Virus record (IMG/VR): IMGVR_UViG_3300004463_000172 | Span: 1 to 49,710 of that record | Source of the DNA: a virus | Strand: one strand, 5' to 3' | Length of the DNA: 49,710 nucleotides | In this document: positions 1 to 49,710 of the stretch, piece by piece | How positions within the stretch are numbered: position 1 is the stretch's first letter | Layout of the letters: every line of letters begins with the position of its first letter | Notes under the pieces: generated by a model | Databases searched by the model: none | Told to the model about the DNA's origin: nothing | What the model saw: only the letters and a program-made list of their open reading frames with translations | Program-made: the position numbers and the translations under genes

Positions 1-44
1 GGTGAATCGCACGACGGATCTCGACCTGCCGAGCCTGGTGACGC
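1..44. repeat. Terminal direct repeat (left copy), circular overlap
   Basis: Bases 1-44 are identical to 49667-49710. A gene begins at 49641 and continues in frame through the junction to 367, so the two ends join. The simplest reading is a circular or circularly permuted assembly cut at an arbitrary point, with a unit length of 49,666 bp. It is not evidence of physical genome ends, because the repeat lies inside a coding sequence. Confidence 0.9.
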
Positions 45-367
45 AGCTGCGCGCGACCGTGGCGCCCGACGTCGGCGCCCAGGCGCCGCGCAACAACACG
101 ATCGTGCTCAAGAAGGAGGGGGTCTGGACCCCGCAGCAGATCGCCGCGGCGCAGATTGCGATCGACACGGTCACCGAGACGACGCCGACGCTACGCTTCC
201 AGCGCACCAGCCGCGAGAAGGACACGCTGGCGACCTGCGCGCTGGTCGTGCGGGCGCGCGACATCGCCGCGTGGACCGCGATGACCGGCCCGCAGAAGAA
301 GGCCGCCGTGCAGGCTGAGGCCGACGTGTGGGTGAACCTGCGCGAGTTCATCGAGGCCAACCTGTGA
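2..367 (+). CDS. Unknown virion-region protein, C-terminal part of a gene crossing the circle junction
   Basis: A GTG at 2 could serve as a start, but joining the window ends gives a longer protein that starts with ATG at 49641 (26 nt before the junction plus 1-367, 130 residues). It is a small soluble protein with no membrane segment. The C-terminal half is helical in character and rich in Ala, Lys and Glu (around AEADVWVNLREFIEANL). No family recognised. It lies between the collagen-like fibre gene (48550-49641, start/stop overlap) and the signal-peptide repeat protein (GTGA overlap at 364). This points to a structural or assembly role by position only. Confidence 0.8.
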   Translation: MNRTTDLDLPSLVTQLRATVAPDVGAQAPRNNTIVLKKEGVWTPQQIAAAQIAIDTVTETTPTLRFQRTSREKDTLATCALVVRARDIAAWTAMTGPQKKAAVQAEADVWVNLREFIEANL

Positions 368-1956
368 AGCGCCCGCTGACGTTCCTCGGCCTGGCGGCGG
401 CGCTCGTGGCGTTGCTGCTCTGGTTCGCCGACTGCCGGCTGCAGGCGCAGGGCGCGACCGCGAGCCTGAGCTCGACCACCTGCCCGGGCACCGGCTGCGT
501 CACGTTGGTGCTGGCGGGCGCGGGGCAGGGGAGCGCGCACGTCTCCGGCACCTGGGTGGGCACCATAGCCTTCGAGACTGCGGTGGCGCCCTGCACGACC
601 TACGAGCCCAACGCGGTGCTGCCGGTCAGCGGCCCGCCGGTGGCGGTCAGCACGACCACGACTAACGGGGCCTGGTATTTCAGCGGATCGCCGTCGCAGT
701 GCGTCCGCGTGCGCTTCACCGCGCACACCAGCGGCACGGCGCAGGTGACGCTGTTCTCCGGGTCGGTGGCGGGCGCCTCGAGCAGCGCGGCGGCCTTCAC
801 CGGACTGACGGCGGCTCAGCTCGACGCCCGCCTGCCGTTGCCGGTTGACGCCGAGGTCACCGCGATGGTCGACACGACCGGGCTGGCGACCGACACCGCG
901 CAGGCGACCGGCAACGCCTCGCTCGCCTCGATCGACGGCAAGCTGCCGGCGCTGAGCGGCGGCCGGGTGCCGGTGACGTGCGACAACTGCGCTGGCGGCG
1001 GGGGCGGCGGCGGCCTCACCGACACCGAGCTCCGGGCGGCGCCGCTCGCGGTCACCGGCACGTTCTACCAGGCCACGCAGCCGATCTCCGGCACGGTGGC
1101 GGTCTCGAACTTCCCGGCGACGCAGCCGGTAAGCGGCAGCGTGACCGTATCGAATTTTCCGGCTACCCAGCCGGTGTCGATCGCCACAATGCCGAGCACA
1201 CCTGTGACGGGCCCGCTCACTGACGCGCAATTGCGCGCCACAGCGGTGCCCGTCTCCGGCACGTTCTTCCAGGCGACCCAGCCCGTGAGTGGCACCGTCA
1301 CCGCAACCGGTCCGCTGACCGACACGCAGCTGCGGGCCTCGGCCGTCCCGGTCAGCGGCACCTTCTTCCAGGCGACACAGCCGGTCAGCCTCGCCACCCT
1401 GCCGGCACTGGCCGCGGGTGCCAACACGATCGGCGCGATCAGCAATACCGCCTTCGGCGCCACGCCGCCGACCCTGACCAAAGCGACGCAGGGCGCCACC
1501 GGGTTCTCGGTGCAGGCGCTGAAGGATGCCGGCCGCACGGCGGTCGCCTTGAGCTACACGACGACTGCGCCGACCACGGCCGACACCGTGGTGACCGCGC
1601 TGATCAAATCCTCGGCGGGTGTTTCCGCAGCCGGGGCGCAGTCGATTACCGCGGCCGCGAGCAAGACGCTCCGGCTGACCGCCGTCAACGCGCAGATCCG
1701 CACGACCACCGCGGCGCTGCCGTGGGCCGTCGTCGCGCTGCGGATGTCGAACACGACCACCTGCACCGCGGCCTCGAGCGTCGTCGCCTACCTCGCGCAG
1801 GGCGGGACCGCGGCGACGATCGGCAACGTCGGCCAGTTCTCGACGCAGTTTCCCGACGGCTTCGAGCTCGTGGCCGGCGGGAGCTTCTGCATCTCGGTCA
1901 GCGGCAACGTGACGACCAACGTGCTGACCTTCTCGGCGCAGGGGTTCGAGTATTGA
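364..1956 (+). CDS. Repeat-rich protein with Sec-type signal, possible fibre or adhesin
   Basis: I place the start at GTG 364, which overlaps the upstream TGA and gives a clean signal peptide: basic VKRP, hydrophobic residues 5-20, and a cleavage-like LQAQ-GA. About 530 residues. Residues about 215-350 carry tandem modules: LTDTQLRA, VPVSGTFFQATQPVS and VSNFPATQPVSG recur several times with small changes, after a Gly-rich hinge of eight glycines near residue 220. The C-terminal part is Thr/Ala-rich and beta-like. Similar TQPVSG repeats occur in phage structural proteins of unknown role (family knowledge, not checked). A Sec signal is odd for a virion protein. It could instead be exported to the periplasm or outer membrane. 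Confidence 0.8.
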   Translation: MKRPLTFLGLAAALVALLLWFADCRLQAQGATASLSSTTCPGTGCVTLVLAGAGQGSAHVSGTWVGTIAFETAVAPCTTYEPNAVLPVSGPPVAVSTTTTNGAWYFSGSPSQCVRVRFTAHTSGTAQVTLFSGSVAGASSSAAAFTGLTAAQLDARLPLPVDAEVTAMVDTTGLATDTAQATGNASLASIDGKLPALSGGRVPVTCDNCAGGGGGGGLTDTELRAAPLAVTGTFYQATQPISGTVAVSNFPATQPVSGSVTVSNFPATQPVSIATMPSTPVTGPLTDAQLRATAVPVSGTFFQATQPVSGTVTATGPLTDTQLRASAVPVSGTFFQATQPVSLATLPALAAGANTIGAISNTAFGATPPTLTKATQGATGFSVQALKDAGRTAVALSYTTTAPTTADTVVTALIKSSAGVSAAGAQSITAAASKTLRLTAVNAQIRTTTAALPWAVVALRMSNTTTCTAASSVVAYLAQGGTAATIGNVGQFSTQFPDGFELVAGGSFCISVSGNVTTNVLTFSAQGFEY

Positions 1957-1959
1957 GCC

Positions 1960-2091
1960 ATGCCGTTCAAGAAGGTCGGGCGGAAGTTCCGCGGCCCGTC
2001 GGGGCGGCTGTTCACCGCCAAGCAGGTGCGGCTCTACTACGCGCACGGGGGCAAATTTCCGAAGCGGCGCCGCCGCGGGAGGCACAAGTGA
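1960..2091 (+). CDS. Small, very basic phage protein (43 aa)
   Basis: ATG 1960 lies three bases after the previous stop. The stop TGA at 2089-2091 overlaps the next start. The product is strongly basic (PFKKVGRKFRGPSGRLFT, then KRRRRGRHK at the C-terminus). Third positions are GC-rich as in neighbouring genes. The composition suggests nucleic-acid binding or a core component, but I recognise no family. Similar tiny basic ORFs with a KVGRKFRGPSG-like core occur in related phage head regions (recollection). Confidence 0.65.
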   Translation: MPFKKVGRKFRGPSGRLFTAKQVRLYYAHGGKFPKRRRRGRHK

Positions 2092-2300
2092 AGGAGAACG
2101 GACCGATCGTGCTGCCGCGCCAGGCGATGATCGACCGGCCGGCGCCGGGACACGTCCGCACCCGCGTCGGCCTCGACACCGAGACGCGCGAGGTGGCGCT
2201 GGTCTTCAACGTGCCGATTCACACGCTGAGCCTGAAGCCGGCGCAGGCGCGCGAGCTCGCCAAGGCGCTGCTGCAGGTCGCGGATGCGTGCGAGCGATGA
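2088..2300 (+). CDS. Unknown 70-residue protein
   Basis: Start GTG 2088 overlaps the upstream TGA (GTGA), suggesting translational coupling. The stop overlaps the next ATG at 2297. Mixed alpha/beta character: a beta-rich centre (TETREVALVFNVPIHTLSL) followed by an amphipathic helix (PAQARELAKALLQVADA). No catalytic motif seen. Its place between fibre-like genes and the head operon suggests a late protein. Confidence 0.65.
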   Translation: MKENGPIVLPRQAMIDRPAPGHVRTRVGLDTETREVALVFNVPIHTLSLKPAQARELAKALLQVADACER

Positions 2301-2689
2301 CCTACAACGCGGCGCGGCCGACGCATATCGAGCACGCCGAGGAGGCCGCCACGCGCCTCGCCAAGGAGGAGCGGCGCGCGACCCAGGAAGTGCTGAAGAC
2401 CTACGAGGGCCGACGCCTGCTCTGGCGCATCCTCAGCGCCTGCGGGATCCACGAGTCGGTCTATCGGGGCACCCCGACCGACACGGCGTTCCGCGCCGGC
2501 CGGCAAGACCTCGGGCACCAGCTGCAGGCCTGGTTGCTTGACGCGAACGATAGCCTGTATGACCAGATGGCGCGCGAGGCCCGCGCTCGCGCTCGACAGC
2601 AGCAGACGGTAGACCGTGCCGTGCAGGCCCGCGCTGGCGGCGATGACGAAGGAGTCGAGACCGATGGCACCAGACCCAGCGACACCTAA
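2297..2689 (+). CDS. Bbp19-like phage protein
   Basis: ATG 2297 overlaps the previous stop (ATGA), giving 130 residues. A core at about residues 37-90 (TYEGRRLLWRILSACGIHES, then DTAFRAGRQDLGHQLQAWLL) matches the Bbp19-like family of Bordetella phage BPP-1 and related podoviruses, which sits just upstream of the scaffold and capsid genes. Its function is not established. The C-terminus is polar and overlaps the scaffold gene by 26 bp in another frame. Confidence 0.75.
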   Translation: MTYNAARPTHIEHAEEAATRLAKEERRATQEVLKTYEGRRLLWRILSACGIHESVYRGTPTDTAFRAGRQDLGHQLQAWLLDANDSLYDQMAREARARARQQQTVDRAVQARAGGDDEGVETDGTRPSDT

Positions 2690-3332
2690 CCCGCCTGCGG
2701 CGCCCGCGGCGCCTGCAGCGGCAGCTCCCAACCCGCCAGCCCCGGCTGCGCCGGCCGCTCCGCCCGCTCCGCCCGCTCCGGCGGCCGCGGCACCCGCTGC
2801 GCCGGCGGCACCCGCCGCGCCCGCTGCGCCTCCCGCGCCAGCGGCGCCGGCGACCTACACCTTGACGCTGCCGACGCTCACACGCCTGACGGCGGACGAC
2901 GTCAAGCAGCTCGAGGCGCTGGCGCGGTCGCACAACCTCACCAACGAGCAGGCGCAGGCCGAGCTCGAGGCGTGGTCCGAGCAGGTCGAACAGCAGGCCG
3001 CGCAGTGGCACGCGGCGGCGGTGGCCGACAAGGACTACGGGGGCGAGAAGCTGGCGGTGTCGCAGCAGCTGGCGAACACGGGCCTCGACTTAATCCGACC
3101 GGTGGGGCACCCGCGGCGCGAGGCGTTCCGCGCGTTCCTCAAGCGGTCGGGAGCTGACAACCACCCCGAGGTGCTGGCCTTCCTGGCCGATCTCGGGAAA
3201 CGGCGCGCAGAAGACTCGACCCTGGGCGTGCAACCCGGGGCTGGCGGCGGCGACAAACCCGACCTCGCGTCGCGGCTTTACGACCACCCGGCCTCGAAGA
3301 AGCTGCAGGAGGAGACTTCGGGCGCGCACTGA
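2664..3332 (+). CDS. Putative capsid scaffolding protein with Pro/Ala-rich arm
   Basis: Start ATG 2664 is chosen because AAGGAG at 2649-2654 lies 9 nt upstream. The in-frame ATG 2643 lacks such a site. 222 residues. Residues 5-75 are almost entirely Pro and Ala. From about 75 there is a helical, charged region (LTADDVKQLEALARSHNLTN; later DKDYGGEKLAVSQQL, and HPEVLAFLADLGKR) matching the scaffold-like proteins that precede this type of major capsid gene in podoviruses. It probably organises procapsid assembly and is removed on maturation. The Pro/Ala arm is unusually long. Assignment rests on the C-terminal pattern and gene order. Confidence 0.75.
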   Translation: MAPDPATPNPPAAPAAPAAAAPNPPAPAAPAAPPAPPAPAAAAPAAPAAPAAPAAPPAPAAPATYTLTLPTLTRLTADDVKQLEALARSHNLTNEQAQAELEAWSEQVEQQAAQWHAAAVADKDYGGEKLAVSQQLANTGLDLIRPVGHPRREAFRAFLKRSGADNHPEVLAFLADLGKRRAEDSTLGVQPGAGGGDKPDLASRLYDHPASKKLQEETSGAH

Positions 3333-3344
3333 AAGGCGCGAACG

Positions 3345-4466
3345 ATGCGATTTCTGGTTGTGATGATCGCGGTGGGCCTGGCGCTCACCGTCGACCTCGA
3401 CGCGGCGATGACCGCGAGCCGCGGGCTGTCAGCCGACTGGCTGCAGTATCTCGGCGTCGCGGTGATTGGCGCGACCCTCGCCAACAACGTGCTCACGCTC
3501 ATGGATTGGGCGAAGCGCACGGACCCGAATGGCAACACCTCGGAGATCGTCGAGCTGCTGCGGCAGACGAATCCGATTTTGAACGACATGGCCTGGCAGG
3601 AGGGCAACTCGACCACCGGGCATCTGGTGACGCAGCGGACCGGCTTGCCCGTCGTCTACTGGCGCATGATCAACCAGGGCATTCCGCCCAGCAAGTCGGC
3701 GACCGCGCAGGTCACCGAGGGCATCGGGATGCTCGAGGCGTGGTCCGAGGTCGACATCGACCTGCTGAAGCTGAACGGCAACAGCAACAGCTTCCGCCTC
3801 TCGGAGGGCGCCGCCTTCATCGAGTCGATGAACAACGAGATGGCGCAGACCCTCTTCTACGGCAACAGCGGGCTCGCGCCGGAGGAGTTCACCGGCCTGG
3901 CGCCGCGCTACTCGAGCCTGTCGGCGGGGAACGGCGCGAACATCATCAGCGCCGGCGGCTCCGGCTCGGACAACACCTCCATCTGGCTGGTGATTTGGGG
4001 GCCCAACACGCTCTTCGGCATCTTCCCGAAGGGCTCGAGCGCCGGGCTGCAGCACGAGGACTTCGGCGCGGTCACCGTCGAGGTGTCCGCCGGCGTCGGC
4101 GGCAACCGGATGCGCGCCATGCAGGAGCGGTGGCAGTGGAAGGCGGGCATCGCCCTGCGCGACTGGCGCTACGTCGTGCGGATCGCCAACATCGACGTCA
4201 GCGACCTCGCTGGCGGCTCGCCCGCGGCGCTCACCACCGCGATGATCAAGGCGTTCCACCGGATCCCCGCGATGGGGATGGGGCGCGCGGTGATCTACAT
4301 GAACCGCACCGCGGCGCAGTATCTCGACCTGCAGGGGCGCGCCGACATCGCGGCCGGCTTCGGCCTGACCTACGAGACCATCGACGGGCGCACCCGCACC
4401 AGCTTCCGCGGGATCCCGATCGAGGTCACCGACGCGATCCTCAACACCGAAGGCGCCGTCACCTAA
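3345..4466 (+). CDS. Major capsid protein with hydrophobic N-terminal extension
   Basis: The 373-residue protein matches, from about residue 48 (LTLMDWAKRTDPNG), a common podovirus major capsid family. Hallmarks include QTNPILNDMAWQEGN, RTGLPVVYWRMINQGIPPSK, a GNSNSFRLSEG segment, FTGLAPRYSSLS, GSDNTSIWLVIWGPNT and ALRDWRYVVRIANIDVSDL. Members of this family that I recall begin close to that point. Here ATG 3345 (GAAAGG about 8 nt upstream) adds some 45 residues with two hydrophobic stretches (FLVVMIAVGLALTV and YLGVAVIGATLA), and the extension has normal third-position GC. Later in-frame starts exist (ATG 3408, GTG 3492). It follows the scaffold gene and precedes the cement protein gene. Confidence 0.9.
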   Translation: MRFLVVMIAVGLALTVDLDAAMTASRGLSADWLQYLGVAVIGATLANNVLTLMDWAKRTDPNGNTSEIVELLRQTNPILNDMAWQEGNSTTGHLVTQRTGLPVVYWRMINQGIPPSKSATAQVTEGIGMLEAWSEVDIDLLKLNGNSNSFRLSEGAAFIESMNNEMAQTLFYGNSGLAPEEFTGLAPRYSSLSAGNGANIISAGGSGSDNTSIWLVIWGPNTLFGIFPKGSSAGLQHEDFGAVTVEVSAGVGGNRMRAMQERWQWKAGIALRDWRYVVRIANIDVSDLAGGSPAALTTAMIKAFHRIPAMGMGRAVIYMNRTAAQYLDLQGRADIAAGFGLTYETIDGRTRTSFRGIPIEVTDAILNTEGAVT

Positions 4467-4487
4467 CCCCAGCCAAGGAGCAGAGCC

Positions 4488-4916
4488 ATGTTTATTGATG
4501 CCTTGCTGCTGGTGAGTGACGCCCAGGCGATCACCGCCGATGCAGCCTCGACGAACACGATCGACCTCGGCGCCACCAACATGCGCATGGGGAGCGGGAA
4601 GCCGCTCGTGTTCTTCTTCTCGATCGACGTCGCCGCCGACATCACCACCGGCGACGAGACTTACGCCTTCCAGGTGATCCAGTCGGCGGCCGCGAACCTC
4701 TCGAGCCCCGACATCCTGGCGCTGCGCACCATCGTGGCGGCCGACCTCAAGGCCGGCATGAAGCAGACGATCGGGATCCCGATCGGCACGCCGACCAAGC
4801 GGTATCTCGGCGCCTACTACGACGTCGGCGGCACCACGCCGACGATCACGGTCACGGCCGGGGTGGTCCCGACGGACTTCGTCGACCGCTACGACTACTA
4901 CCCCGGCGTCTTCTGA
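4488..4916 (+). CDS. Bbp16-like capsid cement/decoration protein
   Basis: 142 residues, with AAGGAG in the 21-nt gap before ATG 4488. The N-terminus (MFIDALLLVSDAQAITADA) and the all-beta body with VDRYDYYPGVF at the C-terminus match the Bbp16 family. In BPP-1, Bbp16 is the protein that stabilises the capsid surface, encoded next to the major capsid gene. The position directly downstream of the capsid gene agrees. Confidence 0.8.
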   Translation: MFIDALLLVSDAQAITADAASTNTIDLGATNMRMGSGKPLVFFFSIDVAADITTGDETYAFQVIQSAAANLSSPDILALRTIVAADLKAGMKQTIGIPIGTPTKRYLGAYYDVGGTTPTITVTAGVVPTDFVDRYDYYPGVF

Positions 4917-4952
4917 GGCTCGGCCTCACAACCAGAAAGGAGCAGCGCGATC

Positions 4953-5975
4953 ATGGCCGACCAGAAGAACCAGAAGGACAAGGACACCACCATCCGCGGC
5001 AGTGGGCAGCGGGTGGTCGAGCCGCCGCGGGGCCGCACCCGTCCCGCCGGCGGGACGGCCCGCCCGACCGCTCCGGCGGGCCGGGTCGGGATGGCCGGCA
5101 GCAAGCCCGGCGTGCAGGGGCGCCCGCTGCCCCGGGCCGGCGTCTCGAGCGCGCGGCCGCAGACGGCGCGCGACCGGGCCGAGCAGGATCGGGTGGCCCG
5201 CGAGCAGGCCGCCGTCGCCGCCGAGCAGGAGCAGGAGCAGGCGCGCCAGGCCGAGGACGGCACCACGGGCGCCGAGGCCGCCGAGTCCGCGCGCGGACGC
5301 GGGCGGGCGGCGGACCAGGAGGTGCTCGCGCCCGACGCGCTCGACGAGGATCAGAAGCGCGCGCGGGACGCCGAGCTCCGCGCGGTGCCGGAGGAGCTGC
5401 GCAACGCCGACACGTCGGGTCATCAGCCCAACGAGTCGACCCGCAGCCAGCAGCCGACGATGCTCGAGAGCAAGGGCGGTACGACGCAGCCGCACCCGAC
5501 GATGGCCCCGCGCGCGGCGGTCAGCAGCCGGCAGGAAGGCCCGCCGGGACGCAGCCACGACCGCGGCGCGGCCGGCGCGCAGCTGGTGCGCGACCTCGGC
5601 GGCGCCAGCCCTGAGGGCACGATCATGGTCCGCGCGACGATGACCGGCTACTACAATCACGCCCGGCGGCGCGAAGGCGACATCTTTTCGCTGATCCCGC
5701 TCGAGGGCAAGGTCACGGTGCCAGTCACCAACGACGAGGGCGAGCAGCTCTACGATCGCAACGACATGCCGATGACCAAGGAGGTCGAGGCGATCATCCC
5801 GCCCGAGCGGCAGTTCTCGCGCGCGTGGATGGAAGTGGTGAACGCCGACGAGGAGGAGCGCATCTCGACGGCCCAGCAGGCCATCAACCGCGAGCACGAC
5901 CAGGCGCTGGCCGAGCGCGCGGGCTTCACGGTGCGCGGCAGCAACCGGGCCGCGGACCAGAGCGTGACGGAATAA
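4953..5975 (+). CDS. Low-complexity virion-region protein with conserved C-terminal domain
   Basis: Start ATG 4953 follows AAAGGAGCAG. Residues 1-220 of 340 are Arg, Ala, Glu, Gln and Gly-rich low-complexity sequence, probably disordered. Residues about 225-305 form a compact domain (IMVRATMTGYYNHARRREGD, then FSRAWMEVV) like a small domain in many phage head-region proteins of unknown role. The coding sequence contains a perfect GTCCCGCCGGCGGGAC palindrome at 5041-5056. It lies between the cement gene and the tail genes, so it may be a head-tail or minor capsid protein. Confidence 0.75.
   Translation: MADQKNQKDKDTTIRGSGQRVVEPPRGRTRPAGGTARPTAPAGRVGMAGSKPGVQGRPLPRAGVSSARPQTARDRAEQDRVAREQAAVAAEQEQEQARQAEDGTTGAEAAESARGRGRAADQEVLAPDALDEDQKRARDAELRAVPEELRNADTSGHQPNESTRSQQPTMLESKGGTTQPHPTMAPRAAVSSRQEGPPGRSHDRGAAGAQLVRDLGGASPEGTIMVRATMTGYYNHARRREGDIFSLIPLEGKVTVPVTNDEGEQLYDRNDMPMTKEVEAIIPPERQFSRAWMEVVNADEEERISTAQQAINREHDQALAERAGFTVRGSNRAADQSVTE
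5041..5056. repeat. GTCCCGCCGGCGGGAC palindrome, copy 1
   Basis: Perfect 16-bp palindrome. Exact copies occur at 29448-29463 and 37652-37667, and copies with one end base changed at 20792, 40585 and 43189. Here it falls in the low-complexity part of the 4953-5975 gene. Confidence 0.8.
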
Positions 5976-5985
5976 CCCCGAGAGC

Positions 5986-6064
5986 GGGGCGGCGCAGATA
6001 CGGCAGGCGCCGCCCCAACACAGCGGGCGGGGCCCGGGCCTGAGACCGTCAGGCTGGGCCCCGC
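5986..6064 (+). terminator. Two consecutive GC-rich hairpins between head and tail genes
   Basis: The 110-bp gap after 5975 holds a perfect 10-bp stem GGGGCGGCGC (5986-5995) / GCGCCGCCCC (6007-6016) with an 11-nt loop. A second stem follows: GCGGGGCCC (6027-6035) / GGGCCCCGC (6056-6064), continued inside by GCCTGA/TCAGGC with a GACCG loop. Neither is followed by a T-run, so they are not classic intrinsic terminators. They may slow or attenuate transcription, mark an RNA-processing site, or protect the upstream mRNA. Confidence 0.5.
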
Positions 6065-6085
6065 GCGGGCGAGTGGGGGCACCGG

Positions 6086-9000
6086 ATGGCAACCAAAACC
6101 GTCATTCTCCAATACCAGATCAACCTGACCAACGCGGCGCAGGTCGCGGCGCTGCAGAACCAGCCCATGCCCGGCGGCGCGGTCGGGGCGGTGATCAAGG
6201 CGCCCGATCAGGCGGCGATCGACTACAAGCCCACCGGCGGCAGCAATCTCCCGCTGATCATCCCGCCCGCCGAGTTCGTGACGCCGTCGATCAGCTCGCA
6301 GTGGTTCGGCACCGGCGATCACTTCCCGACCAACGTTGCCAAGTTCGATCGCAAAAGCGGCGGGTGGTTCGGCATCCCGCTGCTGTTCGGCGACACGACG
6401 CACTACTACTGGCGCGGCCTGTTCGTCTACAGCGCGCCGCTGGTGCCGGAGAGCGGCCAGCCGGGCGCCCCGGGCGAAGCCGAGCCGATCAGCCAGCGGC
6501 GCTGGGTCGATGGGTTCGAGCTGCCGGCGAACGGCGAAGGCGGCACCGCCACCACCGACCGGGAAAACGCCCGGATGGCGAGTCGGCACGCCGACGGCCT
6601 CGGCTACGCACTCCGCGGCGGCACCACCGGGCCGACCGACAAGCGCGCGCACACGGTCGCCGAGAATCAGGCGGGCTATACGCCGACGCGCAGCTGGGAG
6701 CGGTGCTACGTCCGGCTGGTGCAGAAGCCGGCCGCGGCGACGACGTTCTGGCGCTCACACGGGAGCGTCGAAAGTTCTACCGGCATCGCCCTGCAGATCA
6801 CCCCGTCGGGGCAGATTGCCCTCAACAAGGTCACCAACGTCGGCGTGTATGAGCTTCTGGCGTCCACGACGGCGCTAGACCTCAACCGCTGGTATCGGCT
6901 CGACATCCTGCAGGAGTTCGGCTCGGGGGCGAATTGCAAGCTGTATCTGAACAACGTGCAGGCGCTGAACATCATCAGCTTCTCGTCGGGCGGCATGGCG
7001 ACGGCCGGGCGCACGCACGTCTCGAGCGAGATCGGCGGCTGCGAGTCGGGCAACACGCTCAGCCTGGACGTCGACGACTGGATGTGCGCCGACTGGCCGT
7101 CGGCGCTGAACGGGCTCGACTGGATCAACGGGTCGCGCATGGTGCTGGTGCGGCCGCAGGGGCGCGCCTCGAGCGACCCGGCCGCCTGGGCGGGCGACCA
7201 CCGGACGCTGATGCAGCAGCCGGCGACCTCGGCCGGGCAGGCGCTCACGTCCTCGACCAGCGGCGGGCGGCTCGCGGTGACGACCGATGCCGGCTACATG
7301 GTCGACACCCTGCCCAACACGATCGGCTGCGCGGCGGTGGCGGTCGGCCTCAACAACCTGCGCGCGGGCGCGGCCAACGGGCAGCTCGGCTACAAGATCG
7401 GCGCGGCGGCGGAGGTCTTGGCGACGATCACGCAGAGCACGACGCAGGCGTGGCAGACGGTGCTCTATCGCCCGTCGGGCCTCACGGCGGCCTTCGCGCT
7501 GGCGCCGCTCGAGCTGATTCACACCAAGGGGGCCGACGCCAACGCCTCGAGCGTCTACGGCCTGTTCGCGGTCGCCGAGGTGCTGGGGATCTTCGGCGCC
7601 GAGGACAAACCCACGAGCGTCGCCGACCTGGCGATCCAGCCGGGGCACTCGGGGATTCACAACGCGCCGTATCCGCGTTCGCCCTGGGCGCAGCTCGGCC
7701 AGCCGCCGCAGTCGCCGGTCGCGATCATCACCGGCACCTATACGGGCACCGGCGCCGGACAGGATCTGGTGTTCAAGTTCCCGGTGCATTTTCTGCGCAT
7801 CCGGCCGCTGACCGGCGACACCGGCGGCGTCACCTGGTGGTCGAGCCTCATGGGGCCGCACCCCGGGAGCGAGGAGCACCCAACGGCGGGGCTGGTGCCG
7901 CGGGAGGAAACGGACCTCACGTTCCTGCCGGCGGATGGGGAAGACCAGCAGCAGACGCGCTACCTGGTGCGCCTCGCCGGCTCGAACAGCCAGGCGAACG
8001 CCGTCGGTGTGACCTACAGCTATCTGGCGGTCTGCGATCCGGGGATGCGCTTCCTGTTGAACGGCGCGCTGACCGGGCACGTCGGCACGGCGGACCTGAC
8101 CACGGCGCTGGTCAACACCAGCTTCCTGCCGGACTTCCTCTGGCTGTTCTCGGAGCGGCTGGGCGCGACGAGCACGGCGCGGCTGCACGTCAAGGGCCCC
8201 GGCAACGCGGCGGCGAGCGTGACCACGCTGTCCAACGCCGAGGTCGCCAACGCGCTGACGATGGCGGCGGGGCAGCTGGTCGCCAAGACGGCCTTCTACA
8301 CCATCAACCAGCCGAATCAGATTGCCTTCGCGGCCTTCCGGATGAACGACGGCAGCGCCGATCCCGGCATGTCGCGGGTCGTGCAGATCACCAGCTACGT
8401 CGGCGATGGCGCGGCGTCACGCACGCTGGCGCTGGCGCCCGCGAGCGGGCGGCGGCCGATGTGGGCGCTGGTGGCCCCGGCCTCGAGCGCCGGCGCGATC
8501 TTCCGCGACCCGTCGCACACCGGCACGACGTCCACGCAGATCCCGTCGACGGCGAACCCCTCGACCGGCATCACCGGCGCCGGCATCGACTCGCTGTCAG
8601 TCGGCACGGCGCTGAACGGCAACGGGGTCGCCTACAACGTGATCAGCTTTCCGGGCGACACGGTGGCCGGCAACAACGGGTTCAGCGTCGCCGGCGAGCA
8701 GATCCCGGTCGACCCGGCGCCGCCGGCCAACGGGCCCTGGGATCCGATGCCGGAGGATCCGGACGACCCGGGCCCGGTGGTCGAGCCCGAGCCGGAGGTC
8801 GAGCCGCCCGAAGGGGCCGACTTCGAGATCGACTGCGTCACCGAGACCACGAAGATCGTCAACATCGCCCTGTCGCGGCTCGGTATCACCAAGCAGCTGG
8901 TGAGCGTGGCGACCGACAACCGGCCCGAGGCCTCGCAGGCGCGTCTGCACTACGTCGAAGCGGTCGAGGCGACGCTGCGCGCGTTCCCGTGGCCGTTCGC

Positions 9001-9466
9001 CACTCGCTATGCCGACCTGACGCTGGTCGCCGGCACCGACAGCCTGGGGGTCAATGACGATTGGCAATACAGCTACCGCGCGCCGAGCAACATGCTGTTC
9101 GCGCGGCGCTTCGTCAAAACCGACGGCAGCAAGCGGCGCTACGACCCGGCGCCGGTCACCTTCCGCACCGGCAGCGACGCCAGCGGCACGCTGATCTACA
9201 CCGATGCCGCGGTCGATGACTTCGCGCTGGAATACACGGTGCGGGTGAGCTGCGTCGCCACCGCCGGCGATGCGCTCTTCCGCTCGGCGCTGGCCTGGAA
9301 GCTGGCGCACGAGCTCGCGCCGGGCCTCGCGCGCGACGAAAAGAAAGTAGCGTTCGCCTGGGGCATGTTCGAGCGGCAAATCCGGATCGCCGAGGCGGTC
9401 GCGGCCAACGAGTCGCAGCACGAGGACGACCAGCCCGACGCGCCCTGGATTGAGGCGCGCGACTGA
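6086..9466 (+). CDS. Lectin-like protein fused to tail tubular protein A domain
   Basis: 1,126 residues. The N-terminal 330 residues include a beta-sandwich region resembling concanavalin/LamG folds (residues about 160-330, with LALQITPSGQ-type strands, LDLNRWYRLDILQEFG and CKLYLNNVQ). Long beta-rich, Gly/Ala/Thr-rich stretches follow to about residue 875. A Pro/Glu/Asp linker (about 880-910) leads to a C-terminal domain (about 912-1126: VNIALSRLGITKQLVSV, YVEAVEATLRAFPWPFATRY, DALFRSALAWKLAHELAP, FERQIRIAEAVAANE). This matches tail tubular protein A, the T7 gp11-like portal adaptor, which in the relatives I know is a separate gene of about 200 residues. No frame break is visible across the linker. 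It may display a carbohydrate-binding head close to the portal ring. Confidence 0.75.
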   Translation: MATKTVILQYQINLTNAAQVAALQNQPMPGGAVGAVIKAPDQAAIDYKPTGGSNLPLIIPPAEFVTPSISSQWFGTGDHFPTNVAKFDRKSGGWFGIPLLFGDTTHYYWRGLFVYSAPLVPESGQPGAPGEAEPISQRRWVDGFELPANGEGGTATTDRENARMASRHADGLGYALRGGTTGPTDKRAHTVAENQAGYTPTRSWERCYVRLVQKPAAATTFWRSHGSVESSTGIALQITPSGQIALNKVTNVGVYELLASTTALDLNRWYRLDILQEFGSGANCKLYLNNVQALNIISFSSGGMATAGRTHVSSEIGGCESGNTLSLDVDDWMCADWPSALNGLDWINGSRMVLVRPQGRASSDPAAWAGDHRTLMQQPATSAGQALTSSTSGGRLAVTTDAGYMVDTLPNTIGCAAVAVGLNNLRAGAANGQLGYKIGAAAEVLATITQSTTQAWQTVLYRPSGLTAAFALAPLELIHTKGADANASSVYGLFAVAEVLGIFGAEDKPTSVADLAIQPGHSGIHNAPYPRSPWAQLGQPPQSPVAIITGTYTGTGAGQDLVFKFPVHFLRIRPLTGDTGGVTWWSSLMGPHPGSEEHPTAGLVPREETDLTFLPADGEDQQQTRYLVRLAGSNSQANAVGVTYSYLAVCDPGMRFLLNGALTGHVGTADLTTALVNTSFLPDFLWLFSERLGATSTARLHVKGPGNAAASVTTLSNAEVANALTMAAGQLVAKTAFYTINQPNQIAFAAFRMNDGSADPGMSRVVQITSYVGDGAASRTLALAPASGRRPMWALVAPASSAGAIFRDPSHTGTTSTQIPSTANPSTGITGAGIDSLSVGTALNGNGVAYNVISFPGDTVAGNNGFSVAGEQIPVDPAPPANGPWDPMPEDPDDPGPVVEPEPEVEPPEGADFEIDCVTETTKIVNIALSRLGITKQLVSVATDNRPEASQARLHYVEAVEATLRAFPWPFATRYADLTLVAGTDSLGVNDDWQYSYRAPSNMLFARRFVKTDGSKRRYDPAPVTFRTGSDASGTLIYTDAAVDDFALEYTVRVSCVATAGDALFRSALAWKLAHELAPGLARDEKKVAFAWGMFERQIRIAEAVAANESQHEDDQPDAPWIEARD

Positions 9467-9564
9467 TGATCTTTCCCTCGTTGACGATGCCCGAAGCGGT
9501 GTTCCTGAGCGTGCTCGCCATCCTCGTGGTGACGCTCTTCGTGCTGTCGCACCTGGATCGCTGA
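9466..9564 (+). CDS. 32-residue single-pass membrane protein
   Basis: ATG 9466 overlaps the previous stop TGA (9464-9466), and the stop at 9562-9564 abuts the next ATG at 9565. The product has one strong membrane segment (AVFLSVLAILVVTLFVL) followed by SHLDR. Coupling to tail tubular genes on both sides supports expression. It could be a small membrane effector, holin-like peptide or ejection helper. Nothing further can be said from sequence. Confidence 0.55.
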   Translation: MIFPSLTMPEAVFLSVLAILVVTLFVLSHLDR

Positions 9565-11730
9565 ATGGGCCAGCACGTCCTGCAGCGGTCGTTCCACGCC
9601 GGCGAGCTGGCGCCGGCGCTGCACCTGCGCGCCGATCAGGCGAAATATCAGGCGGGGCTGCGCACCTGCCGGAACTTCCTGATCCAGCGCCAGGGCGGGG
9701 CCGCCAACCGCGGGGGCTGGCGCTTCTGCCAGGCCTGCAAGACGACCAGCGCGACGGTCGGCCTCATCCCCTACATCACCGCGGACCCGGCCGACAGCCT
9801 GCTGCTCGAGCAGGGTGTCGGCTACATTCGGGTCTTCAAAGGCGGGGCCCCGCTCGAGGTCGACCTGGGCGACGTCGATGCGTGGGACAGCGGCACCGCC
9901 TTCGTCGTCGGCGACCTGGTGCAGCAGGGCGGCGTCGTCTACTACGCGGTCAAGGCGGGCACCAACCACGCGCCGCCGAATACGACCTACTGGCACGCCT
10001 GGAGCGGCACGACCTACGAGATCGGCGCGCCGTTCACGCATGTCATGCGTTGGCACCAGAGCGGGAACGTGATCACCCTGACGCACCGCCTCGAGGCGCC
10101 CTACGAGCTCGTCTACTTCGGGGATGCCAGCTGGGTGCTGCAGCCGGTGACCACGGTCTCGAGCCTGGCCGCCCCGACCGGGGTCGGCGTGACGCCGGGC
10201 GGCGTCGGCTCGCGCACCTACGCCTATGTGGTCACGGCCGTCAACGAGCGCGGCGAGGAAAGCGCGGCCTCGTCGCAGGTGGTGCTGGGCAGCGTCGCTG
10301 CGCCCACGGCCGACGCGCCGCATGTGGTGGATTGGGATCCGGTGACCGGCGCGGTCGAATACTACGTCTACGCCGACCCGTTCCAGAATGGCGTCTACGG
10401 CTACATCGGCTCGGCGACCGACGTGACGCTGCGCGACACCGGGATCACGCCCGACTTCGCGGTGACGCCGCCGGTGGCCCAGGACGACCTCTTCGCCGAC
10501 CCGGGCAGCTACCCGCATGTGAGCACCACCTACCAGCAGCGCCGCCTGTTCGCGCAGACCGTCGACGAGCCCGACGTCGTGCTCGGGTCGCGCACCGGGT
10601 TCCCCAGTAATTTCGGCATCAGCACGCCGCTGCAGGACGATGACGCGATCCGCTTCCGCCTCGCCGGCGCCTCGCAGCACGCGATCAACGCGCTGACGCC
10701 GCTCAAATCGCTGATCGTGCTGACGACCGGCGGCGAGTGGGTGATCGCCGGGCCGCGCGAGCCGCTGACGCCGGCCAACATCCCCGCCGATCAGGAGGGC
10801 TACATCGGCGCGGCCGACGTGCCGCCGGCGCTGATCGGCAACGGGATCCTCTACGTGCAGGCGCGCGGGCAGGTGGTCAGCGACCTGCGCTTCGATCAGC
10901 AGGTCGAAGGGATGGCCGGGCGCGACCTGACGGTGTGGGGCGCGCACCTGTTTGAAGACGCGACGATTACCGAGATCGCCTACCAGCAGAACCCGCACTC
11001 GATCGTCTGGTGCGTGCGCTCCGACGGCACCCTACTCGGGCTGACCTACCTGCGCGAGGAGGAGGTGTGGGGCTGGCACCGCCACGACACCGGCGCCAGC
11101 GGGCGCGTCGAGCACCTCTGCGTGGTGCCGGAAGGCGAGGAGGACGCGCTCTATGCCATCATCCGCCGGACGATCGGCGGGGCGGTAAAGCGGTATGTCG
11201 AACGGCTCGAGCGCCGGCAGTATGGGACCAGCGCCTTCTACGTCGACAGCGGGCTGACCTACGACGGCACGCCGGTCTCGACGATCGCCGGCCTCGGGCA
11301 CCTCGAGGGGCAGAGCGTCGTCGCGCTGGCCGACGGCGTCCCGCGCGGGCCGTTCACGGTCAGCGGCGGGACGATCGCGCTGGGGGTCAGCGCCTCGGTT
11401 GTGCAGGTCGGCCTGGCGATCACCGCCGACCTCGAGACGCTCGACCTCGACGTCAGCGGCAGCGACGTGCGGCCGCGCAAGAAGCGGGTGGGGCAGCTGA
11501 CGCTGCAGCTGCTGCGGGCCGACCGGCTGTTCCTTGCGGGGCCCGACGCCAGCACGCTGACGCGCAACACGGTGGGCGATTGGGAAGTGGCGTCGACCGA
11601 CTACACCGGCCAGGAGGCGCTGGTGCTGACGGCCGAGTATGGCGACTACGGGCGCGTCTGGATTCGCCAGGACCGGCCGCTGCCGCTGGCGGTGCTGGGC
11701 GTGGCGCCGCATGTCGAGATCGGAGGCTGA
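9565..11730 (+). CDS. Tail tubular protein B-like (nozzle) protein
   Basis: 721 residues. The N-terminus (SFHAGELAPALHLRADQAKY, then CRNFLIQRQGGAANRGGWRF) and the body (LIPYI near residue 65, RLFAQTVDEPDVVLGSRTG, STPLQDDDAIRFRLA, LTTGGEWVI) match the podovirus tail nozzle family (T7 gp12-like). An extra module at about 105-150 (FVVGDLVQQGGVVYYAVKAG...HAPPN) looks like a small chitin-binding-type carbohydrate module, and about 205-290 resembles an FN3 domain (TYAYVVTAVNERGEES). It follows the adaptor gene, as in other podoviruses. Confidence 0.8.
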   Translation: MGQHVLQRSFHAGELAPALHLRADQAKYQAGLRTCRNFLIQRQGGAANRGGWRFCQACKTTSATVGLIPYITADPADSLLLEQGVGYIRVFKGGAPLEVDLGDVDAWDSGTAFVVGDLVQQGGVVYYAVKAGTNHAPPNTTYWHAWSGTTYEIGAPFTHVMRWHQSGNVITLTHRLEAPYELVYFGDASWVLQPVTTVSSLAAPTGVGVTPGGVGSRTYAYVVTAVNERGEESAASSQVVLGSVAAPTADAPHVVDWDPVTGAVEYYVYADPFQNGVYGYIGSATDVTLRDTGITPDFAVTPPVAQDDLFADPGSYPHVSTTYQQRRLFAQTVDEPDVVLGSRTGFPSNFGISTPLQDDDAIRFRLAGASQHAINALTPLKSLIVLTTGGEWVIAGPREPLTPANIPADQEGYIGAADVPPALIGNGILYVQARGQVVSDLRFDQQVEGMAGRDLTVWGAHLFEDATITEIAYQQNPHSIVWCVRSDGTLLGLTYLREEEVWGWHRHDTGASGRVEHLCVVPEGEEDALYAIIRRTIGGAVKRYVERLERRQYGTSAFYVDSGLTYDGTPVSTIAGLGHLEGQSVVALADGVPRGPFTVSGGTIALGVSASVVQVGLAITADLETLDLDVSGSDVRPRKKRVGQLTLQLLRADRLFLAGPDASTLTRNTVGDWEVASTDYTGQEALVLTAEYGDYGRVWIRQDRPLPLAVLGVAPHVEIGG

Positions 11731-11733
11731 GCG

Positions 11734-12348
11734 GTGACGTTCACGACCTTGGCGATCGGGATGGCGATTGCCGGCGCGGCGACCGAGGCGGTCGGGCAGT
11801 GGCAGGCCGGCGGCGCGGCGATGCGCGCGGGCGAAGGGCAGCAGCGGGTGGCCGAGTCGCAGGCCGAGCTCGCCGACTACAACGCGCAGGTCGCGGACCT
11901 GCAGGCGAAGGACGCGATCGAGCGCGGCGCCGAGCAGGAGAGCCGCTTCCGCACGCAGGTGCGCGACCTGGTGGCGAAGCAGCGCACCGGGTTCGCGGCC
12001 GGCAGCATCGACGTGAACTACGGCTCGGCGGCCGCGGTGCAGGCCGATGCGACGATGCTCGGCGAGCTCGACGCGCGCACCATCCGCACCAACGCGATCC
12101 GCGAGGCCTGGGGCTTCCAGGTGCAGGGCGAGGATCTGCGGCGCCGCGCGCAGATCGCGCACCTCGAGGGGCGCATGGCGCTCGAGGAGGGCCGGCAGCG
12201 CCGCTCCGCCGCGCGCCTCGGCGCGGTGACCTCGCTGATTGGCGCCGGCGGCGATCTGATGCTGCGGCGCTACGGCATGAGCGACAGCAGCGGCGGCGGC
12301 GGGCTCGGGCCGCACCCGCTCGATAACCCGGCCTGGATGAACCACTGA
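11734..12348 (+). CDS. Internal virion protein, gp14-like
   Basis: GTG 11734, 204 residues. A short hydrophobic N-terminus (TLAIGMAIAGAATEAVGQW) is followed by a long Ala/Gln/Glu-rich helix (residues 30-160) and a Gly/Ser-rich tail. This pattern, with the core RTGFAAGSIDVNYGSA, is typical of the small internal virion protein (T7 gp14-like) that inserts in the host envelope during DNA ejection. Gene order after the nozzle and before two large core proteins supports this. The stop overlaps the next start (TGATG). Confidence 0.7.
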   Translation: MTFTTLAIGMAIAGAATEAVGQWQAGGAAMRAGEGQQRVAESQAELADYNAQVADLQAKDAIERGAEQESRFRTQVRDLVAKQRTGFAAGSIDVNYGSAAAVQADATMLGELDARTIRTNAIREAWGFQVQGEDLRRRAQIAHLEGRMALEEGRQRRSAARLGAVTSLIGAGGDLMLRRYGMSDSSGGGGLGPHPLDNPAWMNH

Positions 12349-14108
12349 TGCCGACCGTTCCCGTCTACGGCCCGCGGCGCGTCGAGACCCAGGCGCTGCC
12401 CGGGGTGCGCAAACAGGCGGCGCTCACCGAGCAGGCCGCCGGCGTCGGGGTGGAGTATGCGAAGGCGGGGCGCAGCGAGGCGCTCGGGCGCCTGGGCGAG
12501 ACCACGGGGCGCGTCGGGGCCGCCGCCTACACCGAGATTCAGCGCAAGGCCGAGGAACGCGCCACCGACGTCGCGCAGACGCTCGCCGACACCGAGCTGG
12601 CGAAGTGGCAGATCAAACGGCTGCACGACCCGGAGAGCGGCGCGCTGAACGTCCGCGGCCAGAACGCGATGGGCCTGCCCGAGCAGGTGATGGGGGAGTT
12701 CGACCAGGTCGCCGACCAGATCGAGGCGGGCCTGACGACCGACAAACAGCGGCAGATTTTCCGGCAGATCAAGAACAAGCGATCCCTCAACATGCTGCAG
12801 GTGCTCAGCGAGCATACCAGCCGCGAGATCACCCGCGTCGAGCAGGAGGGGCTGCAGGCGAAGATCGACAACACGCGCAGCCTGGTGGCGGCCAACGCGA
12901 CGCATCCCGACATCGTCGCGTCGGAAATCGACAGCACCGCGGCGGCGATCCGCGCGCACGGCCGCAACATGGGCCTCGACCTCGACACGATCGAGACGCA
13001 GATCGCGCAGATGGAAAGCGGCGCGTTTGCCACCGCCGTCGAGACGCTGGTCGACAACGGGGCGACGCCGGCGGCCAAGGCCTACTTCGACACCATCAGC
13101 AGCCGGATCACCGACCCGGAGCACCGCGACCGCCTGCAGAAAATGCTGGCGTCGCAGACCGAGCTCGATGAGGTGTTCGCGCAGGCCGACCGGATCATCG
13201 GCGAGGGCGGCGACGAGACGGCGCAGCTGGCGAAGGCGGCGAAGCTGCCGGCCAAGATCCGCCAGGGCGTCGAGCAGCGCATCGGCCAGAACCAGGCGCG
13301 GGTGAAGCAGGCGCAGCGCGAGCAGGAGTCGGACCAGCTGAAAGTGGCCTATGCCCGGCTGTTCAACGACGGCCGCGGCGGGGTGCCGGTCGAGAGCCTG
13401 CCGCCGTCGATGCGCGAGGCGCTCGCGGATCACATTCCCGCGCTGAAGTCCTTCGCCGACAGCATGGTCGACGGCGGCGGCGTGCAGAAGAGCGACCTGC
13501 GCGCCTTCTACACCATGCTCGACAACGCGCAGCGCGACCCGAAGACGTTCGCCTACCACACGACCCTCGAGCCGCTGCAGTCGGTGTTGACGCAGAGCGA
13601 CTACCGCAAGCTGAAGGATCTGCAGCTGGAGCTGCGCCAGGGCAAGCAGCCGAAGCAGCTCGAGGACGTCAGCAGCCGCAAGGAGGTCTTCGAGTCGACG
13701 CTGCGGGCCTACGGCATCGACACCGCGCGCGACGCCGACAAGCCGGGCACCGAGGCGGCCAACACGCTCTTCGAGGTGCGGCAGATGGTCGACCGGCGGG
13801 TCGAGGACGTCGAGGCCGGCGGCAAGCGCGTGACCGCGACCGAGTATCAGCAGATCGTCCACAACGTGCTGGCCGAGCAGTATCAGGCGCCGGCCTCCGG
13901 GTTCCGGCGCTTCTTCGAGGCGCTGGGCCTGCCGGCGCAGACGCGGCGCCTGGTCGAGGTGCGCTACGAGGACATCCCGCACAGCGAGCGGCTGGAGATC
14001 GAAGCCTCGCTCCGCCGGCGCGGGCGTCCGGTCAGCCCGCAGACGGTGCGGGATGCGTTCGTGGCGATCCGCGAAGACGAGGCCGCGCGCGAGAAGGTGC
14101 GGCGCTGA
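12348..14108 (+). CDS. Internal virion protein, gp15-like core/ejection protein
   Basis: 586 residues, ATG 12348 overlapping the previous TGA. Almost wholly helical and rich in Gln, Glu, Ala and Arg. Features include PVYGPRRVETQALPGVR at the N-terminus, a segment resembling phage ejection proteins (LHDPESGALNVRGQNAMGLP) and repeated helical pairs. The length and position fit the middle internal core protein, which forms part of the channel for genome ejection. No enzymatic motif seen. The stop overlaps ATG 14108. Confidence 0.7.
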   Translation: MPTVPVYGPRRVETQALPGVRKQAALTEQAAGVGVEYAKAGRSEALGRLGETTGRVGAAAYTEIQRKAEERATDVAQTLADTELAKWQIKRLHDPESGALNVRGQNAMGLPEQVMGEFDQVADQIEAGLTTDKQRQIFRQIKNKRSLNMLQVLSEHTSREITRVEQEGLQAKIDNTRSLVAANATHPDIVASEIDSTAAAIRAHGRNMGLDLDTIETQIAQMESGAFATAVETLVDNGATPAAKAYFDTISSRITDPEHRDRLQKMLASQTELDEVFAQADRIIGEGGDETAQLAKAAKLPAKIRQGVEQRIGQNQARVKQAQREQESDQLKVAYARLFNDGRGGVPVESLPPSMREALADHIPALKSFADSMVDGGGVQKSDLRAFYTMLDNAQRDPKTFAYHTTLEPLQSVLTQSDYRKLKDLQLELRQGKQPKQLEDVSSRKEVFESTLRAYGIDTARDADKPGTEAANTLFEVRQMVDRRVEDVEAGGKRVTATEYQQIVHNVLAEQYQAPASGFRRFFEALGLPAQTRRLVEVRYEDIPHSERLEIEASLRRRGRPVSPQTVRDAFVAIREDEAAREKVRR

Positions 14109-17100
14109 TGCTGCCCGAAGACGACGACCCGCCGGGCGCGCCCCCGCGTAGCCGCTACGATGACTTCTTCGACGAGCAGGATCGCCGGGAGGAGCGGCGC
14201 GTCCGCGCCAGTCTGATCCAGACCGCTGACACCTCACCCGATCGCGCCGCCGAAGCGCGCCGCCTGGCGATCCGCATGGGCGCCCCGGTGGCGATGGTCG
14301 AGGCCAACCTCGACGCCTTCCGGCAGCGCGACCAGGCCGAGAGCGTGCCGGCCGCGCGCATCGCCAAGGAGTCGCCGCACCTCGCCGGCTTCATCGGCCA
14401 GTCGCCCAACAACGCGGCGATCGTCAAGGACGACCTGCAGCAACTCGGGTTGCTCGAGTGGTTGGTCACCGCCCCGCAGCGCGCGGCGGCGCAGGGCTTC
14501 AACCAGATCACCTACGGTCGGCTGCGCCATCAGAGCCTGTTCCGCGACCTCACGCAGGAGGAGCGGGATCAGATGAACAGCGCGAAGCTGCACATGGAAG
14601 CCGGCGGCGAGCTCGGGGCCAGCGGCAGCTGGTTCCGCAGCGCGGTGACCGGCGCCAGCCAGCAGCTGCCGATCCTGCTCGGGGCGGGCTGGGGTGCGGC
14701 GACGCGCGGCGTGCAGGCGGCGGGGGTCGGGGCGGTCGCCGGCGCGGCGATCGGCGCGGGCGGCGGGCCGCTGGGCATGGCGCTCGGCATCGCCTCCGGC
14801 ATCGGCACCGGGCTGACGGTCGGGAGCCTCGCGGGCGGCGCGGAGTTCAGCTACGAGCTGGAGAGCGGGCTGGCCTACGACGAGTTCCTCAACTTCCGCG
14901 ATGAGCACGGCCTGCCGCTCGACCCGGCAGCGGCGAAGGGGGCGGCGCTGGCGGCCGGGGTGATCAACGCCGGCCTCGAGACGGCGGGCGGGTTCGTCCT
15001 GGCGCGCACCTTCAAGGCGCTGGGCCTCGAGCGGCTGTCGTCGGCCGGCGTGCGCTCGATCGTCAAGCAGGCGCTGCGGACGCCGACCGTGCGCGGCGCG
15101 ATCACCGACATGGTCAAGAGCTACGGCGGCGCGGTGACCGGTGAGGTGTCGACCGAGATCGCGCAGCGCGCCGTCACGATCATCGCCGGCGAGATGGCGA
15201 AGGGGCAGGCCCCGCAGGCGACGGTGCCCGGCCTCGTGCAGCCCGGCACGGTGAACCTCTACCAGCAGCCGGTCGTGCAGAACGCCGACGGGACGACGTC
15301 AACGGTCGACAGCTTGAGCGTCGGGCTGGATGGGCACGAGGTGCTCTTGCCCACGGTGACGCCGGATGGCCGCCACTTCACTGGCACGCCCGAGCAGGTG
15401 CAGGACGCCGCCATCGCCGAGTATCGGCGCACCGGGCGGCACCTCGGCATCTTCACAGACCCGGCGAGCGCCACGGCGTTCGCGCAGCAGCTGCACGAGG
15501 ACTTCGCCGCCGGCCACTACACCGGCACCGGCTACTTCCGGAGCGTCGCGCAGATTGCCACCGACCTCGCGCAGGAGGGGATTGGCGCGCTGCAGTCGAT
15601 GGCGCTCACCGTGCTGCCGGGCCCGCTGATCTCGGTCCACGCCGACCTCCGCCAGGCGAAGCGGGCCGCGCAGGCGCAGCAGTGGTTCCAGGCGCTCAGC
15701 GAGGGCGTCACGCAGTCGGCGACCGTCACCAAGATGCCGCAGGTGGCGCAGGAGCTGCTCGCGCAGGCGACCAAGGACGGCCCGCTCGAGCACACCTACG
15801 CGCCCACCGACAGCTTCGCGCAGTATTGGACGGAGCAGGGCGTCGACCCGCGCGCGATGGCGACCGAGCTCACCGGCGACGCCGACGCCTGGGACCGCGC
15901 GATCCGGCTGCAGGAAGACCTGCAGATCCCGACGTCGCGTTACGCGGTCAAGCTGGCCGGCACCGAGCATCACAAATTCTTCAGCCGCGAGCTGCGCCTC
16001 GGTGACCCCGACGCCTGGAACCAGCGCGAGGTCGAGGCCTACGTGGCCGCCGAGGCCGCCAAGCCGAAACCCGAGCCGGCCGCGCCGACCGCCGGCGACC
16101 TCTTCGAGGCCAAGATCGCCGAGCGCCTGACGGGTGCGGCGTTCACGCCGGGGCAGGCCGCCCCGATCGCGGCGCTCTACCGGCAGACCTACGAGCACGC
16201 GGCGGCCGAGCTGGGGCGCCCGCTCGAGCGCCTGGTCGAGGAGCAGGGCCTGCGGGAGGTGGTGCGGCCGGACGTGCCCCGGCCGGTCGAGCAGGTGATC
16301 GCCGAGGCCACGACCGCCGAGGTGCCCGCCGAGCGCCAGGCGGCCCCTGGGGCGCCCCAGGCGGCGCCAGCCACCGGTGCGCCCCAGGCGGCCGAAGGCC
16401 CCCAGGGCGCCCAGCCAGCCGCCACGGCGGCGTTCCTGGCCTACGGCCCCTCCGGCCCGCTCTACAACATCACCGGCGGTCCGCACGACCGCTCGACCGT
16501 CAGCGCCGCCAAGCTGACCGAGCTCGGCATAGCGGTGCCGGAGACGCCGGCGGACACCGGCGAGCGCCTGACCGGCGCCCAGCTGCGGGAACAGGCCGTG
16601 GCCGCCCGGGCGGCGCTCGAGACCAGCACGCCGCGCGCGGCCGTGTTAGCCCGGCTGATCGACGCCGCCCCGGAGGCCGACGCCGCGGCCGAGATTGCTG
16701 TCCAGCAGGTGGCGACCCGCGACCAGCCGATCGACTGGCGCGACCCGGTCGCCGCGGCCAAGCAGATGCTGGCCGAGGATCCGCAGATCATGGCGAAGGC
16801 CCGGGCGCTGGCGGAGCGCACCCGGGCCACGCGCAAGGAGGCGCCGCCGCGCGCCAAGAAGGGAGCGACCAGTGCCGCGCAAACTGCCGCCGCTGAAGCC
16901 GGGGCGGTCGTATCAGACCGTGTTGGCGAACAGCCTCCTGCTGGTGCGGGCGGGGCTGTCGAGGGGGGAGGCCCTGGCCGTGGCGCTGAACCACGCGGGG
17001 TATCGGCCTCCCTCCGGGGGATCCCCGAGCTCGACGAGGTCTTCGAGCGCCAGTCTCCCGAGCAGATTGCCGCCCGCCTGACGCCCGAGGTGCTGGCCGA

Positions 17101-20100
17101 GGTCGAGCGCCTCTACGACGAGCTCGACACGTTCCGCTACCAGGAGCGAACCTGGAATTGGCTCAAGCCGGGCGAGCGGGTCGGCACCGTCGAGGGCGCC
17201 GGCGGGCACGCTGAGATCAAGGCGGGCGCGGCCGGCGCGCCGGTCTACGACGACGTGATCGCCTTCTCGCCGGTCAACCTGTATCGCGGCAAGCCGGCGA
17301 AGACCGCGCGCGGCTCGCGGGCGGATGTGCGCGCCGCGGCCGAGGCGGTGCTGCAGTCGCGCGACATCGCCAGCAACCTGGCCGAGGGCGTCGTGCGCGT
17401 CGCCGAGCACCGGGCCGCTGGCGAGATGCGCGACCTGTCGCCGCGGTGGCTCCCGCCGCCCACCGGCGTCGAGGCCTCGGTCAGCTTCACCAACGCGCTG
17501 CAGGAAGACCTCGACCGCCTGATCGACCAGGGGCCCGACGCGGTCGAGCCCGAGGGCCCGGTCGACCTAACGTTCGACGAAGCGATCGACGACCTGATGC
17601 AGAGCCTGTTCGACCTCGAGCCGGACGACACGCTCGAGACTGGCGAGAAGCAGCCGCGGCTCCCGGGCGCCGGCGAGGCGCGCAAGGTCGGCAAGGCCGA
17701 CACCAGCTTCCGCGCGCCGGTGCAGGCGACCAGCGAAGACTTCGAGCTGACGCCCGAGGGCGCCCCTGCCGAGACCGAGGATCAGGGCGAGCTGTTCCAG
17801 CGGATGCCGCCCGAGGTCGAAGGCTTCGAGGTGGTCGACCCCTACCTTGCGCCGGACGAACGTGAGCGCCTCACGGCCCCGCACGCCGAAGCGATCGTCG
17901 ATGCGTTCCTCGAGCTGCCGAAGGATCTGGACTTCGAGCAGGTGGCGCTGGCGGGCCAGGCGGCGCGCGGCTGGTATCGGCGCGCGACCAAGGCGATCTA
18001 TCAGGTCTTCGGCCCGGTCGACGGGGCGCGCTTCACCGGGCTGCTGTCGGCACTCTCGCCGCGGGTCAAGGTCGCCGAGAACCTCGAGAACGCGATCCTG
18101 ATGTGGAACGCCTGGGTGGAGGCAGGGCGCCCCACCGACGAGTCGACGATCACCCGGATCATGCGCAAGGCGGTGCGCCGCGGCAAGGGCGTGCTGCCGT
18201 CGTGGGGCAACAACGTCGTCCGCGCGCTGCAGGTCGAGGATCCGCACGACCTCGTGCTCTCGGGCCCGAAGGTGCATAGCTTCGCGCGCAACCTGAAGGG
18301 CTACCAGGACGAGGTCACCAACGACATCTGGATGGCGATCTTTGCCAACCTCGATCAATCGCTGTTCGGCGGCAACATCAACAAGGCCGGCACGTTCTCC
18401 GGGCGCAGCGCCTTCTACACGGCGATGGCCGCCAAGGTGCGGCGCGTCGCCGAGCGGCTGACCGAAAAGACCGGCGAGACCTGGACGCCGGCCGAAGTGC
18501 AGGAAACCATCTGGTCGTGGGTGATGACGCTCTACCAGCTGGCGCAGAGCACCGGCGCGACGGCCGAGGAGATCGTGCGTCGCGGCGAGCTCACCGATGC
18601 ACAGATCCGCGAGGCGCCGCAGTTCACCGACTTGTTAGCCACAAATGCCGAGATCCGTGCTATCTTCGAGGCCGGAGGGTATGGGGATGCGCTCGCGGCC
18701 GTCGAAGCGGAATTTACGCAACCTGCTGCTGCAGACGTCCGCCCTGCGACAGAGCGACGAGCAGCGCCGGCTCGCAAAGGTGCGACGGTTGGCCTCCTCC
18801 GCAGCGCCCAGCGCGTCGACGTCTTCCGCCGTCAGCGCGAAGCCGCTCGCGCCGACGCCGACGAGCTCTACCAGCTAGAAGACGGACCCAAGCCGGTCTT
18901 CTACTCCCGCCTCGTGCGGGCCGTTGATACCTCCAAACAAGCCAAAGCCCCCGGCGCGCAGTGGAAGGCGGCGATCCGCAACGCCAAGGGCGGCATCGCC
19001 AAAGACGAATTTGCCATCGCGCGCGTCGACGACCTCGAGGACGGGCGTAGCTACACCAAGGCCGAAGTGCTCGACTACCTCGCCGCGAACACGCTGCAGG
19101 TGGAGACGGTGCGCCTCGGCGCGCGTAGCTACACGCCGCAGCAGGTGCAGCAGCGCGCGGGCGAGCTCTTCGAGGCGGAGGTCAATCGCCAGATCGAACG
19201 GGCGGAAGAGAGAGGCGAGCTAGATGACATGACCGTGTCCGTGGAAGCCGTCGAGACCGAGGACGGCTTCGAGGTTTACCTCAATGATGAGGCGACAGGC
19301 GACGTCTACGAGAGCCGCGACGAGGCGCTCGAGCGCGGGTATTCGCTGGCCGACGCGCACGAACAAGGGCTCCGCGAAGACTTCGTGGCCGAGATCGGGA
19401 ACGGGCTGAACTACGCCGAGTTCGAGGCGCAGGCCGAGGAAGAGTTCGACGCTGGCGGGTCGGCGGTGCAGTTTGCCCAATACGTCGAGCCGGGCCTTGA
19501 GGAAGGCAGCTACCAGGAAGTGTTCCTGACGGTGCCGCACCTGCCTCAGTTGGCGCGCGATCCGGTGGTCAGCTATCGGTATATCGCGCCGTCGTCCCTG
19601 CACCCGGGCAAGGTCAACGTCGAGCCGCGGATCAACGGGCGTGAGCTCGAGCTGCCGGATGGCGGGCACTACGTGACGGTGCCGGCCGACGCCACCGAGG
19701 CCGAGATCAAGGACGCGATCCGCGACGCCTACGGCGAGGTGCTCAGCCAGGGGATGCCGCTGCGCTGGTGGGACGGGCACAACGACTACGACCACATCGA
19801 GAACCCGATCGTGCGCGTGCGGCTGGGCGTGCGGCAGACGGTCGACAGCCAGCGCGTGCTGTTCCTCGAGGAGGTGCAGCCGCCGAGCGAAGAGAATCAG
19901 CAGCAGATGCCGCCGCTGCTGATCAAAAACTGGCGCGAGCTCGGGTTCAAGTGGGCGCTGCAGGAAGCCGCCGCGCGCGGGCTCGCCGGCGTTGCCTGGA
20001 CGACCGGCGACCAGCAGCGCGACCGCTACCGGCTGTCGACGCAAGTGCGCAAACTGGACTGGCAACCGCGCCTGCACGGCAGCACGGAAGCCTCGACGCG

Positions 20101-23100
20101 CTGGGTTGAGATGGACACCGGCGCCGGCCTGGTGCGGTTCAACGTCGACGCGAAGGGCACCGTGCTCGAGGAGGACGCCTCGCAGCTGGCGCAGCAATTC
20201 GTCGGCAAGAACCTGAAGGACATGGTCGGCCCCGAGCTCGCCGCGAAGATCCAGGGTGAGGACCGCGGCACGCTCGAGGGGCAGGCGATCGACATCGGCG
20301 GGCTCGGGCTCAAGCGGCTCTACGACGTCGACTTCCGCAACGTCGTGCAGGGCCTGCCGGCGGTGAAGCAGCACGGCGGGCGCGTGGAGGTGGCGGCGCT
20401 GAAGCGGGGCGACCCCGACGCCGAGTATCGGATCGAGGAGCGGCCGGACTTCCAGACCGCCAGCCAACGCACCGCGGAGCAGAACGCGGCGGTGGCCGCG
20501 ATCGACGAGCAGCTCAACGCGCTGTTGGAGAGCAGCACGACGGCCGACCCGCGTTATCAGGCGCTCTCCGCCGAGCGCGACCGCGCGGCGTCTCGCGTGC
20601 AGTTTGTGGTGATCAAGCGCGTGCCCGGTGTGCTCGAGCAGCGGGTCGGCGGCTTCGCCACGCGCGAACAGGCCGAGGCCGAGCTCACGGCGCAGCAGCA
20701 GACCGACCAGCCCTACCTGCCGCTGACGCCGCAGATGCGCGAGGCGCTGCTCGCCGGCCAGGCGCTCTTCCAAGAGGATCAGCCGCCCGGCGTCCCGCCG
20801 GCGGGATGGGAGAAGGCGACCCCGGAGCCGCCCAAGGCGCGCGGCAGCTACAACCGCACGCACCGGATCATCACGCTCTTCCAGACCGCCAACCCGTCGA
20901 CGATCCTGCACGAGACCGGGCACCACTTCCTCGAGCTGTGGGCGAACCTCGCGGTGCAGCCCGACGCCTCGCCGCGGCTGAAGGCCGATGCCCTGGCGCT
21001 CTTGCGCTTCGGCGGGTGGCAGGGTGACCTCGAGACGTGGCAGACGCTCACGACCGACGCCCGGCGCGACGTCCACGAGAAGGTCGCCCGCGGCTTCGAG
21101 GCCTACCTGTTCGAGGGCAAGGCGCCGACCTCGACGCTGCGCTCGGCGTTCGCCACGTTCCGCGCCTGGCTGCTGGGCGTCTACCAGACGGTGCTGCGGC
21201 TGAACGTGCAGCTGACACCCGAGGTGCGCGGCGTGTTCGACCGCCTGATCGCCTCCGATGCCGCCATCGCCCAGGCCGAGCAAGAGGCAGCGGTGCAGCC
21301 GATGTTCCTGACGGCCGAGCAGGCCGGCATGTCGGAGGCCGCCTTCGCGCCCTACAAGGCCGCGATTGCCACCGCGTCCCGGGCGGCGCGCGAGACGCTC
21401 GATCGGAAGCTGTTGCAGGAGGTGCGCCGCGAGCAGACCGCGCGCTGGGAAGAGGACAAGGCGCAGATCCGCGAGGAGGTCAAGGCCAACCTCTACGCCC
21501 TGCCGACCTACCGCGCGCTGGCGGCGATGCGCAGCGGCACCAACCCCGACGGCTCGCCGCTGATGGAAGGCGAGGCGACGCTGCCGCCGATGCGCCTGTC
21601 GCGCCAGCTGCTGGTTGAGAAGTTCGGCCCGGAGCGCCTGCGCCAGCTGCCGCGCGGGATCTACAGCGCGGCCGGCGGGCTCGACCCTGACTTCGTCGCC
21701 GAGCACTTCGGGTTCACGAGCGGCGATGCGATGCTGCGCGCGGTCGCCGTCGCGCCGAAGCTGACCCAGGCGGTCGAGGAGGAGACCCAGCGCCGCATGA
21801 TCGAGCAGCACGGCTCGCTGCTGCTCGACGGCACGCTGCTCGAGGAGGCGCAGGCGGCGGTCGCCAACGAGGACCGCGAGCAAATCCTGCGCATGGAGCT
21901 GCGCGCCCTGGCCCGGCTGCGGGCGCTCGCCAAGCCGGCGCTGCAGGAAGCGGCGGGGCAGCTACGCGCCGAGCGGCAGGAGCGCGCCTACGAGCGGCGC
22001 TGGCTCGAGGCCGAGGCCAAGCTGCGGATCGCGTTTGCCGAGGGGCGCAAGCAGGCCGAGATCGACGCGCTCGCCGGCGAGGTCGCCGACCTGCGCGCCC
22101 GAGCCCGCGGCGGTGCGGCGGTGATCCGCGCGGCGCTGCCGCCAGCGGAGCTGGTGCGCAACCAGGCGCGCGAGCGGCTGGCGGCGATGCGCGTCGGGGA
22201 TCTGCAGCCGCAGCGGTTTTGGGCGGCGGCGCGGCAGGCGGCCAAGCGCGCGCTCGAGGCGGCGGCGCGCCAGGACTTCGACGCCGCCATCCTGGCGAAG
22301 CAGCAGGAGCTGATGGAGGTCGCGCTCTACCGGCAGGCGATGCAGCTGCGCGAGGAGATCGAGACGCGCACGCGCCAGGCGCAGGCGCTCGACACGCCGG
22401 CCAGCCGCGCGCGGATGGGCAAGGCGGGGCAGACCTACCAGGAGCAGATCGACGATCTGCTCGACCGCTACGAGTTCGCCCGCGTGCCGCAGCGCCAGCT
22501 GGCGAAGCGCGCGAACCTGCGCAAGTGGATCGCCGCGATCGAGGGCGAGGGCCTGCCGATCGACTTACCCGAGTCGGTGGTCGAGGACACGCGCCGCGTG
22601 AACTACCGCGAGCTCACCGTCGAGGAGTTCCTCGGGGTCACCGACGCGCTGCAGCAGATCGCGCACTTTGCCCGGCTAAAGAACCGGCTGCTGGCGGCGA
22701 AGCAGGAGCGCGAGCTGGCGGCGGTCTCCGCCAACCTGGCGCGGTCGATCCGCGACCAGCATGTCGGCGGCCCGCGGAAGGACGTCGTCGGCGACCGGCG
22801 GCCGACCGAGGAGGCGTGGCGCACCGTCGCCGACTTCTTCGGCGGGCACCGCAAGCTGTCCAACATCCTGCGCGACCTCGACGGCTATCAGGACGGCGGC
22901 GCGGCTTGGGAGGCGATCCTGCGGCCGCTGAACGAGGCCGGTGACCGCGAGGCCGTGATGATGGCGGATGCCACCGCGGCGTTCGGCAACCTCGTCGAAC
23001 GCGCCTTCCCCGGCCGGCAGAAGCGCACGCTGTATCAGCCGGTCGAGATCAAGGCGATCGGCAAGAGCCTCAGCCGGATGCAAACGATCACGGTGGCGCT

Positions 23101-24796
23101 GAATTGGGGCAACGCCGACAACCGGCAGCGCGTGCAGGACGGGTTCGGGTGGACGCCGGAGCAGGTGCAGGCGATCCTCGACACGCTCACCGCCAGCGAC
23201 CTCGCCTTCGTCCAGGGCGTGTTCGACTGGTATGACTCCTACTGGCCGCTGATCGAGGCGAAGCAGCGGCGGGTGACCGGGCTGGCGCCCGAGAAGGTCG
23301 AGGCGCTGCCGATCAAGGCCCGCGCCGGCGAGATCCGCGGCGGCTATCACCCGCTGAAATACGATGACCGCCTGAGCGCCGGCGCGATCAAGGCGCTCGA
23401 CCTCGAGGCGGCCAACCTGGCGAAGCAGGCGGCCTACACCAACGCGACCACCCGGCGCGGGCACACCGAGGCGCGGCTCGCCGTGGTGAAGCTGCCGGTG
23501 CGGCTCGACTTCGGAGTGATCTACGAGCACGTCACCCAGGTGATCCACGACCTGTCGCACCACGAGGCGCTGCTCGACGTCGGCCGCATCCTCGGGCAGA
23601 AGGCGGTGCAGGAGGCGATCCTCGAGACCAAGGGGGATCTGATCTACAAGCAGATCCGCAACGCGGTGCGCGACATCGCCTTCGGCGCGGTGCCGGCGGT
23701 GAACGGGTTCGAGCGCGCGGTCAACCATATCCGCCAGGGCGCCACCGTCGTCGGCCTCGGCTGGAACTTCACGACCGCGGCGCTGCAGCCGCTGGGCCTT
23801 AGCAACTCCATGTTCCAGATCGGGCCGACGTGGGTCGCCCGCGGCCTCCTGCGCTGGCTGCGCACCCCGACGACGATGGGGCAGACCGTCGAGTGGATCA
23901 GCGAGGTGTCGCCCATGATGCGGATGCGCGGGCAGACCCAGCAGCGCGAGATCAACGAGATCCGCCAGCAGATCGGACTCTCCACCGGGCGGGTGACCGG
24001 CTGGGTCGATGCGGCGCTCGAGGCGGTCGGCGACCCGGTGACGCGGCACGGCATCGCCGACAGCTACTTCTGGATGATCCAGCAGATGCAGCGCGTCGCC
24101 GACGTGCCGACGTGGCTCGGCGCCTACGAGAAAGCGATGGCCCGCGGCGAACAGGAGGACCGCGCCATCGCGCTGGCCGACCAGGCGGTGCTCGACAGCC
24201 AGGGCGGCGGGCAGATCAAAGACCTCTCGCAGGTGCAGCGCGGCGGGCCGATGATGAAGCTGTGGACGAACTTCTACAGCTTCTTCAACGTGCTGCACCA
24301 GCAGCACCGCGAGGCGCACGGACGCGCCGCGCGCGAGAGCAACTACGCGGTCAAGGTCGGGCGGCTCGGCGCCGACTACCTGATGCTGTTCGTGATCCCG
24401 GCGACGCTGGGCTATTTGCTGCGCAACGGGCTGCGCCCCGGCAACGAGGACGATGACGACGCCAATACTTGGGCTGCCATCTTGGGGGAAAATGCGGCGT
24501 ATCTGGCGGGCACGATGCTTGGCCTGCGCGAGGTCAGCGGCGCGATTCAGGGCAGCTACGGCTACGAGGGCCCGGCGGGCGCACGGGCGTTTGCCACCTT
24601 CTCGCGGCTGGCGCAGCAGGTGAAGCAGGGCGAGCTCGACGCGGCGCTCTACCGGGCGACCCTGGAGAGCGCGGGGATCCTGTTCCACTTCCCAGCCGCG
24701 CAGGTGCGGCGGACGCTGGAAGGCCTCGCGGCGCTGGCCGAGGGGAAAACGCTCAACCCGATGGCGATCCTGACCGGCCCGCCTCGGCGACAGTAA
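14108..24796 (+). CDS. Giant polyvalent internal virion/ejection protein with zincin motif
   Basis: 3,562 residues in one open frame. Segments in order: N-terminal helical region; hydrophobic Gly/Ala stretch (about 190-250); a domain common in phage virion proteins (about 380-470, GTVNLYQQPVVQNADGT and later RRTGRHLGIFTDP); Ala/Pro linker; a large conserved domain (about 1245-1530, YLAPDERERLT, FTGLLSALSPRVKVAEN); a domain with VLFLEEVQPP near 1919 and AGVAWTTGDQQRDRY; a zincin motif HETGHH with His2268, Glu2269, His2272; long coiled coils (about 2380-2900); and a C-terminal region (about 2945-3562) of the ejection-protein type with a hydrophobic stretch near 3420. This is the polyvalent-protein architecture: virion-carried multidomain proteins delivered with DNA. 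Two stretches (16872-17015, 18687-18795) have poor codon character in this frame and good character in another. Confidence 0.8.
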   Translation: MLPEDDDPPGAPPRSRYDDFFDEQDRREERRVRASLIQTADTSPDRAAEARRLAIRMGAPVAMVEANLDAFRQRDQAESVPAARIAKESPHLAGFIGQSPNNAAIVKDDLQQLGLLEWLVTAPQRAAAQGFNQITYGRLRHQSLFRDLTQEERDQMNSAKLHMEAGGELGASGSWFRSAVTGASQQLPILLGAGWGAATRGVQAAGVGAVAGAAIGAGGGPLGMALGIASGIGTGLTVGSLAGGAEFSYELESGLAYDEFLNFRDEHGLPLDPAAAKGAALAAGVINAGLETAGGFVLARTFKALGLERLSSAGVRSIVKQALRTPTVRGAITDMVKSYGGAVTGEVSTEIAQRAVTIIAGEMAKGQAPQATVPGLVQPGTVNLYQQPVVQNADGTTSTVDSLSVGLDGHEVLLPTVTPDGRHFTGTPEQVQDAAIAEYRRTGRHLGIFTDPASATAFAQQLHEDFAAGHYTGTGYFRSVAQIATDLAQEGIGALQSMALTVLPGPLISVHADLRQAKRAAQAQQWFQALSEGVTQSATVTKMPQVAQELLAQATKDGPLEHTYAPTDSFAQYWTEQGVDPRAMATELTGDADAWDRAIRLQEDLQIPTSRYAVKLAGTEHHKFFSRELRLGDPDAWNQREVEAYVAAEAAKPKPEPAAPTAGDLFEAKIAERLTGAAFTPGQAAPIAALYRQTYEHAAAELGRPLERLVEEQGLREVVRPDVPRPVEQVIAEATTAEVPAERQAAPGAPQAAPATGAPQAAEGPQGAQPAATAAFLAYGPSGPLYNITGGPHDRSTVSAAKLTELGIAVPETPADTGERLTGAQLREQAVAARAALETSTPRAAVLARLIDAAPEADAAAEIAVQQVATRDQPIDWRDPVAAAKQMLAEDPQIMAKARALAERTRATRKEAPPRAKKGATSAAQTAAAEAGAVVSDRVGEQPPAGAGGAVEGGGPGRGAEPRGVSASLRGIPELDEVFERQSPEQIAARLTPEVLAEVERLYDELDTFRYQERTWNWLKPGERVGTVEGAGGHAEIKAGAAGAPVYDDVIAFSPVNLYRGKPAKTARGSRADVRAAAEAVLQSRDIASNLAEGVVRVAEHRAAGEMRDLSPRWLPPPTGVEASVSFTNALQEDLDRLIDQGPDAVEPEGPVDLTFDEAIDDLMQSLFDLEPDDTLETGEKQPRLPGAGEARKVGKADTSFRAPVQATSEDFELTPEGAPAETEDQGELFQRMPPEVEGFEVVDPYLAPDERERLTAPHAEAIVDAFLELPKDLDFEQVALAGQAARGWYRRATKAIYQVFGPVDGARFTGLLSALSPRVKVAENLENAILMWNAWVEAGRPTDESTITRIMRKAVRRGKGVLPSWGNNVVRALQVEDPHDLVLSGPKVHSFARNLKGYQDEVTNDIWMAIFANLDQSLFGGNINKAGTFSGRSAFYTAMAAKVRRVAERLTEKTGETWTPAEVQETIWSWVMTLYQLAQSTGATAEEIVRRGELTDAQIREAPQFTDLLATNAEIRAIFEAGGYGDALAAVEAEFTQPAAADVRPATERRAAPARKGATVGLLRSAQRVDVFRRQREAARADADELYQLEDGPKPVFYSRLVRAVDTSKQAKAPGAQWKAAIRNAKGGIAKDEFAIARVDDLEDGRSYTKAEVLDYLAANTLQVETVRLGARSYTPQQVQQRAGELFEAEVNRQIERAEERGELDDMTVSVEAVETEDGFEVYLNDEATGDVYESRDEALERGYSLADAHEQGLREDFVAEIGNGLNYAEFEAQAEEEFDAGGSAVQFAQYVEPGLEEGSYQEVFLTVPHLPQLARDPVVSYRYIAPSSLHPGKVNVEPRINGRELELPDGGHYVTVPADATEAEIKDAIRDAYGEVLSQGMPLRWWDGHNDYDHIENPIVRVRLGVRQTVDSQRVLFLEEVQPPSEENQQQMPPLLIKNWRELGFKWALQEAAARGLAGVAWTTGDQQRDRYRLSTQVRKLDWQPRLHGSTEASTRWVEMDTGAGLVRFNVDAKGTVLEEDASQLAQQFVGKNLKDMVGPELAAKIQGEDRGTLEGQAIDIGGLGLKRLYDVDFRNVVQGLPAVKQHGGRVEVAALKRGDPDAEYRIEERPDFQTASQRTAEQNAAVAAIDEQLNALLESSTTADPRYQALSAERDRAASRVQFVVIKRVPGVLEQRVGGFATREQAEAELTAQQQTDQPYLPLTPQMREALLAGQALFQEDQPPGVPPAGWEKATPEPPKARGSYNRTHRIITLFQTANPSTILHETGHHFLELWANLAVQPDASPRLKADALALLRFGGWQGDLETWQTLTTDARRDVHEKVARGFEAYLFEGKAPTSTLRSAFATFRAWLLGVYQTVLRLNVQLTPEVRGVFDRLIASDAAIAQAEQEAAVQPMFLTAEQAGMSEAAFAPYKAAIATASRAARETLDRKLLQEVRREQTARWEEDKAQIREEVKANLYALPTYRALAAMRSGTNPDGSPLMEGEATLPPMRLSRQLLVEKFGPERLRQLPRGIYSAAGGLDPDFVAEHFGFTSGDAMLRAVAVAPKLTQAVEEETQRRMIEQHGSLLLDGTLLEEAQAAVANEDREQILRMELRALARLRALAKPALQEAAGQLRAERQERAYERRWLEAEAKLRIAFAEGRKQAEIDALAGEVADLRARARGGAAVIRAALPPAELVRNQARERLAAMRVGDLQPQRFWAAARQAAKRALEAAARQDFDAAILAKQQELMEVALYRQAMQLREEIETRTRQAQALDTPASRARMGKAGQTYQEQIDDLLDRYEFARVPQRQLAKRANLRKWIAAIEGEGLPIDLPESVVEDTRRVNYRELTVEEFLGVTDALQQIAHFARLKNRLLAAKQERELAAVSANLARSIRDQHVGGPRKDVVGDRRPTEEAWRTVADFFGGHRKLSNILRDLDGYQDGGAAWEAILRPLNEAGDREAVMMADATAAFGNLVERAFPGRQKRTLYQPVEIKAIGKSLSRMQTITVALNWGNADNRQRVQDGFGWTPEQVQAILDTLTASDLAFVQGVFDWYDSYWPLIEAKQRRVTGLAPEKVEALPIKARAGEIRGGYHPLKYDDRLSAGAIKALDLEAANLAKQAAYTNATTRRGHTEARLAVVKLPVRLDFGVIYEHVTQVIHDLSHHEALLDVGRILGQKAVQEAILETKGDLIYKQIRNAVRDIAFGAVPAVNGFERAVNHIRQGATVVGLGWNFTTAALQPLGLSNSMFQIGPTWVARGLLRWLRTPTTMGQTVEWISEVSPMMRMRGQTQQREINEIRQQIGLSTGRVTGWVDAALEAVGDPVTRHGIADSYFWMIQQMQRVADVPTWLGAYEKAMARGEQEDRAIALADQAVLDSQGGGQIKDLSQVQRGGPMMKLWTNFYSFFNVLHQQHREAHGRAARESNYAVKVGRLGADYLMLFVIPATLGYLLRNGLRPGNEDDDDANTWAAILGENAAYLAGTMLGLREVSGAIQGSYGYEGPAGARAFATFSRLAQQVKQGELDAALYRATLESAGILFHFPAAQVRRTLEGLAALAEGKTLNPMAILTGPPRRQ
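16346..16361. repeat. CCTGGGGCGCCCCAGG palindrome in a linker
   Basis: Perfect 16-bp palindrome inside the Ala/Pro/Gly linker of the giant gene. A partial second copy of its right half follows at about 16380. It resembles the GTCCCGCCGGCGGGAC family in style, not sequence. It may be only a by-product of repeated Pro-Gly-Ala codons. Confidence 0.5.
16872..17081 (+). CDS. Nested small gene, out of frame inside the giant gene (69 aa)
   Basis: GTG 16872 is preceded by AAGGGAG (16859-16865) with a 6-nt spacer. The first 47 residues (PLKPGRSYQTVLANSLLLVR, then AGLSRGEALAVALNHAG) match a well-known family of small phage and prophage proteins with the pattern PLKxGxS...T..N...L...G....A.A.AL..AG. 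In this frame only about 3 of the first 45 codons end in A or T. The giant frame drops to roughly half over the same bases and reads as Ala/Gly-rich filler. After about 17015 the giant frame regains normal codon use and this ORF's tail looks random. I infer a genuine separate gene overprinted by, or inserted in, the giant ORF. Confidence 0.65.
   Translation: MPRKLPPLKPGRSYQTVLANSLLLVRAGLSRGEALAVALNHAGYRPPSGGSPSSTRSSSASLPSRLPPA
18629..18644 (+). promoter_or_regulatory. Operator-like element inside the giant gene
   Basis: GACTTGTTAGCCACAA differs at one position from the promoter element at 39059-39074 (GACTTGTTAGCTACAA) and shares GACTTGTTA and ACAA with the copies at 27361 and 30909. It forces two rare Leu codons (TTG TTA) on the giant gene and lies 43 bp upstream of the nested ORF at 18687. 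No good -10 hexamer at standard spacing is visible, so promoter function is uncertain. Confidence 0.4.
18687..18878 (+). CDS. Second nested small ORF inside the giant gene (63 aa)
   Basis: ATG 18687 follows GGAGGG (18674-18679) with a 7-nt spacer. The first 36 or so codons (RSRPSKRNLRNLLLQTSALR, basic and helical) end in G or C about 86 percent of the time. The giant frame manages only about half over the same bases and reads as an Ala/Pro/Arg linker. After about 18795 the giant frame is good again. No family recognised. An operator-like site lies just upstream. Less certain than the nested gene at 16872 because the protein is not recognisable. Confidence 0.4.
   Translation: MRSRPSKRNLRNLLLQTSALRQSDEQRRLAKVRRLASSAAPSASTSSAVSAKPLAPTPTSSTS
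20792..20807. repeat. GTCCCGCCGGCGGGAC palindrome, copy 2 (one end base changed)
   Basis: GTCCCGCCGGCGGGAT. It lies in the linker of the giant gene between the VLFLEEVQ-containing region and the zincin domain, where it encodes VPPAG. Confidence 0.7.
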
Positions 24797-24808
24797 AGGC
24801 GGCGATGG

Positions 24809-25264
24809 GTGCAGCAGCTCGGGCAACTGTCGGAGACCTTCTGGATCGAGCTAATCAAAACGGGCCCGACCGGGATCGTGACGGTCGGCGCGTTCTTCGC
24901 CGGCGTGATCTCCTCCCTCTGGCACCTCGTGCAGAACGCGCGGATGCGCAGAACGCAGAAGGTGATCAAGGAGCAAACCGACGGCAAGCTGTCGGAGATC
25001 CTGGCCCAGCTGCGCGAGAGCGAGGAGGCCCGCGCCGCGCTCGAGGCGGAGAAGGCGGTGCAGGACGAGGAGCTCGCGTCGGCCTACGCCATCCTCTCGG
25101 CGCGGCTGCGGCGCCCGGTGCTCAACGTCCACGACATCGCCCGGGCCACCGACTTCGAGCCGCCGCGAGAAGGGAACGGCGGCGCCAACAAATACCGGAC
25201 TCGGCGCACCGACATCCCGGTGACCGAGCGAAAGGACGATCCGCATGAAGAGAGCCCGTCGTAA
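24809..25264 (+). CDS. Membrane-anchored coiled-coil protein, holin or spanin candidate
   Basis: GTG 24809, 151 residues. A single membrane segment near the N-terminus (about 21-42, GIVTVGAFFAGVISSLWHLV) is followed by a charged coiled coil (about 45-95: KVIKEQTDGKLSEILAQLRE, EEARAALEAEKAVQDEELAS) and a polar tail. This layout fits an inner-membrane spanin subunit or an atypical holin. The recognised endolysin (41762) is far away, so context does not decide. The last 20 bases overlap the beta-helix gene. A late membrane protein is the safe call. Confidence 0.65.
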   Translation: MQQLGQLSETFWIELIKTGPTGIVTVGAFFAGVISSLWHLVQNARMRRTQKVIKEQTDGKLSEILAQLRESEEARAALEAEKAVQDEELASAYAILSARLRRPVLNVHDIARATDFEPPREGNGGANKYRTRRTDIPVTERKDDPHEESPS

Positions 25265-26612
25265 CCGCTGGCTGGCCGCGCTCGGGCTGGCGCTGACGTG
25301 CGCGAGCGCGCCGGCGGCCCAGGATCTGACCAAGGCGCGCGAGCTGCTGCGGCAGGCGCTAGAGGCGCTCCAGCCGCCGGCGCCGCCGCTGATTGCGACC
25401 GAGGCCGCGCTCGACCAGGCGCTGGCCGCCGCCGCCCCCGGTGCCGTGCTGGCGCTCGACCCGGCGCTGGTCTACACCAAGGCGCTGACGCTGCGCCAGG
25501 CGGTGACGCTGCAGAGCACGGTGCGCGAGGGGCGCATGGACCGGGCCACGCCGCTGCCCTCGCTGCGTGGCGGCCTGACCATCAGCGGCGACAGCGTGAC
25601 GCTCGTCGGGGTTGAGGTGCGGCACACCTACGCCGGCACGGACATCGTCGTCGTCACCGGTAAGGACGTGACGCTCGACCGGGTGCGCGTGCTGGGCGAT
25701 CCAGTGAAGGGCGCCAAGCGCGGCATCGCCGCGAACAGCAACGGCAATCTCAAGGTGTTGCGGTCCTACATTGCCGACTGTTTCACGCCGGCGCCGGGAC
25801 AGGACTCGCAGGCGATTGCCGGCTGGGACATGGCGCCGGGGCTGCTGGTCGAGGACAGCTACCTCGAGGCGAGCGGTGAGACGGTGATGCTGGGCGGGGC
25901 CGATGCGCCCGAAGATCGCACGCCCGCCGACATCGTCTTCCGCGGGAACACGATCACCAAGAACCCCGCCTGGTTCGGGCAGGCGATCGTCGTGAAGAAC
26001 CTGATCGAGCTCAAGAACGCGAAGCGGGTGCTGTTCGAGAACAATCTCTGCAGCTATGCGTGGGTGCAGGCGCAGACGGGCTATCTACTGGTGCTGACGG
26101 TGCGGAATCAGGACGGCCGCGCGCCGTGGGCGACGATTCAGGACGCGACGTTCCGGAACAACATCTGGACCGATGGCGCGGCGGCGATCAACATCCTCGG
26201 GCGCGACGACATCAAGGAGACGCGCGAGGGCCGTCCGGTGCCGATCGGGACGGTGCGGCCGTCGGTGCCGATGCAGCGCGTGACGATTGTCGGCGACACC
26301 TTCGCGCTCGACCCGGTGAAATACGCGAAGGGCAACACCAACATGAAGGCTATCCAGATCGGCGCCGGACCGATCGAGGTGACGCTCGACCGCGTGACGA
26401 TCACCACGGTCTCGGCGCTCGGGGCCGCGGTCTATTTCAACGGGCCGCTGCCGGCGACCAGCCTGACGCTGCGCGACGTGACGCTGCCGCCGTCGAAGTA
26501 TGGGATGTTCGGTGAAGGGGTGAGCGTTGCGGCGTCCAACCTCACCGCCACCAATCCGGCCTGGGTGAAGTGGACGACCGGCAGCACGATCACCGGCGTG
26601 ACGGTGCGCTGA
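25245..26612 (+). CDS. Right-handed beta-helix protein with Sec signal peptide
   Basis: ATG 25245 with AAAGGA upstream, 455 residues. Residues 1-26 form a textbook signal (KRARRNR, hydrophobic WLAALGLALTCASA, cleavage-like APA-AQ). From about residue 95 the chain shows parallel beta-helix rungs: LTISGDSVTLVGVEV, VTGKDVTLDRVRVLG, VLFENNLCSYAW, VTIVGDTFAL and VTLDRVTITT. Pectate-lyase-like folds of this type serve as tailspikes or polysaccharide-degrading enzymes. A tailspike should not need a Sec signal, so a secreted or periplasmic product, perhaps acting on host polysaccharide, is possible. No catalytic residues could be assigned. Confidence 0.75.
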   Translation: MKRARRNRWLAALGLALTCASAPAAQDLTKARELLRQALEALQPPAPPLIATEAALDQALAAAAPGAVLALDPALVYTKALTLRQAVTLQSTVREGRMDRATPLPSLRGGLTISGDSVTLVGVEVRHTYAGTDIVVVTGKDVTLDRVRVLGDPVKGAKRGIAANSNGNLKVLRSYIADCFTPAPGQDSQAIAGWDMAPGLLVEDSYLEASGETVMLGGADAPEDRTPADIVFRGNTITKNPAWFGQAIVVKNLIELKNAKRVLFENNLCSYAWVQAQTGYLLVLTVRNQDGRAPWATIQDATFRNNIWTDGAAAINILGRDDIKETREGRPVPIGTVRPSVPMQRVTIVGDTFALDPVKYAKGNTNMKAIQIGAGPIEVTLDRVTITTVSALGAAVYFNGPLPATSLTLRDVTLPPSKYGMFGEGVSVAASNLTATNPAWVKWTTGSTITGVTVR

Positions 26613-26622
26613 GGAGGCGAAC

Positions 26623-27276
26623 ATGGAGAACCTGTCGGACGTGGTGCTGCAGGTGGCGGACGAGGTCACCAACCGCGAGGTGTCGGTCGCCGAGGAGGAA
26701 ACAGCCAAGGCGCAGCTGACGCGGCGCATTGCCTGGGTGCTGCACCAGCGCAACGCCAACCTCGGGCTGCTGCGCAAGACCAGCGGCAACCAGGTGAACG
26801 GGCGCTCGACGGATACGATCCTCGACCGCACCGACGGCAGCTCGGTGGACGTCGCCACCGCCGTCTCGCTGGATGGGGAGGCGCGGACGCGCGTGCGGGT
26901 CGACCCGCTCTGGTTCCCCTACAAGGCGAACCCCGACCCGGCCTGGCTGGAGCGGTGGATCGAACCGACCGAGGCGATCCGCGACGAGCCGGGCCCGCTG
27001 CCGGTGCGCGATACGCCGCCAGCCGAGGAGGGCGGCGGCGAGGAACCCAGCGGCGAGGAGGGCGGCGATGAGACCGAGGCGGACCTGTTCGCGCAGCTGC
27101 TCGCGCGCGACGCGGTCAACCACGCCGAGCTGCTGGCGGCCATCCGCGAGGTGACCCAGGCGCTGCAGGACATCCGGCGCGACATCCAGAACGGCGCGAC
27201 GCTGCTGGAGCGGCTCGCCGCCGGCGGGGCGATCAGCGACATCATCGGCAGCGTCTTCAGCCGGCGCGGCGAGTAG
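26623..27276 (+). CDS. Unknown late protein with acidic middle and coiled C-terminus
   Basis: ATG 26623 follows GAGGAG. 217 residues. The N-terminal half includes NGRSTDTILDRTDGSSVDV and VDPLWFPYKANPDPAWLERW. The middle (about 130-155) is a Gly/Glu-rich linker and the C-terminal 60 residues form an amphipathic helix (LLAAIREVTQALQDIRRDIQ). No family recognised. It is the last gene before the hairpin and first early promoter, so it probably ends the late operon. Confidence 0.65.
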   Translation: MENLSDVVLQVADEVTNREVSVAEEETAKAQLTRRIAWVLHQRNANLGLLRKTSGNQVNGRSTDTILDRTDGSSVDVATAVSLDGEARTRVRVDPLWFPYKANPDPAWLERWIEPTEAIRDEPGPLPVRDTPPAEEGGGEEPSGEEGGDETEADLFAQLLARDAVNHAELLAAIREVTQALQDIRRDIQNGATLLERLAAGGAISDIIGSVFSRRGE

Positions 27277-27285
27277 AATCAGATC

Positions 27286-27358
27286 GCACGCGCCGGCGCT
27301 GGTTGCTGGGAACTCACCGCCAATCCCCGGTGGTGTGATGTTGCCACTCGGCGCGTGC
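27286..27358 (+). terminator. Closed stem structure ending the late operon
   Basis: GCACGCGCCG (27286-27295) pairs perfectly with CGGCGCGTGC (27349-27358). The enclosed 53 nt contain an inner hairpin CACCG/CGGTG around 27315-27333. It begins ten bases after a stop codon and ends two bases before the -35 of the next promoter, so a terminator or insulator is likely. There is no strong T-run. A structured leader or small regulatory RNA is an alternative. Confidence 0.45.
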
Positions 27359-27360
27359 GC

Positions 27361-27390
27361 TTGACTTGTTACTCACAAGTCAGCTACGAT
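27361..27390 (+). promoter_or_regulatory. Promoter with palindromic operator, copy 1
   Basis: -35 TTGACT (27361-27366), 18-nt spacer, -10 TACGAT (27385-27390). The palindrome TGACTTGT-TACTC-ACAAGTCA (27362-27382) overlaps the -35 and fills the spacer. A start point about 7 nt after the -10 falls on the A of ATG 27398, with no room for a ribosome-binding site, so the mRNA would be leaderless. Confidence 0.75.
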
Positions 27391-27397
27391 CCCCGAC

Positions 27398-27703
27398 ATG
27401 ATCACCCTCGAGCCGGTGCAGTCGTCCAACCTCGCCAGCCGCGGCTACGACGAGCAGCACCGCGTCCTGGCGGTCGCCTTCAAGAGCGGCGATCTCTACC
27501 ACTACACCGGCGTGCCCGCTGACATGTGGCACCGCTTCTGCGAGGCGCCGTCGCCGGGGCGCTTCTTCCACCAGCACATTCGCGGGCGCTTCCCGGCCGA
27601 GAAGATGACCGGCGAGTGTCCCGACTGCGGGGCGCGCGGGCCGAAGGACACCCGCTGCACCGACTGCGGCTGCAGCACCTATCAGGTCGAAAGGATCCGC
27701 TGA
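27398..27703 (+). CDS. KTSC-domain protein with C-terminal zinc ribbon
   Basis: 101 residues. Residues 5-65 match the KTSC domain (SSNLASRGYDEQHRVLAVAF, KSGDLYHYTGVP, then SPGRFFHQHIRGRF). KTSC is a small domain found in phage proteins and at the ends of some lysyl-tRNA synthetases, with likely nucleic-acid binding. The C-terminus adds a four-cysteine ribbon (CPDCG...CTDCG) not usual for stand-alone KTSC proteins. It is the first gene after the palindromic promoter and is probably translated from a leaderless mRNA. Confidence 0.8.
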   Translation: MITLEPVQSSNLASRGYDEQHRVLAVAFKSGDLYHYTGVPADMWHRFCEAPSPGRFFHQHIRGRFPAEKMTGECPDCGARGPKDTRCTDCGCSTYQVERIR

Positions 27704-27891
27704 TGAATCACCGCACCGAAGCGCAGCGCCTGCTGCGGCACTACATCCGTCTGGTGATGGAGGCCTCAGGCCTGAAACCCGACGGCGACACCGACGCCGA
27801 GCTCGACGCGCTGGTCGATCACCTGATCGAGGCCGCGCGCGCCCCCGAGACCGCCCACAGCCGCGAGCTGCGGCGCAAGGCGGACCAATGA
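27703..27891 (+). CDS. Unknown 62-residue helical protein
   Basis: ATG 27703 overlaps the previous TGA. AAAGGA lies about 8 nt upstream. Helical throughout, with acidic DGDTDAELDALVDHLIEAAR in the middle. No family recognised. Part of the early operon and coupled at both ends. Confidence 0.65.
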   Translation: MNHRTEAQRLLRHYIRLVMEASGLKPDGDTDAELDALVDHLIEAARAPETAHSRELRRKADQ

Positions 27892-28100
27892 TGAGCGGCG
27901 CTCATGTGCGTGTCGGTGTCGTCAGAGCTGGTCGGCGCATCAACGATCGGCGCGGCAATCCGGGGCGCACGCTCTGTGGTGGCGCGCTGACGTCGTATGA
28001 CGTCGACCTGAAGTGGGTGCGCCGTGCGTCGGTGGAAGAGCTCGACAAGTTCAACATCTGCCGCGCGTGCCGCGCCGCAGCCAACGAGGCACATCAATGA
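27888..28100 (+). CDS. Unknown 70-residue protein with CxxC
   Basis: ATG 27888 overlaps the previous stop. Tandem ATGs leave the exact start open by one codon. Arg-rich with three cysteines, including ICRACRA near the C-terminus, so a small metal site is possible but incomplete. No family recognised. Early operon, coupled to the next gene by ATGA. Confidence 0.6.
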   Translation: MMSGAHVRVGVVRAGRRINDRRGNPGRTLCGGALTSYDVDLKWVRRASVEELDKFNICRACRAAANEAHQ

Positions 28101-28294
28101 GAGCCGCCGCCCTAAAGGGCAAGACCATCAAGAAAGTGCATCAGGAGCTATGGGACTCGAACGCTGGGAAGGAGTGGATCCTGACCGCGATCGAGTTCAC
28201 CGACGGCAGCGTGCTGCGGTTCAACGTCAGCGAGGGCGAGGGCGAATACGGGGTTGTGGGGATTTACCCCGGGCGGGAAGTGGTGGCGGCGTGA
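28097..28294 (+). CDS. Unknown 65-residue beta-rich protein
   Basis: ATG 28097 overlaps the previous TGA. The N-terminus is basic (LKGKTIKKVHQELW), followed by beta strands around ILTAIEFTDGSVLRFNVSEG and a short hydrophobic end. It resembles small single-domain phage proteins of unknown role. The stop overlaps GTG 28291. Confidence 0.6.
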   Translation: MRAAALKGKTIKKVHQELWDSNAGKEWILTAIEFTDGSVLRFNVSEGEGEYGVVGIYPGREVVAA

Positions 28295-28533
28295 CTTACC
28301 TGCTGGACGGCCCGACCCTGCGCCCGTGCGACGATGCGCGCATCTTCGAGGCGATGAAGCGGCCGGTGCAGCTATCATCCACGGTGAGTGAGCATGGCGA
28401 AACGGAACGGCAACATGGGGCGCCCGTCGGTCTTCCGCAACAAGGCGGGCGGGCGACGGCTGCAGGCGCTGGTGACCCGGCAGGCGCTGCACTTTTTCGA
28501 GCTGCACCGGAAGGCCCTGGCGCAGCTGACTGA
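28291..28533 (+). CDS. Doubtful small gene, coding character only in its first third
   Basis: GTG 28291 overlaps the previous stop. The first ~33 codons (TYLLDGPTLRPCDDARIFEA) have GC-rich third positions and look coding. After about 28390 this frame loses that character just where the next gene begins in another frame. Either the gene lost its original stop and now runs into its neighbour, or only a short peptide is real. Confidence 0.35.
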   Translation: MTYLLDGPTLRPCDDARIFEAMKRPVQLSSTVSEHGETERQHGAPVGLPQQGGRATAAGAGDPAGAALFRAAPEGPGAAD

Positions 28534-28630
28534 CCGCGACCCGCGGAGCCTGACCGACGCCGACGTCGTCGAGTATGCGCTCCGCGGCGAGGCGAACACG
28601 CGCGACTACATCGCCGGCATCGCCAAATAA
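28394..28630 (+). CDS. Unknown basic 78-residue protein
   Basis: ATG 28394 (a GTG at 28388 would add two residues). Basic N-terminus (AKRNGNMGRPSVFRNKAGGR), then helical (LVTRQALHFFELHRKALAQL) and an acidic-to-helical end. Could bind DNA, but no known domain is recognised. The last gene before the hairpin at 28634. Confidence 0.6.
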   Translation: MAKRNGNMGRPSVFRNKAGGRRLQALVTRQALHFFELHRKALAQLTDRDPRSLTDADVVEYALRGEANTRDYIAGIAK

Positions 28631-28633
28631 AAA

Positions 28634-28665
28634 CGGCCCGCGCTGCATGTGGTCAGCGCGGGCCG
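28634..28665 (-). terminator. Intrinsic terminator oriented leftward
   Basis: Perfect 11-bp stem CGGCCCGCGCT (28634-28644) / AGCGCGGGCCG (28655-28665) with a 10-nt loop. On the + strand it is preceded by AAATAAAAA and followed by no T-run. Read on the - strand, the stem is followed by TTTTTATTT, a canonical rho-independent terminator. All genes here are on the + strand, so it would stop antisense transcription, or act on the + strand only as a stable 3' hairpin. Confidence 0.6.
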
Positions 28666-28702
28666 GGAGAACAACAACCGGGCGCCCTTGGCAGACGACC
28701 GA

Positions 28703-28735
28703 CTGTGCCTGCCAGTGTGCCCGACCGAGGCACAG
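28703..28735 (+). promoter_or_regulatory. Hairpin abutting the start codon of the annealing-protein gene
   Basis: CTGTGCCT (28703-28710) pairs with AGGCACAG (28728-28735), closing a 17-nt loop. It ends one base before ATG 28737. There is no purine-rich ribosome-binding site in between, so the ribosome must initiate on or next to this hairpin. It could be a translational control element. The rest of the 28666-28736 gap shows nothing else. Confidence 0.45.
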
Positions 28736-28736
28736 C

Positions 28737-29687
28737 ATGTCAAAAACCAAACGACGTCCGCGCAAGCCGGTCACGGCACTCGCCCGCCGCCAGCCGCCGC
28801 CGCCCCCGCTCGATATGAGCAACCCCGCCGTCGCCTTCGCGCAGCTCGCGCGCGACAAGACGATCGACGCCGACCGCCTCGAGAAGCTGATCCACCTGCA
28901 GGAGCGGATCATGGACCGCAACGCCAAGATGGCGTTCAACGCGGCGTTCACCGCGATGAGCGATCAGCTGCCGGTGATCAAGCGCAACGGGCGGATCACC
29001 GACAAGCACGGCAACCTGCGCAGCCGCTACTCGAAATACGAGGACATCCAGCGGGTCTGCAAGCCGGTGCTGAAGGCCCACGGCTTCGCCATCCGCCACC
29101 GCACCGAGTGGCCCAGCGACAAGCCGGGCACGATCCGCGTGGTCGGCATCCTGTCACACCTCGAGGGGCACAGCGAAGAGAGCGCCTTCGAGGCGCCGCC
29201 CGACAAGAACGACTATCGGACGGCGATTCAGGACGAGGGCTCGACGGTCAGCTACGGCCGGCGCTACACGACGATCGACGTGCTCGACCTCCAGCAGGAA
29301 GGCGTCGACAACGACGGCCAGGGTGCGGACAATAGAGGCAGAGGCGACGGCCGGCCCGGTGCGTCCCGGCACGCGCCACCGGCGTCGAAGCCGCGGACGA
29401 CTGCGCCATCCGCCGCCGGCCGACCGTCGCCCACCCCAGCTCCCGCCGTCCCGCCGGCGGGACGCGACGCCAGCCGCAACGCGGTGATCTCCGACGCCCA
29501 GCGCAAACGCTTATGGGTGATCGCCCGTAAGGCCAACCGCTCCGACGCCGAGCTCAAGGACTGGTTGGTGGCGCGCTTCGGCATCACCAGCAGTAAACTC
29601 ATCGCTCGCCGCGACTACAACTTCATCTGCGAAACGATCGAATCCCCCGGCGCCTTGCCGCTGCGCGAACCCGGCGAGGAGGGCTAA
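28737..29687 (+). CDS. erf: ERF-family single-strand annealing protein
   Basis: 316 residues. Residues about 60-200 carry the ERF pattern: AKMAFNAAFTAMSDQLPVIK, SRYSKYEDIQRVCKPVLKAH, GFAIRHRTEW, VVGILSHLEGHSEES and DEGSTVSYGRRYTTIDVLDL. A Pro/Ala-rich linker containing a perfect GTCCCGCCGGCGGGAC palindrome follows. The C-terminal helical domain (ISDAQRKRLWVIARKANRSD, then ARRDYNFICETIE) is one often seen at the end of phage annealing proteins. It pairs single strands during recombination-dependent replication. The exonuclease gene follows 4 bp downstream, the usual partner arrangement. Confidence 0.85.
   Translation: MSKTKRRPRKPVTALARRQPPPPPLDMSNPAVAFAQLARDKTIDADRLEKLIHLQERIMDRNAKMAFNAAFTAMSDQLPVIKRNGRITDKHGNLRSRYSKYEDIQRVCKPVLKAHGFAIRHRTEWPSDKPGTIRVVGILSHLEGHSEESAFEAPPDKNDYRTAIQDEGSTVSYGRRYTTIDVLDLQQEGVDNDGQGADNRGRGDGRPGASRHAPPASKPRTTAPSAAGRPSPTPAPAVPPAGRDASRNAVISDAQRKRLWVIARKANRSDAELKDWLVARFGITSSKLIARRDYNFICETIESPGALPLREPGEEG
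29448..29463. repeat. GTCCCGCCGGCGGGAC palindrome, copy 3
   Basis: Exact copy, in the linker of the ERF-family gene, encoding VPPAGRD. Confidence 0.8.
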
Positions 29688-29690
29688 CCC

Positions 29691-30293
29691 GTGGCGCGCC
29701 CGAAGGACCGCGTGCTGGCCGACAGCTTCCGCTTCGATGCGGCGGTGCATGAATACATCAGCCTCGTCGACGGCCAGGTGCTGCCGCATATCACCGGGAT
29801 GCTCGAACGCACCGGGTGGATCGACGACACCTGGATGACCGAGGAAAGTTCCGAGCGCGGGCGCTGCGTCCACGCGCTGACGGCGGAGTATGATCTCGGC
29901 GGCTTGGAGCTCGAGACCTGCGTCAGCCGCTACCGCGGCTACCTGCTCGCGCACGCCGCCGCCATGCGGGCGCTGCGCCCGACGTGGACCGCGGTCGAGG
30001 AGCCGGTCGTGCATCCGGTGCTGCGCTTCGGCGGCCGGCCCGATCGCGTCGGGCGCGTCCAGCAGCTGCAGGCGGTGCTCGAGGTGAAGAGCGGCGTCGA
30101 GGCCCCGGCGCACGCCATCCAGACCGCGCTGCAGGCCATCCTCGTCTCCGCCTACGCGCCGCTGCCGGCGTGGCAGTGGCGGCGCCTCGCGCTCTACCTG
30201 AAGGCCAACGGGAAATACAAGCTGATCGAACACCGCGACCGGCGGGACTTCGACATCGCCCACGAGATCATCCGGAAGTGTGCCGTCGCGTGA
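29691..30293 (+). CDS. PD-(D/E)XK exonuclease, RecB/Cas4-like
   Basis: GTG 29691, 200 residues. Catalytic pattern: GGRPDRVG (Asp118), LEVKSG (Glu131, Lys133) and a downstream Gln144 in AIQTALQA, as in RecB- and Cas4-type nucleases. The early part holds SSERGRCVHALTAEYD. It probably resects DNA ends to feed the annealing protein encoded immediately upstream. No iron-sulfur cysteine cluster is evident, so a RecB-type phage exonuclease fits better than Cas4. Confidence 0.75.
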   Translation: MARPKDRVLADSFRFDAAVHEYISLVDGQVLPHITGMLERTGWIDDTWMTEESSERGRCVHALTAEYDLGGLELETCVSRYRGYLLAHAAAMRALRPTWTAVEEPVVHPVLRFGGRPDRVGRVQQLQAVLEVKSGVEAPAHAIQTALQAILVSAYAPLPAWQWRRLALYLKANGKYKLIEHRDRRDFDIAHEIIRKCAVA

Positions 30294-30397
30294 TCGCCTG
30301 GGTGCGGCGGCTGTGGCCGTGGCGGCCACCAAAGCAGGCGGTCTCGCTCGGATGGCTCGCGGAGCACCGCGCTGACTACGGGGGCCACCGTGACTGA
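30290..30397 (+). CDS. 35-residue Trp- and Arg-rich peptide
   Basis: GTG 30290 overlaps the exonuclease stop, and the stop overlaps GTG 30390. The sequence starts IAWVRRLWPWRPPKQAVSLG and ends EHRADYGGHRD. Third positions are GC-rich. It fills the only gap between two genes by coupled starts on both sides, which supports expression. No family recognised. Confidence 0.5.
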   Translation: MIAWVRRLWPWRPPKQAVSLGWLAEHRADYGGHRD

Positions 30398-30899
30398 CGA
30401 CGATCAGGATCACTGGCCGCCGCGCTGGCAGGAGCCGCAGTGGAAGCCGGCGCGCGGTGCCGCGAAGAGCGAGGCCGACCAGCGCCGCGAACGCCGCGAG
30501 CAGCGCGAGGCCGAGGCGAAGGCCCAGGTCCGCCGGCGCGACCGCTACTGCCGCTTCCCGCTCTGCGGCTGCGACCGCGAGCGCCTGGCGCGGCACGTCG
30601 CGCACGAGCGGCACAAGGGCATGGGCGGCAACCCGCTGGGCGACCGCTCCGACCCGGAGCACATGATCCTCCTGTGCAGCGCCCGCCACCGCGAGAGCAC
30701 CTACAGCTACGACAAGGGCACCGTGCAGATCGCGCCGCTGACGACGCGCGGCTTGGCCGGGCCCTGCGTCTTCACGGTGCTGTGGGGCGACGAGTGGGTG
30801 CTGGTCGGGCGCGAGGAACGGATCCATGAGTTCCAGCCGTTCGACCCGACGCAGCGTCACATCCTGCGCGAGCTCGCCGAGCTGTGGATGCGGCGCTGA
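30390..30899 (+). CDS. HNH-type endonuclease-like protein
   Basis: 169 residues. A charged coiled N-terminus (about 25-55, Arg/Glu-rich) leads into a treble-clef HNH-like core: RRDRYCRFPLCGC, HVAHERHKGMGG, then SDPEHMILLCSARHRE. Histidine and cysteine positions fit a zinc-bound HNH nuclease with final His-Arg. The C-terminal half is beta-rich. It may nick or cut DNA in replication, recombination or packaging. In this phage it is the last gene before a palindromic promoter and is not next to the terminase. Confidence 0.65.
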   Translation: MTDDDQDHWPPRWQEPQWKPARGAAKSEADQRRERREQREAEAKAQVRRRDRYCRFPLCGCDRERLARHVAHERHKGMGGNPLGDRSDPEHMILLCSARHRESTYSYDKGTVQIAPLTTRGLAGPCVFTVLWGDEWVLVGREERIHEFQPFDPTQRHILRELAELWMRR

Positions 30900-30908
30900 C
30901 GACGGCGC

Positions 30909-30937
30909 TTGACTTGTTACTCACAAGTCAGTAGGAT
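30909..30937 (+). promoter_or_regulatory. Promoter with palindromic operator, copy 2
   Basis: -35 TTGACT (30909-30914), 17-nt spacer, -10 TAGGAT (30932-30937). The same perfect palindrome as at 27362 lies at 30910-30930. Here the start point (about 30944) leaves a short leader with GAGGAG at 30945-30950 before ATG 30960, so unlike copy 1 the mRNA has a ribosome-binding site. Confidence 0.8.
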
Positions 30938-30959
30938 CTGACCCGAGGAGACTAACCAC

Positions 30960-31367
30960 ATGACTACTGCGACTGCCGTCACGAGCCTCGACAAGTCGAC
31001 CCTGCGCCTGATCCAGACCGACATCCTCGCCGCCGTGCAGGCGGTCGCCGCCAAGCATGGCGTGGCGATCACACCCGGCGGCGGCTCGTTCGAGCCGATG
31101 ACCGCCACCGTGAAGCTGTCGATCAAGGTGCTGACCGCCGATGATGGGCGCTCCGGCGATGAGGTCAACTTCGGCAAGTATTGCCAGCTGTTCGGCCTGC
31201 CGGCGGACACCTACGGCAAGACGTTTCGGGTGCGCGGGCTGGATTACACCGTGTCGGGGCTTGACCTGAAGCGCCGCGCACGCCCCGTCATCGCTACCCG
31301 CGACGGCAAGACGTTCGTCTTCCGCGTCGAGGACGTCTGCCGGTTGCTGAACGGCGGTGCGCGATGA
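30960..31367 (+). CDS. Unknown early protein, first gene of second early operon
   Basis: 135 residues. GAGGAG 9 nt before ATG 30960. Alpha/beta with FGKYCQLFGLPADTYGKTFR in the middle and a helical C-terminus. Similar proteins of unknown role are frequent in early operons of phages with ERF-type recombination (recollection). The leader carries GAGGAGACTAACC, which recurs in the loop of the hairpin at 36596-36631. The stop overlaps ATG 31364. Confidence 0.65.
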   Translation: MTTATAVTSLDKSTLRLIQTDILAAVQAVAAKHGVAITPGGGSFEPMTATVKLSIKVLTADDGRSGDEVNFGKYCQLFGLPADTYGKTFRVRGLDYTVSGLDLKRRARPVIATRDGKTFVFRVEDVCRLLNGGAR

Positions 31368-32305
31368 GCAAGCGCCCTGCTGCTCCGCCCGCCACGCCGA
31401 CTGTTCGCACCGTGCAATTCGAGGTGGCCCCCAGCCCCGACGCGCGCGAGGGGCTGACTCTCGCGCAGCAGGCGACGGCGCTGAAGATCACCAACCGCGA
31501 GACGCACGCCGACGCACTCGAGTTCGCGCGCGGCCTCAAGCAGCTGAAACGGAAGATCGAGGATCACTGGTCGCGCATCACCCGCACGGTCGACGACCTG
31601 AAGCGCAACCTGCTGACGCTGAAACGCGAAGACCTCGACCCGGTCGAGCGGGCGCTGGAGATCGTGACGTCCGCCGAGGTCGCGTTCCGCAACGAGCGCG
31701 ACCGCCTCGAGCGGATCGAGCAGGACCGCCTGCGCCGCGAGGCCGAGGAGAAGGCGGCGGCCGAGCGGCAGCGGCAAGCCGAGGCGGCCGAGCGTGCGGC
31801 GCTCGACGCAGAGGCCAACAGCCCGACGCTGTCGGCCCGCGAGCAGGCCTTCGTCGAGGCGTTCCTCTACCAGGATCCCGCGAGCACTGGCGAGGCTGTG
31901 CGCGCTGGGCGCGCCGCTGCCCGCGCTGGCTACAAGGATCCGGAGAAGACGGGTGCGCGCCTGCTGGCGACGTCGAAGATCCAGCAGGCCATCGCGGCGC
32001 GGAAAGAGGCGCTGGCGATCCGCGAGCAGGCGCGGGCCGCAGCCAGCGCGCCCGCGCCGGTCACCGTGCCGAAGGTGCAGACCGAGAAGGCCAAGGTGGT
32101 GGGCGTGCGCTCGACGACCTACTACTCGGCGCAGGTCGACGACCTCGACAAGCTGATCGACGCGGTGCTCGCTGGCACGGTCGACCGCAAGGCGCTGAAG
32201 GCCGACGACGTGTGGCTGAACGGGCAGGCGCGGCAGCTGCGCGAGAGCTTCGAGGGCGCGTTCCCCGGCTGCTCGCTGGTCGTCAAACAGGGACTGGCAG
32301 GTTAG
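31364..32305 (+). CDS. Coiled-coil phage protein with a terminase-small-subunit-like insert
   Basis: 313 residues. The N-terminal 150 form a helical, charged region (LKQLKRKIEDHWSRITRTVD; RNERDRLERIEQDRLRREAE). Residues about 153-210 (LSAREQAFVEAFLYQDPAST, RAAARAGYKDPEKTGARLLA, TSKIQQAI) match the DNA-binding part of Terminase_2-type small terminases. The C-terminal 70 residues (STTYYSAQVDDLDKLIDAVL, then WLNGQARQL) match a family of early phage proteins that normally follow directly on the coiled coil. So a small-terminase-like module appears inserted within an unrelated early protein. A second small-terminase candidate lies at 44155, next to the large subunit. Confidence 0.65.
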   Translation: MSKRPAAPPATPTVRTVQFEVAPSPDAREGLTLAQQATALKITNRETHADALEFARGLKQLKRKIEDHWSRITRTVDDLKRNLLTLKREDLDPVERALEIVTSAEVAFRNERDRLERIEQDRLRREAEEKAAAERQRQAEAAERAALDAEANSPTLSAREQAFVEAFLYQDPASTGEAVRAGRAAARAGYKDPEKTGARLLATSKIQQAIAARKEALAIREQARAAASAPAPVTVPKVQTEKAKVVGVRSTTYYSAQVDDLDKLIDAVLAGTVDRKALKADDVWLNGQARQLRESFEGAFPGCSLVVKQGLAG

Positions 32306-32307
32306 CT

Positions 32308-32688
32308 ATGACCAAGCAACAGGCCCTAAAGGCGGCGCAGGCGAGGTTCGGCAAGCGGGCGATGATTCAGGCGCGGCCCAACGCGGCGCTGATCGGCGCG
32401 CACGGCGAATACGTGACGTGGGCGCAGGTCCGCACGATCAATGAGCAGATGCAGCCGGTGACGTGGCACGGCAAGGCGACGCCGGCGGTGCAGCTTTATC
32501 GCTGCGACCGCTGCGAGCAGCGCGAGCTGACACCGGACGGGCTGATCGTGCGGCAGGTGTGGCACAAGCCGGGCGGGCCGCAGACCGAGTATGCGGTCGG
32601 GCACATCGACAGCTTCCTCGGCGCGTTCCACATCCGCGGCACCGGCGACAGCTTCGAGGCTGCGTTGCGAGACGCCGAGACGCGGTGA
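32308..32688 (+). CDS. Unknown 126-residue protein with a CxxC pair
   Basis: ATG 32308, two bases after the previous TAG, with a weak ribosome-binding site (GCAGG). Basic N-terminal helix (TKQQALKAAQARFGKRA), then beta strands and a single CDRCEQ pair followed by ELTPDGLIVRQVW. Similar small proteins occur in early phage operons. Function unknown. The stop overlaps GTG 32685 of the methyltransferase gene. Confidence 0.65.
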   Translation: MTKQQALKAAQARFGKRAMIQARPNAALIGAHGEYVTWAQVRTINEQMQPVTWHGKATPAVQLYRCDRCEQRELTPDGLIVRQVWHKPGGPQTEYAVGHIDSFLGAFHIRGTGDSFEAALRDAETR

Positions 32689-33893
32689 CCTATGGGCTGG
32701 CTCTATGTGCCGGGGTCGGAGGCCTGGAGCTGGCCTTCGACCTCGTTCTCACCGATTACCGCACCGTCTGTTACGTCGAGAGGGAAGCCTTTGCCGCCGC
32801 CCGCGTGGTCGCGCGCATGGCAGAAGGTGTCCTGGCTCCGGCGCCTGTGTGGGACGACGTTGCCACCTTCGACGGCCGACGCTGGCGTGGACGGGTGGAT
32901 CTCGTCACTGCCGGCTTCCCGTGTCAGCCCTGGTCGAGTGCCGGCAAACGCGAGGGCACCGCAGACGAGCGGTGGATCTGGCCCGCCATCTGCGACCGCC
33001 TACGCGAGCTACAACCGGACGTCGTGTTCTTGGAGAATGTGCCTCCCCTTGTTTCCCGAGGCGGACTGGCCGCCGTTCTCGGCAATCTGGCCGAGCTCGG
33101 GTTCGATGCGGAGTGGGCTCTGCTTCGAGCGGCCGACGTTGGCGCCAGCCACCGACGCGAGCGACTCTACATCCTGGCCTACCGTGACCGACAGCGACTC
33201 GCGCAGCTCGGCCCGGCATACGACGACGACGGGGGTGATGCACCCAGGCACGATGCTGACGGACGCGATCCGGCAGTGGCCGACGCCAGGCGTCGTCGAC
33301 GGCGAGCAGGCGGTGGCGCACAAGGGCAGCAATCCGACGCTGCACGGTCTGGTGATGGATCAGTGGGCGACCCCTGTGAAGCGGGACTATCGATCGGGCC
33401 TGGGCACGCAGAAGCGCGACGGGGCCCAGGCCCTACCGGAGCAGGTGACACGCTGGCCGACGCCGAGCGCGGAACCCTACGGCAGCAGTCAGAACGGGAT
33501 CGGCTGGGCGCACGAGCGGCCGAGCGCGAACACACCGAGCCTCGAGCGGTTGTCCCGCTCTTTCCTCCCGCTCCTGCCGACCTCGACGGATGGCGAGCTA
33601 TCCTCGCCGAGCGATTCGACCTCGCGCCTGCCGTGGAAAACGCCACGGGTCGGCTGCAACGTGACCAGCGAGAAGGCGCGCCGGGAGTTCAGCTCGACGC
33701 CGGGGTTGGCGCAGCAGGCGGCGGGCAGCGCCTCGCTGAAGGGCAAGCCGAAGCTGAATCCGCAATTCGTCGAGTGGCTCATGGGCTGGCCGATCGGGTG
33801 GACCGCCTCCGAGCTTGCGGCAACGGAGTGGTGCCGCTGGCGGCAGCGTATGCGTTCCTCGCTCTGCGCGTTCGTGCGCTCGGGAGGCCTTGA
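32685..33893 (+). CDS. DNA cytosine-5 methyltransferase
   Basis: GTG 32685 overlaps the previous stop. 402 residues. Motif I TYGLALCAGVGGLELAF, motif IV TAGFPCQPWSSAGK with catalytic Cys80, motif VI FLENVPP (Glu117), motif VIII SHRRERLYILA near 155, and motif X VDRLRACGNGVVPLAAAY at the C-terminus. The middle (target recognition region, about 170-320) is of the Ala-Asp-Ala (LADAERG) type. Transfers a methyl group to C5 of cytosine, most likely for protection from restriction. From about 33172 a second frame is also open and has better codon character. Base use in the 5' half is less GC-biased than in neighbours, suggesting acquisition by transfer. Confidence 0.85.
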   Translation: MTYGLALCAGVGGLELAFDLVLTDYRTVCYVEREAFAAARVVARMAEGVLAPAPVWDDVATFDGRRWRGRVDLVTAGFPCQPWSSAGKREGTADERWIWPAICDRLRELQPDVVFLENVPPLVSRGGLAAVLGNLAELGFDAEWALLRAADVGASHRRERLYILAYRDRQRLAQLGPAYDDDGGDAPRHDADGRDPAVADARRRRRRAGGGAQGQQSDAARSGDGSVGDPCEAGLSIGPGHAEARRGPGPTGAGDTLADAERGTLRQQSERDRLGARAAEREHTEPRAVVPLFPPAPADLDGWRAILAERFDLAPAVENATGRLQRDQREGAPGVQLDAGVGAAGGGQRLAEGQAEAESAIRRVAHGLADRVDRLRACGNGVVPLAAAYAFLALRVRALGRP

Positions 33894-33897
33894 GTGA
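33172..33897 (+). other. Overlapping +1 frame encoding an alternative methyltransferase C-terminus
   Basis: The +1 frame relative to the methyltransferase is open to a TGA at 33895-33897, 4 bp beyond the main stop. It encodes a run typical of another class of phage C5-methyltransferase tails: SWPTVTDSDSRSSARHTTTT, QWPTPGVVDGEQA, MDQWATPVKRDYRSG, TRWPTPSAE and LNPQFVEWLMGWPIGW. About 87 percent of its codons end in G or C, against roughly 55 percent in the main frame. It could be reached by +1 frameshifting near 33171-33180 (after RERLYIL) or from GTG 33235 / ATG 33238. Alternatively the assembled sequence carries an indel, yet the main frame keeps motif X. Confidence 0.55.
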
Positions 33898-34097
33898 GAC
33901 ACGATGCCCCGTTCCTCGTGAAACGCTACGCTCCGATAATCGGACGCCCCGACGGCCCGCGCCGGGTCGCGGTCGAGCATCAGGCCTACACCTTGGAGGC
34001 CGCGCTTGAGTGGGCGCGTTCCTGCTGGCACGCCGGGCAACCGCTCGGCCCGCGCTGGATCGAGCGCCGCGGACAGCCGGCTGTGGTGAAGCGATGA
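33894..34097 (+). CDS. Unknown 67-residue protein
   Basis: GTG 33894 overlaps the end of the methyltransferase reading frames. Beta then helix character (LVKRYAPIIGRPDGPRRVAV; LEAALEWARSCWHAGQ). No family recognised. The stop overlaps ATG 34094. Its place directly after the methyltransferase is by coupling only. Confidence 0.55.
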   Translation: MRHDAPFLVKRYAPIIGRPDGPRRVAVEHQAYTLEAALEWARSCWHAGQPLGPRWIERRGQPAVVKR

Positions 34098-34255
34098 GCG
34101 ATCCGACCTACGTCAAAGCCGAGATCGACGCCAACCCGGTCTGGAAGCTGGCCTGGTGGATGAGCGAGATCGACAACGACAACGCGCCGATCGGGTGGGC
34201 CCGCTACATCAGCCTCGCGCGGGCGGTGATCGACCGGTTCCAGGTGAAGCCGTGA
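34094..34255 (+). CDS. Unknown 53-residue protein
   Basis: ATG 34094 overlaps the previous TGA. Trp-rich N-terminal half (ANPVWKLAWWMSEIDNDNAP) followed by a helix (GWARYISLARAVIDRF). Small proteins with this look are common next to phage helicase genes (recollection). Function unknown. Overlaps the helicase start by 4 bp. Confidence 0.6.
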   Translation: MSDPTYVKAEIDANPVWKLAWWMSEIDNDNAPIGWARYISLARAVIDRFQVKP

Positions 34256-36120
34256 AAGCGCCAACGCTACGCCCCTATCAGGAGGCCGGCCTCGCGGCCA
34301 TCGCCGCCGCGCGCGAGGCCGGCCAGAACCGGCAGCTGCTGCAGATGGCGACGGGCACCGGCAAGACGGTGCTCTTCGCCGCGCTGCCGCGCTGGCCGGC
34401 GATCCGCGCCTGGCTCGACACGTTCCCCGGCCGCCGGCGGATGCTGGTGATCGCCCACCGCGAGGAGCTGCTCGAGCAGGCGGCCGAGAAGATCCTGCGC
34501 GCCAACCCCGAGCTACTGGTCTCGATCGAGCAAGCCGACCGCTACGCCAGTCAGACGGCGGACGTGGTGGTCGCCTCCATCCAGACGCTGGCGGCGCGCG
34601 GCTTCCGGCGCCTGCAGCGGCTGCTGCAGCCCGGGCCGTTCCGGCTGGTGATCGTCGACGAGGCGCACCACGCCGCAGCCTCGACCTACCGCACCACGCT
34701 CGTCCACCTCGGGTTCCTGCCGCCGGCCGACGCCAGCGAGACGCAGAGCCTCGAGGCGCCGGCCTACGACGACGTCGTGAAGATGCAGCAGGCCCTGACC
34801 GGGTGGGACGCGCAGGCGCCGAAGGATCGCTTGCTGCTGGGCGTGACGGCGACGCCTAACCGGACGGACGCGATCGGCCTCGGCTGTGTGTTCCAGACGA
34901 TCGTCTACAGCTACCCGATCAAGCCGGCGGTAACCGACGGGCACCTCGTGCCGATCACGCCCTGGGTGATCGAGACCGACACCAACCTCGACGCGGTCCA
35001 CCTGACGGCCGGCGACTTCAACCAGCGCGAGCTCGCCGAGGCGGTCAACACGGCGAAGCGCAACCAGGTCGCGGTCGCCGCCTGGCGCGAGCACGCCGAG
35101 GGGCGCTCGACGCTGGCCTTCACGGTCGACGTCGCGCACGCGCACAGCCTCGCCGAGGCGTTCAACCAGGCGGGCGCGGTGGCGCGGCCGCTGTCGGGCG
35201 AGACGCCGCGTGACGAGCGCCGGCAGCTGCTGGCCGACTACCTCGCCGGCCGCGTGCAGATCCTGACCAACTGCATGGTGCTGACCGAGGGCACCGACCT
35301 GCCCCTCACTGGTTGCATCCTGCACGCGAAGCCGACCAAGAGCGCCACGCTCTACGAGCAGATGACCGGCCGCGGGCTGCGGCCGCACCCGGGCAAGGCC
35401 GACTGCCTCGTGATCGACGTCGTCGACATCGCGCGCCGGCACAGTCTGCAGACGGCGCCGGTGCTCTACGGCCTGCCGCCCGGGCTGGTGACGCAGGGGC
35501 AGAGCCTGGGGCAGGTCGAGGCCGACCTCGAGAAGCTGCGCGCGCAATACGACGGCGTGAACCTCGAGCAGCTGCTGGGCGGCAACCGGCTGACGCTGGC
35601 GCAGCTCGCGGCGAAGGCGTCCACGTTCGACATCTGGAAGATTCAGCCGATCGGCGACACGCTCGGCGAGGGCCGCGAGTTCGCCTGGGTCAAGACCGGC
35701 GACGACGTCTACCGTCTCAGCTACCCGTGGCAGGATGCTGGCGGCGCCGAGGGCAACGAGACGATCCAGATCAGCCGCGACATGCTGGGCCGCTTCGAGG
35801 TCGTGCTGACGTGGCGCGAGCGCACGCTGCCGGGCACCTACAAGGCGGCGCAGGTGCGGCAACGCACGCTGCTGCGCGAGGCGGAGACCGCGGCCGCGGC
35901 GGCGACGATCGCGGAGACGTTCGTCCGCAACGAGCGCGGCGAGGTGCGAAAGCTGAAGGCCGCCGACGCGCCCTGGCAGAAGCGCCCCGCGAGCGAGAAG
36001 CAGCTCGCGTTCCTGCAGCGGCTGCGCGTCCCGTTCAAGCCGCCGCTGACGATGGGGCAGGCGGGTCGACTGATCGACATGGCGATGGCGCGGCGGGGCG
36101 CAGGAGGGCGGCGTCGATGA
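34252..36120 (+). CDS. Superfamily 2 DEAD/DEAH-type helicase
   Basis: GTG 34252, 622 residues. LRPYQEAGLAAI (Q-region), Walker A MATGTGKT starting at residue 32, DEAH at 136-139, motif III TATPNRTD, and motif VI QMTGRGLRPHPGK. An N-terminal and a second RecA-like domain span about 1-420, followed by about 200 residues with a C-terminal segment RPASEKQLAFLQRLRVPF. An ATP-driven DNA or RNA translocase, probably for replication or recombination, given its neighbours. The stop overlaps ATG 36117. Confidence 0.88.
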   Translation: MKAPTLRPYQEAGLAAIAAAREAGQNRQLLQMATGTGKTVLFAALPRWPAIRAWLDTFPGRRRMLVIAHREELLEQAAEKILRANPELLVSIEQADRYASQTADVVVASIQTLAARGFRRLQRLLQPGPFRLVIVDEAHHAAASTYRTTLVHLGFLPPADASETQSLEAPAYDDVVKMQQALTGWDAQAPKDRLLLGVTATPNRTDAIGLGCVFQTIVYSYPIKPAVTDGHLVPITPWVIETDTNLDAVHLTAGDFNQRELAEAVNTAKRNQVAVAAWREHAEGRSTLAFTVDVAHAHSLAEAFNQAGAVARPLSGETPRDERRQLLADYLAGRVQILTNCMVLTEGTDLPLTGCILHAKPTKSATLYEQMTGRGLRPHPGKADCLVIDVVDIARRHSLQTAPVLYGLPPGLVTQGQSLGQVEADLEKLRAQYDGVNLEQLLGGNRLTLAQLAAKASTFDIWKIQPIGDTLGEGREFAWVKTGDDVYRLSYPWQDAGGAEGNETIQISRDMLGRFEVVLTWRERTLPGTYKAAQVRQRTLLREAETAAAAATIAETFVRNERGEVRKLKAADAPWQKRPASEKQLAFLQRLRVPFKPPLTMGQAGRLIDMAMARRGAGGRRR

Positions 36121-36359
36121 ATTGGAAGTTCTGGACGTGGAACACCGAGGCGAAGACCAAGGCCGACCTCTTCGCCGCTGACCCGAAGAAGCTGTCGCAG
36201 CTGATCCAGCGCAGCGCCAACCGGCGCAACATGGAAGACCTGATCGCCTGGTCGGTCGAGGTGCTGCGCGCCTGCGAGGAGCGCGGCATCCCCGACGGCA
36301 TGGGCGTGCCCGAGTTCATCCGGCGCCTCGAGCGGCATCCCGACCAGACGGTGCATTGA
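36117..36359 (+). CDS. Unknown 80-residue helical protein
   Basis: ATG 36117 overlaps the helicase stop. N-terminus rich in Trp and Lys (NWKFWTWNTEAKTK), then a helical body (LSQLIQRSANRRNMEDLIAW; VPEFIRRLERHPDQ). No family recognised. Coupled by overlap to the next small gene. Confidence 0.6.
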   Translation: MNWKFWTWNTEAKTKADLFAADPKKLSQLIQRSANRRNMEDLIAWSVEVLRACEERGIPDGMGVPEFIRRLERHPDQTVH

Positions 36360-36535
36360 TGTCCGAGAAGGAACAGATCGCCATCGACCGCCTCGAGCGG
36401 CAAGTCAACAGTCTGCGCGTCGCGCTGGTGACGACGCTGATCTGGATGAGCGGCTCCGCCAACAGCCCGCTCCGCCACGAGGAGGTCGAGCGGCTGATTG
36501 CGATGGCGGAAGCCAACGGTGGCCGTTCACCCTAA
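36359..36535 (+). CDS. Unknown 58-residue protein with heptad-like helix
   Basis: ATG 36359 overlaps the previous TGA. Stop TAA at 36533-36535. Heptad-like N-terminal helix (KEQIAIDRLERQVNSLRVAL) runs into a short hydrophobic stretch (VTTLIWM), then EEVERLIAMAEANG. Third positions are GC-rich, supporting a real gene. It is the last gene of this operon before the 630-bp gene-free region. Confidence 0.55.
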   Translation: MSEKEQIAIDRLERQVNSLRVALVTTLIWMSGSANSPLRHEEVERLIAMAEANGGRSP

Positions 36536-36559
36536 TTGCACACGCGCTGAATTGAAGGC

Positions 36560-36588
36560 TTGATCTCGGAAACGGCAGGCGCTATAAA
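36560..36588 (+). promoter_or_regulatory. Strong sigma70-type promoter of the gene-free region
   Basis: TTGATC (36560-36565), 17-nt spacer, TATAAA (36583-36588). It is the best -10 match noticed in the window and stands out in a GC-rich genome. Expected start point near 36595, at the base of the hairpin at 36596. No operator palindrome overlaps it, so it may be active from the moment of DNA entry. Confidence 0.65.
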
Positions 36589-36710
36589 ACGCGACGGCCC
36601 GCCGGCGAGGAGACTAACCTGCCGGCGGGCCATAAACCGCAAACCGTGGGCTGAACACGGAAGGCGGATCGTCGGCGTGGATTTTAGCACGGCACGACGT
36701 TCCCTCCTCC

Positions 36711-36727
36711 GACTTCTTACTCACAAA
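36711..36727 (+). promoter_or_regulatory. Degenerate operator-like site, copy 3
   Basis: GACTTCTTACTCACAAA, followed by GGACGATCC, resembles copy 1 (GACTTGTTACTCACAAG followed by CTACGATCC). The -35 is lost (CCGACT) and the spacer is one base longer, so promoter activity is doubtful. It may still bind the factor that reads the palindrome. Confidence 0.45.
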
Positions 36728-37111
36728 TTTGCGGACGATCCTCCTGTGAGGGAGGCGTGGCGTAAGGGCGCAACTCAGGGACGTGTGTGTCGTGGGGCGA
36801 TCCCCCGCGCTACCGGACAGATGGGCGCACGTTGAGCCAGGGGTAGAGGACCGCTGGCAAAAGAACGGGGCGGCAGCCAAGCACCGGATGCGCGAGACAT
36901 CACGACCGGCAGGCCGGCACGCGGGGGCCTGCTCAGCGTCGAGCGGGTCACGTTAAGGCGGGACCGGCAGCCTGACGGCAGGCTCTGCTACACCCGGCCG
37001 CTCGCAAGTGGGGATGGTCGCCCGGCACCTAAACGAAGCCGGGCCGGGCACGTTCTTGGCGCCTGCTATCGACACCAACGGGTAAGGCTACGTGTGGGCA
37101 GCGTGTCCCGG

Positions 37112-37143
37112 CACCTTCGGTGGCGGGCCCCGCGGTGTTTTTT
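37112..37143 (+). terminator. Intrinsic terminator before the DnaB operon
   Basis: An interrupted stem, CACC (37112-37115) with GGTG (37134-37137) enclosing GCGG-GCC-CCGC, is followed directly by TTTTTT (37138-37143) and CTCTCTT. This is the only strong oligo-T tract after a GC-rich stem on the + strand. It would end transcription from the 36560 promoter just before the gene at 37165. Confidence 0.55.
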
Positions 37144-37164
37144 CTCTCTTGGTTGGAGGGAGCA

Positions 37165-37650
37165 ATGGCGGACGACAAGCTGGACGACGCGACGACTGCC
37201 GAGCAGGCGCTGGCGCGGATGCTGAAGGCCGAGGCCAAGATCGAGGAGGTCGAGCGCGCGTTGAGCCGGGCCCACGACGAGCTCCGCGGCCTGCGGCAGC
37301 TGCTCGCGGGCGGCAACCCGGTCGGCGAGGCGATGCGCTTCTATGGCGACGCCTGGGCGAAGCTGCACGGCGGCGAGACCTACCAGTGGGAGCGCCCGAA
37401 AGCCACCAGCCAGATGAAGCAGCTGCTGAAGCTGCTGCCGCTCGACGACGTGAAGGCGCGCATGATCGCCTACCTGTCGGACAACGAGCCGTTCCTGGTC
37501 CGCAACGCCCACCCGTTCGCGCTGTTCGTGACGCGGGTCAACAGCTACAGCCCGAGGGCCCAGCCGCCGCCGGTCGGGTGCAAGCATCAGCCGCCCTGCC
37601 GATCAGACGTCGAGCACACCCAGCGCCGCGTGCAGGAGGCGCGGTCGTGA
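37165..37650 (+). CDS. Replication-region protein, possible helicase loader
   Basis: Start ATG 37165 follows GGAGGGAG. 161 residues. A heptad-like helix (LKAEAKIEEVERALSRAHDE) precedes a compact domain (GEAMRFYGDAWAKLHGGETY, LKLLPLDDVKARMIAYLSD, NAHPFALFVTRVNSYSP) resembling the C-terminal parts of phage replication proteins that sit beside DnaB. The stop overlaps the dnaB start, suggesting stoichiometric coupling. Loader or origin-recognition function is inferred from context only. Confidence 0.6.
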   Translation: MADDKLDDATTAEQALARMLKAEAKIEEVERALSRAHDELRGLRQLLAGGNPVGEAMRFYGDAWAKLHGGETYQWERPKATSQMKQLLKLLPLDDVKARMIAYLSDNEPFLVRNAHPFALFVTRVNSYSPRAQPPPVGCKHQPPCRSDVEHTQRRVQEARS

Positions 37651-39050
37651 CGTCCCGCCGGCGGGACGCCGACGAGCCGACCCTCCCGAGGAACCTCGAA
37701 GCCGAGAGAGCCACCCTGGGCGCCGCCCTGCTCAATCAGGCCGCCGCCGACTACCTCGCCGACCACCTCGCCGTCGAGAGCTACTACCGCCACGCGCATC
37801 AGCTGCTCTTCCGCGCCATCCAGACGCTGCGCCACACCGGCCGCGAGGTCGACTTGGTGACCATCAAGCAACAGCTCGGGACCAAGGGCCTCGAGGACGT
37901 CGGGGGGCCGGCCTATATTGCCAAGCTGGCCGACGGCACGGTCTCCCGGCACTACGCCGACTACGCCGCGGTGCTGGAAGACCTGCGGGCTAGGCGGGCC
38001 CTGGCGGGCTACGCGCGGGGCCTGCTGGAGGCGATCGAGACGCCCGGGCAGTCCGGGGCCTCCCTGCTGCTCGACGCCGACAAGCGCCTCCTAGAGCTCC
38101 AGGCGGGGCATCTGAACGGCCGGCACGCCGCCCTGGCCGACACGGTGCCGATGCTGATCGAAGACCTCGACTACCGGGCGCAGCACCGCGGGCAACTAAC
38201 CGGATTGGAGACCGGCTTCGGCTCCGTCAACGATTTGACGTTCGGGTGGCAGTCGGGCGACATGGTGATCATCGCGGCGCGCCCGTCGATCGGGAAGACC
38301 ACCTTTGCGCTCAACACGGCCTGGGCCGCCGCCTGCGCCGGGGCCCGGGTCGCCATCTTCTCGCTGGAGATGCGGCGCCGGCAGCTGGAATACCGGCTGC
38401 TCTCCTACGTCAGCGGCATCCCGCTCACCCGCCTGCTCTCGGGCTACATCCACGAGGCCGACGGGCCCAACCTGCACACCGCGCTGGAGGCGCTCAAGCA
38501 GGTGCGGATCGAGGTCGACGACGCGACCGGGCGCACCGCCTGGGAAATGCGCAGCGCCTGTCGCCGCTGGAAGGCCGAGGGCGGCCTTGACCTGGTGATC
38601 GTCGACTACGTGCAGCTGATGCCCGGCACGCTCGACAAGCGCGGCGCCACCCGCAACGAGGAGGTCACCGACATCAGCCGCCGGCTGAAGACGCTCGCGG
38701 ACGAGGCCGGCCTGCCGGTGCTGGTGCTCTCGCAGCTGAGTCGTCCGAGCGATACGCGGAGCGACCCGCGGCCGAAGCTGACCGACCTGCGCGAGTCGGG
38801 CGCGCTGGAGCAGGACGCCGACCTCGTCTGCTTCCTGCACCGCAAGCTGCACAAGGAGGGCGGGGCCACCGAGTTCATCCTCGAGAAGCAGCGCAACGGG
38901 CCGACCGGGACGATGATGCTGACGCTCGACCGCGATACGGTGACGTTCACCGACGGCGGCGAGCCGCTGCCCGAGCAGACCGCGGCCGAGAAGCAGGAAG
39001 TGCGCAAGGCGAAGCAGGTCTCGTTCTTCAAGCAACGCCGCCGCGGTTGA
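37647..39050 (+). CDS. dnaB: Replicative DNA helicase, DnaB family
   Basis: GTG 37647, 467 residues. N-terminal domain (NLEAERATLGAALLNQAAAD; HAHQLLFRAIQTLRHTG; VDLVTIKQQLG) and C-terminal RecA-like domain: LTGLETGFGSVNDLTFGWQS, Walker A RPSIGKTTFAL near 211-219, IFSLEMRRRQLEYRLLS, Walker B VIVDYVQLMPG, LSQLSR and ESGALEQDADLVCFLHR. Hexameric 5'-3' helicase for fork progression, complete in length. No primase gene is recognised, so host DnaG is probably recruited. A perfect copy of the 16-bp palindrome spans codons 2-7. The stop overlaps the next promoter's -35. Confidence 0.9.
   Translation: MTSRRRDADEPTLPRNLEAERATLGAALLNQAAADYLADHLAVESYYRHAHQLLFRAIQTLRHTGREVDLVTIKQQLGTKGLEDVGGPAYIAKLADGTVSRHYADYAAVLEDLRARRALAGYARGLLEAIETPGQSGASLLLDADKRLLELQAGHLNGRHAALADTVPMLIEDLDYRAQHRGQLTGLETGFGSVNDLTFGWQSGDMVIIAARPSIGKTTFALNTAWAAACAGARVAIFSLEMRRRQLEYRLLSYVSGIPLTRLLSGYIHEADGPNLHTALEALKQVRIEVDDATGRTAWEMRSACRRWKAEGGLDLVIVDYVQLMPGTLDKRGATRNEEVTDISRRLKTLADEAGLPVLVLSQLSRPSDTRSDPRPKLTDLRESGALEQDADLVCFLHRKLHKEGGATEFILEKQRNGPTGTMMLTLDRDTVTFTDGGEPLPEQTAAEKQEVRKAKQVSFFKQRRRG
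37652..37667. repeat. GTCCCGCCGGCGGGAC palindrome, copy 4
   Basis: Exact copy at the very 5' end of the dnaB gene, starting five bases after the first base of its GTG start. A hairpin here could affect translation initiation. Confidence 0.8.
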
Positions 39051-39075
39051 ACCGGTCGGACTTGTTAGCTACAAT
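39047..39075 (+). promoter_or_regulatory. Promoter with operator-like element, copy 4
   Basis: -35 TTGAAC (39047-39052), 17-nt spacer, -10 TACAAT (39070-39075). GACTTGTTAGCTACAA (39059-39074) overlaps the -10 and is a variant of the palindromic element. The -35 overlaps the dnaB stop codon. The start point about 39082 is only three bases before ATG 39085, with no ribosome-binding site, so the transcript would be essentially leaderless. Confidence 0.7.
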
Positions 39076-39084
39076 TCAGCACCC

Positions 39085-39312
39085 ATGATGACCCGCCGCG
39101 AGCTCCGCTCCACCTACACCGATCAGCACACCCTCAGCCTCGTCGAAGAGCACGAGCGGTATTACGTCTATCTGAGCGAAGAGCGCCCAGGGCCCGGCGC
39201 GGAGCTAGGCGTGCTCATCGGCGATGGCACCTCCGACACCGCGGCGATCATGTCGGCCGAGGAGCGCCTGCACAAACTCTGGCGGCGGACCCAGGAGCTG
39301 CGCCGGCGGTGA
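39085..39312 (+). CDS. Unknown 75-residue protein, first gene of third early operon
   Basis: Tandem ATGs at 39085 and 39088. Beta-rich first half (HTLSLVEEHERYYVYLSEER), then a loop and a basic C-terminal helix (SAEERLHKLWRRTQELRRR). No family recognised. It has no upstream ribosome-binding site and is probably read from a leaderless mRNA. The stop overlaps the next GTG. Confidence 0.65.
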   Translation: MMTRRELRSTYTDQHTLSLVEEHERYYVYLSEERPGPGAELGVLIGDGTSDTAAIMSAEERLHKLWRRTQELRRR

Positions 39313-40208
39313 TCTACATCGGCATCGACCCCGGCGTGAGCGGCGGCATTGCGGCCGTGACGGCAGACGGCACACTGGTCGGGGCGATGCCCATGCCTGA
39401 TACCGACCGCGATGTCCTCGAGGCGCTCGGGGCATTACAGGTCGACGGTATCGGTGAGAGCCGAGCTGTGATCGAACGGTCGGGCGCATCCCCGCAGATG
39501 GGCGTGGTGTCAGCGTTCACCTACGGCCGCAGCTATGGCGCGCTGCTGATGGCGCTCACCGCGGCGCGGATCCGGTTCGATGCCATCGCCTCGTGGAAGT
39601 GGCAGCAAACGATAGGGTGTCTGTCGCGCGGTGACAAGAACGTGACCAAGCGCCGCGCGCAGCAGCTGTTCCCCGGTGTCAAGGTCACGCACGCAATCGC
39701 CGACGCACTGCTGCTCGCTGAATATGCGCGGCGGCTCGAGGTGCGATCGAAGCCCAGCGCGGAGGGGAGCGTCGGCAATCCCGCCGGCGTCACAGAGGAT
39801 CGCCGCGTGAGAACCGGTGTTGACCGAGCCGGGGGATCATCGGTCCGCAAAGCGAGGCGAGATGGCGAAGCGAAGCAAGAAGGTCAAGGTGGCGCCCGGC
39901 CGGAAGAAGAAGACCGCCGCGGCGCGCGAAGCGAAACCCGCGCGCCGGCGCCCCGCGTCGCCGCGCAGCCAGGTGCTGCCCGGGATGGAGCAGGTGCGCT
40001 CGAAGGCGCTCGACAACCTCTGCGAGGGGCTGGCCGACGTGCGGGCGTCGATGAACAGCGCGAAGCAGGAGGAGACGGGCCTGATCCAGTCGGCGCTGCA
40101 GACGATGGTGCGGCGCAACGTCCAAGTCTACAAGCACGGCGGCATCGAGCTGGCGCGGGTGCCGGGCGCCGAGAAGCTGCGCGTGCGCGTGATCAAGGAG
40201 CAGGGTGA
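39309..40208 (+). CDS. RuvC-like Holliday junction resolvase, C-terminus run on into next gene
   Basis: GTG 39309. Residues 1-150 have the RNase H fold of phage RuvC-type resolvases: YIGIDPGVSGGIAAVT (Asp7), SRAVIERSG (Glu), WKWQQTIGCLSRGDKN, KRRAQQLFPG, and THAIADALLLAEYARR with the final Asp. The family is usually about 150-180 residues. Here the frame continues for some 130 more residues, overlapping the 39862 gene by 347 bp, and that extension has poor codon character. I infer loss of the original stop near 39770-39860. The functional enzyme should lie in 39309-39760. It would cut recombination or replication junctions before packaging. Confidence 0.75.
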   Translation: MIYIGIDPGVSGGIAAVTADGTLVGAMPMPDTDRDVLEALGALQVDGIGESRAVIERSGASPQMGVVSAFTYGRSYGALLMALTAARIRFDAIASWKWQQTIGCLSRGDKNVTKRRAQQLFPGVKVTHAIADALLLAEYARRLEVRSKPSAEGSVGNPAGVTEDRRVRTGVDRAGGSSVRKARRDGEAKQEGQGGARPEEEDRRGARSETRAPAPRVAAQPGAARDGAGALEGARQPLRGAGRRAGVDEQREAGGDGPDPVGAADDGAAQRPSLQARRHRAGAGAGRREAARARDQGAG

Positions 40209-40311
40209 TGCCGACGCGAGCGACCTCCAGCAGGCCGAAGACGAAATCGCCGACGAGGTTGCCGCCGGCGGCGTCGAGGTCGAGGGCGCCGGTGCCGAAG
40301 GCGTCCACTAA
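39862..40311 (+). CDS. Unknown Lys-rich early protein
   Basis: ATG 39862 has GAGGCGAG immediately upstream. 149 residues. N-terminal 35 residues are Lys/Arg/Ala-rich (AKRSKKVKVAPGRKKK), followed by a helical region (SKALDNLCEGLADVRASMNS), a beta segment and an acidic Ala/Gly/Glu tail. Strong third-position GC supports this frame over the resolvase frame that overlaps it. No family recognised. The acidic tail overlaps the methyltransferase start region. Confidence 0.7.
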   Translation: MAKRSKKVKVAPGRKKKTAAAREAKPARRRPASPRSQVLPGMEQVRSKALDNLCEGLADVRASMNSAKQEETGLIQSALQTMVRRNVQVYKHGGIELARVPGAEKLRVRVIKEQGDADASDLQQAEDEIADEVAAGGVEVEGAGAEGVH

Positions 40312-41305
40312 GCTGGGCCCCGCCATCCAGCCGATCGTGATCGGCTGCTACACGTTGTCGGCGACCGGCCTCGTGGTGCGAGGCCGGCCGTCGTTCGGCG
40401 AGCACGAGGGCGTCGGCGACTTCATCAAGCGCGCGCACCGCTCGAGCGGGTTCTGGCTGGCTGACTGGCTGCGCTACGGCGAGAGCCGCGACGACTGGCG
40501 CAGTCGTCTCAGCCAGGCGGTGGACGCCACCGGCCTCAGCGAGAAGACGCTCAAGAACGTGCGGGCGGTGGGGGCCATGCCCCTATCCCGCCGGCGGGAC
40601 GATGTCGAGTTCGGCCAGCACGCCGAGGTCGCCGGCCTCGAGGCCGACGAGCAGCGGCACTGGCTGACGCAGGCGGCCGAGCAGGGCTGGGACCGCCGCG
40701 AGCTCCGGCTGCATATCCGCGCGTCGAAACGCGCCAAGGTGATCGACGGGCAGGCGGTGCTCGAGGGCATGTTCCGGGTGATCTACGCCGACCCGCCCTG
40801 GATCTACGGCGACCGGCAACCGAGCGGCTCGAGCAGCGCCGCGCACTATCCGGGGATGACGATCTTCGACCTCGAGGTGCTGCCCGTGAAGGCGCACGCG
40901 CTGCCCGACAGCGTGCTGTTCATGTGGACGACGGCGCCGCTGCTGCTGCAGAACCCTGGCCCGCGCGAGGTCGGCGAGGCCTGGGGCTACACCTACAAGC
41001 AGCAGATCGTGTGGGACAAGGTCGACGGCACCTACTCGCACTACACCGGCGGCAACCACGAGATCCTGACCATCTGGACGCGCGGCCGCTGCCTGCCGGA
41101 TCTGCCGACGGACCTGCCCGACAGCGTGCAGGTGCATCGCAAGACGCGCGAGCACAGCGCGAAGCCCGAGGCGTTCCGCCGGCTGATCGAGAAGCACTGG
41201 ACGCGCGGACCCTACCTCGAGCTGTTCGGCCGCGAGCCGATCCCCGGCTGGACGGTCTTCGGCAATGACGCGCGCCTGTGGGCGCAGGAAGCGGTGCCGG
41301 CGTGA
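40208..41305 (+). CDS. MT-A70 family N6-adenine methyltransferase
   Basis: Start ATG 40208 is chosen for AAGGAG (40196-40201) 6 nt upstream. A GTG at 40205 and a later GTG at 40337 are alternatives. 365 residues. The C-terminal domain has the catalytic motif YADPPWIYGD (Asp195 to Trp198), LPDSVLFMWTTAPLLLQ, KQQIVWDK, YTGGNHEILTIWTRG, HSAKPEAFRRLIEKHW and YLELFGREP, typical of MT-A70 phage enzymes. The N-terminal 150 residues hold a helical domain (FIKRAHRSSGFWLADWLRYG) found in some phage members. Methylates adenine N6 in DNA, probably against restriction. The first 104 bp overlap the upstream gene in another frame. Confidence 0.85.
   Translation: MPTRATSSRPKTKSPTRLPPAASRSRAPVPKASTKLGPAIQPIVIGCYTLSATGLVVRGRPSFGEHEGVGDFIKRAHRSSGFWLADWLRYGESRDDWRSRLSQAVDATGLSEKTLKNVRAVGAMPLSRRRDDVEFGQHAEVAGLEADEQRHWLTQAAEQGWDRRELRLHIRASKRAKVIDGQAVLEGMFRVIYADPPWIYGDRQPSGSSSAAHYPGMTIFDLEVLPVKAHALPDSVLFMWTTAPLLLQNPGPREVGEAWGYTYKQQIVWDKVDGTYSHYTGGNHEILTIWTRGRCLPDLPTDLPDSVQVHRKTREHSAKPEAFRRLIEKHWTRGPYLELFGREPIPGWTVFGNDARLWAQEAVPA
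40585..40600. repeat. GTCCCGCCGGCGGGAC palindrome, copy 5 (one end base changed)
   Basis: ATCCCGCCGGCGGGAC, between the N-terminal domain and the catalytic domain of the adenine methyltransferase gene. Read there in a different frame from copies 2 and 3 (SRRRD rather than PPAG). Confidence 0.7.
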
Positions 41306-41745
41306 GCATGAACTACACGGAGCAAGTGGCGCAACTGGAGAGTCTGATCGCGCGGCTGCACAAGCTGCGGATGCTGGAGGAGCCCGACCGCCTCGCGCTC
41401 GCCTTCGCGCGGCAGACCGCTGAACGTCTCGCTAAAGCCGAAAGGGTCAAGGGCCGCGGCGAATTGAGCGTCACCTCGCTGGTGTCGCACGCCAGCGGCG
41501 AGGGGCGCCTCGACGTCGTGTGGCACGGCGCGGTCGCGCAGCTGTCACCGCAGGAGGCGCGCAGCACGGCGTGGATCCTGATCGAAGCCGCGAGCGTCGC
41601 GGAGGCCGAAGCGGCGCTGATGCGGTTCCTGAAGGCCGAGGTCGGCCTGCCCGAGGAAAAGGCGGCGATCATGCTGGCGCACTTCCGCGAGTATCGAGAC
41701 GCCGATCCGCAGTCGTTGGTGGCGACGTCAGAGGTCAAGCAGTGA
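41302..41745 (+). CDS. Unknown helical protein of 147 residues
   Basis: GTG 41302 overlaps the previous TGA. ATG 41308 is an alternative. N-terminal helix (YTEQVAQLESLIARLHKLRM), a beta centre (GRLDVVWHGAVAQLSPQEAR) and a C-terminal helix ending ADPQSLVATSEVKQ. No family recognised. It directly precedes the endolysin gene. Confidence 0.65.
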   Translation: MSMNYTEQVAQLESLIARLHKLRMLEEPDRLALAFARQTAERLAKAERVKGRGELSVTSLVSHASGEGRLDVVWHGAVAQLSPQEARSTAWILIEAASVAEAEAALMRFLKAEVGLPEEKAAIMLAHFREYRDADPQSLVATSEVKQ

Positions 41746-41761
41746 GGGAGCTGGAGGGCTG

Positions 41762-42133
41762 ATGGCGCTGCTGGCCGATCGCCCGATGACACTGCGGCAG
41801 AAGCAGTCGTTGTTCTCGTTCTTCGTCGCGGGCCTGATCCTGCACGCGGACACGCTCGGCTTCGAGGTGACGTTCGGCGAGACCTGGCGGTCGCCCGAGG
41901 AGGCCGCGCGCCTGGCGAAGCTGCACAAGGGCACGCCGCGCTCGCTGCACTGCGACCGGCTGGCGATCGACCTGAACCTGTTCAAGAACGGGCGCTACCT
42001 CACCTCGAGCGAGGCCTATCGGCCGCTCGGCGACTTCTGGAAGACGCTGCATCCGTTGTGTCGGTGGGGCGGGGATTTTAAGCCCCGAGCCGATGGGAAC
42101 CATTTCAGCATGACCCACGGAGGTCGCCAGTGA
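41762..42133 (+). CDS. M15-family peptidase, endolysin
   Basis: ATG 41762 with GGAGGG upstream. 123 residues, the size of single-domain phage M15 enzymes. Zinc ligands His63 and Asp70 in SLHCDRLAIDLNLF and His114 in NHFSMTHGG, with CRWGGDFKPRADG between. L-alanyl-D-glutamate or D-Ala-D-Ala type peptidase cutting peptidoglycan stem peptides at lysis. No signal peptide, so it needs a holin. It lies among early-type small genes, not in a lysis cassette. Confidence 0.85.
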   Translation: MALLADRPMTLRQKQSLFSFFVAGLILHADTLGFEVTFGETWRSPEEAARLAKLHKGTPRSLHCDRLAIDLNLFKNGRYLTSSEAYRPLGDFWKTLHPLCRWGGDFKPRADGNHFSMTHGGRQ

Positions 42134-42186
42134 GGACGCTCACCGAGATCGACATCAGCGGCCGCGCGAGACGCCGCTCCGGGTGA
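42130..42186 (+). CDS. Possible 18-residue micro-ORF
   Basis: GTG 42130 overlaps the endolysin stop, ending TGA at 42184-42186, five bases before the next GTG. It encodes RTLTEIDISGRARRRSG after the start, with GC-rich third positions. It may serve only to couple translation across the gap to 42191. Confidence 0.3.
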   Translation: MRTLTEIDISGRARRRSG

Positions 42187-42190
42187 TCGC

Positions 42191-42394
42191 GTGAAGGACA
42201 CGGTGACCCTGCAGGAGGCGGCCGAGGCGTCGGGCGTGTCGCGCCGCACGCTCTACCTGTGGATGCGCGACGGCCTGCTGCCCTACGAGCACCGCGGCCG
42301 CCCCCAGGCCTCGCCGCATCGGCGCGTGCGGCTCGCCGACGTGCTGCGCCTGCGCGACCGGCACAAGCCGCTGGAGACCGAGAGGCCCGCATGA
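42191..42394 (+). CDS. MerR/excisionase-type helix-turn-helix protein
   Basis: GTG 42191, 67 residues. A helix-turn-helix of the MerR/excisionase type: VTLQEAAEASGVSRRTLYLW, MRDGLLPYEHRGR, then RRVRLADVLRLRDRH. No effector domain, so it is a small DNA-binding adaptor. It is the only clear HTH regulator recognised in the window and thus one candidate reader of the dispersed palindromic operator. An excisionase role lacks support, since no integrase is present. Confidence 0.75.
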   Translation: MKDTVTLQEAAEASGVSRRTLYLWMRDGLLPYEHRGRPQASPHRRVRLADVLRLRDRHKPLETERPA

Positions 42395-42987
42395 GCGCCG
42401 AGATCCGCCGCCTGCTGGAAACAATTTCAAAATTAGCCGGTGAACGCAACTGGTGTGATGTGCCGGGGTGCGGATGCCCAACGAGCGTGGCGCTCATTGA
42501 ACTAGACCGCATCCTGAAGTCGCTCCCCCCTGCCGGATCACCCCCCGTGGAGGCGTTGGTGCAGCAATTTCACGTTCTGATTGCTGAAATTCAGCGGTGC
42601 CTAGACAGCGACCATGACGTGGCCGTCGGTCGGAAACTTCGCTATCTCGATTCGGTATGGGCCGATCAACTCGAAGCCGCCCTGAAGGCTGCACCCCCCG
42701 TGAGGCTACAGGAAGACGAACGGCTGCGGACATTGCGACAACGGTATGCGGCCCGTCCTGATGGCATCTCGCAGTCGGCTGCAGCGGATGACGTCAACTG
42801 GTTGCTCGACCTACTGGCGGTATCCCCCGTGGAGCAGGAGCGGCAGATCGCTGAATATGAGCGGCAGGCGACGCTGTTGCGCGAGTTCTGCGGCTGGCTG
42901 AGTGCCGACATTCCAGAACTACATCAGGTCGAGGTGCCACGGCTCGCTGAGTCGCTCGATCGATTCCTTGCGGCGGATGAGGCATGA
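42391..42987 (+). CDS. Unknown protein with atypical, AT-richer codon use
   Basis: ATG 42391 overlaps the previous stop. 198 residues, mostly helical, with a Cys cluster near residue 22 (WCDVPGCGCPTS). Codon third positions are visibly less GC-rich than in neighbours (for example the stretch after 42415). VEQERQIAEYERQATLLREF and LHQVEVPRLAESLDRFLAAD suggest coiled structure. No family recognised. The composition suggests recent gain. Confidence 0.6.
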   Translation: MSAEIRRLLETISKLAGERNWCDVPGCGCPTSVALIELDRILKSLPPAGSPPVEALVQQFHVLIAEIQRCLDSDHDVAVGRKLRYLDSVWADQLEAALKAAPPVRLQEDERLRTLRQRYAARPDGISQSAAADDVNWLLDLLAVSPVEQERQIAEYERQATLLREFCGWLSADIPELHQVEVPRLAESLDRFLAADEA

Positions 42988-43211
42988 GCGTCGACACCAC
43001 CACGTTGCTGCGCACCCTGCTCGAGCGCGCCCACACCATCAGCCGCGACGCCAGCCTGCAGGAGCTGCGGGTCGGCGACGCCTACTACACGCCGCTGCTG
43101 AAGACGGCCCGCTTCCTGGCGCTCGACATCCAAGAGCTCGATCAGCAGCTACGCGCCGGGTGCCCGCTGCCGGAACCCTGGCTGCGCCATCCCGCCGGCG
43201 GGACGCGATGA
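42984..43211 (+). CDS. Unknown 75-residue helical protein
   Basis: ATG 42984 overlaps the previous TGA. Helical (TTTLLRTLLERAHTISRDAS; KTARFLALDIQELDQQL). The 3' end contains a copy of the 16-bp palindrome, which encodes the last residues HPAGGTR. No family recognised. Confidence 0.6.
   Translation: MSVDTTTLLRTLLERAHTISRDASLQELRVGDAYYTPLLKTARFLALDIQELDQQLRAGCPLPEPWLRHPAGGTR
43189..43204. repeat. GTCCCGCCGGCGGGAC palindrome, copy 6 (one end base changed)
   Basis: ATCCCGCCGGCGGGAC at the end of the 42984 gene, 3 bases before the next ATG at 43208. As RNA it could mask the start of that gene. Confidence 0.7.
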
Positions 43212-43414
43212 CCGACCAGGCCCCGCTGCGGCACGTCTACCTCGCGGCGGCGGAGGTCGGCGAGTTCCTGCGACGGCTTGAGAACGCGGTTGGCGATACG
43301 CAGGTGGTGACGATCACCGTGGTCGGCTGGGACCACGATCAGATGGAGCTCGGCCTCCATGCTGCGGAATACCTGATCGTCTATCGCACGACCAACCCGG
43401 TGTCGATGCCATGA
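43208..43414 (+). CDS. Unknown 68-residue protein
   Basis: ATG 43208 overlaps the previous TGA. Helix then beta strands (VYLAAAEVGEFLRRLENAVG; TQVVTITVVGWDHDQMELGL). No family recognised. The start lies next to a palindrome that may fold in the mRNA. Confidence 0.6.
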   Translation: MTDQAPLRHVYLAAAEVGEFLRRLENAVGDTQVVTITVVGWDHDQMELGLHAAEYLIVYRTTNPVSMP

Positions 43415-43731
43415 GGCTCGAGGTGCGCTGCTGCTGCGACGCGCACCTGATCGGCTGGGTCACCGTGCCCCGCTGCCCGCGGGTCGGCCAGCTGCAGGTC
43501 TTCACGCTGCTGGGCCGTCACGGCTTTACGTCGTCCGCGCCGCTGTCGGTGGTCGAGCCGCTCGAGACGCTCACCTTCGAGGCCGCGGTGGTCGCCCCGG
43601 GGATGATCAGGCGCCTCGGTGGCGCCGAGGAGTATCTGGCACTCAAGAGCCGCGACTACCCGATCGAGCAGCTGCGCCGCATCCCCGGCTTCATCGAAGC
43701 CACCGACGCTGACCGTGAGGCCCACCGATGA
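43411..43731 (+). CDS. Unknown 106-residue protein
   Basis: ATG 43411 overlaps the previous TGA. The N-terminus holds a Cys cluster (VRCCCDAHLIGWV), followed by beta strands and a helical C-terminus (MIRRLGGAEEYLALKSRD; QLRRIPGFIEATDADREA). No family recognised. Coupled at both ends. Confidence 0.6.
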   Translation: MRLEVRCCCDAHLIGWVTVPRCPRVGQLQVFTLLGRHGFTSSAPLSVVEPLETLTFEAAVVAPGMIRRLGGAEEYLALKSRDYPIEQLRRIPGFIEATDADREAHR

Positions 43732-43922
43732 ACAAGCGCCGCCGCTTCAAAGCAAAACGGGTCCGTCGCTGGTTCGGTGGCGCGCGCGCTAATCGGCCGA
43801 CGTTCGACTACCAGACCTGCGCCCGTTGCGGCGACTACGTCATGGCCTGCACCTGCTTGGAAGAGGACGAGGCCGATGCCGTTGACGACGAGGTCGGCAA
43901 CTGGCCGCCCTGGGCGCCCTGA
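43728..43922 (+). CDS. Unknown 64-residue protein, basic then acidic, with Cys pairs
   Basis: ATG 43728 overlaps the previous stop. Very basic N-terminus (NKRRRFKAKRVRRWFGGAR), then CARCG...CTC, and an acidic tail (EEDEADAVDDEVGN). The cysteines could bind one zinc. No family recognised. Last gene before the operator-like site at 43935. Confidence 0.6.
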   Translation: MNKRRRFKAKRVRRWFGGARANRPTFDYQTCARCGDYVMACTCLEEDEADAVDDEVGNWPPWAP

Positions 43923-43934
43923 CGCGGCTGAGCC

Positions 43935-43960
43935 GACTTCTGAGTAACTTGTGCTAGCCT
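43935..43960 (+). promoter_or_regulatory. Operator-like site and weak promoter before packaging genes
   Basis: CTTCTGAGTAACTTGT (43937-43952) matches the reverse complement of the palindromic element at about 13 of 16 positions, so the element is inverted here. TGCTAGCCT (43952-43960) could be an extended -10. No good -35 is present at 17 nt. If used, transcription would start about 43967, three bases before ATG 43970. Promoter strength is doubtful. Confidence 0.4.
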
Positions 43961-43969
43961 GACGGGCGG

Positions 43970-44155
43970 ATGCCCCGGCCGACCGCCGACCCGTCCACCC
44001 GCGCTGACCACGGGTGGTGCATCAACTGCTTCCGGCCCTTCACCCGCGAGGCGCTCCGCTACTGGTTCGGCGACCCGCGCGATCAGGTCGGCCCCTTCTG
44101 CGCCCACTGCGACACGGTGATCAAAATCCACACGCGCTTCAGGGACCGCAGCTGA
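43970..44155 (+). CDS. Small zinc-ribbon protein
   Basis: 61 residues from ATG 43970, with no clear ribosome-binding site. Two Cys pairs (HGWCINCFRP and GPFCAHCDTV) 25 or so residues apart suggest a zinc ribbon. May bind nucleic acid or modulate transcription. It is the first gene of the packaging/head operon and its stop overlaps the small terminase start. Confidence 0.65.
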   Translation: MPRPTADPSTRADHGWCINCFRPFTREALRYWFGDPRDQVGPFCAHCDTVIKIHTRFRDRS

Positions 44156-44502
44156 TGGCCGGCGCTCCACAAAAAATCGGGCGAAAACCGAATCCCCGCA
44201 GCCTCGAGAATCTGAAGAAAGGTCACGGGCGCCCGCCCGGGGTGCCCAACAAGGTCACCGCCGAAGCCAAAGCCGCCTGCAACGAGCTCGTCGACGACCC
44301 GCTCTACCGCGCCGCGCTCAGGAAGCGCCTGATCGCCGGCACGCTGGCGCCCGCGATGGAGACCATGCTCTGGTATTACGGCAAGGGCAAGCCGAAGGAA
44401 CGGGTGGAGTTCGGCGCCGACAAGAGCCTGGCCGAGCTCGTGGCCGCCGCCGTCAACCGCGGCAAGCCCGTGTCCGATCCTGAGAATCCCTCAGATCGTT
44501 AA
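44155..44502 (+). CDS. Putative terminase small subunit
   Basis: ATG 44155, 115 residues. Basic N-terminus (KIGRKPNPRSLENLKKGHGR), GRPPGVPNKVTAEAKAACNE, DDPLYRAALRKRLIAGTLAP and YYGKGKPKERVEF form a pattern regularly found just upstream of podovirus large terminases. Recognises phage DNA and guides the large subunit. Not of the same type as the Terminase_2-like insert at 31364-32305. Confidence 0.65.
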   Translation: MAGAPQKIGRKPNPRSLENLKKGHGRPPGVPNKVTAEAKAACNELVDDPLYRAALRKRLIAGTLAPAMETMLWYYGKGKPKERVEFGADKSLAELVAAAVNRGKPVSDPENPSDR

Positions 44503-44536
44503 CGAAAATGCCACCTCGCCACGGGCGGGATAACCG

Positions 44537-46009
44537 GTGAACCTGCGCGACCCCGACCGCTATGTGCAGGATCAGCTCACCCGGTGGCGCTGGGATCCGG
44601 TAGCGTTCGTCCGCGAGGTGCTCGGGGCCGAGCCGGACGACTGGCAGGCCGAGGTGCTCCGCGCCTTCCCGCGCGTCAACCGCATCGCCATGAAGGCGAG
44701 CAAGGGCCCAGGCAAGACCACGGTCGAGAGCTGGTGCGCCTGGAACTTCCTACTGACCCGCCCCTATCCGAAGATCGGCGCGACGTCGATCAGCGAGGAC
44801 AACCTCGACGACAACCTCTGGCCGGAGATGGCGAAGTGGCAGGCGCAGAGCGCGCTGCTGATGCAGCAGTTCGCCTGGTCGAAGACGCGCATCGTCTACC
44901 GCGAGGCGCCCGCCACCTGGTTCATGGCCGCGCGCACCTGGCCGAAGACCGCCGACCCGCAGCGCCAAGCCGACACGCTCGCCGGCCTGCACGCCGACTA
45001 CATCCTGTTCCTGCTCGACGAGTCGGGCGGCATCCCGCAGGCGGTGATGACGACGGCCGAAGCGGTGCTCGCGTCTGCGATCGAGGCCAAGGTGATGCAG
45101 GGCGGCAACCCGACGATGCTCGAGGGCCCGCTCTACCGCGCCTGCACCACTGACCGGCATCTGTGGTTCGTGGTCGAGATCAACGGCGACCCCGACAACC
45201 CGAAGCGCGCCAAGCGGGTCAGCCTCGAGTGGGCGCGCCAGCAGATCCAGAGCTACGGCCGCGAGAACCCGTGGGTGATGGTCAACGTGCTGGGCCAATT
45301 CCCGCCGGCGTCGCTCAACGCGCTGCTCGGCTACGAGGACGTCAACGCGGCCATGCACCGGCACCTGGACAAGGCGCAATACGAGATGGCGCAGAAGCGG
45401 CTGGGCATCGACGTCGCGCGCTTCGGCGACGATCGCACGGTGATCTTCCCGCGCCAGGGCCTCGCCGGCTTCCGCCCGCGGGTGCTGCGGCACGCGCGCG
45501 ACACGGCGGCGTCGGTCGACGTCGCCACCGCGGTGATCGCGGCCAAGACGAAATGGGGCAGCGAGCTGGAGCTGATTGACGCGACCGGCGGCTGGGCGGC
45601 GGGTGCGGCCGATATCCTGCTCGACGCCGGCTACCCGACGCACAACGTGCAGGCTGCGGCGCCGGCGCTCGATCGCCGCTACAAGAACCGGCGCGCCGAG
45701 ATGTGGTTCCAGATGGCGAAGAAGATCAAGGCCGGCATGGCGCTGCCGTTCCTCGAGGAGATGATCCCCGAGCTCACCACGCCGACCTACATCTTCCGCG
45801 GCGGGCAGTTTGTGCTTGAGGAGAAGGATCAGATCAAGCTGCGGCTCGGGCGCTCGCCGGACCTGGCCGACGCGCTGGCGCACACCTTCGCGCTGCCGGA
45901 GATGCCGGCCAAGGCGCTGGCCGCGTATCGGCAGGGCGCCACCGCGCTGCACGATGGCGACCCGTTCGAGCTGCCGCGCGATCGGGACGACGGGGGCATA
46001 TGGGACTGA
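44537..46009 (+). CDS. terL: Terminase large subunit
   Basis: GTG 44537, 490 residues. Packaging ATPase with Walker A KASKGPGKTT (about 53-62) and Walker B FLLDESGG (about 158-165), then an RNase H-like nuclease: GIDVARFGDDRTV with Asp292, ELIDATGGWAAGAADILLDA, and SPDLADALAHTFALP with the final Asp. Cuts concatemers and drives DNA into the prohead. Complete length for the family. A 34-bp gap separates it from the small subunit, and the 3' end overlaps the GNAT gene by 10 bp. Confidence 0.92.
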   Translation: MNLRDPDRYVQDQLTRWRWDPVAFVREVLGAEPDDWQAEVLRAFPRVNRIAMKASKGPGKTTVESWCAWNFLLTRPYPKIGATSISEDNLDDNLWPEMAKWQAQSALLMQQFAWSKTRIVYREAPATWFMAARTWPKTADPQRQADTLAGLHADYILFLLDESGGIPQAVMTTAEAVLASAIEAKVMQGGNPTMLEGPLYRACTTDRHLWFVVEINGDPDNPKRAKRVSLEWARQQIQSYGRENPWVMVNVLGQFPPASLNALLGYEDVNAAMHRHLDKAQYEMAQKRLGIDVARFGDDRTVIFPRQGLAGFRPRVLRHARDTAASVDVATAVIAAKTKWGSELELIDATGGWAAGAADILLDAGYPTHNVQAAAPALDRRYKNRRAEMWFQMAKKIKAGMALPFLEEMIPELTTPTYIFRGGQFVLEEKDQIKLRLGRSPDLADALAHTFALPEMPAKALAAYRQGATALHDGDPFELPRDRDDGGIWD

Positions 46010-46452
46010 GCGACGTCACGCTGCGCGAGGCGACCTGGGACGATCAGGCGGCGGTGCTCGGGCTGGCGTCGCACTTCCTCGACGCGACCCGCTACGGCCA
46101 GCTGTTCCTCGCCGACGCCAATCACATGGTGCGGCTGTTCGATGCCTGCCTGAAGGCTGGCGTGATCGTCCTGGCCGAGGTCGACGGCCAGCCGATCGGG
46201 TTCCTCGCGCTGATCGTGGTCGAGCACCTGATGAGCGGCGAGCGAATGGGCGAGGAGCTCGCCTGGTGGGTCGAACCGACGGCCCGCCGCGGCAAGGTCG
46301 GGCTGCTCCTGCTGAGCGCCGTGGAGGATTGGCTACGCGCCCACGGGGTCGGTGTGTTAAAAATGGTCGCTCCCGCTTGGAGCCGCGTCGGCCACACCTA
46401 CGAGCGGTGGGGGTTCGAGGCGGTGGAGACGGCCTACGTGCGGAGGCTGTAA
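46000..46452 (+). CDS. GNAT-family N-acetyltransferase
   Basis: ATG 46000, 150 residues. GNAT fold: VTLREATWDDQAAVLGLASH, VIVLAEVDGQPIGFLALIVV, EELAWWVEPTARRGKVGLLL (the acetyl-CoA loop region, with RRGKVG), then RVGHTYERWGFEAVETAY. Such genes often lie between the large terminase and portal in podoviruses. Substrate unknown: phage or host protein, or another amine. Overlaps both neighbours, so it is co-translated with packaging genes. Confidence 0.8.
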   Translation: MGLSDVTLREATWDDQAAVLGLASHFLDATRYGQLFLADANHMVRLFDACLKAGVIVLAEVDGQPIGFLALIVVEHLMSGERMGEELAWWVEPTARRGKVGLLLLSAVEDWLRAHGVGVLKMVAPAWSRVGHTYERWGFEAVETAYVRRL

Positions 46453-46757
46453 TGGCGATGTTCGGCGGACGACCCGCGCCAGTGCCCCTGAATCCTGACG
46501 GCTCGGCGGTCCCGCGGCGCGCGCTGCCCGGGGCGCCGATCCTGGCGCCGGGGCCGGGCGCCGTGCTCCGGCCCGGCGCGAGCGCGGTCACCGCGCCGCC
46601 CGGCACCGCGGCGGCCTGGTCGAGTGCGACGGCCGAGGCGCTGAAGGCCGGCAAGCGGAAGCGCCGACAGACAGCGGCCGGGAGCCTGGTGGGCGCGACG
46701 CCGCCGGCGGTGACGGCCTCGACCAGCTTCGTGCCGCGGACCCTGCTGGGGTATTGA
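46452..46757 (+). CDS. Small Pro/Ala-rich head-region protein
   Basis: ATG 46452 shares its A with the previous TAA. 101 residues. Pro/Gly/Ala-rich first half, then KRKRRQTAAGSLVGATPPAV and SFVPRTLLGY. A short tail with RR(S/Q)T...G...G and final TLLG is common in small proteins encoded beside podovirus portals (recollection). Probably a minor virion or assembly protein. Confidence 0.65.
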   Translation: MAMFGGRPAPVPLNPDGSAVPRRALPGAPILAPGPGAVLRPGASAVTAPPGTAAAWSSATAEALKAGKRKRRQTAAGSLVGATPPAVTASTSFVPRTLLGY

Positions 46758-48553
46758 TGCCCGACGCCGAGCAAACTCCGTTTGCGTTCGCCCAGGCGAC
46801 CGACCGCGGCCGCCCCGGGGCCTCGCGGCGCAAGATCGACCGCTACCGCCAGCTGCGCGCCAGCCTCGAGGAGCAGCGCACCTCGTTCGTGGCCCACTGG
46901 CGCGACCTCGCCGACTTCATCCTGCCGCGCCGGCTGCGCGTCAACCCCGACGAGCGCAACCGCGGCGAGAAGCGCAATCAGAACATCGTCGATTCGACCG
47001 GGCGCTTCGCCGCGCGCACGCTGCAGAGCGGGCTGCACTCCGGCCTGACCTCGCCGGCGCGCCCCTGGTTCAAGCTGTCGACCCACAACCAATCGCTCAG
47101 CGAGCAGCAGCCGGTGAAGGAATGGCTGCACACGGTGACCTCGCGGATGCTGCAGCTGTTCCTGCAGACGAACCTGTATAACGCGCTGCCGATCGTCTAC
47201 GGCGACATGGGCACGTTCGCCACCGCGGCGATGGCGGTGCTGGCCGACGAGAAAGACCTGTTTCGCTGCTATACCTACCCGGTGGGCAGCTACTGGCTCG
47301 GGCTCGATGCGCGCGGCGTGGTCACCACGTTCATGCGCGAATACACGCTGAGCGTGCGCCAGGTGGTCGAGCAGTTTGCGCTGCGGCCGGACGGCACGAT
47401 CGACCGCGCGGTGCTCTCCGCCAACGTGTTGAACGCCTGGGACCGCAACAACACCGAGGAGTCGGTGCCGGTGACCTGGATCGTCACGCCCAACGACGAG
47501 GACTACCGGCCGGACGGGATCGAGGCGCGCGAGCTGAAGTGGGGCAGCTGCTACTTCGAGACCGAGGGGAAGCCGGACCGCTTTCTCAAGGAGAGCGGGT
47601 TCTCGACCTTCCCGATCCTCGCGCCGCGGTGGGAGACGACCGGCGAGGACGCCTACGGCACCGACTGCCCGGGGATGCTGACGCTGCCCGACATCCGGCA
47701 GCTGCAGGTGATGACGCGGCGCAAGGCGCAGGCGGTCCACAAGATGATCGACCCGCCGCTCGTCGCGCCGCCGTCGATCCGCACGCAGAAGACCTCGATG
47801 CTGCCGGGCGACGTGACCTACGTCGACGACCCGACCGGGCACGCGGTGCGGGCGATGCACGAGGTCGGGATCAACCTGCAGCACCTGGTGCAGGACATCT
47901 ACGACATCCGCCAGCGCATCCAGCAGGGGTTCTTCCAAGACCTCTTCCTGATGCTGGCGCAGTCGGACCAGTATCGCGGCACGCAGCCGATCACCGCCGA
48001 GGAGGTGCGCGAGCGCCACGAGGAGAAGCTGCTGGCCCTGGGCCCGGTGCTCGAACGGACGAACGATGAGCTGCTCGACCCGCTGATCGATCGCACGTTC
48101 CTGCTGATGCTCGAGGCCGGGCTGTTCCCGCCGCCGCCGGCGCACCTCGAGGGCGTCAACCTCAAGGTCGAATACACCTCGATCATGGCGCAGGCGCAGA
48201 AGCTGGTGGGCGTGGTCGGGGTCGATCGCTTCTTCATGTCGCTGTCGCCGATGGTGCCGACCTTCCCGGCGATCGTGAACAAGATCAACATCGAGGAGTC
48301 GGTGGACTTCTACGGCGAGGCGCTGGGCGTGCCGCCGAAGCTAATCCGCCCGACCGCCGAGGCGCAGCAGATCGCGGCGCAGCAGGCCCAGGCGCAGCAG
48401 CAGCAGCTCGAGGCCGAGCAACTCGCGCTGCAGGCGAAGGCGGCCAAGGACGCCAGCGGCGCGACGCTCGAGGGGGATACGGCGCTGAGCCGGATGGCGA
48501 CGGCGCTCGGCGCCCCGAATGGGCCCGTGCGGGGGGCGGGCCTGCCGGCATGA
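46757..48553 (+). CDS. Portal (head-to-tail connector) protein
   Basis: ATG 46757, 598 residues. Matches the T7 gp8-like head-tail connector family: QRTSFVAHWRDLADFILPRR, NIVDSTGRFAARTLQSGLHS, GLTSPARPWFKLS, GTFATAAMAVLADEKD, SGFSTFPILAPRWETTGEDA, YGTDCPGMLTLPDIRQLQVM, and a C-terminal Gln/Ala helix (QQAQAQQQQLEAEQ). Dodecameric ring through which DNA enters and leaves. Located after the terminase as expected. Confidence 0.92.
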   Translation: MPDAEQTPFAFAQATDRGRPGASRRKIDRYRQLRASLEEQRTSFVAHWRDLADFILPRRLRVNPDERNRGEKRNQNIVDSTGRFAARTLQSGLHSGLTSPARPWFKLSTHNQSLSEQQPVKEWLHTVTSRMLQLFLQTNLYNALPIVYGDMGTFATAAMAVLADEKDLFRCYTYPVGSYWLGLDARGVVTTFMREYTLSVRQVVEQFALRPDGTIDRAVLSANVLNAWDRNNTEESVPVTWIVTPNDEDYRPDGIEARELKWGSCYFETEGKPDRFLKESGFSTFPILAPRWETTGEDAYGTDCPGMLTLPDIRQLQVMTRRKAQAVHKMIDPPLVAPPSIRTQKTSMLPGDVTYVDDPTGHAVRAMHEVGINLQHLVQDIYDIRQRIQQGFFQDLFLMLAQSDQYRGTQPITAEEVRERHEEKLLALGPVLERTNDELLDPLIDRTFLLMLEAGLFPPPPAHLEGVNLKVEYTSIMAQAQKLVGVVGVDRFFMSLSPMVPTFPAIVNKINIEESVDFYGEALGVPPKLIRPTAEAQQIAAQQAQAQQQQLEAEQLALQAKAAKDASGATLEGDTALSRMATALGAPNGPVRGAGLPA

Positions 48554-49641
48554 GCCCGCGCTCGCGCCCCGCGCGCCCGTTCCAATACGTCGGCCCGCGC
48601 GGCGAGACCGGGCCCGCTGGGCCTGCCGGCGCCGATGCGTCCGGCGATGTCACCCATACCGCCGGCGCGCTGACCGCGAACGCCGTGGCGCTTGGCAACG
48701 GGGGAGCCGACCTCAAAGTGTTGGGGTCACTCGGCACCACGGTGCAGGTGCTGCACGGCAATGCGGCCGGCGCGCCGAGCTTCGGCACCGTGGTCGAGGG
48801 CGACCTCACCCTGGCCGACGTCGCCACGCTCGACGTCTCGACCGCCAAGCACGGCTTCGTCCCGAAGGCGCCCAACGACGCCGCCAAGTTCCTCAACGGT
48901 CTCGGCGCCTGGGCGGCGGTGCAGACGACCTACACGGTGCCGGCCGCGAAGACCGACACCGGCGCCCAGAACGACTACGCCGCCGGCATCAGCGGCCACA
49001 CCATGACGCGCTGGGCTGGCGCGTCGGATGCCGCCTTTACCGGTGTCGCCGGCGGCTCGGCGGGTCTGGTGTGGGTCTGCAAGAACACCGGCACCAAGGT
49101 GGCGACGTTCGCGCATCAAAGCGCCTCGAGCACGGCCGCCAACCGCTTCCGCAATACGGTGACGAGTGCGCCGACGCCGATCGCGCCGGGCGGGTGGATC
49201 TCCTACCAGCACGACGGCACCGACTGGCAGCTGGTCGGGCACAACCAGGGCGCCTTCATTACCCCGACCTTCGCCGCGGGCGACTTCACCGCCTCGGGGT
49301 CGATGACCTGGACGGTCGAGGCCGGCGACGCGCTGACCTACTGCTACTTCCTCAGCGGCAACCAGCTCACCGTCCTGTTCGACATCATCACCACGACCGT
49401 GGGCGGCACGCTGTCGAACAACCTGCGGATCAAGATCCCCGGCGGCTTCACCAGCAAGCCCTACGTGCTCTCGGTGAGCCTGAACTACTCGGATGCCGGC
49501 GGCGGCAACACGGCCGGGTTCGTCCAGATCACCGGCGCCGGCGCGACCAACATTGAGTGCTACAAGCTGAACGTCGCCAACTGGTCGGCGGCGACCAACA
49601 CCACCGGCGTGTATGGCGAGATCGTGCTCGAGGTGAATTGA
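48550..49641 (+). CDS. Collagen-like fibre/spike protein
   Basis: ATG 48550 overlaps the portal stop. 363 residues. Residues 14-28 are collagen-like Gly-X-Y (GPRGETGPAGPAGA). They are followed by a repetitive region typical of fibre stalks (LTANAVALGNGGADLKVL; FVPKAPNDAAKFLNGLGAWA) and a beta-rich distal half with TYTVPAAKTDTGA and ISYQHDGTDWQLVGH. Probably a trimeric fibre or head decoration fibre. Receptor binding is plausible. The stop overlaps ATG 49641. Confidence 0.75.
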   Translation: MSPRSRPARPFQYVGPRGETGPAGPAGADASGDVTHTAGALTANAVALGNGGADLKVLGSLGTTVQVLHGNAAGAPSFGTVVEGDLTLADVATLDVSTAKHGFVPKAPNDAAKFLNGLGAWAAVQTTYTVPAAKTDTGAQNDYAAGISGHTMTRWAGASDAAFTGVAGGSAGLVWVCKNTGTKVATFAHQSASSTAANRFRNTVTSAPTPIAPGGWISYQHDGTDWQLVGHNQGAFITPTFAAGDFTASGSMTWTVEAGDALTYCYFLSGNQLTVLFDIITTTVGGTLSNNLRIKIPGGFTSKPYVLSVSLNYSDAGGGNTAGFVQITGAGATNIECYKLNVANWSAATNTTGVYGEIVLEVN

Positions 49642-49710
49642 TGGCCGCGAGCTATCAGACGTTCCCGGTGAATCGCACGACGGATCTCGACCTGCCGAGC
49701 CTGGTGACGC
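49641..49710 (+). CDS. 5' end of the unknown gene crossing the circle junction
   Basis: ATG 49641 overlaps the previous TGA. It encodes AASYQTFPVNRTTDLDLPSL and continues in frame at position 2 of the window once the 44-bp overlap is merged, ending at 367. Its intact reading frame is the main evidence that the window ends join. Confidence 0.8.
   Translation, partial: MAASYQTFPVNRTTDLDLPSLVT
49667..49710. repeat. Terminal direct repeat (right copy)
   Basis: Identical to bases 1-44, see the left copy. Confidence 0.9.

Follow-up and report, generated by a model that had tools for sequence, protein, structure and literature searches.

Two overlapping frames of a phage gene probably encode the two chains of one C5 methyltransferase

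How can one stretch of phage DNA carry two different C-terminal halves of a C5 methyltransferase? The question arises in IMG/VR virus record IMGVR_UViG_3300004463_000172, all 49,710 nucleotides of which are called the window here. A sequence-only reading of positions 33172-33897 had placed motif X in a main frame and a WPTP tail of another phage methyltransferase class in the +1 frame, and had proposed a programmed +1 shift between them. A different arrangement is favored here: the locus is very probably one two-chain C5 methyltransferase, specified by two nearly fully overlapping genes that are initiated separately.

Two reading frames over one gene

The first frame, A, encodes the alpha chain (Table 1). 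It matches PF00145 at 2.6e-31 over residues 7-171 and phrog_363 at 9.8e-55 from its N half through the tail, and its N terminus reads MTYGLALCAGV. Motifs I-VIII fall within the first 163 residues; PCQ and EN are invariant across the aligned A proteins. Motif X lies near the end of the chain, where the string DRLRACGNGVVP is kept in this frame, as had been noted, and the GN of GNGVVP is invariant in 70 A proteins.

The second frame, B, encodes the beta chain, whose N terminus reads MGWLYVPGSEAW. The +1 frame does have the WPTP tail that had been noted, with WPTV/WPTP repeats and LNPQFVEWLMGWPIGW. The whole B ORF matches phrog_1008 at 1.7e-27, and its tail matches both phrog_1008 (1.2e-14) and phrog_27243 (6.7e-15); Pfam and NCBIfam gave no match to B, and no relatives of its N-terminal half are known beyond phrog_1008. 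The 61 B proteins that align share M-x-W-L-Y-x-P, GKP...W...LSG, and WPTP modules, followed by an invariant LNPxFVEWLMGWPxGW. When both tails were searched against families, phrog_363 (A) and phrog_1008/phrog_27243 (B) were thus matched on the same DNA, and TGGCCGACGCC does read WPTP in one frame and (L)ADA in the other. The extent first assigned to the second frame proved too narrow: rather than starting near 33172, B runs from its ATG at 32692 across the whole gene.

What lies ahead of the two starts? The ATG of B is 7 nt downstream of the GTG of A at 32685. The TGA of the upstream gene (32686-32688) overlaps that GTG and, read in the B frame, stands 3 nt ahead of B's ATG. A PHROGs search with the upstream gene (32308-32688) returned no match. 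Two genes upstream of the methyltransferase, a 313-aa protein (window 31364-32302) oddly pairs a first half that resembles an exonuclease family with a middle part matching terminase small subunit. Elsewhere in the window, a single ORF of 3562 codons occupies 14108-24796 on the + strand.

Table 1. Features of the double-coded gene, in window positions
Feature	Position	Strand	Basis or remark
Frame A ORF, alpha chain, 402 aa	32685..33893	+	GTG start; TGA stop 33891-33893; 70-protein alignment
A catalytic half, motifs I-VIII	32685..33173	+	PCQ 32919-32927, ENV 33033-33041, HRRER near 33150
A mid-tail, open tether without recognised domain, partly disordered (predicted)	33174..33773	+	low pLDDT; stops in L118, L107, L144, L154
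Motif X of A, DRLRACGNGVVPLAAAYAF...	33795..33866	+	G379 and N380 invariant in the A alignment
Frame B ORF, +1 to A, beta chain, 401 aa	32692..33897	+	ATG start; phrog_1008; stop depletion
B N-terminal half, M-x-W-L-Y-x-P start plus GKP...W...LSG	32692..33174	+	61-protein alignment; overlaps A catalytic half
B module array, four W[PA]T[PV], putative target recognition	33175..33552	+	module census
B modules singly	33175-33276, 33277-33363, 33364-33453, from 33454	+	fourth module's end approximate
B motif-IX-like segment, LNPQFVEWLMGWPIGW	33754..33801	+	L355, N356, P357, E361, L363, M364, P367 invariant in the B alignment
Paired starts, GTG 32685 (A) and ATG 32692 (B)	32685..32694	+	sequence; paired starts in relatives
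Upstream gene, stop overlapping A start, possible translational coupling	32308..32688	+	ORF and sequence

Coding selection in both frames

Is the arrangement peculiar to this phage? Scans of IMG/VR gave 160 loci, of which 152 entered a motif census, or 59 once near-copies were removed. In nearly all, the catalytic half and the A tail share a frame and the B tail lies at +1 over the same DNA. The suggestion that the two known tail types are frame variants of the same DNA is borne out by the same overlapping +1 matches in almost all 152 loci, far more than chance would give, and this recurrence of both frames rules out a sequencing or assembly indel. A GTDB scan seeded with the B alignment brought in another 80 loci, most of them alphaproteobacterial, a few assigned to other phyla, and one in an archaeal bin; the catalytic half is present in all 80. 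Outside the window, phages and prophages with the double-coded gene number well over a hundred, and their annotation usually lists a single one of the two proteins.

Two observations on individual relatives may be recorded here. In L077, an inserted ORF at ~3900-5300 interrupts the double-coded gene and, judged by eye, resembles an IS110-type transposase (MEKGIIVGVDLAKHSFQLHG...); the tail motifs resume past the insert at 5324-5503. Public annotation of L176, L177, and L163 gives the frame-B product only, under the names hypothetical protein, DNA methyltransferase, and cytosine-specific methyltransferase; the catalytic frame A has no entry there.

Could the +1 ORF be a by-product of high GC that is never expressed? 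The window has ~70% GC, a composition at which spurious long ORFs are common. In the control, the codons of A were replaced by synonymous ones sampled according to the usage of the gene concerned, and stops were counted in the other frames. Over the catalytic half of the 152 loci, 21 stops were observed in the +1 frame against 293 expected, compared with 519 against 679 in the +2 frame, and the +1 depletion reaches back to about residue 20. The 30 non-redundant GTDB loci have no +1 stops over this half against 68.9 expected (+2, 124 against 149.5). Two actinophage loci with the tail as a separate downstream gene are without depletion (GaugeLDP, 4 against 3.5 expected; Euratis, 3 against 3.5), so the effect tracks a full-length B gene rather than all such methyltransferases. 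In the opposite direction, with B fixed, A-frame stops in the tail number 4 against 134.6 expected and those in the control frame 220 against 203; the end of the region was set by B, an earlier version that cut at the first stop having been partly circular. A is uninterrupted in 140 of 149 viral loci. A GC-composition artefact is ruled out by these two-way recoding controls together with loci of 38-50% GC in which the pattern persists. With stops strongly avoided in both directions, the third frame near expectation, and the two frames matching separate families, there is next to no chance that the +1 ORF is an unexpressed by-product.

The way in which the DNA varies tells a similar story. Over 52 independent locus pairs, divergence at the first, second, and third codon positions of A is 0.072, 0.038, and 0.195 in the catalytic half, where A's third position is the most variable. 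In the mid-tail the values are 0.257, 0.117, and 0.127, and the most variable position, A's first, is B's third. All positions are restrained in the last 50 codons (0.109, 0.056, and 0.136), where motif IX of B overlaps motif X of A. Codon character is best in A for the N half and, as had been claimed, in B for the tail, where the third positions of B have a GC of 0.88 and its other two positions 0.61 and 0.60. B amino acids over the catalytic half are also conserved above the recoding control, in a test that treats loci as independent, is inflated by shared ancestry, and serves as support only. By stop depletion and codon-position divergence, selection acts across homologues in both frames, not one; on these comparisons, each is constrained as coding sequence from end to end.

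Might the B tail nevertheless be reached by the programmed +1 ribosomal frameshift proposed near 33171-33180, which would fuse it to the catalytic half as a second enzyme of other specificity? The homology of the B tail begins exactly at the end of the catalytic half, the codon bias changes at that same point, and in mycobacteriophage Rita (see below) the two parts do make one protein. B, however, avoids stops and is conserved upstream of the proposed site and owns a start beside A's, and the fusion product would be without motif X. Selection on B upstream of 33171 would be left unexplained by a shift site there, and the pattern of a programmed +1 gene, in which the downstream frame is selected only after a conserved shift site, was not found. 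We consider such a shift unlikely.

Separate initiation, as the two-chain reading has it, fits the geometry of the starts. In a census that took the nearest pair, and is biased toward short spacings as a result, the spacing from the A start to the nearest B start is +4 nt in 30 of the 59 non-redundant loci (ATGAATG is a frequent form) and -2 nt in 16 (NTGTG, for example ATGTGG), which is to say that 46 of 59 have one of these two spacings; in the window it is +7 nt. Given that bias, what carries weight is the recurrence of these precise spacings at one fixed point ahead of motif I. Ribosomes might reach both starts from a single binding region or through coupling to the stop of the upstream gene.

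A catalytic chain and a putative recognition chain

How are the parts of the enzyme shared between the chains? Of the 152 loci, 136 have motif IX exclusively in B and motif X exclusively in A; among non-redundant viral loci the figure is 53 of 59, and the same division holds in 25 of 30 non-redundant GTDB loci. Motif IX and a recognition domain are not found in the same chain as motifs I-VIII; IX sits in B, and the motif census found none in A in any of the 152 loci. With IX absent from A and X absent from B, the chains are complementary, not duplicates. Departures from the division include 7 loci in which X was not found in A. In one of the census loci, L108, A has lost motif X and B carries it, beyond an additional stretch, which looks like a natural move of the motif from one frame to the other.

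What identifies the B segment as motif-IX-like? The assignment is made by its spacing, by its location ahead of motif X whether the proteins are fused or split, and by a likeness to M.HhaI, whose canonical motif IX is LTPRECARVMGYPDSY. A profile search of the IX-X tail against the PDB found no real relative, and AF2, run on B by itself, gave a poor model (mean pLDDT, 54.6) that does not establish its fold. Another relative is gp76 of mycobacteriophage Rita. In this single protein, the catalytic half, PTP modules, SEWMMGWPAGW, and IIGNGVVP all lie in one frame, and its family matches are to phrog_363 along the whole protein and to phrog_1008 in the C-terminal half. Rita thus shares with the window the catalytic half, the modules, IX, and X, but as one protein. 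GaugeLDP, Euratis, and Upyo have the tail as a +1 gene of its own, which bears both IX and X. In a tree with an arbitrary root and many weak forks, these split and fused actinophage forms make up one group among the overlapping ones. By homology with the Rita fusion and the split forms, the B tail corresponds to the half of a C5 methyltransferase that would recognize the target.

This bears on whether B might be a real overlapping protein with an unrelated role (e.g., anti-restriction or regulation) outside the methyltransferase. The empty Pfam and NCBIfam searches and the isolation of the N-terminal half within phrog_1008 would suit such a role; the equivalence of its C-terminal half to that of the one-piece Rita methyltransferase, and the shift of motif X into B's frame in split forms, speak against it. 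Such a role seems more improbable still than a frameshift.

What, then, does the rest of A do? An AF2 model built on the A alignment is confident for the catalytic domain (residues 1-170) and for motif-X helices at residues 368-400, with pLDDT under 50 at residues 184-193, 195-285, and 332-355. Foldseek returned M.HhaI and M.HaeIII as the best PDB matches to the model. Much of the region between the catalytic domain and motif X is predicted to be disordered, and a recognition domain is absent from the model. In L118, L107, L144, and L154, several stops break the A mid-tail and B stays open; in the first two of these, B is ~500 codons and motif X persists as a late A-frame piece. The four loci have an apparent three-piece form: a stopped catalytic half, a ~500-codon B, and a short later A-frame ORF with X. 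Some phages have A proteins of 234-247 aa, too short to leave room for a recognition domain, and there B supplies WPTP or an equivalent and IX. The disordered or broken mid-tail, the short A proteins, and the missing IX together indicate that A alone is probably not a complete enzyme.

The same evidence weighs on the idea, raised in the sequence-only reading, of two enzymes with different target recognition, in which A would be a full enzyme recognizing through a LADA-type region and B, or a product joining the N half to B, would recognize another target. The phrog_363 match does cover the whole of A. A largely disordered mid-tail that is dispensable in four loci and missing from the shortest A proteins is hard to square with such a region, and no locus has motif IX in A. 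Two separate full enzymes are highly improbable, less credible than either the frameshift or an unrelated B.

According to the two-chain reading, alpha would contribute (i) SAM binding and catalysis through motifs I-VIII, (ii) a largely disordered tether, and (iii) motif X, and beta would contribute WPTP modules for target recognition and motif IX. Ribosomes that terminate on the upstream gene's TGA (32686-32688), or that bind close by, would begin at GTG 32685 or ATG 32692, alternatives that would yield two chains from one mRNA without a frameshift. We infer that translation of B begins at 32692, that the two chains assemble, that DNA is contacted through the WPTP modules, and that neither chain methylates on its own.

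The modules themselves are variable. Relatives carry up to seven, mostly 1-7, with a median length of 36 aa; the window has four of the form W[PA]T[PV]. Module families recur across phages at differing ordinal positions, and the window's first module matches one in mycobacteriophage GaugeLDP. The pattern looks like exchange of putative target-recognition modules.

Known split enzymes and what the locus may mean

Does any known enzyme work this way? M.EcoHK31I (YGGCCR), a two-polypeptide C5 methyltransferase, comes closest. Lee, Kam and Shaw (1995) reportedly found its small chain, of 176 aa, to be encoded within the gene of the large chain but in a different frame, and the window likewise has its second chain in another frame (+1) within the first gene. 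The larger chain of M.EcoHK31I carries motifs I-VIII and X and the smaller chain IX, the division seen in the window, with the predicted recognition domain assigned to the larger chain (PMC3404938). Judged by these shared structural features of motif division and gene layout, the window would work like M.EcoHK31I. In contrast, the window's B spans almost all of A, starting 7 nt downstream, has 401 aa rather than 176, and carries WPTP modules; the recognition domain appears to lie in B here instead of in the larger chain. M.AquI (CYCGRG) is also split in two, with I-VIII in one polypeptide and IX in the other, but there X goes with IX (PMC3404938), whereas in the window X stays in the catalytic chain. 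The actinophage split forms, with IX and X together, are closer to M.AquI.

Among annotated phage genes, Escherichia phage K1ind1 (ORF29/ORF28) and Paenibacillus phage Pagassa (59/60) have a +1 ORF with WPTP and LNP...LMG inside a C5 methyltransferase gene, though that second ORF begins 88 or 202 nt inside the first, compared with 7 nt in the window. The gp65 ShiLan-domain methylase (PMC11855218) is a different methylase with an out-of-frame HNH insertion and does not explain the locus. The open-licence literature, in which M.EcoHK31I and M.AquI are mentioned in passing, yielded no report of the arrangement in phages, an absence that is itself weak. The multispecific C5 methyltransferases of Bacillus phages are single chains with tandem recognition modules of ~40 aa. 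The window has tandem modules of a similar kind, putatively for recognition, in what would be a chain apart from the catalytic one. M.EcoHK31I is the precedent for the motif split; the window differs from it by a beta ORF lying over nearly all of alpha and by a module array that looks exchangeable.

Long overlaps are thought to be rare in double-stranded DNA phages. Here, some 400 codons of such a phage are double-coded on the same strand, with both frames selected. Annotation often records one frame and varies in which; for Alfacinha gp46 and for Sphingomonas and Roseicitreum genes it is frame B. Many phage methyltransferases may therefore stand in the records as half enzymes, and these would seem inactive when cloned singly or codon-optimised. 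The start pairs at +4 or -2 nt offer a testable case of two chains from one initiation region. A broader proposal, offered tentatively, is that phages and prophages of many lineages carry a nearly fully double-coded two-chain methyltransferase in which beta is a swappable WPTP array; the enzyme would be multispecific, its targets would be altered by module exchange, and each module would keep alpha's tether open in the other frame. The module array would then be a testable path to new methylation specificities.

Follow-up and report, generated by a model that had tools for sequence, protein, structure and literature searches.

A conserved phage RNA with a predicted antisense partner beside the DnaB operon: a candidate for RNA-based control of DNA replication

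The stretch at positions 36560-37143 of the window (the whole virus record that was analysed, 49,710 bases) belongs to a family of long phage RNAs that are intricately folded and had not been described before. A short antisense RNA that would match the 5′ end of the long one is predicted from the opposite strand, so that the locus would carry two overlapping RNA genes on opposite strands, a prediction that is well supported computationally. Antisense RNA control is best known from plasmids with an RNA-regulated copy number. We propose, with a probability of a little under one half, that the antisense-controlled long RNA starts or paces phage DNA replication, as the RNA II/RNA I pair does in plasmid ColE1. 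The arrangement could represent a new switch, run by RNA, for the replication of phage DNA, and this conserved RNA is a testable candidate for the start of replication in phages that have no recognisable initiator. If the proposal is true, replication control by RNA, so far seen in plasmids and in a few prophages of mycobacteriophages, also reaches a further phage lineage.

Among the genes recognised in the window were those for head, tail, Erf, helicase, DnaB, methylase and terminase. The upstream neighbour of the RNA stretch is a helicase of the ResIII/Helicase_C type (34156-36120, plus strand), and two small frames lie between its end and the gene-free stretch. Downstream there is a 161-aa protein (p161; 37165-37650, plus strand), which has this neighbour position across the RNA family, and then the DnaB-type replicative helicase (37647-39050, plus strand). 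After DnaB, a Holliday junction resolvase-like protein and an MT-A70 methylase are encoded (39309-41305), and these are kept with DnaB in most related phages. Elsewhere in the window one open frame of 3562 aa (14108-24796, 10.7 kb) accounts for one fifth of the phage genome. No tRNA was found in the window, the window proteins scanned included none recognised as an integrase or a partition protein, and the GC skew gave no clear origin signal. The family of p161 is unassigned, with no match in Pfam or PHROG. Its structural model is all-helical and confident (pLDDT 89.7), no relatives of the fold were found in the PDB, and the protein carries a conserved C-x-H-x3-C-x5-H motif. The protein is possibly a DnaB loader, or an RNA- or DNA-binding partner of the long RNA; the role of helicase loader is a guess, the fold being without a PDB match.

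An earlier reading of this DNA from its letters only had proposed a gene-free transcription unit here, with a promoter at its start, perfect hairpins inside, and a stem followed by TTTTTT at its end. No frame is open over the whole of 36560-37143 and the homologues show no frame conservation, so that a protein-coding reading was rejected. The promoter is present as described, with the -35 box TTGATC (36560-36565), a spacer of 17 nt and the -10 box TATAAA (36583-36588), and it recurs at the same place in the homologues, where the TTGA-type -35 boxes reached a summed score of 121 vs -45 ± 13.5 in shuffles (0/5000). The promoters and terminators reported here are sequence predictions, and the sense promoter is a good sigma70-like one. 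The predicted long sense RNA has about 430-550 nt and spans 36595-37137 (plus strand). The perfect 11-bp hairpin at 36596-36631 and others were confirmed, and the stretch as a whole folds better than shuffles (z -3.0). At the 3′ end the outcome was mixed: the TTTTTT tract is there (37138-37143), but the stem before it is weak, and the tract is not conserved in the homologues. A plus-strand terminator was called at this site by a permissive scan but not by the standard one, and the plus-strand terminators in the homologues were at chance level. Similarly, the long closing pair suggested between 36596 and 37129 is 85% complementary, but it competes with the perfect local hairpin and was not seen in the homologues, which give it no support, and it was discarded. 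As had been supposed, no known RNA class was recognised: neither the window nor 12 homologous loci matched an Rfam family at the gathering threshold, and at permissive thresholds only chance-level matches were obtained.

The family was assembled from 22 homologous loci in uncultured phage contigs (IMG/VR), which together with the window make n=23. One group was located via neighbour proteins (L002, L016-L023, L097, L099 and L100) and ten more via a p161 peptide pattern (L189-L192 and L196-L201), all added loci being confirmed by their neighbouring proteins. The place and orientation of the RNA are the same in the 23 loci. Nearly all of them lie downstream of the same helicase, which was not seen at L099, and the RNA is on the same strand as p161-dnaB, just upstream or one to a few genes before. 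In several members (e.g., L023, L189, L196, L200 and L201) other genes apparently lie between the RNA and p161. Clear core matches occur as one copy per phage record. A search of IMG/VR with the conserved-core pattern gave matches confined to this phage group, and no DNA relatives were found among cultured phages and plasmids.

The core helices P4-P7 could be aligned in 12 members, with 83.9% of the cells paired and 37 of the 47 pairs changed on both sides. The core covariation score was 0.467, vs 0.196 in shuffles (0/500) and no more than 0.111 when the partners were slid. The sequence-only reading had named covariation among homologues as a check on its proposal, and for the family this check was run and passed. 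A four-base contact between P4 and the P5 loop was 100% paired in 12/12 members, and 3/4 of its pairs have changed on both sides, with two-sided exchanges in L200 (CUAG:CUAG) and L201 (CCGA:UCGG); since these bases are nearly palindromic (CCGG/CUAG), the contact is possible within or between molecules. This large structured RNA family is new, and its strong covariation, together with the tertiary contact proposed, makes it a subject for structural work. The G-U pairs of the core lean to the sense strand (41 G-U vs 21 A.C, p 0.015), whereas P1 leans the opposite way (14 vs 24, with G-U on the antisense strand); the two polarities differ with a Fisher p of 0.007, the P1 count being rough because loop-proximal positions are included. 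A 3′ hairpin, P9, was seen by eye, in an alignment too poor for it to be counted. The pairing of CCCUUCCC with AGGGGA is plausible, but it is invariant, and it may instead be due to the purine-rich spacer in the promoter on the minus strand. A group I intron, prompted by an R/S-like pairing in L023, was rejected, since the RNA has a promoter of its own at its start, does not interrupt anything and has no Rfam match.

A model of the core (R1), built from 12 training loci, found the held-out locus L002 (1.2e-11) and, more weakly, L017 (2.6e-4) and L016 (0.007), and it gave no match in the window or in several other diverged members. The covarying core P4-P7 was thus recognised in the training loci and in L002, and not in the window, where the core and 3′ part (36700-37137) have diverged, with hairpins present. 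The 5′ domain is what joins the window to the family. It has the sense promoter, a P1 hairpin (36596-36631) with a U-tract on the minus strand, a P2 hairpin of the form CCGUG-GGCUGAA-CACGG with a 7-nt loop (36644-36660), and, coming after P2, a P3 hairpin (36670-36699) whose loop AUUUUA has the A-NNN-TA form and reads TAnnnT on the minus strand. For the P2 hairpin, which shows covariation, a model (R2) was built with the window left out, and the best match of R2 in the whole window, both strands, was at 36637-36666 (E 0.0086; 1.1e-4 when the search was within the region only). By position, promoter and 5′ hairpins the window is a diverged family member. Its core differs, so the covariation result applies to the family without extending to the core of the window itself. 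The earlier claim of a new structured phage RNA is thus supported for the family; for the window its basis is the position, promoter and 5′ hairpins that the window has in common with the other members.

The minus strand of the 5′ domain carries signals too. Read on this strand, the P3 loop has the form TAnnnT in 22/23 members, and its variants (ATTCTA, ATTTTA, ATTATA, ATCTTA, ATCCTA and AGTATA) vary like a minus-strand -10 box. In the window this is an extended -10 element, TGC-TAAAAT (36681-36689, minus strand), with no good -35 box. Across the family the antisense -35 summed score was 34.8, vs -41.2 ± 13.6 in mononucleotide shuffles (0/5000), and TTG at a spacer of 17-18 was found in 11/23 members. 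Read on the minus strand, P1 gives a putative antisense terminator stem, followed by CGTTTTATA, with a terminator-like site at 36604-36592. The T-tract after P1 holds 5.9 T per 12 nt, vs 2.3 in the background (0/20000). A strict terminator rule was satisfied on the minus strand in 16/23 members (mean 3.7 and at most 8 in shuffles); the plus strand of this stretch satisfied it in 0/23. The start of P1 and the -10 hexamers used as anchors were picked by eye. This T-tract is partly the sense -10 box read backwards, but it persists where P1 is displaced 22-42 nt from the sense -10 (L016, L018, L019, L022, L191, L196 and L199). The predicted antisense RNA is 67-104 nt long (median 83), and in six cases its predicted fold was a hairpin, mostly with a 7-nt loop, plus a terminator hairpin; in the window it would have about 87-91 nt (36584-36674, minus strand) and the same form, with a 7-nt loop. 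The conserved antisense promoter and terminator in the 5′ domain are the main point that the sequence-only reading lacked, and they shift the likely function towards antisense-controlled replication. An origin of replication, which had been given there as an alternative to a structured RNA, may be part of the answer rather than a rival.

In the mechanism that we propose, a host-type promoter would drive the long RNA, with its 5′ domain of three hairpins and its conserved, tertiary-folded core, and this RNA would prime or license the start of phage DNA synthesis, as an R-loop or as a primer. A minus-strand promoter in P3 would produce the short antisense RNA, which would cover P1 and P2 and end at P1; by binding the nascent 5′ hairpins it would cause the core to misfold, so that initiation is throttled. 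We infer transcription of both RNAs, pairing between them in the cell, and an action on the initiation of replication instead of on expression of the downstream operon. No conserved terminator for the sense RNA was found in the 23 loci, as expected for a primer transcript that runs on. In ColE1, RNA I binds the 5′ hairpins of RNA II and blocks the active fold. The likeness to this pair includes a sense RNA of about 500 nt from a sigma70-type promoter, in a replication context and not terminated, and a short antisense RNA over its 5′ hairpins that starts about 65-115 nt inside and ends at the sense start. A ColE1-type system was judged by an antisense RNA that matches the 5′ end of the sense RNA, has a separate promoter and terminates where the sense RNA starts; as a sequence prediction, this was found across the 23 loci. 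Unlike ColE1, the phage RNA has two antisense hairpins instead of three, the phage carries its own DnaB, the primer role is putative, and the conserved core with its P4-P5 contact is new; the window and 12 loci had no sequence or covariance relation to ColE1 or to the other plasmid antisense families in Rfam. A phage that encodes DnaB does not obviously need a primer of the RNA II type, which speaks against the primer reading, and we advance only tentatively, at somewhat less than even odds, that this phage family starts or paces its replication by a plasmid-like RNA pair, with the antisense RNA as a brake, despite its own DnaB.

The same pair of RNAs could instead control gene expression, if the long RNA serves the replication operon (p161, dnaB, resolvase and methylase) as its 5′ leader and the antisense RNA alters the folding of this leader, leading to attenuation or translation control of the operon, as in CopA/CopT, in pT181/pIP501 or in the RNA immunity of phages P4 and P1. 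The RNA always lies upstream of p161-dnaB on the same strand and, having no conserved terminator, should read into the operon, and the size and two-hairpin form of the antisense RNA fit. The missing terminator is, however, also a difficulty, because attenuation needs a conserved one at the leader end; moreover, intervening genes apparently precede p161 in several members, which makes direct translation control of p161 unlikely, and a covarying core of 300 nt exceeds what such leaders usually need, so that we regard a leader as rather unlikely, if still the strongest of the alternatives. The CopA/CopT pair resembles the present one in an antisense RNA of about 90 nt with one recognition hairpin and one terminator hairpin, but CopT is the leader of a rep messenger, whereas many members here have no rep gene directly after the RNA, and what the antisense RNA would target is about 400 nt of structured RNA.

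A role as a free-standing RNA machine or scaffold like GOLLD, ROOL or OLE, with an antisense RNA that only tunes its amount, appears improbable to us. The RNA is indeed large, GC-rich, strongly covarying, phage-encoded and without an Rfam match, and the palindromic loop contact (CCGG/CUAG) could also act between molecules. GOLLD and ROOL, large phage RNAs with kissing loops, are often near tRNA islands (PMC12286853). The present RNA, in contrast, keeps to a single site within the replication cluster, and the window has no tRNA. A dedicated antisense promoter and terminator, present in nearly all members, suggest that the folding or lifetime of the RNA is under control. The likeness to GOLLD, ROOL and OLE is that of large covarying phage or bacterial RNAs with loop-loop contacts; the gene context differs, a dedicated antisense RNA is predicted here, and the Rfam covariance models of GOLLD, ROOL, OLE and raiA gave no match. 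We consider it most improbable of all that the stretch works purely at the DNA level, as a replication origin in which the hairpins serve as cruciforms or binding sites and no RNA is functional. Such an origin would fit the adjoining DnaB and a conserved DNA box that precedes the -35 and is single in the genomes where it was found, but the excess of G-U over A.C on the sense strand of the core is that of an RNA, and promoters are conserved at precise places on both strands.

Among phages, a precedent for the proposed role is found in cluster A mycobacteriophages (RedRock, Alma and LadyBird), which have RNA-based prophage origins (PMC7157519). Both are non-coding RNA loci of phages proposed to start replication without an initiator protein, but the mycobacteriophage loci adjoin parABS and serve prophage maintenance (PMC7157519), while the RNA described here is in a helicase-DnaB cluster. 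R1 gave no match in a RedRock stretch that included the gene-free interval before parA (27.2-27.9 kb), its best hit there having an E of 0.38 over 27 nt. The acidobacterial phages Tunturi_3/4 have a distant helicase (34%), and the RNA was not found there.

Cellular genomes were covered by samples of two phyla, with strict filters and no positive control. Among 198 actinobacterial genomes R1 gave one weak match, within a T-box leader (E 7.8e-4), which is probably due to chance; the T-box model RF00230 had no match in the phage RNAs. A conserved core segment, GUGGRGCCG (e.g., about 640-660 in L097), can be set beside the T-box sequence AGGGUGG..CCGC. In 200 genomes of the phylum of an Achromobacter MAG, R1 found nothing, a weak test under these settings. 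The core pattern had 8 matches in cellular genomes, without the neighbour genes and, by eye, in unrelated sequence, and in five genomes with such matches R1 gave nothing better than E 0.7.

Two further features of the loci were observed. In L019, L023, L191, L197, L198, L199 and others a conserved DNA box of approximately CTACATCTTGGGGNGTTG lies upstream of the -35 of the sense promoter, and in many members it overlaps this -35. A shorter form, with up to 2 mismatches allowed, was found in 5/16 records, once each, at the sense promoter; a factor of the phage or of the host may bind to this box. Finally, L020 (9060-9370) and L192 (9635-9980) have a much shorter RNA of about 250 nt, in which the promoter and the 5′ hairpins are kept and the core differs, being nested and long-range.
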